A stretch of 31,079 nt of DNA from a virus. The stretch covers positions 1 to 31,079 of the IMG/VR virus record IMGVR_UViG_3300049846_000362. One strand, given 5' to 3'. Positions 1-31,079 of the stretch are shown here, one piece after another. Under the pieces are notes generated by a model, which saw nothing but the letters and a program-made list of their open reading frames with translations, did not search any database and had not been told where the DNA came from. Position numbers and translations under genes: made by a program. Each line of letters begins with the position of its first letter. Positions within the stretch are counted from its first letter, which is position 1.

Positions 1-3000
1 ACGCCAGCCCGACGCAGCTCTTCGTATTCGCCATCGAGCATCGAGCGGATTTTGAGGGCCGCCTGTTGTTCAGTTTCGTTGAGCGCGCGGAACTCATTGC
101 TGCCCGTGCCCATGCGCAGCGCCTTGAGGATGCGCGCGTGCGAGAGCGGCTGCGGACCGGGCTTGATGTTCTCGAACCAGCGGCGGAAGTTGCCGGGGCT
201 GTCCGGCAGCGTGTTGAGGATGTCGCGCAAGGTGAAGACGCGGTCGCCGAGAGCGACGGCGTGGTCGATGTAATGACTCTTGTGCCATGCGGCGATGGAC
301 TTCAGGCCCGCGTTTTCCATGCGCGTCGAGTTGGCCCGCAGCACCGCCGTGAAGAAGTTGCGGAAGCTGTTGTAGGCCTTGCCCGCCTGAATGCGGCGCT
401 GGCGCGCAGCAGCCACAAGGGTCTCGGTGAACTCGGGCGGAGCCTTGGCAGCGTCGAGATGGTTGACGACGTCGGCCATGAGGCGGCCATCGACGACACG
501 GTCTTCCATGACCATGCGGATGACATCGCCGTTCGGAGCCGGGATGTTCTCGACCAGCGAGGCGTAGAGCAGCGGCTCGGTCTCATCGAAGGCGGAGGCC
601 TCGACCGACTTGACCTTGTTGCTTGCTGGCACGCGCTGACCTGAAACAGGGTCGACATGGTCGATCAGCACGAGGCCTTCGTGGAAGACTTGGCCAACGT
701 CCGGCACCGTGTTCGGGAAGGTCGCGACGATGGAGTCGTAGCCGCGCTTGCCAAGGGTGTCGGCGATGATCGAGGTCGCTTGGGTGGGGTGCATCTTGCC
801 GTCGGCACCCTGCACCAGCAGGTTCGCAAGACGACCGTGCAGCTCCATGCCGTTGAGACCCTCGTCAGGGATCGAGGTGATCCAGAGTTGGGCGTCGCGG
901 AAGTTGACCTTTCCGGCTTCTTCGAGATCGGCGATCAGGTCGAGGAGGAAGCTGCTCTCGCGCGTGTAGGTGGCAGTCGGGCGGAAGTCCGCCGGATTGC
1001 TGGCGCGCACAACAAGGCCCATGACTTTCGGCGCATTCGTGAGGCCAAGGCCCTCAAGGTCAGCGAGAAGGAACCGCTCGGCTTCGCGCAGGCTGGCGAT
1101 GTCGCGGTCAAAGTCTTCTGCGGTCTTCTTGGGGGCCGAGCGGACCTCGGCGTCTTGGACAGCCAGCATCGCGCGCTTGCGGGTCATCGTGCCGATGTCA
1201 CGGCGGATGTTTGCGATGAGCGCGATGTTCTCAATGGCCTCGTCGTAGTCGGCGGGATCAAGGCGACCTTCTTCGCGCAGCACCCGCGCGCGGGTCATCA
1301 TGGCGTCGTAGGTCGAGTTGTTGGCGTAGACCTTGTTGGCAACCATCTGGTTGGTGGTGACGTAGACACCGCGACCATAGTCGCCACGGCCCGGCTGCAT
1401 CACAGCATCCGGCGAGGACAGCACGTCGCCGTTCGGGGTGCCATGGTAGTAGACGCGGATGTTGCCATCAGCGTCGATGCCGAGGCCATTGTTGGCGAAC
1501 TCGGTCATGCGGATTTTCCGCTCCATCGACATGGAGCGCATCAGGTCGCCGTAGTAGGCAGCCGCATACTCGGGAGCCACGCCGCCGGTGCGGGGGTCAG
1601 CATCGAGCAGGCGGCGAGCGCCGTCAAAGAGATCGCCGTAGCCGTCGATGCGGCGGAACATCTGCTTGAGCGTCTTGCGACCCAGCAGGCCGTTCACGAG
1701 GTAGGCAACCGCGTCGATCATGCGGTTGGCCAGCATGACCAGCGTGGAGCGCGCGGACAGTTCGCGCATGTCACGACCCTCGCGGATAGCGAAGAGGTCG
1801 CCCTTGGCCACCTTGCCCATCGAGTAGATGGCACCCTGCTCGGCGAACCACTCTTCAGCCAGCTCGTCGATCTTGTTTGGACTGAGGTCATCAACCGTGG
1901 TCGACGGAGCGTAGAGGGCCATGCGCTTCGCGGCAACGCGCTCGCCATTGCGAGCGGCTTCGAGGAACTGTTCGCGGATCAGGGCGAAGTCGTCGTTGTC
2001 GAAGATGCCGGAACGCAGCGCGAGGTGGTGGACCTCGTGCATCACGTCGAACGGATCGGAAACATCCTTGGTCAGACCGATGGCCGTCTTGCGCAGGCTG
2101 GAGCGCAGCGAGGAGAAGCCCTCACCACGGAAGTCAGCGAAGGCGGCGGTCGCACCCGGAGGCAGCGGCTTGTTGGCCAGACGGTAGACGTCGCCGGTCG
2201 TGATAATCGACGTGTTATCGAGGGCGTTGCGGACCGCCTTGCCCTTCAGGTTGAGCGCGCGATAGACCAGCGTGCGCATGGTGTGCTGCACGTCCGGGTC
2301 GCGGTGCGACATGAAGGACTGGATTTCGCGCACGACGGTGGGAGCGCCGGGCACGATGCCGTCGCCGACATTGCCAACCGATTGCGCGTATTCGCGGTTG
2401 ATGGCGTCGTTGAGGTGAGTTGAGAGCGAGGCGCGCAAGACCGGCAGGCCAGCCTTCTTACGGCGGCGGTTCTCGCCACGACGCCAGACCTCATACATGA
2501 TCTGCTGGACGCGCTCGGGGTCGCCATCTTCCAGCGACTTGAGCAGCATGGCGTCAAGGTCACGGCCGGTGCGGATGTCCTCGGGCACCTTCATGGCGGC
2601 GAAGCCCGGATCGGGTTCAGCGCGCATCCGGCGCGTGAGTTCCTGCGCGACAGCCGAACGCTCGTCCCGCTTGCCAGCGTAGAAGCGCTTGATGAGGTCT
2701 TCGTAGGGCAGGTCGGGAAGGGCCTGCGTCTTGGTTGGAGCCGGGCCAGCCTTGGCCTTCGGAGCGTCCTCGCGCTTGGCAGCCGGACTCTGCGTATACT
2801 TTTCGGCTTCGGCGACCGCCTTCTTCTCGGCCTTGGCCACCTTCTCCTTGGCTACGCGAACGCGCTCGGTCGAGCGCGGGGTGTTGCGGAACTGCTTGCC
2901 AGCGCGGTAGGCGTTGGGCAGCTCCTTGCGCGTGAAGGCCATGCTCCGCCCCTCGGCCTTGCTCAGGGCCATGTTGAGGCGGTAGCTGGTGAAGACCACG

Positions 3001-6000
3001 GCGTTGTCGATGGACGTGTCGGTGCCGTCATCGAAGATAGCCTTGATCGCATCGAAGACACGAGTCGGGTCCGTCTTGGCCGGGCCAGCTTCAGGGTCGT
3101 TCTTCGACAGCCAGATCGAGGCGGCATCGAACTCTTCGTCGAGCGCATCGTCGTAGTCGCGGCCATCGACACGCGAAGCCCACGTCGCAAGGAAGTCTTC
3201 GTCCGGCTTGGCTTCGAGTGCGTCGCTGATCTTGTAGGCAGCGTCACGCAGGATTTTGGCGATGTCGCCACGGCCCTCGCCCGCCGGGATGCGGGCGTCG
3301 CCGCGCATCGGCGCGAAGGTGTTGCGGATTGCGGTCAGCTTGAAGAGGAACTCGGCAAGGTCTTGCGCGGTCGCAATGGCCGTCTCGACTTCGTAGTTGC
3401 TGAGTGCGCGGGTCAGGTCGTCGTGCAGCGAATTGACGAGGTTGAGGTGGCCGACGATGTAGCGCGACTGCGCGTTGGAGAACGCGCCGTGCGGCTTGAG
3501 CGCGCCGAAGCGAGCAGCCTCAGCCGGATCAGGAATGATCTTGGCGAAGAGCGGTTCAAGCTCGGGGTCGATAAAGTCCTTGGCCGCAAAGCGGTTAAAG
3601 ATGTCGACCATGTAGGCCCACATCTTCTGCCAGAACGACTTGTCGGCCCAGACGTCCTTGTCGGGACCGCGCATCATCCAAGCCGTGAACTGGTTGGCGA
3701 AGTATTCCTGCGGGGAGAGGGTCGCGTTGGTGACAACCTCGGTCGGAGCCGAGCGGCGGCGCACGCCCTGCGCGTCGAAGACGTCGCCCTCGAAGGCGCT
3801 CTCGCGCACGCCACGCCAGAAGTTGAGGCGGTCTTCCGGGGTCAGGATGTTGATGTAGGCCCAGTGCGCGACCTCGTGGTAGAGCGCCGCCAACTTGGGG
3901 ATGCCGCCCTTATTGGCGTTGAGGACGACGCGGTTGAGGCCCCGCTTGTCCGGGTCCGGCGTCCAGCCACGGTAGAAGTTTTCGCCACGGCTGCCGCCGA
4001 GATCGGGGGCGAACTTCGAGGACAGGCGGTCGAGGAAGGACTTGGCCGCCGCAATCTCCTTGGGGTCGTGACCAGCGAAGATGGCGTCGATGCGCTCGTT
4101 GGCTTCGCGCTTGGCGGCGACGGGCATGTCGATGCCGTTGGGAGCGATGCGTGCCCAGACGCCATAGAGACCTTCGAGGGTCTCGATGGTCGCGTCGATC
4201 TTGGTGGCGCTGCGGGTCCACGGCAGGTTTTCGAGATGCGAGATCATCCCGAAGAACTCGTAGAGACTGAACTCGCTATCGCGTGCGACGCGGAAGCCGG
4301 GGCCGACTTGCTTGGCTTCGCGCATCAACTGCACGGCAGTCTGGACCGAAGCGAACTCGTCGCTCGACAGCTTGGTGAAGTCGACGTTGGTCCGGCGGGC
4401 TTCGTCCAGCGGGATCGGCAGCTTGTCCAGCGGATCGGCGTCGGCAGCAGCAGCGGCAGCGATCTCTTCAGGAGTCGCGGTGCGGAAACCGTCACGCGCC
4501 TTGTCGCTGGCAGAGCGGGTGCCCTCAGGAACCGAGCCAACCTCGAAGCTGTTCGGGTCGCTTTTGCCGTAGAGGGCTTCGATGCCGAGACCGGCTTCGC
4601 GCTGACGCTGGCTCAGAACGCGGACATCGTTCGGGTTCGTCTTGGAGCGGATGGCGGGGACGCGGCCAGCCTCGACTTCAGGGGTGATGGCTTCGGCGCG
4701 AGCGGCTTCAGCCGCGTCGGGCGAGTTGCGTGCCTCGACGCGGTTAGCGCCGCGAACCAGCTCGGCAAACTCATCCGGCGTCAGGTCGCCAGCGAGGAGC
4801 TGGCGGGTCCACTCGGCAACCTTGTCGAGGAGGTCGGTGCCGTCGGTGGCCGGAGTAGCTTCAGGAGTGGGGGCGTCTTCGGTCCGCACGAGGCCACGCT
4901 CGGCCAGCGTGGTGGTCGGGATCGGGCGCTTGGGGCCACGACCGGACGCGGCCAGCGCGTCGGCTTCCGTGGTGTAGTAGCGCTTGGTGTGCGGCGAGTA
5001 GAAGAGGGTAGTGCCGCGCGGCACGTAGCCGGTCTGCTTTTTCGTCTTGCCACGCTTGGTGGTGTAGGTCCGCGACGTGCCGCCGATGACCCCTTCCATC
5101 GGCTCGGTGGCGGTCCAGAGAGCAACGGGCTGTGCCTCGGCCTGAACGAGGACGGGCTTGCCGTCAGCGTCGGTGACGATCTTGCCAGCTTCGTCACGCT
5201 GCGGGACCATGCGCTCCTTGCTGTTGCGCAGGGCCTCAAGCTCGAAGGCTTCGCGGCTGAGTTGGCCGCGCTGGGGGGCGGTGCCATCGGTGATGGTGCG
5301 AGTGGCTTCGCCCGTGACCGGGTCGCGCTCAGTCGCTTGGCCGGAGCGGAGGATTTCCTGCGGGCGACCATTCTCGGCACGGCCAGCAGTAACCGGGCCA
5401 GTGGCGAGGGTGTCGACGGCGCGGCCAGTCTGGGAGGCCTTCGGCTTGACCTTCTCGCCGGGCGTCGCGGTCAGGCGGTTGTTCTTGGCGGTGCGCTCGA
5501 TAGCTTCGGCAGCAGAAGCGTCAGCCCGCGCGGCGGCTGCGGCCGCGTCTGCGGGGGCAGCGCCGCGCGCCAGAGCGCCACGACGGACCAGCGAGCCAAG
5601 CAGACCGGACTCTTGGAGTTGCTCGGCCAGCGACTTGCCGCTGGCCATCTCGTTGTTGACTTCGCCCATGCCGCCCGACTTGCTGTTCTTGGCGGCGCGG
5701 CGCTTGGCCGCACGGTCGGGAGCCTGCGGCTTGGCCTCGGCGGCACGTTGCGCGGTGATGCGCTCGTAGTCCGCACGCGGCACACCAAGGTCGTTGCCGT
5801 AGCGTTCACTGTAGAGCTTGATGATCTCGTCGGCCTTGTCAGGGAACTTGGCGCGAGCCGTCGCCTCGAAGGCGGTGCGGAACTGCTCGACACCACGCAC
5901 CGGCGCAATGAGGTCGTCGATGATGTCAAAGGCTTCGTCAGCGTCTTCGTCGACGTCGAGCAGATTGTCCGGCAGCGTATAGGGCTTGCGCTCGGGGATC

Positions 6001-7361
6001 GGCGCGACCTCAGGAGTGGTGCCGGGCGTCTTGGTGCCGAAGTCGGCGGGCTTGGGCGGACCTTCAGCCGGTTCCGGCAGCTTCGGCTCGGGAGCCGGTT
6101 CGGCGGTGACGCCCTCGGCGACGGCGGCAGGAGGAGCTTCAGCTTCACCGGCGATGCGCTCGGCTTCGGCCTTGACCAGTTTGATCTCGGCGACGTTCGG
6201 GTCGTTGCGAAGACGGCGAGCCAGCGACTCAAGCTCGGCCACGCGGCGCTGGTTTGCGACGCCCTTGGCGCGGGTCTTGGCATCATCCGACTGGAGGAGG
6301 ATGTCGGTGTTCTTCTTAACATTGTCCCGCAAATCATTGATCTGCTGGAGTTCCGCCATGCGCACGACATTGGCCTGCGCTTGCTTGATGACGGCAGGCG
6401 GCGCACCTTCATTGATAAGCTGGTCAAGCTGAGCCTCGGCACGAGCCTTCGCCTCGGCCAGCATGTTGGGGTCGAAGGTGTCAGCTTGCCCACCCGGAAC
6501 CTGTTCAGCCGGAGCGGCACTCGGGTCGGGGATCGAGGTCGCGGGTTCCGGCGTCGGCGTCGGATAGGGCTGGCCGTCGAGGTTGGCGAGCAGCTCTTGG
6601 GCCTGACCGTAGTCGGTCTGGTTGATGACTTGTTCGGGAACGCCCGCTTCGGTGAGTTCGGCGGCGGTGCGGCGCATGCCACGCGACTGGAGGCCAGCGG
6701 TCAGGCCGCCGAGAGCGCCACCGAGGATGCCGCCTGCGGCAGCGCCGCCGACGGCGGAGATCGCGCTGCGACCAAAGTCGTATCCGTCTTGGACGCCGAT
6801 CTCGTTGAAGCGGCTCTGATTGATCGCATCGAGCGCGACTTCGGAGACGGCGTTTTCAGCGGCACCAGCAAGGGCACCAGACTTCGCGCCGCCCTTGATG
6901 ATCGCGCCAACGCCCTCGCCCGCGCGGGCTGCGCGCCATGCGCCGCCAGCACCCTTGGCCACGGAGAAGGCGTTGAGCGGGTCGATCAGGGTCGAGGCAG
7001 CCCAGTCAGTCCAAGCGCCGCCATCGGTGAAGTCGCGGGTCGGGGCGAGTTCGTAGGCGCGCTGAATGCGGCCCATGCGTTCGCGCTGCGCGTCGTCGGT
7101 GAACTTGCCGCGCACCCAGTCGGTGACGCCCGCAATCGAGTTGTTATTGATCCACGTCTGGTGCGTGTAGAAGTCGTCGATCAGCTCGTCTTCGGACCAG
7201 CTATCGGCATTCTCGCCGTCGGCCTGCCGCTTGCGCATCTCGCGATATTCGCGCTGGAAGCGCGGGTCGCGCAGCAGGGTAGTCGGGTCGACGTTGTCGA
7301 GGTAGTCCCCGAGGTCCACCTTGGTGGGATCGCTCAGGGGGCGAGAAGGCGTAAAGGCCAC
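1..7361 (-). CDS. Giant ejected polyvalent protein with two zinc-peptidase motifs and an ADP-ribosyltransferase domain (3' end missing)
   Basis: Open from 7361 to the window edge with no in-frame stop (2453 codons), so the C-terminus is missing. The start is GTG at 7361 with GGAG 7 nt upstream; no in-frame ATG exists between it and the upstream amber stop. Residues 20-130 (DYLDNVDPTTLLRDPRF, LIDDFYTHQTWINNN) resemble the start of podoviral ejection proteins. A Gly/Ala-rich hydrophobic stretch follows (about 135-225), then Pro/Ala-rich linkers to about 700. Zinc motif 1 is HEVAH (1162-1166) with EYFANQF (E1219). Zinc motif 2 is HEVHH (1775-1779) with EEWFAEQ (E1837). An ART-like domain has YYHGTP (H1973), GRGVYVT (Y2000) and HEGLVLID (E2228), ending KVKSVEASAFD. 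It is probably packaged, ejected and active on host proteins; substrates are unknown. Confidence 0.85.
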   Translation of the reverse strand, partial: MAFTPSRPLSDPTKVDLGDYLDNVDPTTLLRDPRFQREYREMRKRQADGENADSWSEDELIDDFYTHQTWINNNSIAGVTDWVRGKFTDDAQRERMGRIQRAYELAPTRDFTDGGAWTDWAASTLIDPLNAFSVAKGAGGAWRAARAGEGVGAIIKGGAKSGALAGAAENAVSEVALDAINQSRFNEIGVQDGYDFGRSAISAVGGAAAGGILGGALGGLTAGLQSRGMRRTAAELTEAGVPEQVINQTDYGQAQELLANLDGQPYPTPTPEPATSIPDPSAAPAEQVPGGQADTFDPNMLAEAKARAEAQLDQLINEGAPPAVIKQAQANVVRMAELQQINDLRDNVKKNTDILLQSDDAKTRAKGVANQRRVAELESLARRLRNDPNVAEIKLVKAEAERIAGEAEAPPAAVAEGVTAEPAPEPKLPEPAEGPPKPADFGTKTPGTTPEVAPIPERKPYTLPDNLLDVDEDADEAFDIIDDLIAPVRGVEQFRTAFEATARAKFPDKADEIIKLYSERYGNDLGVPRADYERITAQRAAEAKPQAPDRAAKRRAAKNSKSGGMGEVNNEMASGKSLAEQLQESGLLGSLVRRGALARGAAPADAAAAAARADASAAEAIERTAKNNRLTATPGEKVKPKASQTGRAVDTLATGPVTAGRAENGRPQEILRSGQATERDPVTGEATRTITDGTAPQRGQLSREAFELEALRNSKERMVPQRDEAGKIVTDADGKPVLVQAEAQPVALWTATEPMEGVIGGTSRTYTTKRGKTKKQTGYVPRGTTLFYSPHTKRYYTTEADALAASGRGPKRPIPTTTLAERGLVRTEDAPTPEATPATDGTDLLDKVAEWTRQLLAGDLTPDEFAELVRGANRVEARNSPDAAEAARAEAITPEVEAGRVPAIRSKTNPNDVRVLSQRQREAGLGIEALYGKSDPNSFEVGSVPEGTRSASDKARDGFRTATPEEIAAAAAADADPLDKLPIPLDEARRTNVDFTKLSSDEFASVQTAVQLMREAKQVGPGFRVARDSEFSLYEFFGMISHLENLPWTRSATKIDATIETLEGLYGVWARIAPNGIDMPVAAKREANERIDAIFAGHDPKEIAAAKSFLDRLSSKFAPDLGGSRGENFYRGWTPDPDKRGLNRVVLNANKGGIPKLAALYHEVAHWAYINILTPEDRLNFWRGVRESAFEGDVFDAQGVRRRSAPTEVVTNATLSPQEYFANQFTAWMMRGPDKDVWADKSFWQKMWAYMVDIFNRFAAKDFIDPELEPLFAKIIPDPAEAARFGALKPHGAFSNAQSRYIVGHLNLVNSLHDDLTRALSNYEVETAIATAQDLAEFLFKLTAIRNTFAPMRGDARIPAGEGRGDIAKILRDAAYKISDALEAKPDEDFLATWASRVDGRDYDDALDEEFDAASIWLSKNDPEAGPAKTDPTRVFDAIKAIFDDGTDTSIDNAVVFTSYRLNMALSKAEGRSMAFTRKELPNAYRAGKQFRNTPRSTERVRVAKEKVAKAEKKAVAEAEKYTQSPAAKREDAPKAKAGPAPTKTQALPDLPYEDLIKRFYAGKRDERSAVAQELTRRMRAEPDPGFAAMKVPEDIRTGRDLDAMLLKSLEDGDPERVQQIMYEVWRRGENRRRKKAGLPVLRASLSTHLNDAINREYAQSVGNVGDGIVPGAPTVVREIQSFMSHRDPDVQHTMRTLVYRALNLKGKAVRNALDNTSIITTGDVYRLANKPLPPGATAAFADFRGEGFSSLRSSLRKTAIGLTKDVSDPFDVMHEVHHLALRSGIFDNDDFALIREQFLEAARNGERVAAKRMALYAPSTTVDDLSPNKIDELAEEWFAEQGAIYSMGKVAKGDLFAIREGRDMRELSARSTLVMLANRMIDAVAYLVNGLLGRKTLKQMFRRIDGYGDLFDGARRLLDADPRTGGVAPEYAAAYYGDLMRSMSMERKIRMTEFANNGLGIDADGNIRVYYHGTPNGDVLSSPDAVMQPGRGDYGRGVYVTTNQMVANKVYANNSTYDAMMTRARVLREEGRLDPADYDEAIENIALIANIRRDIGTMTRKRAMLAVQDAEVRSAPKKTAEDFDRDIASLREAERFLLADLEGLGLTNAPKVMGLVVRASNPADFRPTATYTRESSFLLDLIADLEEAGKVNFRDAQLWITSIPDEGLNGMELHGRLANLLVQGADGKMHPTQATSIIADTLGKRGYDSIVATFPNTVPDVGQVFHEGLVLIDHVDPVSGQRVPASNKVKSVEASAFDETEPLLYASLVENIPAPNGDVIRMVMEDRVVDGRLMADVVNHLDAAKAPPEFTETLVAAARQRRIQAGKAYNSFRNFFTAVLRANSTRMENAGLKSIAAWHKSHYIDHAVALGDRVFTLRDILNTLPDSPGNFRRWFENIKPGPQPLSHARILKALRMGTGSNEFRALNETEQQAALKIRSMLDGEYEELRRAG

Positions 7362-7424
7362 TACGGTTCTCCAGTTTCCGCTTGTGTGCAGACTGGATGC
7401 CGGATTGTTTTTGAGTGGTCGTCC

Positions 7425-8333
7425 CTAGCCGCGCCAGAAATTAGGGTCGTCGAAACTGGAGGTGGTGGGAGCGGTCTTGGCGGAGCCGCTCCAGAAGGAC
7501 GGGTCATCAAGATCAGCGCCTTGATCTCCGCCAGCCAAGACGAAGTGCCAGTGGTCGCCGGTGGCGTGGGCTGAGCGGCCAGCACCAACTTCGTTCTTGG
7601 CCTCGATAATGGTGTAGCCCTGCGCCTCGATCTGGCGGCGGGCCTGCTCGAAGGTCATGCCGGGGATCGGTTTGATGTCGACAGCGCCGTGCGAGCGGGC
7701 GTGCCACGAGTTCGGGTTGGCCTTTGAGAGCGGATGGTTGGGGCCACGATAGCCGCTGGTCACGACTGCGCCGGGCAGGATGTCAGGCAAGACGCGACTT
7801 GCGTTTACACTACCGGAGGGTGATTTGGGGGTGACTCCTTTTGTCCAGAAGTCTGGGCTGTCGAGGAGGTCGACGTCTTGGCTCCGGCCACCAGTGGCAG
7901 CCTTGCCAGTCCAGAAGCCCGGATCATCGAGATCGGCGGTGGTGTTCCCCGCACCACCGCCGCGACGAAGCTGGCCCATGTTCTTGTTGACGTAGTTGCG
8001 CGTCTCTTCAGGGAGCGCGCTGAACCAGTTGTTGCCCTGCTGCTCGATGATGCGGCCGACCTTGCCGGGGCCAAGGTTGTAGGCGGCCCAGCCCTTCTGG
8101 ATGTCGCCGCCGAAGTGGCGGATCATCGCGTCGAGATAGTCGCGACCGACGCGCGCGAGTTCCTCGGGCGAGTTGTCGCGGGCGGGCGTGACGCCGTAGC
8201 CGGGGTCGCGCTCGGTGCCCGGCATCACCTGCATGCGGCCACGCGCACCCTTCGGCGACGTGACCCAAGAGCCGTCGGGATTGAAGTCCCGTCCGCCGCT
8301 CTCGGTCTGCTCGGTGATGCGATAGATGCTCAT
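7425..8333 (-). CDS. Virion peptidoglycan hydrolase: lytic transglycosylase plus M15-type peptidase
   Basis: 302 aa with two catalytic domains. Residues about 1-125 are an SLT lytic transglycosylase: ESGG at 11-14 gives the catalytic Glu (E11), GRMQVMPGT at 32-40, and AYNLGPGKV at 84-92. Residues about 180-268 look like a D,D-peptidase of the M15A type: TSGYRGPNHP, then SWHARSHGAVDI (209-220) and HWHF (261-264), which would supply the zinc ligands. Four short motifs, DDPGFW (136), DSPDFW (158), DDPSFW (276) and DDPNFW (295), lie in the linker and C-terminus. It sits among ejected proteins, so it probably opens the cell wall during DNA entry by cutting glycan and peptide, rather than being the lysis endolysin. 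The start is ATG at 8333, and the stop is an amber codon. Confidence 0.85.
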   Translation of the reverse strand: MSIYRITEQTESGGRDFNPDGSWVTSPKGARGRMQVMPGTERDPGYGVTPARDNSPEELARVGRDYLDAMIRHFGGDIQKGWAAYNLGPGKVGRIIEQQGNNWFSALPEETRNYVNKNMGQLRRGGGAGNTTADLDDPGFWTGKAATGGRSQDVDLLDSPDFWTKGVTPKSPSGSVNASRVLPDILPGAVVTSGYRGPNHPLSKANPNSWHARSHGAVDIKPIPGMTFEQARRQIEAQGYTIIEAKNEVGAGRSAHATGDHWHFVLAGGDQGADLDDPSFWSGSAKTAPTTSSFDDPNFWRG

Positions 8334-8336
8334 GGG

Positions 8337-10160
8337 CTAGAAGCCCCAGTTCGAGGCCCGGCCCTGACCGCCGTCGCTGAGTTGGCTCTTCTGGGTGGCG
8401 GGCTTGGTGTTCCGCTCAAGTTCCGTCTTGGCCGCACGCGCCTCACGCAGCATCGAGGCGAGGCGCGTTTCGGCAGCGACGAGGCGGCGCTGCCGCTCGT
8501 TGATGACCGTAGCGAGCATCTGGTTCGGGAACGAACTCGGACCCATTGCGCTGTCCGGCAGCGCCCAGCTCTGGTCGGTCATGTCGCGGCTGATCGCGTT
8601 GAAGAACTCGCGCTCCGACTGGACGAACTCGTCGCGGAAGCGCTCGATCCGCAGCGCCCGCTCGACCGGGTTCTGGATTTTTTCGAGAGCGGCGATGGAG
8701 GTGCCGACTTCGGAGTAGCGCTTCTCGGTGTCGCGCTGCGCGGCACGCAGGTAGTCTTCGCGACGCTGCGGTTGGCGCGCACCAAGCGTTTGCTCCATCA
8801 TTTGCTGGCGCTGAGCGTTGGACTGGACCGCGCCGGGGAACGCGCCGGAGAGACGCTGCGCCACCTGCGTGGCGGGGGCGTTTGCAAGGTTCGGATCGCT
8901 CGCGACGAACTCGACCATTTCCGGCAGGCGTGCGGGGTCGATGTAGAAGCCACCCATGACGAGCGCTTGGATGGCGTTCTGCGCGTTGGGCGGCACGCCC
9001 TTGGCCGACTTGAGGTAGGACTCAATCTGGCTGACGTTCTGCTCGCGTTCCTTGGCAAGAAGCTGCGGGACTTGGCTGCGCAGTTCGCTGGCCTTGCCCT
9101 CTGCGGTGGCCGCGACGCGGGTGCGGGCGTTCTCGAACGCACCGTCGATGGCCAGCTTGCGCTGGCCGGGGGTGAGTTCGTTGCCGAAGATGGTGTCGAC
9201 GTGCTGCGCAATGAGGTCGCGCGCCTTTTCCGGGTTTGCAGACTTGAGGGCGTAACCAATCGCGGGGTCGCTCTGGACCTTGGTGAAGAGGGCGTCGCGC
9301 TGGCCAAGGCGATACTTGCTCAGTTCCATGCCGTCGCTGGCGGCCTTCTGCTCAAGCTGCTTCTTGGTCTGTGCCCAGACCGCCTTCACGAGATTGCCGC
9401 GCTCGGTCGGGTCCATGCCGGGAGCGAGCTTCTCGGCAACGTCGGCCACGTCCTCGAAGGTCGGAGCGGCGATGCCAAGGTTCTGCACGCCAGACACGAC
9501 GGTCTGGAACGTCCGCTGGTAGCGGGTGGCGGCAGCCTCGCCGTAGGCCGTCTCGATCATGGACTTAAAGCGATCTGCATACGGCGTCCCGGCCAGCGTC
9601 TTGGGCAGGAGATCGCCAAGCTCTTCCTTCTTGCCAACGAGCGGCACGCGCTGGAGGGCGGTCTGAAGGCTGGCGTCGAACTCGTTGCGGTCGGCGTCGT
9701 CGAGGAGCTGCGGGATGTTGAGCGACATCAGGCTGCCGCGCGTCTGTTCGATCTCGACGGGATCGGAGAGGCCCATCAGCTTGATGGCGTTATTCACGAT
9801 CTCGTTGGGATCGCGGATGCCATTGCGGCGCGCTTCGAGGATGAGTTGGCGGCGAGCGTTCTCGTTATCGAGGCGGCCACGGATCGCGGCGGCTTCGCGT
9901 TGGGCCATGGCGTTGACGCGGGTGCGCTCGCCTTGGCGGCCGAGTTCCTTGAGGATGTCGTCAGTCGGGAGTGCGCCGCGCAGGTAGTTGGAGCCGTCCG
10001 TCATGTTGTCGACGAACATGCGGAAGTCGGCGTAAGACGCCTCGGGGTTCTGGGCCTTGAACTGCGAGAAGGCCTCGGCGATCTTCTGGCGTTCGCCACG
10101 AAGACGCTGGCTCTCCTCGCGGGTGCCCTGAAGGAAGTCTGCGGTGAATGCGCCGAACAT
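8337..10160 (-). CDS. Internal virion protein, helical (607 aa)
   Basis: 607 aa, begins MFGAFTADFLQGTREESQRL. It is almost entirely helical and charged, with no membrane segment, enzyme motif or obvious internal repeat. The final stretch is polar and ends GRASNWGF. It starts 3 nt after the 633-aa gene and ends 3 nt before the hydrolase gene, so it is probably translated with them. Position and make-up suggest a second or third ejection/core protein, comparable in role to T7 gp15; that is inferred from gene order, not from a recognised family. The ATG at 10160 has a weak GGTGG upstream. Confidence 0.7.
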   Translation of the reverse strand: MFGAFTADFLQGTREESQRLRGERQKIAEAFSQFKAQNPEASYADFRMFVDNMTDGSNYLRGALPTDDILKELGRQGERTRVNAMAQREAAAIRGRLDNENARRQLILEARRNGIRDPNEIVNNAIKLMGLSDPVEIEQTRGSLMSLNIPQLLDDADRNEFDASLQTALQRVPLVGKKEELGDLLPKTLAGTPYADRFKSMIETAYGEAAATRYQRTFQTVVSGVQNLGIAAPTFEDVADVAEKLAPGMDPTERGNLVKAVWAQTKKQLEQKAASDGMELSKYRLGQRDALFTKVQSDPAIGYALKSANPEKARDLIAQHVDTIFGNELTPGQRKLAIDGAFENARTRVAATAEGKASELRSQVPQLLAKEREQNVSQIESYLKSAKGVPPNAQNAIQALVMGGFYIDPARLPEMVEFVASDPNLANAPATQVAQRLSGAFPGAVQSNAQRQQMMEQTLGARQPQRREDYLRAAQRDTEKRYSEVGTSIAALEKIQNPVERALRIERFRDEFVQSEREFFNAISRDMTDQSWALPDSAMGPSSFPNQMLATVINERQRRLVAAETRLASMLREARAAKTELERNTKPATQKSQLSDGGQGRASNWGF

Positions 10161-10163
10161 CTG

Positions 10164-12065
10164 TTACCACCCATAGTCTGCGAGGCTGCCGCCACCGTTG
10201 GGCAGCGGGTTGTAAGGCGGAGTGAAGCCACCACGCATGCCGCCAAGGACATCGCTGATGCTCGGCATACGGCTGCCGCCGCTGCCGCCGAACAGGCTGC
10301 CAAGCTCCTTGAAGGCGTTGGTGAAGCCCGCGCCAGCACCGATGGCGGCGAGGCGCGCGGCTTCGTTTGATGCGTTCTCGCGGGCCTGACGGCCACCAAG
10401 GATTTTCTCCATGCCGCCCATCGCGCCGGAGAAGAAGCCCGAAGCGGTCGAGAGGTCGGGAAGCTGCCAGTTGGTGCGGGCGTCGAAGCCGTAGGCGGAC
10501 GGGCCAATGCCTGACTGGAACTGGTAGGCGTCGGTCATGCCGTTGCCGAGGTTCTCGGTCAGGCCGTTGTAGGCCGCCGAGCCGATCTCCATGGGCGAGC
10601 GATAGTCATTGCTCGACGAGAAGCGGCGATCCATGACGGTCGAGCCGACGTTGAGCGGGCTGTTGTAGGAACCGGCCGAGCCGACCTGCATGTTGTAGTT
10701 GGCGCTGCCGACGTCGAGCGGGCCACGGTAGTCGTTGGCCGACTGGATCGAGCGGTCATAGACGGCGCTGCCGACGTCGCTGAAGGAGGGGCCACCCATG
10801 GCCGAGCGCACTTCAGGCGAGCGCATGAGCATCTCGATGGGCGTGCCGTAGGCGGCAGAGACGTCGCGCAAGACGGCTTCGCGGCGCAGGTTCTCCATGT
10901 CCTCGGAGAGCTTGAGGTTGTCGTTGACACCGGCCACGTAGCGGATCGCTTCGGAGCGCGCGGACTCGCGCGCCTTGGCCATCTCGGTGGCGAGGCGGGC
11001 GGTGATGTCGGAGCGAGAGGCGGTCGCCTTGGTCGAGGCGTCCATGCCCGAGCGGATCAGGCCAGCCTCGTTTACGGAGGCGACCCGGTCGGCCATGCGG
11101 TTGATGTCGTCCACGGCGACTTGTTCGCGGCGCGAGGACTCAGCGGCGATCTCGTCTTCGCCAAGGTAGTTGCGGCCCGTGCGCTCGCCCATGCGGTTGA
11201 GGGCTTCGCTTGTGGCATCGCTGAACCGGCCAATGGCGGAGTCGATCTGGTTGCGGCGCTCGACGTCGAACATGCGCTCGGCCATCGCCTGCGCGCGCAT
11301 GTTGCGATACTCGCTCTCTTGGAAGTTGCGCTCGGACCGGCGCTGGTCGGCGGCGCGTTCAAAGTTGGAGGCGTCGCGCTCGCTCTCGGTGCGGGCGGTG
11401 CGGCGGGCGTCTTCGAGGTAGCCAAGGGCCTGAGCGCGCTCGCTCGAGGCGACGCGCTGGCCACGCTGGAGCTGGCCAATGTCGAAGTCGCGCTCACGCT
11501 GGGCCACGTCGCGGTTGTAGTTGAGGTAGGAGAGGCCCTGATCGCGCTCGGTTTCGAGGCGTGAGATGTCGGCTTGGAACCACTCGATCTGCTGGGCGCG
11601 CTCTTGGCGGGCGACCTCTTGGGCGCGGCGCAGTTCGGCGATGGCCTGCTGGCGCTCGCTGGTGGTGATGCGCGCGTTGTTCTGGAGGGCCGCAAGACGG
11701 CGCTCGTATTCAGTCTGCTCGGAATAGTCGAGGTCTTGAATACGCTGGAGCTGCGCGATGCGCTCGACCATCGCCTGCTGCCGGTCGCTGTCGACAAGAC
11801 GGCGACCGTAGTCGCGCTGGTCGAGGCCGAGCATGGCGTTCTGGAGGTTCTGGTCTTGGGCGTAACGGAGGAGGTCGCCCTCACGACGGATAAGATCAGA
11901 GCCGATGCCGGTCTGGGCACGGATCAGTTCCATCATGTCGCGCTCGGTTTCCCGGCGCTGGGCGGAGTCATACATCGCCGCCTCGGCCTGAGCCTTGGCA
12001 GCGCCCATGCCGAAGATGCCCCCGAGGACACTGCCTGCTGCGCCAAGAGCTGCGGAAAAGGCCAT
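10164..12065 (-). CDS. Internal virion protein with 18- and 21-residue repeats (633 aa)
   Basis: 633 aa. The N-terminus is hydrophobic and Gly-rich (FSAALGAAGSVLGGIFGMGA, 3-22), a pattern common in ejected virion proteins that cross membranes. Residues about 101-280 form a long Arg/Glu/Gln-rich helix built on an 18-residue period marked by 'ER' pairs. Residues 430-492 hold three 21-residue repeats of the type xVGSxxY/M...DYRxPL, with a fourth partial copy. The C-terminus is Gly-rich and ends GGGSLADYGW. No enzyme motif is seen. It fits an internal core or DNA-ejection channel protein by position and composition. AAGGAG precedes the ATG at 12065; the gap to the upstream gene is 10 nt. Confidence 0.75.
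   Translation of the reverse strand: MAFSAALGAAGSVLGGIFGMGAAKAQAEAAMYDSAQRRETERDMMELIRAQTGIGSDLIRREGDLLRYAQDQNLQNAMLGLDQRDYGRRLVDSDRQQAMVERIAQLQRIQDLDYSEQTEYERRLAALQNNARITTSERQQAIAELRRAQEVARQERAQQIEWFQADISRLETERDQGLSYLNYNRDVAQRERDFDIGQLQRGQRVASSERAQALGYLEDARRTARTESERDASNFERAADQRRSERNFQESEYRNMRAQAMAERMFDVERRNQIDSAIGRFSDATSEALNRMGERTGRNYLGEDEIAAESSRREQVAVDDINRMADRVASVNEAGLIRSGMDASTKATASRSDITARLATEMAKARESARSEAIRYVAGVNDNLKLSEDMENLRREAVLRDVSAAYGTPIEMLMRSPEVRSAMGGPSFSDVGSAVYDRSIQSANDYRGPLDVGSANYNMQVGSAGSYNSPLNVGSTVMDRRFSSSNDYRSPMEIGSAAYNGLTENLGNGMTDAYQFQSGIGPSAYGFDARTNWQLPDLSTASGFFSGAMGGMEKILGGRQARENASNEAARLAAIGAGAGFTNAFKELGSLFGGSGGSRMPSISDVLGGMRGGFTPPYNPLPNGGGSLADYGW
10566..10778 (-). repeat. 21-residue (63-nt) tandem repeats, three and a part
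   Basis: Units begin at residues 430, 451, 472 and 493 of the 633-aa protein. Shared residues are [DN]VGS at the start, Tyr or Met-Asp near position 7, and [DS]Y[RN]xP[LM] at the end. The fourth copy (EIGSAAYN) loses the pattern after its first half. Confidence 0.85.
11226..11765 (-). repeat. 18-residue (54-nt) helical repeat, about ten units
   Basis: 'ER' pairs fall at residues 101, 121, 137, 155, 173, 191, 209, 229, 245 and 263. Five (137 to 209) are exactly 18 apart, and the others stay in the same phase within two residues. Example units: SERQQAIAELRRAQEVAR, RERDFDIGQLQRGQRVAS, SERAQALGYLEDARRTAR. Eighteen residues equal five turns of a straight alpha helix. Confidence 0.85.
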
Positions 12066-12075
12066 GCGCTACTCC

Positions 12076-14598
12076 TTACAGGCCGATGCTGCGCGAGAAG
12101 GCCGACGTCGGGTTGGAGCGCATCATGCGGACCAAGTCCTCGTAGTCGGTGTTGCTCACGGGCTGCATGCGAAGGTTCTGGAAGAACCGCTCGATGTTGT
12201 TGCGGGCGATCTGCTCTTGGCCAGCACGGATGTCGGCCTGTTCGACCTTGGCGCGGTTGGTCGCGTCGGTGGTCAGGCGGTTGCCTTCGGTGCCAAGACG
12301 GGAGCGGATGCTGGTGATTTCGTCTTCGGCCTGACCTGCGCGATACTTGTTCACTTCGGCTTCGAGGGCAGCGAGCTGTTCGCGGGTGAGCGCCAGCTCG
12401 CCATCGTTGAAGAAGGAGCGGTCACGGTTCTGGCTCAGGAGGTCACGCGCTTGCGTCTCAAGCGCGGTGCGCTTGCTGGCAAGCTCAGTCGCACGCTGGT
12501 CAGCGAGGCCAAGGGCGTCGGCGAAGGAGCGGCGGACGTCGGCCACGTCGTTGCCTTGGAAGTAGGCGAGGTCGTTGAGGGCAGCTTCGGCGGCCCGGCG
12601 CTGGCCATTGATGGCGTTCTCGTCCCAGAGTTCGGCGGCACCAATGGCGCTGCTGATGCTGCCAGCCTTCGCGCCAATCTCGCCAAGACGCTGGCTGCGC
12701 TGCTGGCGCAGGGCATTGAGCCGTTCTTCGGCGGCGGTCAGGTCAGCCAGTGCGCCAGAGAAGTCGGCGGTCAGGGCCGAGGAGAAGCCCGACGCGCTGG
12801 AGCGGGCACGCTGGATGTCGGCGGACAGGGCGTTGAGGTTGCCGTCATTATAGAAGTCGGAGAGCGTGGCCGAGCGCAGGATGTCGGCGGCGCGGTCGCG
12901 CGCCGTCTGGGTGGCGGTGCGCACGCGCTGCTCTTCAGTGCTGCGCTGGTTGAAGAGGTCGGCGATAGAGCGGTCGATCTCGCCGAAGCTGTCAGTGAGG
13001 TCGGTCGGATCGAAGGTGAGTTCGGTGTTGAAGCGGCTGCCCTCGCGTTCAAGCGCCGAGAGTTCGGCGTCGAGCGCCTTGAGCTGGTTGAGGTCAGCGA
13101 TGTTCACGCTGCCGGTGCGCTGACGCAGGTCAGCAAGACGGGCCGCGAGGCTGTCACGGAACTGGGCGATGCGCTGTTCTTCAGCGGCGCGGGCGGCCCG
13201 GCGCTCATTGATCGTGTTGCCCACGACGTCGAGCGGATTGAGTTCTTGGCTGAAGTCGAAGCCAAGGGCCGACGAGAAGCGCGAGGCTTCGTCGCGAAGC
13301 TGCTGGGCTTGGCGGGTCAGCGCGTCGAAGGCGCGCGGATCAGCAATCCCAAGCTGCATGGCTTGGGCTTCAAGCGCATTGGCGCGCTGGAGCAGCGAGT
13401 TCTCGAAGTTCGCGATGCGCTGCTCTTCGGCCGTGCGCTGGCCATAGAGCTTGTCGATCTGCGAGTTGACCTCGTTGTAGGCGTCCAGTTCGTCCGTGAA
13501 GTCGACCGAGACGTCGCTGTTGTAGCGCCGGATGTTGCGGGCAGCGTCGTCGATCTGCTGGTCGTAGGCCTTGATCTGGTCGATGTTGCCAATGTTGAGG
13601 CCGGACAGCGAGTTACGGACGGTGTCGAAGAGACCCATCTGCTGCTGCTCGAAGGCGCGGTTGCGGCCGACCTCGGCATCGCGACGCTGGCGCAGGCCGG
13701 TGAGGCCCGAGACGATGTCGTTGTAGTCCTGCTCGGACGAGGTCTGGCCGAAGTAGTCGCCAAACTCGTTGCGCAGGAGCGAGGTGAAACCGCGCCGCTG
13801 GTTCTCGATGCGGTTCAGTTCGGCTTCGATGCCATTGATGGCGTTCGGATCGCCGATGCCGATGTTGGCAAGACGGGCTTCGAGGTCGCCAAGGTTGCCG
13901 CGATAGCCCGTCTGGAACTGGGCAATGCGGTCGAGTTCGGCCTGACGCTGCTGGCGCAGGGAGGCAAGGCCCGAAAGGGCGGTGTCTACCTGCGAGAGGT
14001 AGCCACGCGCGCCGTTGAGATCGGGGTTGATGAGGTTCGGGATGTTCAAGCTGACCGTCTGACCCGCATAAGGCGTGGTCACGACCGACTGGAAGTTCGG
14101 CGCGGTCAGGTTGAAGCCGGTCAGGCCGTTGAAGGTGAACGTCTCGGGCTGCGGGTTGAGGCTCGGCGTGCCGAGGTTGCCGAAGCTGAAGTCGGAGCCA
14201 GTGTTGAGGTTGACGCCTTCCCACCACGCCTGACCCTTGCCAGCACCCGAGGGGACGTCACCAAGGTTGGTGCCCGTCTGGGTTTGGGTCTGGGTCTGGG
14301 TCGGCGCGGTGCCCGTGAAGTTGAAGGTCCACGGGTTCGCGGCTTCCTTCTTGAGATTGCCCCAAAAGTTGTAGGCCTCGTCGATCTTGTCCTTGTCGGC
14401 GATGGTCAGGTTGCCGAACTTCGACATGCCTTCGCTAACCTTCGAGCCATAGTTGGCGAGGTTCGTGTTGAAGGCGGTCGCAGCCGCGTTGTATTTGGCC
14501 GCCTGCGCATCATACTGACCCTGCTGCGACTGCTGGAACGCAGCCTTCTGGGCCGAGTAGTCGGGCGGGGGCGGTGGCGGTTCGGGGCTTCCGCACAT
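12076..14598 (-). CDS. Internal virion protein with ~80-residue repeats (840 aa)
   Basis: 840 aa. The N-terminus is MCGSPEPPPPPPDYSAQK, followed by a QT repeat (TQTQTQTQT near 100-108) and a Phe/Asn-rich region to about 190. Residues about 215-785 consist of roughly seven diverged repeats of 80-88 residues. Units carry a '(E)EQRI--F' type helix, an I-x-D/N turn, a helix, and a short segment such as FSSALGFDFSQEL. The protein is long, helical and Gln/Arg-rich, with no enzyme motif. By position (after nozzle and fibre, before other internal proteins and the hydrolase) it is probably an ejected or internal core protein. AAGG precedes the ATG at 14598. The gene begins 1 nt after the acetyltransferase stop. 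Confidence 0.75.
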   Translation of the reverse strand: MCGSPEPPPPPPDYSAQKAAFQQSQQGQYDAQAAKYNAAATAFNTNLANYGSKVSEGMSKFGNLTIADKDKIDEAYNFWGNLKKEAANPWTFNFTGTAPTQTQTQTQTGTNLGDVPSGAGKGQAWWEGVNLNTGSDFSFGNLGTPSLNPQPETFTFNGLTGFNLTAPNFQSVVTTPYAGQTVSLNIPNLINPDLNGARGYLSQVDTALSGLASLRQQRQAELDRIAQFQTGYRGNLGDLEARLANIGIGDPNAINGIEAELNRIENQRRGFTSLLRNEFGDYFGQTSSEQDYNDIVSGLTGLRQRRDAEVGRNRAFEQQQMGLFDTVRNSLSGLNIGNIDQIKAYDQQIDDAARNIRRYNSDVSVDFTDELDAYNEVNSQIDKLYGQRTAEEQRIANFENSLLQRANALEAQAMQLGIADPRAFDALTRQAQQLRDEASRFSSALGFDFSQELNPLDVVGNTINERRAARAAEEQRIAQFRDSLAARLADLRQRTGSVNIADLNQLKALDAELSALEREGSRFNTELTFDPTDLTDSFGEIDRSIADLFNQRSTEEQRVRTATQTARDRAADILRSATLSDFYNDGNLNALSADIQRARSSASGFSSALTADFSGALADLTAAEERLNALRQQRSQRLGEIGAKAGSISSAIGAAELWDENAINGQRRAAEAALNDLAYFQGNDVADVRRSFADALGLADQRATELASKRTALETQARDLLSQNRDRSFFNDGELALTREQLAALEAEVNKYRAGQAEDEITSIRSRLGTEGNRLTTDATNRAKVEQADIRAGQEQIARNNIERFFQNLRMQPVSNTDYEDLVRMMRSNPTSAFSRSIGL
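12244..13956 (-). repeat. About seven ~80-88-residue protein repeats
   Basis: Unit starts fall near residues 215, 303, 386, 469, 551, 631 and 709. Shared marks are RQQRQAELDRIAQF, RTAEEQRIANF, RAAEEQRIAQF and RSTEEQRV at the start of units, GIGDPNAI, NIGNIDQI, GIADPRAF and NIADLNQL in the middle, and ALGFDFSQEL, ALTADFSGAL and ELTFDPTDL near the end. Copies are diverged at DNA level. Confidence 0.8.
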
Positions 14599-14599
14599 C

Positions 14600-15055
14600 T
14601 CAGATGACCTTCTTCAAGATTGGGCCACGGTAGGCGTAGCCAAGACGCTCATAGACGGAGGCCGTCAGGTCGTTGTCGATGTTGGCAGCGACTCCGATCA
14701 CGACTTCCAAGGCTCCAACCTCCTTGGCCCACCGCTCGAACGCCTTGATGAGCGCAGCGCAGGTGAACCCACCACGAAACTCCGGCGCGACATACATGGC
14801 CATCTCGTGAGCGACGCGGGCGGTCGAGAAGTAGAACCGATGCGCGACGCCAAACTTGAAGCCCTTGAGGACGCCGTCCTCGTTTTGAGCCATCAGGACA
14901 ACGCCGTCGTCCGGGTTGTTGATGCAGCCAAGGAGGGTCTGCATCAGCACGTCTTCGTCAAACGGAATGTGGGTGAAAGCGGACTCGGCGTGCATCCGCT
15001 CGGCCAGCTCCCTCACGGCCCATGCGTCCGCGAAGTTGGTGGCTCGGCGGATCAC
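14600..15055 (-). CDS. GNAT-family N-acetyltransferase
   Basis: 151 aa, near normal GNAT length. The family moves an acetyl group from acetyl-CoA to an amine. The acetyl-CoA-binding region is seen at about residues 85-110, with MAMYVAPEFRGGFTCAALIK carrying an R-G-G in place of the usual R-G-x-G loop. VYERLGYAYRG near the C-terminus matches the family's 'Y.k.GF' segment. The start is GTG at 15055, overlapping the fibre stop (GTGA); no good ribosome site is seen, so coupling is likely. The substrate is unknown. Similar genes often lie beside internal virion protein genes in podoviruses, so a virion protein could be the target. Confidence 0.85.
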   Translation of the reverse strand: MIRRATNFADAWAVRELAERMHAESAFTHIPFDEDVLMQTLLGCINNPDDGVVLMAQNEDGVLKGFKFGVAHRFYFSTARVAHEMAMYVAPEFRGGFTCAALIKAFERWAKEVGALEVVIGVAANIDNDLTASVYERLGYAYRGPILKKVI

Positions 15056-16629
15056 GGGGTTACGGACGCTCCGATGGCCATGTCGAGGTCGGTTGCCCCG
15101 GCAACGGCGGTGATGATGAAGCCAAGCGTCTTGGACGCGCCGGTAGCATCGACGTCCTGCGGAGTGTCCGGGTTGCCGCCCTCGCCGAGTTTGATTTCGG
15201 TGGGGGTCGTCGAGACCGAGAAGGTCGAGCCGACGCCAACGCCGTTGATGGCGAGGCGGGCCGAGCAGGTGCCCGACGAAAGGCGCAAGGCAACGGAGTC
15301 GACGTTAACCCGCTGGTTCCACAGGCGCTTGACCGAGTAGGTGGTGTTACTGGCAGCACCCGAGACGACGCGGTCGTAGGTCTGGCGCGAGATCGAGTTG
15401 GGGAGCTGGGCTACGGGGAGCTTGGCGTTGCTGTCGAGGGTGGCCACGCCGTTGGCCGCTCCCTTCTGGGTCAGCGGAACGCGGCTCGAAAGATCGACTT
15501 CGGCAAACTCAAGGGCGGTGCCGGTGCCATTGACGCGCAAGACGAGGAGCGCGTCGCTTGCGCCATAGCTGGGCAGGGCGTCGCTCGGGTTGGTGTTGAG
15601 CCACTGGCTGCCGTCGTAGAACTTGAGGGCGTTGGGCGACGAGGAGGTGTCGAGCCACAGGTCGCCCGAGGCAGGCGAGACGGGGGTCGAAGCCGAGACG
15701 GTGAGCTTGGCCGCTTCGTTGAAGAAGGTGGTGAGGCCAGCGACCTTGCCCATCGGGATTTGGCCGTCGGCCACGCCGATCTTGGTCCACTTGACGAGGC
15801 CAGTGGTCAGGTCGCAGAACTGCTCTTCGAGCATGAGGCCGGTGACGGCGGTCGTGAGGGCGTTCTCGATAGCCATGATCGAGACGAGGCTGCCCGGCGC
15901 GACCGGAGCCATGAAGGTGACAGTGTCGGTAGCGTCCGACTTGGTGTAGTCGTAGAGGCCACCCTCGCGCTGGAGGATGCCGTTGACGAAGACAAGCAGG
16001 ACGGTGCCTTCTTCGTGGGCGAAGGGGAACACGGTCTGCGGCGCGACAGTCGTGTAGTCGACGCGGTTGTAGCCCGAGACGATTTCGGTGCGGACCTTGA
16101 AGATCGAGACCTTCTCGGTTCCGGCGAAAGGCGAGTTGAAGACGACCGCACTGGTGCCGCCGGTGCCGCCGGTCAGCGAGAGGGTATAGTCCTTCGATGC
16201 GCCTTCGGTAAGGAGCAGGCCGTTCTCGAAGACGATGACGGTGTCGGTGGCGGCGAAGCTGTAGTCGAGGACGGTGGCGGCAGCGGCCGGGCTGTAGTCT
16301 TGGCGGGCATAGAGGATCGGCGCGCCAATCTCGCCGACGACGGTGCCGGGTTCGCCGCGCAGTTCGTCGAGGCTGACAAGAAGCTGCCAGCCGTCTTCAG
16401 GGTCGGTGTATTCGCCGATGCGGACTTCGATGCCGGTGTCCGGGTCTTTGCGGAACTCGATGGGGCCATCGAAGTTGCCGTCGTCGTCGAAGATGACGCT
16501 GAGCAGTTCGGCCAGCGTCTTATTGCCCAGCTCAGCCGCGTTCAGGTAGCGGATGAGGGACTCCATCTCCGAGTTGATGTTGCTCGACGAACCGTAGTTC
16601 TGGGGGTGGAGCTGGCGAAGACGAGCCAT
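15052..16629 (-). CDS. Second tail fibre / appendage protein
   Basis: 525 aa. Residues 21-84 match the N-terminal module of the large fibre (shared pattern YLxAAExGxxTLA ... P-x-T ... R-x-G-x-Y-x-DP-x2-GW), so this is probably a second tail appendage using the same anchor. Two diverged copies of a beta module follow, marked by DTVIVFENGLLLTEGASKDY and VLLVFVNGILQREGGLYDY, as in podoviral fibre necks. Then comes a LWLDTSSSPNALKFYDGSQW segment and a C-terminal beta domain. It could be a short fibre, an adaptor for branching fibres, or a collar spike. The ATG at 16629 has GAGGAAG upstream. Its stop overlaps the acetyltransferase start. Confidence 0.8.
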   Translation of the reverse strand: MARLRQLHPQNYGSSSNINSEMESLIRYLNAAELGNKTLAELLSVIFDDDGNFDGPIEFRKDPDTGIEVRIGEYTDPEDGWQLLVSLDELRGEPGTVVGEIGAPILYARQDYSPAAAATVLDYSFAATDTVIVFENGLLLTEGASKDYTLSLTGGTGGTSAVVFNSPFAGTEKVSIFKVRTEIVSGYNRVDYTTVAPQTVFPFAHEEGTVLLVFVNGILQREGGLYDYTKSDATDTVTFMAPVAPGSLVSIMAIENALTTAVTGLMLEEQFCDLTTGLVKWTKIGVADGQIPMGKVAGLTTFFNEAAKLTVSASTPVSPASGDLWLDTSSSPNALKFYDGSQWLNTNPSDALPSYGASDALLVLRVNGTGTALEFAEVDLSSRVPLTQKGAANGVATLDSNAKLPVAQLPNSISRQTYDRVVSGAASNTTYSVKRLWNQRVNVDSVALRLSSGTCSARLAINGVGVGSTFSVSTTPTEIKLGEGGNPDTPQDVDATGASKTLGFIITAVAGATDLDMAIGASVTP

Positions 16630-16631
16630 TC

Positions 16632-18149
16632 TTACTTCCTCAAGACGACGGCGAAGCCCGAGAGGCGGAAGAGGCCCTTGGACTTCACCTGAAAGCGAAG
16701 CTGGAGTCCCCGGTAGCGGCGCTCGAACTTGACCTGATATTGACGGCGCAACGCTACGTCGGGGAACTGGTTGTCGTCGTCCGTCTCCTCGATTTCGAGG
16801 TTGAAGGAGCCAAGGTCTCGGCCTTCGTCATCGAAGGCGTTGACGATCATGTTGCCCTTGCCGCTCGCTTGGATGATGAGCGCAGTCGACTCCTTCGTCC
16901 CGTCCATCTGGCCATGCCAAAAGATTGGGGTGGTGAAGGTGATCTCGGGGTTGAGGCCGTTCGTGGCATCCTGCTTGAGGACGTCATAGGTGCCGCCCTT
17001 GGTTCCGAGGGCCATGAGACCGCCGAGTGTGGCGGCGGTGGTGACGTTGAAGCCCGAGGCGGTCGACCACTTGGGGACCGAGCCTTGGCGACCAGCGGCC
17101 ATGGTCTCTTCATCGGTGGTCAGGGTCATAACGAGGGTGCGAACCTCGCCAGTGCGGAGTGGGAAGATGATGCGATACTGGTTGTTGTCACGGTCCCAGA
17201 CGGCGGTGATGCGCTGCGGATCGGTGACGTTGGAGATGAGGCTGTTGTAGAGGCGCTCGACCTTCGTCGACATCGGTTGGGAGAAGACGGTAATGCCGTT
17301 GTCGACCGAGCGGCGGATCGAGTGGACGCCCGAGCGGGAGCAGAACAGGACGTCCGTGCCCGCTTGGACGATGGAGTTGTGCGAGACGCAGCCGATCTGG
17401 ATGTTGGCGCGGTCCTCGATCTGCCACTCGTTGATGTCGGGGTCGATCTTGTAGATGAGGCAGCGGTCTTGGGTGAAGATCGCAAGACGGTTTTGCTCGA
17501 AAGTGCCGAGGCCAGTGATCTCGTCGGCGGTGCCGAGGAGGTTGCCAACGTCGATGTAGCCCGCGCGCAGGACGTTCTCGGAGTCGTCCGGTTCTTCGTC
17601 GGAAAAGATGTCTTGGTTGTCGACGCGCGAGATGTCGACGATGGTGCCGCGACCGACCATGCCAGCCACGCAGAGGCGGCGCTGGACGGCGACAGCGAAG
17701 GCCGGGCGATAGAGGGTAAGCGACTTGCTGACCGACGGCTCCCAGAGCGTGCCATCGTAGAGCCAAGGCTGGAGGCCTTGCGCAAGGTAGAGCGCCTTGC
17801 GGTTGAAGACGACGGAGCTGGGGTTGGCCGTCTGGGGCCAACCCGGATCGGCGGTGTGCCCGGCGTCAGAGTTGAAGTGGGTGCCGTCACCCCGGACTTC
17901 TGCCCAAGACAGGAGGGTAGGCGCGACCCAGCGGGCGTGGCTGACAGGGAAGTCACCCGCGCGCTTGAGGATCGGCGGGTCATTTACGATCTGGCCGCGC
18001 CAGTCAGCGTAGCCATTGTCGAGCGTAATGAGGTGCTGCTCGCGCCCCGTCTCCATGGCGGTCGGGTCGCGGCTGTCGTCGAGGCCCATGAAGCCCTCGT
18101 AGGCGGAGGGTTTTTCGGGGAAGCCCTTGGGCGAGCGCGTCGAACTCAC
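16632..18149 (-). CDS. Tail nozzle / tubular protein, beta-propeller type
   Basis: 505 aa. It resembles podoviral nozzle proteins of the P22 gp10 / T7 gp12 kind, which sit below the adaptor and close the short tail. Blade-like beta segments recur: LYLAQGLQPWLYDG, AVAVQRRLCVAGM, LGTFEQNRLAIFTQDRCLIY, GTDVLFCSRSGVHSIRRS, VWDRDNNQYRIIFPL and TLGGLMALGTKGGTYD. A separate C-terminal beta domain covers about 415-505. The start is GTG at 18149, overlapping the previous stop as GTGA, with only a weak G-rich ribosome site; the conserved-looking GFPEKPSAYEGFMGLDDSRD begins eight residues in. It is followed closely by the second fibre-like gene. Confidence 0.78.
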   Translation of the reverse strand: MSSTRSPKGFPEKPSAYEGFMGLDDSRDPTAMETGREQHLITLDNGYADWRGQIVNDPPILKRAGDFPVSHARWVAPTLLSWAEVRGDGTHFNSDAGHTADPGWPQTANPSSVVFNRKALYLAQGLQPWLYDGTLWEPSVSKSLTLYRPAFAVAVQRRLCVAGMVGRGTIVDISRVDNQDIFSDEEPDDSENVLRAGYIDVGNLLGTADEITGLGTFEQNRLAIFTQDRCLIYKIDPDINEWQIEDRANIQIGCVSHNSIVQAGTDVLFCSRSGVHSIRRSVDNGITVFSQPMSTKVERLYNSLISNVTDPQRITAVWDRDNNQYRIIFPLRTGEVRTLVMTLTTDEETMAAGRQGSVPKWSTASGFNVTTAATLGGLMALGTKGGTYDVLKQDATNGLNPEITFTTPIFWHGQMDGTKESTALIIQASGKGNMIVNAFDDEGRDLGSFNLEIEETDDDNQFPDVALRRQYQVKFERRYRGLQLRFQVKSKGLFRLSGFAVVLRK

Positions 18150-18586
18150 GACCGGCCACCCCGGCTGCCGTCATCCACGACGGTCATCTCGATCTTGCCA
18201 TGGCCATGGAGGATGCCCCAGAGCTGCTGGTTCATCGTGCGGGCGAAGTTACCGATGTAGGCTTGGACCTTGTTGCTGCCCTGCTGAAGCGCGTAGTGGT
18301 AGAGCAGGCCAGCGATGATGATCTGGTCGGGGAGCGGGCGCTTGTCGGTCTGCGAGGTGTAGTAGGGCAGCGGCCCGATCAGGCCATTCTCGTAGGCCTC
18401 GACGTAGTAGGGGTGCGCGCGGACCTCGTCGATGATGAGGTTGGCGAACTCAAGGAACATGAGGAGAACTTCGCCGTCGACGGACGAGGCGGCGAAATCG
18501 CCGTAGCGGCGCAATGCCTGCATCGCGAGCGTTTGCAGGTCGGACGTGGGTTCGCTGATCTGCGGGTTCAGCACGCTATTGGGCAT
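18146..18586 (-). CDS. Putative head-to-tail adaptor protein
   Basis: 146 aa, begins MPNSVLNPQISEPTSDLQTL. It is mainly helical, with LQTLAMQALRRYGDFA, then FLEFANLIIDEVRAHPYY, PLPDQIIIAGLLYHYA and LQQGSNKVQAYIGNFARTM. Small helical proteins of this size between capsid and nozzle genes usually form the adaptor ring under the portal, and a multi-helix layout with a polar C-terminal tail fits. AAGGAG lies upstream of the ATG at 18586. The call rests on gene order and predicted helicity; no signature motif was recognised. Its TGA overlaps the GTG of the next gene (GTGA). Confidence 0.6.
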   Translation of the reverse strand: MPNSVLNPQISEPTSDLQTLAMQALRRYGDFAASSVDGEVLLMFLEFANLIIDEVRAHPYYVEAYENGLIGPLPYYTSQTDKRPLPDQIIIAGLLYHYALQQGSNKVQAYIGNFARTMNQQLWGILHGHGKIEMTVVDDGSRGGRS

Positions 18587-18603
18587 TGCGCCGCTCCTTC
18601 GGA

Positions 18604-18885
18604 TTAGTCGTCGAGGCGCTTGACGCGGCCGATCTCGACCCAGTGATGGCGGTCATACTTGTGGGCGTCGGCAGCCGGGACACGCCAAGCAAGACGCTCA
18701 CCCTGCCAGCGCATCGAGGGCAGAGCGCCGAAGTTGAAGCTGACGGGTTCCTTTTCGACCGACACGAAGATCACGTAGTCGTCTTCGCTCGGTGCGCTCG
18801 GGGATGCGTCCTTGGGCTTGCTGGTGGCCTTCGGCTTCTTGGCGACCGACGGGAAATCGTCTTCGGGAGTTTCGGCTTCGGACAT
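18604..18885 (-). CDS. Hypothetical protein after the capsid gene (93 aa)
   Basis: 93 aa, begins MSEAETPEDDFPSVAKKPKA. The ATG at 18885 has GGAG 8 nt upstream; extending to 18933 would run back through the terminator hairpin. The first 40 residues are Lys/Pro/Ser-rich and probably disordered. The rest is a small beta-rich domain (DYVIFVSVEKEPVSFNFG ... WVEIGRVKRLDD). No known motif is seen. Its place directly after the capsid gene would suit a head decoration or completion protein, which is inference. Confidence 0.75.
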   Translation of the reverse strand: MSEAETPEDDFPSVAKKPKATSKPKDASPSAPSEDDYVIFVSVEKEPVSFNFGALPSMRWQGERLAWRVPAADAHKYDRHHWVEIGRVKRLDD

Positions 18886-18903
18886 GAGATGCTCCAAATG
18901 AAA

Positions 18904-18927
18904 GGGCCGGGGAGTGACCCCCGGCCC
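18904..18927 (-). terminator. Terminator-like hairpin after the capsid gene
   Basis: 9-bp stem: GGGCCGGGG at 18904-18912 with CCCCGGCCC at 18919-18927 around a 6-nt loop. On the minus strand TTTCATTT follows directly, then the GGAG ribosome site of the next gene. A smaller hairpin, GGGGA/TCCCC around 18946-18962, comes just before it. It is probably a partial terminator or an mRNA 3'-end stabiliser, since the operon continues. Confidence 0.65.
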
Positions 18928-18967
18928 AGACATTGACCAGTTTGAGGGGATTGGTCGTCCCCGCCGG

Positions 18968-20167
18968 TTAGGCGATCTTCTGCCAGCCCTTGATGTAGGT
19001 GTGGACCTTGCCCTGAGTCAGTTCGAGGCCGCACTCCGTCTGGTAGGCGTGCTTGATGACGTCTTCGCCGGGGTTCTGGATGTTCTCCAGAAGTTTGGTG
19101 TCCCGGTTCTCCATGTAGCGATACTTGAGATACGGGAAGTCGATGATGACCATCGCACGATCCATCGCGGTGATCTGACGGAACTGCGGGTGCAGGTGGA
19201 TCATCAGGTCGCCAGCGAAGGTCTTGTAGTTGGTCAGGTTGACGCCGTAAGCGCCCTCGACGGTTTCAGGAGTCCAGCGCGACTTGGCGATGCGCTGGAG
19301 GTTGGCCGCGACCGTGGCACCGCAGAAGGCAATCTTCTGCGACGAGCCGTAGGCGAACACGTTGCTGATGAGGAACGCGTCGAACTCGGCTTCCGTCATG
19401 ATGTTGGCAGCGGCGGTCTGGGTGCCGCTGGAAACGTCGATGACGTTGGTCAGCTCGTTGATGAGACCGCCCGTGGTGCGGAGCGGCTGCGCGGTCGAAC
19501 CGTTGGTTTCCGACTTCTTGCCGAAGAACATGGCACGCTCGATGTCCTGCATGTGCAGCTTGAGCGCCTTGGTCATGGCTTCTTCCAGCTTGTTGCCGGT
19601 GCGCAGATAGGTCTCGTTCTGGGTGCCAGTCACCGTGAACGTGGTCTTGAAAATCTGCGTGTAGTTGCTGGCAACTTCCGAGTCGAAGGTGACAGCAGTC
19701 GGCACGTTCGAGCCTTCAGTCGCGGCAAAGCCGATGATGTAGAGTTCGTCGGCGTCGGCGATGGCCACACCGTTGGCCTGACCCACGGCGCGGGTGACGG
19801 CGAGGGTGGTGGCGGTGGTGTCGGCGGTCACGCGGAACACTTCGCCGGTGCGCAGGTTGGCGACGAGCGCGCCAGCCACGGCATAGACGTTCATGTTCGA
19901 GGCAGTCAGGGTGATGTTGGCGGCGGTGCCCGAGGCCGGGGTGCCAGCAACAGCGCCCGAGACAATCAGCTTCCGGTCGGGAAGTTCGTCGCGGAAGTTC
20001 TTGTATTCGGGGTCGTCGGTCGACTCGCTCGACGTCATGGCGAGCAGCGCGTTCAGCGGCGCGTTGCCGTTCGGTTCGAGCAGGGTGAAGAGTTCGCGGT
20101 AGTTCTTGGGACGGAAGTCGGTCCCGAACTGGCCGGTGCCACGAAGGCCTTGGACTGCGATAGACAT
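18968..20167 (-). CDS. Major capsid protein, SU10-like (HK97 fold)
   Basis: 399 aa. It follows the scaffold gene and has the features I associate with SU10-type (DUF5309) capsid proteins. The N-terminal arm is short, with a 'LLEPNGNAPLNALLA' segment. A Thr/Ala-rich insertion at about residues 72-140 looks like an extra beta domain. KLEEAMTKALKLHMQDIERAM forms the spine helix. Then come GSSQKIAFCGATVAANL and a C-terminal DFPYLKYRYMENRDTKLLENI stretch (positions about 340-360). GGAG precedes the ATG at 20167. It is the main head-shell protein. Upstream and downstream hairpins bracket the gene, suggesting separate control of its mRNA. Confidence 0.88.
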   Translation of the reverse strand: MSIAVQGLRGTGQFGTDFRPKNYRELFTLLEPNGNAPLNALLAMTSSESTDDPEYKNFRDELPDRKLIVSGAVAGTPASGTAANITLTASNMNVYAVAGALVANLRTGEVFRVTADTTATTLAVTRAVGQANGVAIADADELYIIGFAATEGSNVPTAVTFDSEVASNYTQIFKTTFTVTGTQNETYLRTGNKLEEAMTKALKLHMQDIERAMFFGKKSETNGSTAQPLRTTGGLINELTNVIDVSSGTQTAAANIMTEAEFDAFLISNVFAYGSSQKIAFCGATVAANLQRIAKSRWTPETVEGAYGVNLTNYKTFAGDLMIHLHPQFRQITAMDRAMVIIDFPYLKYRYMENRDTKLLENIQNPGEDVIKHAYQTECGLELTQGKVHTYIKGWQKIA

Positions 20168-20379
20168 GGGTATTCTCCAAGCGTGGGCGCACTTATGGCG
20201 CTGCGAAAACTGAGGGTTTTGGCTCGCATCGCAGGGGAATGCTCATCCCTGCATCGACACTTGAAGGGACTTTCGTAGCGGCTTTCGCGGCCCGACGTCG
20301 TCTTCCAAGACGGACGTATAAATGAAGACGGGAGGGGTGATCGTCCCCTCCCGCTAATTTTTTTGAGTGGTTTTTGATC
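20168..20379 (-). other. 212-bp intergenic region between scaffold and capsid genes
   Basis: This is the largest gap between genes in the operon. On the minus strand it holds an A-rich run after the scaffold stop, a 9-bp stem hairpin (20329-20353), the sequence TTCATTTATACG just after it, a possible 6-bp stem GCAGGG/CCCTGC near 20231-20252, and a GGAG ribosome site before the capsid ATG. TATACG could be a -10 element, but no good -35 is seen. It probably sets capsid expression apart from its neighbours. Confidence 0.5.
20329..20353 (-). terminator. Terminator-like hairpin between scaffold and capsid genes
   Basis: Perfect 9-bp stem: CGGGAGGGG at 20329-20337 with CCCCTCCCG at 20345-20353, and a 7-nt loop. 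On the minus strand it is followed by TCTTCATTT. On the plus strand it is followed by CTAATTTTTTT, a better T-tract, so it could stop antisense transcription too. A partial terminator or an mRNA-stabilising hairpin are both possible. Confidence 0.6.
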
Positions 20380-21417
20380 CTAGCCGAGACGCTTCTGCAC
20401 GACGGAGCTGGCGAACTTGTCGAACATCGGGTTGCCCGTGCCTTCGCCCGGAGCTTCGCCCGACGGCGCAGCCGGAGTGGAGGCGAGGCTGCCGCCCGTC
20501 CAAGCCTGACGGCGCTGGTTGATGGCAGCAAGACGCTCGAACTCGGGCGAGTTCATGTTGTTCTTGAAGTCCTTCATGACCGTGATCGTGAGATTGGGGT
20601 CGACGAAGTCTTCGAGGGTGTAGCCGCGCTCGGCAGCGAACATCATGAAGTTCTCGGCTTCGGAGTCGGGCAGGCCAAGCTGCTGCTGGGCACGGTCGAC
20701 GTTGTTGGCGATGTTGCGCTGGATGGAGGCGATCTGAGTTTGGCGCGCGTCCTGCTGACCAGCGCGGGCGGCGTCCGCGACGCCCGCGCCCGTCGCGAGG
20801 ACTTGGGCGAGCATCTGCTGCATCTGCTGGAGCTGCTGCGCGACGGACTGGTTGCCCTGCATCATCTCGCGGTAGCCCGGCGGCAGAGTGGCGGCGTTCT
20901 CCTGCTCCCACTTCGAGAACGGGTCGACGTCGGCGTCCTGCGTCTGGTTGGCGCGGCCAGCGTCGGCGTTAGGATCACCCATCGTCGGGTTCTTCTGGCC
21001 AGCCTTCATGGCGTTCATCATGAAGGCTGCGACGTGTTCCGGCTTAGCGTCCGGGTTGTTCTGGAGCATGGCCTCAACGATGTCCAAGACGGGCTTCATT
21101 TGGGCATGCTTGTAGTTGAGGCTGGAGTAGCGCTCGCTCATCCCCTTGATCTGCTCGGGGGTCATCTTGCGCTTCTTGCCGTCGCCCATGTCCACTTCGT
21201 AGATGATGGGGTCAGCCGCCATCTTGCCGGACTCGTCGGCGGGAGCCGCGCTGGCCATGGCCTTGTCGGTCGAGGTGTCCTTTTCGGGAACCTGCGGCTG
21301 AACGGCGGGGGCTGCGGGAGCAGCCGGGGCAGCCGGAGCGGCAGCGGCGGCGGCAGGATCAACACCCATCTGCTTGGAAGCGATGGCGTCAATCATTTGG
21401 GCGGGGTCGATAGGCAT
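20380..21417 (-). CDS. Capsid scaffolding-like protein
   Basis: 345 aa, directly upstream of the major capsid gene. Scaffolds guide prohead assembly and are lost before packaging. It has an Ala/Pro-rich linker at about residues 20-45 and a small domain around 70-95 (IIYEVDMGDGKKRKMTPEQI). Long charged or Q-rich helices follow (QQLQQMQQMLAQVLA; NIANNVDRAQQQLG), and the C-terminal tail is Gly/Pro-rich ending FASSVVQKRLG. This composition and the position before the capsid gene support scaffold; no enzyme motif is present. AAGGAG stands 8 nt before the ATG at 21417, one of the strongest ribosome sites here, as expected for a highly made protein. Confidence 0.75.
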   Translation of the reverse strand: MPIDPAQMIDAIASKQMGVDPAAAAAAPAAPAAPAAPAVQPQVPEKDTSTDKAMASAAPADESGKMAADPIIYEVDMGDGKKRKMTPEQIKGMSERYSSLNYKHAQMKPVLDIVEAMLQNNPDAKPEHVAAFMMNAMKAGQKNPTMGDPNADAGRANQTQDADVDPFSKWEQENAATLPPGYREMMQGNQSVAQQLQQMQQMLAQVLATGAGVADAARAGQQDARQTQIASIQRNIANNVDRAQQQLGLPDSEAENFMMFAAERGYTLEDFVDPNLTITVMKDFKNNMNSPEFERLAAINQRRQAWTGGSLASTPAAPSGEAPGEGTGNPMFDKFASSVVQKRLG

Positions 21418-21710
21418 TATTCAGTCTCCTTGTTCCCGGCCGTGGCGGGGAGTGTTGCTTCTTCAATTGCAATGCTGCCCTCAAGACGCTGGATCAGCGC
21501 ATCGGGCAGGTTGAGAAGTTGGTTGGCGGCCCAGATTGCGCCGCGCCGAAAGTTGATTTCATCGAGGGACATGTTGGCCGAATTGGCGATGGCCAGTGCG
21601 GCTTGGAGGATTTCCGTGTGCATCGTTTCGGAGAGGATTGCCCACCCACGCGAGGCAAACAGTTTCTTGAGTTCGCGTTGGTTGGCTTTGAGTTGGGTGA
21701 GGCTGGTCAT
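21417..21710 (-). CDS. Hypothetical helical protein before the scaffold (97 aa)
   Basis: 97 aa, begins MTSLTQLKANQRELKKLFAS. The ATG at 21710 comes 5 nt after the previous stop with no good ribosome site, so coupling is likely; the upstream extension to 21818 only mirrors the neighbour. It is mainly helical, with the conserved-looking stretch MSLDEINFRRGAIWAANQLL, and no membrane segment. Its TAA overlaps the scaffold ATG (TAATG). The family is not recognised; from its position it may be a head-assembly or regulatory protein. Confidence 0.75.
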   Translation of the reverse strand: MTSLTQLKANQRELKKLFASRGWAILSETMHTEILQAALAIANSANMSLDEINFRRGAIWAANQLLNLPDALIQRLEGSIAIEEATLPATAGNKETE

Positions 21711-21715
21711 GAGGT

Positions 21716-21952
21716 TTACTGGGGCGTCGAGAAAAAGGCGGTGAGGCTGGCGGAGAACTTGCCGATGATCGCGCCGATGGCGCTGAATGCACCGCCCACC
21801 AAGAGCAGGGTCCGCCACCCGCCGCGTGCTTCACTCAACGTCTTTTGGACGTCGGCGAGGCCCGTCTTGAGTTCGGTCATGGTCGTGGTGAGCATCTTCA
21901 CCTCTTGTTCCAGTTGACCAATGGTGCGGTAGAGATCGGCGTCGGTGGGCAT
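21716..21952 (-). CDS. Coiled-coil plus membrane-anchor protein, holin-like (78 aa)
   Basis: 78 aa, begins MPTDADLYRTIGQLEQEV. Residues about 8-42 form a coiled coil (QLEQEVKMLTTTMTELKTGL). Residues about 47-66 are a single membrane segment (TLLLVGGAFSAIGAIIG) and the tail is short. This layout resembles XhlA-type or class III holin-like proteins. I chose the ATG at 21952 because AGGA lies 5-6 nt upstream; a GTG at 21982 in the same frame would add 10 residues but has no good ribosome site. It follows the two-helix membrane protein after a 63-nt gap. The inferred role is lysis or membrane permeabilisation. Confidence 0.7.
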   Translation of the reverse strand: MPTDADLYRTIGQLEQEVKMLTTTMTELKTGLADVQKTLSEARGGWRTLLLVGGAFSAIGAIIGKFSASLTAFFSTPQ

Positions 21953-22015
21953 GGCGTCCTGCGGTGGCTTGCGTCTTGTCACTGGGTAGCGTCTCGCTAG
22001 TTCGACTGTCGTCCG

Positions 22016-22303
22016 TCAGAGACCCAAAAAGGCGATGGCAACGAGAGCGATCAGGACGGGCGGAACCACGTCCATGAGGGAGGGGAGGTTCCACACGCGT
22101 TTGTCGAAGCAGCCCCACCACGGCATGTTTGCGCGGCGGCCCAGACCGAAGGTTTCGATCCAGCGATATTCGGCTTGGGCAAGTTCGCGGCCAATGAAGT
22201 AGTAGGCCATGAGCAGGGCAAGGATGGCAGAGCCGTCGATCACGTAGCCAAGGGCGAGGGCGATCAGGGTGACGACGGAGTGGGTAAGGTCGGCGAGCTT
22301 CAT
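22016..22303 (-). CDS. Small membrane protein, two transmembrane segments (95 aa)
   Basis: 95 aa. Hydrophobic segments lie at about residues 9-37 and 77-94, separated by a polar, aromatic loop with GRELAQAEYRWIE and PWWGCFDKRVW. I recall similar small membrane proteins with a 'GRE-AQAEYRWIE' motif in other lytic phages, without a firm function. Two membrane segments and small size fit a holin, but the conserved aromatic loop is atypical. A clear ribosome site (AGGAG, 5-6 nt spacing) precedes the ATG at 22303. It lies 8 nt after the previous gene and next to a second membrane protein, which supports a lysis cassette; this is inference. Confidence 0.75.
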   Translation of the reverse strand: MKLADLTHSVVTLIALALGYVIDGSAILALLMAYYFIGRELAQAEYRWIETFGLGRRANMPWWGCFDKRVWNLPSLMDVVPPVLIALVAIAFLGL

Positions 22304-22311
22304 GGTGGCTC

Positions 22312-22713
22312 CTATGTGGCGTCGGCGGTGAGTTCGATGGTGGCGGAGTCAATGGCGGTCGAGCCGCCGAAGGGGCGGATTTCGATGGTGAAGGTGCAGG
22401 TGCGGTATGTTCCGGCGGTGGCCGTGAGGGACCATTGGCGCAGCGCATTAAGTCGGAGCCACGAGCCGAAGGTGCCGGACGGGGTCGTGCCCGAAATCAT
22501 CGTGGCACGGACCTCGTAGTTGGAAGTGGAGATGGAGGGCAGGACGACGTCTTCGAGGAAGAAGCCGGTGCCGTCGTAGGCCGCGCCGGTCGTGCGGATT
22601 TCGTAGGTGGTGGTCGTGGGCGTGAGGCCGCCAGACGCGGTGTAGAGCGACTGGTTGGTCAGCGAGATGCGGTCGCTGGATGTGCCGAGCAGGACTGCGA
22701 GGACGCCAGTCAT
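22312..22713 (-). CDS. Beta-rich hypothetical protein after the fibre (133 aa)
   Basis: 133 aa, begins MTGVLAVLLGTSSDRISLTN. The ATG at 22713 shares one base with the fibre stop (TAATG), so translation is probably coupled to the fibre; the longer frame to 22935 mirrors fibre coding sequence. It is rich in Thr and Ser with alternating hydrophobic residues (YEIRTTG, YEVRATMIS, CTFTIEIRPFGG), which suggests a beta-sandwich. There is no strong signal or membrane segment, though the start (GVLAVLLG) is mildly hydrophobic. Its place would suit a fibre partner, cap or chaperone, but I recognise no family. Confidence 0.75.
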   Translation of the reverse strand: MTGVLAVLLGTSSDRISLTNQSLYTASGGLTPTTTTYEIRTTGAAYDGTGFFLEDVVLPSISTSNYEVRATMISGTTPSGTFGSWLRLNALRQWSLTATAGTYRTCTFTIEIRPFGGSTAIDSATIELTADAT

Positions 22714-25700
22714 TAGCTGAGACCCGAGCCGGAGATGAACCAGCGCGTCGCCGTGATCTTGACGGCGGTCGCGATGCCGTTGGGAGCCAGCGTGCGCGAG
22801 CCGGTCGTGCCGAAAGGCGACCAGATAAGGGTGTCGGAGTTGATGGCGATGGTCATGTTGCCCGAGCCATCGTTGACGAAGGTCAGGGTCGCACCGATGG
22901 GGTAGGCGACCGAGGCGTTGGCCGCGATGGTCCACGTGGCTGCACCGCCCGAGTTGTAGAGGTGCTTGCCCATGTCGGCCAAGATGGTGGTGTAGGTGCC
23001 GGACTGCGGGTTCTGCGGGACGCCCTTGTAGCCGACGGCGGCGGCGCGGGCGGGCGAGGTGACGTCGCCGTTGGTGTCGAGGACGAGCTTGTTGGTGGAA
23101 CCGCCAGCGTCTTGGAAGGCAAGGTTGGTGCCGCGCAGGTAGAGGGTGTTGGTGTCGGACGCGAGGTTGCCGTGGTTCGACGAGCCAAGGAAGAGGGTGC
23201 CGACGATTTCGACATTGCCGTTGACGTCGAGGGTCGAAGACGGCGACGTGCCGATACCAAGGTTGCCCGCAGCGTCGAGGCGCATGCGCTCGGCGTTGTT
23301 GGTCTGGAAGATCAGCGGCGTCGCAGCGATGTTGTTGAGGTAGGTCTGACCGCCGTTGACTTGGATGCGGAAGGTCTCGACGCCGTTGGCGCTGAACGAG
23401 CCAATGGAGCCGGACGTGCCGTTGATGGTCAGGCCGCCCCAGCCAGCGTTGTTGACCGGGTTGGTGCTGCCGATCCCGAGGTTGCCGTTGCCGTCGATGC
23501 GGGCACGCTCGACGTCCTGCGTCTTGAAGATCAGCGGGGCGTTGCCGATCTGCGAGATTTCGAGGTTGCCGGTGCCGGTGTTGTAGATTTGGAAGTGGCC
23601 GTTGACGCCCGCGTTGCGCAGGATGCGCGCCTCGAAGTCGGTCGCGTTGGTCGCGTGGAGGTCGATGTAGGTCGCGCCGCTGCCGGTGCGCAGGCCGCCG
23701 AGTTCGAGGGCCACGTCGCCGGTCGAGACGCCGTAGCCGCTAGTGATGGAGCCGGAGGCTTGGAGCTGAGAGGCGAAACGGAACGTGCCGTCCGAGAAGA
23801 GGGTGGCTCGCTCGACGCCGGAGGAGACGAAGGCCATGGACTGCGAAGGGGCATCCATGTTGATGCGCAGGTTGGCGTTCGCACCATAGCTGACGTAGGG
23901 CGTCGCGCCAGCGCTGAAGCTCAAGATGGGCGTGCCAGCGGCGTTATAGGTGACGAAGTTGTCGTCGGACTGGTGCGTGAAGGTGGTCGTGCCGGTGCCA
24001 GCGAAGTTGCGGAACTGGAGGTTCTGGTTGTTGGCGATGCGGACGTTGCCGCCAGCCACGTCGAGGCGCGCGCCGGGCGAGGTGGTGCCAATGCCGACGT
24101 TGCCACTGGAGAGGCGCATGACCTCGCCGTTGTTCGAGTAGAACTCAAGCTGGCCATCAGCGCTGCTGAACATGCCGCTGTCGGTGTCGCCGGGGCTGCC
24201 GAAGGCGTAGCCGTTGTTGTTGACGCCGTTTGCACCGGGCGTGCCGCCGCGCGCGCGGATGCCGCCGTTGACTTCGAGCGAGGAGCCGGGGTTGGTCGTG
24301 CCGATACCGACGAGACCGGACGCGGTGACGCGCATCCGCTCGCCGGTGCCGTTGCGGGCAAGGGCGAAGGCTGTGTCGAAGTAGATGGTGTTGAGGGTCG
24401 CCTTGTTCAGCAAGACGTCGTTGTCAAACTGAGCAATGCCGAACGCGCGCATGGTGCCGCCGACATCGAGACGGAAGGCGGGGGAGGCAGTGCCGATGCC
24501 GACTTCGCCGGTCGGGGTGATGCGCACGCGCTCGGCGTTGCCAGCGAGGAAGGCCAGCGCGCGGGCTTGGCCGGTGCCGCCGTTGGTGTTGCCGATGTTG
24601 GTGACTTGAGTGGCGGTGTCGACACGGATTTCAAAGCGGTCGTAGTTCGCGCCGAAGACGGAGGTGCCGTTTTTGGGGGCGAAGAGCGCGAAGCCATTGG
24701 TGGCGTCGGTGCGGATGATGGCGCTGCCGCCGACGTCGAGGTTGGACTCGGGGGTCGTGGTGCCGATGCCGACGTTGCCGTTGGCCTGAATGCGCATCCG
24801 CTCGGTGATCGGGAAGCCGGTCGCGAAGGCCAGCGCGCCAGCGCTGATGTCGTCGGTGGCAGTGATGGTCGCGAGGTTGGATGCGCCGGAGGTGGCGAAG
24901 CGCAGGCGCATCGAGTTGGTCGAGCCGAGCTGGGCGGTGCGGTCGACCGAGTTGGTGTTGCCAATGGTGAGGTCAGTGGTCGGCGTGGTGCCGAGGCCAA
25001 GCTGGCCCGAGCCGTTGATGAAGACGTTGTTGTTTCCGACGGTCTCGCTGATCTGGAGCAGGCCAGCGGTGGTGACGGACATCGTCCAATCGCGGGTCGT
25101 GGTGTCGGTCGCGTCTTCGAGGCGGAGGCCACCCTTGAGGTGGAAGCGGCTCTGCGGGTTGGTGGTGTTGAGGCCAAAGTTGCCCGAGGCGTCGAAGCGG
25201 CCCCACTCGGTCGTGCCGTTGGAGTGGGTGAAGCGCAGGCCAGCGGTGTTGTTGGCGACGGAGCGGAGTTGGGCACCAGCGGTGCCCTGCCGGATCACGA
25301 CGGTCGCGTCGCCGGAGGTGGCGAAGACGTCGATGCTGGGGAGGGTGGCCGCGCCGGAGAGATTGAGGGTCGTGCCAGAGAGGCCGCCAGTCAGTGTGCC
25401 GCCAGCCAGCGGGAGGTAGTTGGCGAGGCTGCTGGAGAGGCTGGTTGGCGAGACCGGCGTGTAGCCCAAGACGCCGGTGATGTCGCCGGAGATGAGGGTG
25501 ACGGTGCCGGTGCGGCCATTGAACGAGGTGACGCCCGTGGCAGCGAGGTTGACCAGCGGATTGAACTTGGTGCCGTCGGGGATCGCGCCGGTCGAGGTGT
25601 GCGGCGTGTTACAGATGTAGACCGTGTCGTTGTAGAGGACGAGGTCAAGGCGCAGGTAGGCGGTCGAGGCGGCGTGCGTGCCGCGCTGCCGGAAGAAGGA

Positions 25701-25964
25701 CGAGTTGGCGACGCTGACCCAGCCAGCGTTCGGGTCGATGTAGTCGCCCGTGCGCTGTTCGAGGACGAAGGTGGTGGGGTTGATGCGCAGCGACCAAAGG
25801 TCGGAACGGAGCGCACCCGTGTCGGCACGCCACAGATCATCCAAGATGTCGGCGAGCGTGCGGCTGCCCTTCTCGGCCGCTTCGAGATAGGCGTCGAGAA
25901 CGTGTTCGCCGGTGGCGGCGGACTGAAAGCGGAGCTGATCGCCAGAGGGACGGGTGGTGGTCAT
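22713..25964 (-). CDS. Tail fibre protein with GIGTxxP repeats
   Basis: 1083 aa; the likely host-receptor-binding fibre. Residues about 20-85 form an N-terminal module that is paralogous to the start of the second fibre-like protein at 15052-16629, so they probably dock to the same kind of site on the tail. Residues 144-170 carry GVTSFNGRTGTVTL followed by GDITGVLGYTP, a classic phage-fibre linker. Residues about 261-917 hold eight copies of a GNxGIGTxxPxxxLDVxG motif separated by variable beta-rich segments. The C-terminus (about 985-1083: VGYKGVPQNPQSGTYTTIL, then SDTLIWSPFGTTGSRTLA and a WFISG end) resembles a common fibre-tip domain. No peptidase S74 auto-chaperone is evident. It starts 3 nt after the previous stop. 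Confidence 0.9.
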   Translation of the reverse strand: MTTTRPSGDQLRFQSAATGEHVLDAYLEAAEKGSRTLADILDDLWRADTGALRSDLWSLRINPTTFVLEQRTGDYIDPNAGWVSVANSSFFRQRGTHAASTAYLRLDLVLYNDTVYICNTPHTSTGAIPDGTKFNPLVNLAATGVTSFNGRTGTVTLISGDITGVLGYTPVSPTSLSSSLANYLPLAGGTLTGGLSGTTLNLSGAATLPSIDVFATSGDATVVIRQGTAGAQLRSVANNTAGLRFTHSNGTTEWGRFDASGNFGLNTTNPQSRFHLKGGLRLEDATDTTTRDWTMSVTTAGLLQISETVGNNNVFINGSGQLGLGTTPTTDLTIGNTNSVDRTAQLGSTNSMRLRFATSGASNLATITATDDISAGALAFATGFPITERMRIQANGNVGIGTTTPESNLDVGGSAIIRTDATNGFALFAPKNGTSVFGANYDRFEIRVDTATQVTNIGNTNGGTGQARALAFLAGNAERVRITPTGEVGIGTASPAFRLDVGGTMRAFGIAQFDNDVLLNKATLNTIYFDTAFALARNGTGERMRVTASGLVGIGTTNPGSSLEVNGGIRARGGTPGANGVNNNGYAFGSPGDTDSGMFSSADGQLEFYSNNGEVMRLSSGNVGIGTTSPGARLDVAGGNVRIANNQNLQFRNFAGTGTTTFTHQSDDNFVTYNAAGTPILSFSAGATPYVSYGANANLRINMDAPSQSMAFVSSGVERATLFSDGTFRFASQLQASGSITSGYGVSTGDVALELGGLRTGSGATYIDLHATNATDFEARILRNAGVNGHFQIYNTGTGNLEISQIGNAPLIFKTQDVERARIDGNGNLGIGSTNPVNNAGWGGLTINGTSGSIGSFSANGVETFRIQVNGGQTYLNNIAATPLIFQTNNAERMRLDAAGNLGIGTSPSSTLDVNGNVEIVGTLFLGSSNHGNLASDTNTLYLRGTNLAFQDAGGSTNKLVLDTNGDVTSPARAAAVGYKGVPQNPQSGTYTTILADMGKHLYNSGGAATWTIAANASVAYPIGATLTFVNDGSGNMTIAINSDTLIWSPFGTTGSRTLAPNGIATAVKITATRWFISGSGLS
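23214..25184 (-). repeat. Eight GIGTxxP/LDVxG repeats in the fibre shaft
   Basis: Copies include GNFGLNTTNP, GQLGLGTTPT, GNVGIGTTTP (followed by LDVGG), GEVGIGTASP, GLVGIGTTNP, GNVGIGTTSP, GNLGIGSTNP and GNLGIGTSPS (followed by LDVNG). The spacing varies, so they are diverged shaft repeats rather than recent tandem copies. The underlying DNA repeats could recombine and vary fibre length. Confidence 0.85.
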
Positions 25965-25967
25965 GGC

Positions 25968-26336
25968 CTACTCGTTGTTCAGGTGCCGCGCGAGCGCGGC
26001 GCGAGTGATGGACGCGCGGTCCAACTGTTCGAGTTGACGTTGCTTGACCTTGAGTTCGTCGATCTCTGCGCGGAGATCAGTGAGGGTGTCGGAGTAGAGT
26101 GCGCATTGAGCCACCATCAGCGCCTTCATCTCGTCGATGGCGGGCTTGATGATGAGCGAAGCCTCTTTGATGGCCTCTTCGACCGCCTTGGCTTGGCTGA
26201 CGAGGTCGGGGGCCACGTAATACTGAGGGGCGCTGGGCGGCGGCGCAGAGTTCTGCGCGTTAACGAAGGCGGCCAGCGTCTTGCGGACGTCTTCCAGTTG
26301 GGTCTGGAGGCGGTCGAGGCGGGTTTCTTCAGTCAT
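25968..26336 (-). CDS. Coiled-coil hypothetical protein (122 aa)
   Basis: 122 aa, begins MTEETRLDRLQTQLEDVRK. The ATG at 26336 overlaps the portal TGA as ATGA and has AGGT about 9 nt upstream; the longer frame reaching back to 26606 only mirrors portal coding sequence. Residues 4-27 and about 45-110 are strongly helical and charged with heptad-like spacing, split by a Pro-rich linker (SAPPPSAPQYY). There is no signal peptide or membrane segment. The family is not recognised. Sitting between portal and fibre it may be a small virion or assembly protein, but nothing proves this. Confidence 0.75.
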   Translation of the reverse strand: MTEETRLDRLQTQLEDVRKTLAAFVNAQNSAPPPSAPQYYVAPDLVSQAKAVEEAIKEASLIIKPAIDEMKALMVAQCALYSDTLTDLRAEIDELKVKQRQLEQLDRASITRAALARHLNNE

Positions 26337-28255
26337 TGGCGGACCTGCTGACGTGCGGGGATGAGGTTGCCCTTCTGGATTTCCTGTTCGAGCTGCTGCT
26401 GCGGCATCACGGTCGCGCCTTGCGCAGCCTGCATGAGGGCCATCTGCTGCGAGGGGGAGGGGCCTTGCTGGCGCTCTTCGGGAGAGATGCGGAAGCGGTC
26501 GAGATCGGAGATGCCGAGCGCGCGGATGCCCTCTTCGGCGATCTTGCCGACCTTGTATTCCATGTTCAGGCCAGTCTGCGACATGATCTGAAGCATGTTC
26601 ATCCACGTCTCGGCGTTGCGGGTCGGCTCGATGGGGAGCGTCCCGTCAATGACGAGGTAGTCGACTTGACCTTGGAGGTCTTTGGCGACGTCAAAGTCGA
26701 TGTAGCCGTCCTCGACCATGTCGGAGAGTTGCGACGGCATGGACTCAGGGTCGATCTTGATGGAGCCGGAGTAGGCGAGGGCGTCTTGGATGTTGCCGAC
26801 CATCATGTTGACGAGCGGGCGGATGGTGGTCGCAGAGATGATGCGACTGAGGACGCCGAGGCGCTGGGAGCCGAGCTGGGTCAGGCGGGCGATCTCGGTG
26901 GCGGTGCGGATGCCGTCGGCGGTGGGCATGCCCTGCTGCGCGTCACTTGCGGCGGAGACGCGCTGCTTGAGTTCGGACATCGCTTGGATGTCCTGCCAGT
27001 GGCTCCGGGTGACGTCGGGGACTTGGGCGATGAAGACGCCGTCGCCGGGCTTCGCGCCGGGCAGGGTGCGCACGACGCCCCACGGGTTGCGGTTGATGAG
27101 GTCGCTGATCGAGACTTGGGTCGGGTCGGCGAAGATGAGGTTGTTGAGGGCCGCTTGGACGTTGTCGATGCGGCTGCGCAGCAGCCACGTCGCGACGTCG
27201 TGCATGGGCAGCAGGATGTCGTAGAGCGACTGCGAGTAGGTCTTGTGGCTGTCTTGGTAGAGACCCCCGATGACGGTCGGGAACTGCTGGCCATAGGGGT
27301 TGATCTGGAAGCGGATCACGACGTTTTCGTCGAGGATCGTGATGACCAGCCAGATCATGTCGATTTGGGGGATGCCGATTTCGTAACCGGCCATGCGCAC
27401 CCACGCCTCGTCGACGACGCGGGAGTCGCCGAGGGCGAACCAGTTCTGGTGCGTGCGGCCTTCGAGGGGCTGGGCCGGGTCGATGGAGAGGCCCCGCCCT
27501 TCCTCGCGGTGGAAGCGGTGGCCTTCCCAGCCATTGACGGGCGAGGACTGGCGGATGCGCAGGGCCGGGAACTGCTTGAGCTTGGGGTAGAGGCCAGAGG
27601 AGGCGAGGGAGTTGAAGGCGAGGAAGTCAGAGAAGATGATGTAGCCCATGTTCTCCCAGTCGCCCCAGTTGACGCGGGGGTCGGGAAAGCAGCGGCGCGG
27701 GTCGAAGTTGATGATCCGGTTTTGGTTGGTCTTGGCGTCCCAGATGACCTTGGTGGGGGCAAAGCCGTAGCGGATCGAGTCGAGCAGGAGTTGGGCGATG
27801 CGGGCTTCCGCGCCGGTGCGGCGCATCTGCATGTGCAGGACGCGTTCGAGGATCGGGGCGACCTTGCGCGATTTGCGGTTCTGGCCTTCGAGCTGGAACA
27901 TCGGATTGCGGCCGGTCAGGGCCGCCATCATGTAGGTGAGGACGGTGTCAGCGATGGCGCGCGTGTCGGCGATGACGGCCTTTTCGCGGAAGGAGGTGGC
28001 TTCGGGCGGAACCCAGACGTCGTGCGCGCGGTCCGCTTCGAGCCAGTGATCGTAGCGACGGCCAATGCGGCGGTGCGACATGTCGTGGCACGCCTTGATG
28101 TAGGAGACGATCTTCGCTTCTTCATCGGTGGTGAGTTCGGCGGAGATGTCTTCGTAGGCGGCGAGACGTTCGGCGAAGCGAGACAGGTCCACCACGACGC
28201 CATCGTGGTGGACTGGGCCTGCTGAACGATAATTGGTGGTGGAGACCGCGTTCAT
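26333..28255 (-). CDS. Portal protein
   Basis: 640 aa. The portal forms the dodecameric DNA channel at the head vertex, binding terminase during packaging and the tail afterwards. I call it from its position directly after TerL and from its make-up. It has an N-terminal region with a W-rich segment (YDHWLEADRAHDVWVPP, about 68-84), a central alpha/beta region with NFDPRRCFPDPRVNWGDW typical of podoviral portals, and a long helical C-terminal half ending in a Q-rich tail (PSQQMALMQAAQ..QQQLEQE). It starts 36 nt after the TerL stop, with no strong Shine-Dalgarno sequence. Its TGA overlaps the next ATG (ATGA). Confidence 0.85.
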   Translation of the reverse strand: MNAVSTTNYRSAGPVHHDGVVVDLSRFAERLAAYEDISAELTTDEEAKIVSYIKACHDMSHRRIGRRYDHWLEADRAHDVWVPPEATSFREKAVIADTRAIADTVLTYMMAALTGRNPMFQLEGQNRKSRKVAPILERVLHMQMRRTGAEARIAQLLLDSIRYGFAPTKVIWDAKTNQNRIINFDPRRCFPDPRVNWGDWENMGYIIFSDFLAFNSLASSGLYPKLKQFPALRIRQSSPVNGWEGHRFHREEGRGLSIDPAQPLEGRTHQNWFALGDSRVVDEAWVRMAGYEIGIPQIDMIWLVITILDENVVIRFQINPYGQQFPTVIGGLYQDSHKTYSQSLYDILLPMHDVATWLLRSRIDNVQAALNNLIFADPTQVSISDLINRNPWGVVRTLPGAKPGDGVFIAQVPDVTRSHWQDIQAMSELKQRVSAASDAQQGMPTADGIRTATEIARLTQLGSQRLGVLSRIISATTIRPLVNMMVGNIQDALAYSGSIKIDPESMPSQLSDMVEDGYIDFDVAKDLQGQVDYLVIDGTLPIEPTRNAETWMNMLQIMSQTGLNMEYKVGKIAEEGIRALGISDLDRFRISPEERQQGPSPSQQMALMQAAQGATVMPQQQLEQEIQKGNLIPARQQVRQ

Positions 28256-28291
28256 GCGGCGACATTGTCGTGGAGATTGGAGGCTGTCGTC

Positions 28292-29905
28292 CTACTCGCC
28301 CCAGCCACGCCAGATGTTGTTGAGCGGGGCCAAGGAGCGCTTGGCGAGCGCGGCAAGGCTGTTGTCGTGCGCGGCTTGCAGGGACTCGAAGGAGGGGGCG
28401 TTGAAAGACGCGGACTCGGGCGAAATGGCCATGCGGGAGAGGACGTCGAGGCCCATCGAGAGGGTGTCGACTTGGTCGTCCTTCGCGCCCGAAGGGAACT
28501 GGAGCGTTTCTTCGAGGAAGGCGTCCAGCCATGGGGCGGACTTGGGCAGGAAGACGCGGCCACCCTCGATGAGGGGGGTGACAGCGTGGACGCGCGAGAC
28601 CTTGTCGCGGCTGACGCGGTAAGGGATCACGGAGACGCCGGACTCGCGCCGGAGTTCTTGGAGCAAGGACTGGCCGGAGGCCTTGTCTTCGACGTAGAGG
28701 CCACGCAAGCCGCGACCGCGCCAGCGGGTGTTGATGGCGACGGCGCGGGCCTTGAGTTCGGGGAAGGTGAACTTGTCGCGGATCACGTCGAGGATGTAGA
28801 TGTCGCCGTGGTTGTCGAGGCCCATGACGATGAAGACGGAGTAGTCGGCCTGCTCGGTCTTTTTGAAGGCGGTGTCAGCCGCGATGATGACGATGGGCAG
28901 GCTTTCGATGCGGTCGTCGTAGTATTGCCACCAGTTTGAGCGGATCAGGTTGCCGCCCGCGATGTAGGGGGTCTGGAGGTAGAGGGCCGCGAACTCGCGC
29001 TCGTTGAGGCGCTTGCGGCGCAGAAGTTCATTTACGGGGAAGCGCTCGGGCCAGAGGGCTTCGTAGTTGGGTTCGTTGGGATCGTCGGGGTTCGGCTCGT
29101 CTTTGAGGGTGAGTGCAGGGAGAGTGAGGTGCCCCCACTGGCCGGACTTCCACTCGTCGGTTTCCATGAGGCGGCCCGCGAGGTCGTCGGGGTGCCAGCG
29201 GGTGAGGATCACGAGCTGCTTGTGCGGCGTGAGGTCGACTTCGGGCTGGAGGCGCATGGCGAGGGCGGAGGTGTAGAAGGACCAGACCTTGTTGCGCTTG
29301 GTGGCGGACTCGGCGTCTTCGCGGGACTTGATGGGGTCGTCGATGATGAGGAGGGTCGCGGGGCGGCCCGAGGTGGTGCCGTCGAGACCAATGCCGAAGT
29401 AAGCGCCGCCAGAGGTGGTGCGCCACTCGTCGGCGGCTTGGCTGTCCTTGCGGATGCGGAACTCGGGAAAGGCCTTCTGGGTGCGGTCGTCCGAGGCGAT
29501 GTCGCGCGTGTTGCGGCCGAACTCCTTGCCGAGTTCCGAGTTGTAGGAGGTCGACATGACGTAGCGCGTCGGATTGCGCGCGAGGTAGTAGGCCGGGAAG
29601 AGCTTGGTGCAGAACTCCGTCTTGGCGTGACGAGGCGGCATGTTGACGACGAGGCGCTCGACGACGGTGTCGAGGGAGACTGTGGGGTCGCAGCCTTCGG
29701 GCAGGCCACCGAGATCGCGGTGGGTGAGGGTGCCCTTCTCGAACTTGTCGAGGATGTCGACCAGCTTGGTCTGGAACGGGGCCAGTGTCCACGTCGGGCG
29801 GTGGAGCGCGACGAAGCCAGCGAAGCTGGTGGCGGCGCGCTTGAGGCGGAGGAGTTGTTCAGCCGCCGCCGCGATCTCGGGTGAGAGCTTAGCGGCGGGC
29901 GGCAT
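28292..29905 (-). CDS. terL: Terminase large subunit (packaging ATPase and nuclease)
   Basis: 537 aa, normal length for the family. TerL drives ATP-dependent DNA translocation into the prohead at the portal and cuts the concatemer. The ATPase domain shows a Walker A variant near residues 88-97 (NMPPRHAKTE), Walker B LLIIDD at 185-190 and the coupling motif LTRWH at 234-238. The C-terminal RNase H-like nuclease shows acidic residues in AADTAF (D344), YVEDKASG (E406/D407) and KDDQVD (D476, D477, D480). The ATG at 29905 overlaps the previous gene by 17 nt; no strong ribosome site is seen, so translation is probably coupled. It sits directly before the portal gene, the usual order. Confidence 0.95.
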   Translation of the reverse strand: MPPAAKLSPEIAAAAEQLLRLKRAATSFAGFVALHRPTWTLAPFQTKLVDILDKFEKGTLTHRDLGGLPEGCDPTVSLDTVVERLVVNMPPRHAKTEFCTKLFPAYYLARNPTRYVMSTSYNSELGKEFGRNTRDIASDDRTQKAFPEFRIRKDSQAADEWRTTSGGAYFGIGLDGTTSGRPATLLIIDDPIKSREDAESATKRNKVWSFYTSALAMRLQPEVDLTPHKQLVILTRWHPDDLAGRLMETDEWKSGQWGHLTLPALTLKDEPNPDDPNEPNYEALWPERFPVNELLRRKRLNEREFAALYLQTPYIAGGNLIRSNWWQYYDDRIESLPIVIIAADTAFKKTEQADYSVFIVMGLDNHGDIYILDVIRDKFTFPELKARAVAINTRWRGRGLRGLYVEDKASGQSLLQELRRESGVSVIPYRVSRDKVSRVHAVTPLIEGGRVFLPKSAPWLDAFLEETLQFPSGAKDDQVDTLSMGLDVLSRMAISPESASFNAPSFESLQAAHDNSLAALAKRSLAPLNNIWRGWGE

Positions 29906-30110
29906 TCAGACGGGCTTCAACGAGATTGGCGCGGACTTCGGGATTGTGGACCGTGTCGATCATGAGGCCAGTGATGGCGTTCATGAAGGCGCGCGCGCGC
30001 TTCGCGGGGTCTTCGATGGAGGTCAGGTCAGCGCGGGCAAGAGCCGCGCCGAGTTGGTCAGGCGTCGCGCTCGATGGGATCGGCAGCTTCGGGTTCAGGA
30101 TGTCGGTCAT
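29889..30110 (-). CDS. Hypothetical protein between the terminase genes (73 aa)
   Basis: 73 aa, begins MTDILNPKLPIPSSATPDQL. I chose the ATG at 30110 because GGAAG lies just upstream; a longer in-frame extension to 30308 only mirrors the upstream gene and has low-complexity composition. The gene overlaps the end of the small-terminase candidate by 53 nt and the start of the large terminase by 17 nt, which suggests coupled translation. The middle (DPAKRARAFMNAITGLMIDT) looks helical. I do not recognise a family. Its position and size would fit a terminase accessory protein, but that is context only. Confidence 0.7.
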   Translation of the reverse strand: MTDILNPKLPIPSSATPDQLGAALARADLTSIEDPAKRARAFMNAITGLMIDTVHNPEVRANLVEARLNAARR

Positions 30111-30825
30111 CTTCCGCTTCCAGAGAAGGTTGGAGCGGCTGATGTTCGATGAGAATGCCGGAGCTGTCGTCCTCGTCAGACAGGGCCATGGCCCGCGCTT
30201 CGGCGATGAGGTTTTCGAGTTCGTCGATGGACATGTCTTCAGGGCGAGACGAGCGAGTCTCGTGCATGACGTGCGAGGCCGAGAGGTCGGGCAGGACTTT
30301 GCCGACAAGGATGCCGAAGACGCGGGCTTGGGTGGGGGTCCACGACTTGCCCTCGTGGCCCATCACGACGCCAATGGCCTCGTCGAGGATTTCGTCCATC
30401 GCGCCAGCGAGCTTGCCACGAAGGCGCTGGGCCTGCTTGGGTGTGAGTTCGGTCGACTTAGACAAGGTGCGTAGAGCCTTCATTGCCCGGACCAGCGGCG
30501 GGGTCTGGTAGAGCTTGGGGTATTTCTTCTTCTCGCGGGTTCTTCTCCCATTTTCCGGCGGCGGCGTCCACCCGACCTTGCGACGGCAGTCGACAGAGCA
30601 GAACGCGCGGTAGGGAGCCGCGCTGCGCGGGACCGAGAAGACTGTCTGGCAGCCGGGACAGGTGATCTTGGCCCGCCCATAGAGCGAGGAGCCGTCGCCC
30701 GCGCTCGTGCGGACCATCAAGATCGTGCTGTCGTGGAGCAGCTTGAGGCGGTCAGGGTTGCCGCCCTTGAGGAAGCGGCGGCCATGAGCGCGCTTAGGCT
30801 GCATTCTGCGGCGTTTTCTGGGCAT
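30058..30825 (-). CDS. Putative terminase small subunit with an N-terminal zinc finger
   Basis: 255 aa. The first 20 residues are very basic (PRKRRR..KRAHGRR). A four-cysteine zinc-finger pattern follows: C56-x2-C59 and C76-x3-C80. A helical region around residues 127-182 includes WTPTQARVFGILVGKVLPD, and then MSIDELENLIAEA near 198-210 and a long acidic tail. The pairing of a '(P)TQ-R...L..KVLPDL' segment with a downstream 'MS-DEL-LI' segment is what I associate with phage small terminases. Its place just before the large terminase agrees. The inferred role is recognising the packaging site and loading TerL. The ATG at 30825 has AAGG about 10 nt upstream. The zinc finger is unusual for a small terminase; a separate DNA-binding regulator is the alternative. 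Confidence 0.6.
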   Translation of the reverse strand: MPRKRRRMQPKRAHGRRFLKGGNPDRLKLLHDSTILMVRTSAGDGSSLYGRAKITCPGCQTVFSVPRSAAPYRAFCSVDCRRKVGWTPPPENGRRTREKKKYPKLYQTPPLVRAMKALRTLSKSTELTPKQAQRLRGKLAGAMDEILDEAIGVVMGHEGKSWTPTQARVFGILVGKVLPDLSASHVMHETRSSRPEDMSIDELENLIAEARAMALSDEDDSSGILIEHQPLQPSLEAEDDRHPEPEAADPIERDA

Positions 30826-30921
30826 GTTGAGCCTTGGACGTTTTCAAAATTACCCGCGTATCGCGAGCGACCGGGTGACTCCGATTATGCCCGAACGCGT
30901 CGGCGGGGGCCACCCTGCCCC

Positions 30922-30937
30922 GCCCCCCTTCGGGGGC
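30922..30937. repeat. GC-rich inverted repeat in the leader
   Basis: GCCCCC at 30922-30927 pairs with GGGGGC at 30932-30937 across CTTC. No T-tract follows on either strand, so it is not a standard intrinsic terminator. It may simply reflect local GC-richness. Confidence 0.4.
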
Positions 30938-30997
30938 CGAAACGGCACGTTTGCGGCACACGGCACGCGGAAACCCGCACAATTCGGGGCAAACCAT

Positions 30998-31012
30998 TCC
31001 CCTGAAAGGGGA
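30998..31012. repeat. Short inverted repeat in the leader
   Basis: TCCCCT at 30998-31003 pairs with AGGGGA at 31007-31012 around a 3-nt loop (GAA). It would form a tight 6-bp GC-rich hairpin in either transcript. No function can be read from the sequence. Confidence 0.45.
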
Positions 31013-31047
31013 GCCACCGATTTGAGAACAAAACCTGAACATTCCCA

Positions 31048-31072
31048 TTTCAGCCTCTGTAAGAGGCTGAAA
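31048..31072. repeat. Perfect 10-bp inverted repeat (hairpin or operator-like)
   Basis: TTTCAGCCTC at 31048-31057 is the exact reverse complement of GAGGCTGAAA at 31063-31072, with a 5-nt loop (TGTAA). No T-tract follows on either strand within the window. It could be an RNA hairpin or a dyad protein-binding site. It lies about 220 bp upstream of the first late gene. Confidence 0.7.
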
Positions 31073-31079
31073 ACATGGG

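Follow-up and report, generated by a model that had tools for sequence, protein, structure and literature searches.

A gene at the left end of the window, a 31,079-nucleotide stretch of marine phage DNA (IMG/VR record IMGVR_UViG_3300049846_000362), encodes a giant protein that is probably a T7 gp16-like ejection protein, expanded from ~1,300 to more than 3,000 residues by an inserted polyvalent module, through which it may deliver enzymes. The membrane segment and the hub are separated by roughly 1,900–2,000 residues of polyvalent-protein domains. The predicted domain order is a membrane-segment module, a linker, zincin 1, a helical region, zincin 2, an ADP-ribosyltransferase (ART) domain and a gp16-C-like hub. 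The giant protein joins two usually separate fields, that of podovirus ejectosomes, regarded chiefly as channels, and that of polyvalent effectors predicted from sequence. Its architecture suggests that the injection machinery might carry enzymes into the host cell together with the phage DNA.

The giant gene and its surroundings

The giant gene (positions 7361 to 3, minus strand; residues 1–2453) runs for 2453 codons without a stop and is still open at the left window edge. Its start codon is the GTG at 7361, which GGAGAACCGTA precedes; a GGAG site lies seven bases before this GTG, and a stop in the same frame ~21 codons before it. Open length is weak evidence for this frame because the window has a GC content of 64–66% and a 1403-aa ORF (3363–7574, plus strand), probably a by-product of GC-rich codon use, runs antisense to the gene. 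The evidence is instead conservation: tblastn of viral contigs identified 34 with relatives of the giant protein, as well as Roseobacter phage CRP-810, and whole-gene dN/dS is 0.09–0.12 in five close pairs. The gene is thus real, and the single frame of at least 2453 codons proposed in an earlier sequence-only reading is confirmed. Full-length relatives span 3099–4014 residues between stops, so ~740 C-terminal residues lie beyond the window; the nearest relative, L003, has 3197 aa and 53% identity to the giant protein. The earlier suggestion to follow the gene past the left edge was pursued in relatives, from which the C-terminus absent from the window was taken and in which it is gp16-like.

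Directly upstream, a separate muralytic gene (7425–8333, minus strand) encodes a lytic transglycosylase (SLT; PF01464, 8.7e-10). This gene also matches residues 43–176 of phrog_342 (3.2e-11), the T7 gp16 family, which T7 gp16 itself matches over its whole length with 1354.7 bits. By sequence, the gene is the counterpart of the T7 gp16 N-terminus, and the giant gene does have a cell-wall hydrolase as its neighbour among the virion genes, as had been noted. The transglycosylase is carried by this adjacent gene rather than by the giant chain; the N-terminal transglycosylase of gp16-like proteins is not conserved in P22-like members (PMC8954989) and is therefore not strictly defining for such proteins. 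Within the transglycosylase gene, the stretch HARSHGAVDIK...GDHWHF also resembles an M15-type peptidase site, and a DDPxFW-like motif occurs four times, in the linkers and at the end.

Three genes of 607, 633 and 840 aa (8337–14598, minus strand) occupy the position of T7 gp14/gp15-like ejection proteins, and their relatives occur in the same order in L003 and CRP-810. None has a Pfam or PHROG family match, so gene order is what suggests an ejection-protein role; the earlier description of three internal virion proteins keeps that much. A GNAT acetyltransferase gene (14600–15055, minus strand) lies within the virion block and is kept there in L003 (86%) and CRP-810 (35%). A tail fibre gene (22713–25964, minus strand; 1083 aa) has a weak match to the carbohydrate-binding family CBM_5_12 at residues 98–127.

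The portal is of the SU10 type (PF23899, 1.2e-23), which fits the initial assignment to a SU10-like podovirus, but the nearest isolate, CRP-810 (28% identity to the giant protein), belongs to a separate proposed family (PMC11288001). Structural genes are syntenic with those of CRP-810-type phages, with 66% identity for the MCP and 28–54% for other virion genes; the core replication genes fall outside the window. In the CRP-810 record the giant protein is present in three frames, gp36-gp35-gp34, whose annotation goes no further than internal virion protein D and hypothetical proteins, and internal virion protein D is the sole name found for this gene block in the CRP-810 paper (PMC11288001). 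Gene fission at domain borders was considered for CRP-810, since the three frames resemble natural modules, and rejected: the gp36/gp35 border resembles a simple frameshift, and gp35 is parted from gp34 at ~26990–27090 of the CRP-810 record (L002) by a frame-shifting 31-nt tandem duplication, which is either a mutation or an assembly error. Relative L027 is also split, though 97.5% like the intact L020.

A gp16-like framework at both ends

The N-terminal module (residues 88–278; 6528–7100, minus strand) matches phrog_342 residues 285–424, around the membrane segment of the T7 gp16 family, with an E-value of 4.6e-8; the reversed-sequence control gave no phrog_342 match. Within the module, a Gly/Ala-rich stretch (residues 121–240; 6642–7001, minus strand) contains 37–47% G+A per 30 residues and probably constitutes a membrane-inserting segment. 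In the alignment, a DPLN motif and a Gly-rich run in the giant stand against DPLS in gp16. That the gp16-family match falls in a Gly/Ala-rich region is a point against it. Both the ejection-protein-like N-terminus and the Gly/Ala-rich stretch recognised earlier are nonetheless present, and the match places a gp16-type membrane-associated segment ahead of the hub.

The gp16-C-like hub begins at residue ~2300 (3–464, minus strand) and is truncated by the window edge. Its remainder was read in relatives, where the L036 C-terminus matches phrog_342 residues 515–690, residues 2704–3147 of L003 match 779–1214, and L030 matches 1025–1201 (whole-protein E-value 1.9e-22). Together with the N-terminal match at 285–424, these matches are colinear with gp16 along the family. 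Among the several virion-structural PHROGs that the C-terminal parts of relatives also match, one recurs in all 18 of 18 members. In the hub alignment, the consensus GALVFQLKSFP (GSIIWQLKSYP in L003) corresponds to GKMVMQFKSFT in T7.

We also built an independent profile from six gp16 proteins and compared it by hhalign with both ends of the giant, using shuffled and reversed controls. The N-terminus scored 36.2 (shuffled maximum 23.0, reversed 26.7) and the C-terminus 55.6 (shuffled maximum 30.7). Because the hhalign probabilities are modest (12–75%), the gp16 case rests jointly on order, controls and structure. An AlphaFold model of the L003 C-terminus (17 sequences, mean pLDDT 62) had the PhiM1 ejectosome 8vb2 as its best Foldseek match (prob 0.94). 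VIA-align matched the same model to the T7 core 9jyy (Z 13.2, chain residues 515–884), PhiM1 8vb2 (12.0), 7eyb (11.6) and E1004 9vvp (10.6); the highest-ranking unrelated entry reached only Z 4.3. As read in relatives, the C-terminal hub is thus homologous to gp16.

The gp16 matches at both ends and the ejectosome fold of the hub thus identify the giant as a gp16-like ejectosome protein with an insert. The insert maps between approximately gp16 residue 408 and residues 515–553, close to the start of gp16-C (411–1118), a region assigned to the host cytoplasm (PMC8954989). The giant had previously been read as injected cargo, for which its polyvalent domains and virion-block position speak; since its C-terminal third is T7 gp16-like, it is predicted to be part of the ejectosome itself, and a cargo role would not be the whole of its function.

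Zincin-like and ADP-ribosyltransferase-like domains

Whole-protein Pfam and PHROG scans and PDB sequence searches of the giant returned almost nothing, and an A3 search gave weak helical matches only. The two zinc-peptidase motifs reported earlier are both present. Zincin-like metallopeptidase 1 (residues 1056–1290; 3492–4196, minus strand) contains HEVAH at residues 1162–1166 (3864–3878) with Glu1219 (3705–3707) as the third ligand. Zincin-like metallopeptidase 2 (residues 1655–1915; 1617–2399, minus strand) contains HEVHH at 1775–1779 (2025–2039) with Glu1837 (1851–1853). Each thus has the HExxH and C-terminal-helix Glu of polyvalent MPTases at the level of sequence motifs. Profiles of the two domains align with each other across the HExxH and Glu helix (score 36.8, maximum of 100 shuffles 20.2). 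Against the zincins of N4-type virion RNA polymerases (vRNAPs) they score 24.8 and 32.8 (maxima of 100 shuffles each, 19.8 and 19.1), and the zincin 1 match to N4 lies mainly after the Glu. PDB comparison by sequence or structure confirmed no zincin fold. The region after zincin 1 (2949–3482, minus strand) is modelled as a helical bundle with CHAD, FliS and alpha-catenin matches at Z 7–8.

The ART-like domain (residues 1945–2255; 597–1529, minus strand) has a putative H1973-Y2000-D2209 site, in keeping with the H-Y-D configuration of polyvalent ARTs (PMC5512222). The idea that the domain is inactive for want of a conserved final Glu was dropped, since H-Y-D is the polyvalent ART site in the literature (PMC5512222). 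PF18760 (ART-PolyVal) is sub-threshold in the window protein (E-value 0.0068 for the whole protein, 0.0028 on a slice) and is matched in 12 of 19 relatives, at best with 2.7e-6; it is from these sequence data that a Tox-ART-HYD2-like/PF18760 domain is assigned.

Structure prediction, the check originally proposed for these domains, was carried out on one 1200-aa core model (mean pLDDT 65) and supported the ART-like region. Foldseek alone gave nothing significant. Residues 863–1199 of the model match tankyrase/PARP domains at Z 6.5–7.2, a range in which, by VIA-align's own warning (Z below ~8), similarity may reflect a common arrangement. The numerous PARP rows within one region of the model nevertheless agree with the PF18760 result. 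The ART region also matches chain 9k3a_B of the cyanophage A4 pre-ejectosome at Z 10.5. The structure lists contained no zincin fold, one long model being a poor test.

The domains differ in how strictly their sites are kept. Zincin 1 retains its HExxH and Glu in every viral or phage row covering the site, and its HExxH also in L043, L044 and L045 (bacterial assemblies). In one 13-row clade (support 95/99), zincin 2 no longer has its HExxH and is still under purifying selection after the loss (L008/L010 dN/dS 0.066). The ART site is retained in nearly all viral relatives and altered in three lineages (L003, L028 and L044). Y2000 is His in L003, the nearest relative, and D2209 is Ala in L028, which indicates that ART catalysis is dispensable in parts of the family. 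A 3278-aa relative in a Poseidonocella sp. HB161398 prophage (L044, 6122–15955) retains the N-terminal module, zincin 1 and the hub; its zincin 2 and ART are recognisable, without the zincin 2 HExxH and without the ART His. With zincin 2 and ART sites variable and the rest kept, the constant parts of the family are thus the N-terminal module, zincin 1 and the hub.

Proposed function, alternatives and known systems

In the mechanism that we propose, the giant protein would be packaged in the capsid core and would thread unfolded through the tail. Its Gly/Ala-rich segment would insert into the inner membrane, and the C-terminal hub would form the cytoplasmic end of a DNA channel. Because the membrane segment and the hub flank the insert, the latter would reach the cytoplasm together with the DNA. 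There, zincin 1 may cleave either the giant chain to which it belongs or a host protein, and host macromolecules may be modified by the ART early in infection. Iyer et al. proposed self-processing or host-directed proteolysis for polyvalent zincins and modification of host proteins for polyvalent ARTs (PMC5512222). A self-releasing channel protein is a more tentative version, which we hold doubtful: zincin 1 would cut the chain during or after ejection, so that the two gp16-like ends remain as the channel and the ART and zincin 2 are released into the cytoplasm as effectors.

The inserted domains might instead serve virion assembly, with zincin 1 processing the giant in the procapsid or head, zincin 2 and the ART being mainly structural and no enzyme acting in the host. 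Zincin 1 is intact in all relatives examined while the zincin 2 and ART domains persist in lineages that have lost their sites, zincin 2 under purifying selection, and pre-packaging proteolysis is reported for phage P1 DdrB (PMC5512222). A spacer, however, would not need the ART site that nearly all viral relatives keep, and N4 vRNAP is packaged without being processed even though it too contains an MPTase domain (PMC5512222). We consider this explanation unlikely. We regard as very improbable that the giant is a diverged N4-type vRNAP whose polymerase domain was lost or replaced. The two are comparable in size, are similarly positioned at the virion block's end and both have a membrane N-terminus and a zincin; against N4-type zincins, the zincin profiles exceed their shuffled controls, and two N-terminal homologs match phrog_2206 (best E-value 0.0015). 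The window protein, however, has no RNA polymerase match, and the vRNAPs of N4 and Roseovarius Plymouth podovirus 1 (RPP1) align unconvincingly to the C-terminal profile that matches T7-type gp16. Almost no credence attaches to an unrelated large structural or tape-measure-like protein or a spurious frame. GC-rich DNA with long antisense ORFs allows for the latter, but conservation in 34 contigs, dN/dS of ~0.1 and the ejectosome fold matches speak against both and refute the spurious-frame version.

Our preferred reading, a gp16-like protein with an enzyme-bearing insert, can be placed among known systems. The giant resembles T7 gp16 and the PhiM1 TEP in its N-terminal membrane module, its C-terminal hub (by sequence and hub fold) and a nearby transglycosylase, and differs in the added ~1,900–2,000 residues, which hold two zincins and an ART, and in the separate transglycosylase gene. 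At more than 3,000 aa, the family exceeds the 609–1337 range listed for gp16-like proteins (PMC8954989). Known gp16-like proteins occur at about four copies per capsid core and leave it at infection. The PhiM1 TEP, with an enzyme domain inserted in its own hub (PMC11440229), provides a precedent for the insert.

N4-type vRNAPs are likewise giant ejected proteins with a membrane N-terminus and a zincin (PMC5512222, PMC12633501). N4 vRNAP carries HExxH, and RPP1 encodes a polyvalent vRNAP with MPTase and ART (PMC5512222, PMC12633501). By comparison, Pfam and PHROG searches detected no single-subunit RNA polymerase domain in the window protein, and its family's C-terminus is gp16-like, whereas no structural homolog was reported for N4 C2 (PMC12633501).

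The giant shares with the polyvalent proteins of Iyer et al. (2017) a multi-domain, virion-linked character and the combination of MPTase and H-Y-D ART; its two zincin-like sites and one ART-like domain, predicted within one chain, justify calling it polyvalent, as the sequence-only reading did. It differs in that the module sits within a gp16-type ejectosome framework. Polyvalent proteins, repeated zincins (metallopeptidase domains are repeated in ~8% of MPTase-bearing polyvalent proteins), MPTase+ART fusions (PMC5512222) and giant ejection proteins such as N4 vRNAP are already known. The novelty once seen in the domain order with a duplicated peptidase thus narrows to the gp16 chimera: the open-licence literature yielded no description of a gp16-type protein with a zincin/ART insert, and a search for mass-spectrometry evidence on KPP25 found none. 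An ART-like domain in a cyanophage A4 ejectosome protein is probably also known: 9k3a chain B is probably A4L_27 (1717 aa), an assignment based only on residue range and motif. The ART-like motif of A4L_27 is YHGT...GSGTYF; the protein lacks HExxH and any match to the giant's C-terminal profile.

If the insert reaches the cytoplasm, each such ejectosome subunit would double as an effector carrier, with the channel setting copy number and place. Since the CRP-810 family includes a cultured phage as well as prophages, this question is testable, and lineages in which zincin 2 is dead or the ART is altered offer natural comparisons. Podovirus MW202828 (L037, 7474–19068) encodes a 3865-aa protein that has only the zincin 1 region (1614–1738) in common with the giant family, and its block also includes a similarly annotated acetyltransferase gene.

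What the first reader, a model, noticed from the sequence alone, without database searches (positions are those of the whole stretch)
1848..3878. Two HExxH zinc-peptidase modules in one polypeptide with matching third-ligand motifs
HEVAH at residues 1162-1166 is followed 53 residues later by E1219 in EYFANQF. HEVHH at 1775-1779 is followed 58 residues later by E1837 in EEWFAEQ. Both pairs share HEV-x-H and E-[YW]-F-A-x-Q, which suggests an internal duplication of a gluzincin-like domain or two related domains. They could process the virion polyprotein itself or cut host targets after entry.
Basis: partly seen in the sequence, partly recalled or inferred. Interest (0 to 1): 0.7.

Follow-up and report, generated by a model that had tools for sequence, protein, structure and literature searches.

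The report
Phage ejection protein with protease motifs
A giant protein of a marine bacterial virus, probably injected into the host with the viral DNA, carries two zinc-protease motifs; the first lies in a recognisable protease fold, the second in a helical domain with no solved relative, and every relative examined keeps at least one of the two.

Summary
One 2453-residue minus-strand ORF (3-7361, cut by the contig end) carries HEVAH 1162-1166/E1219 and HEVHH 1775-1779/E1837, far above chance. It belongs to a family of about 3200-4000-residue proteins in CRP-810-type marine podoviruses with an SU10-like capsid and portal. The family very probably consists of internal/ejection proteins of the "polyvalent" kind, with a weak ART-PolyVal match after the second site.

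Site 1 lies in a domain predicted to have the M34 zincin fold (lethal factor/PPEP type; VIA Z up to 6.7). Site 2 lies in a confidently predicted all-helical domain without a zincin beta-sheet and without a PDB match; its only structural relatives are viral proteins named "large polyvalent protein". The two regions resemble each other only around the two catalytic helices, and the signal falls to 30% once four motif residues are masked, so duplication is unproven.

Among 81 non-redundant relatives, 44 keep both motifs, 27 only the first, 10 only the second, none neither. Most likely it is a virion-packaged protease module acting on the polypeptide itself or on host proteins. Multi-MPTase polyvalent proteins are known, so this is a new variant.

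The parts
3..7361 (-). giant ORF, 2453 residues, truncated at the contig end; relatives are about 3200-4000 residues
   Evidence: L002 3197 aa, 53% identity
6690..6764 (-). Gly/Ala-rich hydrophobic segment, residues 200-224, candidate membrane or channel segment
   Evidence: the matching N-terminal piece of CRP-810 is annotated internal virion protein D
3372..4259 (-). domain 1 (residues 1035-1330), M34-like zincin fold by prediction
3864..3878 (-). HEVAH (1162-1166) in a predicted helix
3705..3707 (-). E1219, candidate third zinc ligand of domain 1
1557..2609 (-). domain 2 (residues 1585-1935), all-helical by prediction, with HExxH and Glu in two separate helices
2025..2039 (-). HEVHH (1775-1779) in a predicted helix
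1851..1853 (-). E1837, candidate third ligand of domain 2
1092..1475 (-). ART-PolyVal-like region (residues 1963-2090), below the curated cut-off
7425..8333 (-). neighbouring gene with SLT transglycosylase domain, similar to virion endolysin proteins

Best explanation
This is the giant internal (ejection) protein of a CRP-810-type marine podovirus. It combines an N-terminal hydrophobic module, an M34-like zincin metallopeptidase (domain 1), an all-helical domain that carries a second HExxH...E site (domain 2), an ART-like domain and a long C-terminal region. Inferred mechanism: the chain is packaged in the head and leaves it with the DNA through an SU10-like tail. At least one of the two HExxH sites then acts as a zinc peptidase, either trimming the giant chain at its Pro/Ala-rich linkers so that its modules separate, or cutting host proteins early in infection. 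Domain 2 is a conserved helical module in its own right, whose metal site is optional. Shown here: conservation of the motifs, helix context, the domain-1 fold by prediction, loss patterns and gene context. Inferred: metal binding, catalysis, packaging and substrates.
For: Motifs conserved over about 28% identity. Domain 1 model (pLDDT 79): the VIA rows with Z 4.8-6.7 are M34 proteases or related lethal-factor-like toxin domains. The candidate ligand Glu follows HExxH across the family. 81 non-redundant proteins: 44 both, 27 first only, 10 second only, 0 neither; in the scan that used non-catalytic domain-2 patterns, 46/9/11/0. Tree: first site changed state once, second about four times. Context: SLT gene next door, SU10 capsid and portal, terminase. 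CRP-810 annotates the N-terminal piece as internal virion protein D (PMC11288001). SU10 ejects five proteins including a transglycosylase (PMC9509320). L095 and L164 encode the HExxH modules on a separate gene from the N- or C-terminal module.
Against: No peptidase activity, zinc binding or virion proteome has been measured. Foldseek E-values are weak (best 0.025) and VIA Z stays under 8, so the M34 match is a fold-level inference. Domain 2 shows no zincin fold. In domain 2, invariant residues outside the metal site (domain positions E73, H102, R112, R117) are kept even where HExxH is gone, so that domain probably has another, non-peptidase role. The 'never neither' pattern rests on about five events; 3.3 double losses would be expected if rows were independent, so it is suggestive only. 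N4 vRNAP, a comparable giant ejected protein with an HExxH domain, is packaged uncleaved (PMC5512222).
Confidence: 0.6

Rival explanations
1. Both regions are copies of one zincin domain made by an internal duplication; copy 2 has since lost its beta-sheet.
For: Profile-profile comparison of the two families: 93.7-95% probability, in register over the HExxH and Glu helices. With the four motif residues masked it stays in register at E 5.6e-4, against 0.2-0.6 for shuffled profiles.
Against: Masked probability falls to 30% and vanishes with wider masking. Direct BLASTP of the window's two regions finds nothing (best E 1.2). Domain 2 is predicted all-helical.
Confidence: 0.35
2. The HExxH domains act on host proteins after entry, as effectors, rather than on the phage's own chain.
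For: An ART-like domain lies in the same chain. Iyer et al. 2017 (PMC5512222) list this as one option for such domains. Loss of either site in different lineages fits target-driven turnover.
Against: No target is known. It cannot be separated from self-processing by sequence.
Confidence: 0.4
3. The second HExxH...E is not a peptidase site but a structural or other metal site in a helical domain.
For: All-helical model without an edge strand to bind substrate. HExxH absent in 27 of 81 proteins while the conserved Arg, His and Asn residues of the domain mostly persist. The N4 vRNAP paper notes that HExxH also occurs in non-protease enzymes (PMC12633501).
Against: E1837 is 62/62 conserved with HExxH. 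Where the first site is lost (10 proteins) the second is always intact.
Confidence: 0.35
4. Chance motifs in a long protein.
For: HExxH is short and the protein long.
Against: Expected count 0.018; conserved across the family.
Confidence: 0.01

Closest known systems
Polyvalent proteins with zincin-like MPTase domains (Iyer et al. 2017, PMC5512222), including the phage N4 vRNAP C-terminal region and P1 DdrB
   Same: Giant multidomain phage protein; HExxH domain(s) plus ART-PolyVal-like domain; Iyer reports 1-5 MPTases per chain, often interspersed; lethal-factor-like fold reported for N4; structural relatives of domain 2 in BFVD are named large polyvalent protein
   Different: No curated Pfam MPTase or ART model passes its cut-off; no RNA polymerase or ArdC found; the second HExxH lies in an all-helical domain; either site can be lost
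M34 peptidases (anthrax lethal factor catalytic domain, PPEP-1/Zmp1, PPEP-2, PPEP-3)
   Same: Predicted fold of domain 1 (VIA Z 4.7-6.7, 133-151 residues aligned, low sequence identity); HExxH helix followed by a Glu helix
   Different: No sequence-level match; the position 7 residues before the Glu, where M34 enzymes have a catalytic Tyr (own knowledge), is mostly Asn here (62 of 73)
CRP-810 internal virion proteins gp36/gp35/gp34 (PMC11288001)
   Same: Direct homologue, 28% identity, both HExxH sites present
   Different: Annotated as three ORFs, two of them hypothetical; no protease mentioned in the sections of the paper read here
SU10 (Kuravirus) ejection proteins gp20-24 (PMC9509320)
   Same: SU10-type capsid and portal in the same genome; transglycosylase next to the giant gene
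   Different: No SU10 record was among the sequence matches of the giant protein

Membership tests
Zincin (gluzincin) metallopeptidase, domain 1 | HExxH in a helix with a downstream Glu in a second helix | tested here: met
   Glu conserved 73/73 with HExxH
Zincin (gluzincin) metallopeptidase, domain 1 | beta-sheet plus helices core with structural match to a known zincin | tested here: met
   VIA Z 6.7, rmsd 3.5-3.6, 136-140 residues to lethal factor catalytic domain; PPEP Z 4.7-5.9. Only two strands in the model and Foldseek alone is weak, best E 0.025
Zincin (gluzincin) metallopeptidase, domain 2 | HExxH helix and Glu helix | tested here: met
Zincin (gluzincin) metallopeptidase, domain 2 | zincin beta-sheet | tested here: not met
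   no strand of 3 or more residues in the model; pLDDT about 90-97 around the catalytic helices
Zincin (gluzincin) metallopeptidase, domain 2 | structural match to a known zincin | tested here: inconclusive
   no PDB match of note, best Z 4.0 over 42 residues
Zinc peptidase, either domain | zinc binding and proteolysis | not testable with these tools
   needs biochemistry
Polyvalent protein (Iyer 2017) | several unrelated effector domains in one phage polypeptide near virion genes | tested here: met
   zincin-like and ART-like domains beside capsid, portal and SLT genes
Polyvalent protein (Iyer 2017) | curated ART-PolyVal or MPTase-PolyVal model above cut-off | tested here: not met
   ART-PolyVal 22.1 bits against cut-off 31.2; no MPTase-PolyVal hit
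Ejection / internal virion protein | present in the virion and lost on genome release | not testable with these tools
   inferred from gene context and the CRP-810 annotation

The most novel reading that the evidence does not exclude
Domain 2 is a previously undescribed all-alpha metallopeptidase scaffold. It forms with the M34-like domain 1 a redundant pair inside one ejected protein, of which each phage lineage keeps at least one working site.
Probability: 0.2. Interest if true: 0.65.

Novelty: new variant of a known kind. Interest (0 to 1): 0.45.

Why it matters
Giant ejected proteins with HExxH domains occur in N4-like and P1-like phages, but what the peptidases do is unknown. A large natural family in which either site is lost, yet never seen to lose both, gives a natural experiment and a cultured phage (CRP-810) on which self-processing against host targeting can be tested. 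Domain 2 may add a helical scaffold to the known HExxH proteins.

Tried and rejected
Sequence profiles of domains 1, 2 and the ART region against PDB gave nothing useful. Pfam, PHROGs and NCBIfam found no peptidase family above cut-off for the giant protein; only three members touch Peptidase_M91, best E 0.001. Domain 2 against PDB by Foldseek and VIA: no fold found, the low rows look like generic helical bundles. Reading the ORF splits in CRP-810 and L026 as natural gene fission was not accepted: they shift frame by one at overlapping open frames, which could be sequencing or assembly indels; only L095 and L164 are clear separate genes. Chance was rejected.

Full report
Observation. The window is a whole virus record of 31079 bases. 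Its minus strand carries an ORF from 7361 down to the contig end, 2453 residues, cut off at the 3' side. Two HExxH in one shuffle of this protein occurred once in 5000.

Family. A search of viral contigs with the whole protein gave 34 loci. The nearest, L002, is 53% identical and encodes 3197 residues; the others are near 28% and, where complete, mostly 3100-4000 residues. The only clear cultured relative is Roseobacter phage CRP-810. A paper defines CRP-810-type phages as a new family and, in the sections read, names only an 'internal virion protein D' in this region (PMC11288001). Neighbouring genes here are an SLT transglycosylase, an SU10-type major capsid protein, an SU10-type portal and a terminase. 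In SU10 five proteins, one a transglycosylase, are ejected from the head (PMC9509320). The giant protein is therefore very probably an ejection protein, but this is inferred.

Motif conservation. Domain-1 and domain-2 profiles drew in more loci. In domain 1 the motif is HExxH followed by E-[FYL]-F-A-x-Q; in domain 2 HE[IV]xH followed by E-W-F-[AVS]-[ED]. Among 81 non-redundant proteins with both domains readable, 44 keep both motifs, 27 only the first, 10 only the second, and none has lost both (three proteins truncated before site 1 were left out). The scan that used domain-2 patterns away from the catalytic residues gave 46, 9, 11 and 0 loci, so the absence of double losses is not made by the search patterns alone. 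A tree without the catalytic columns needs one change at site 1 and four at site 2. With so few events, and 3.3 double losses expected if rows were independent, the pattern is suggestive and not proof of redundancy.

Third ligand. In domain 1 the Glu is present in 73 of 73 rows with HExxH and in none of the 10 that lost it (K, R or Q instead). In domain 2 it is present in 62 of 62 with HExxH and in 12 of 22 without. This supports E1219 as part of the same site; for E1837 support is weaker, because half of the HExxH-less rows keep it. Rows are related, so counts are not independent events; the domain-1 losses are a single clade.

Structure. Domain 1 (pLDDT 79, pTM 0.73) places HEVAH in helix 122-137 and the Glu in helix 183-197, with two strands before them. 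The best VIA rows are M34 enzymes or related lethal-factor-like toxin domains, Z 4.8-6.7; Foldseek alone is weak, best E 0.025. Domain 2 (pLDDT 83, pTM 0.78) places HEVHH in helix 186-198 and the Glu in helix 244-263, but the model has no strand and no PDB match. Its only strong structural relatives are uncultured phage proteins named 'large polyvalent protein associated domain-containing' (E 3.8e-12 and 1.3e-5).

Are the two domains duplicates? The two profiles align at 93.7% probability over 81 columns that cover the two catalytic helices. With the four motif residues masked the alignment stays in register but drops to 30% (E 5.6e-4), and wider masking removes it; reversed and shuffled controls gave 0.1-0.3%. 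Common origin of the catalytic core is possible but not shown; the rest of the two domains differs.

Domain 2 beyond the motif. Residues such as E73, H102, R112, R117 and R173 of the domain are kept even in proteins without its HExxH. The domain therefore probably has a role that does not need the metal site.

Other parts. A weak ART-PolyVal match lies at 1963-2090; 16 of 23 relatives match the same model, best E 1e-6, the window itself below the curated cut-off. Two relatives (L095, L164) encode the HExxH-containing part on a gene of its own, apart from the N-terminal or the C-terminal module, so these modules can be made as separate chains.

Comparison with the known. Iyer et al. (PMC5512222) describe zincin MPTases as the commonest domain of polyvalent proteins, one to five per chain, and already propose self-processing or host cleavage. 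N4 vRNAP has an HExxH domain followed by a large helical region of unknown fold (PMC12633501). The present protein works like these by architecture. It fails the curated Pfam cut-offs, so family membership at that level is not claimed.

Verdict. The motifs are real and conserved. Domain 1 is very likely an M34-like zincin. Domain 2 is a helical HExxH domain of uncertain function.

Noticed in passing
L036 (CRP-810) 19926-29581; L026 from 9905 on: The giant protein is split into three overlapping ORFs shifted by one frame, near window residues 354 and 2320 (L036) or 480 and 1620 (L026). Could be real fission, frameshifting or sequence indels.
   Followed up: partly
L095 2663-5820; L164 6612-6900: Clear gene fission: an N-terminal module (L095) or C-terminal module (L164) is encoded separately, with other sequence between the genes.
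   Followed up: partly
window residue N1212 (nt 3726-3728): Seven residues before E1219, where M34 enzymes are known to have a catalytic Tyr, the family mostly has Asn (62 of 73 rows with HExxH).
   Followed up: no
L133, L134, L142, L145, L149, L152, L153: A clade whose domain-1 site reads FH[AS]xxQ with Lys or Gln in place of the ligand Glu: a likely pseudoenzyme with the first His retained.
   Followed up: partly
L071 residue 2312; L112 residue 1497: Extra HExxH motifs outside the two aligned domains.
   Followed up: no
window 14600-15055: GNAT acetyltransferase gene inside the structural module; also reported in several CRP-810-type subgroups (PMC11288001).
   Followed up: no
window 22713-25964: 1083-residue tail-fibre-like protein with repeated GIGT-type segments and a weak CBM_5_12 match at 98-127.
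   Followed up: no
L193 and L195: Relatives in a Poseidonocella genome (the paper reports a CRP-810-type prophage in that genus) and in a Phycisphaerae MAG contig, which may be contamination or a wider host range.
   Followed up: no
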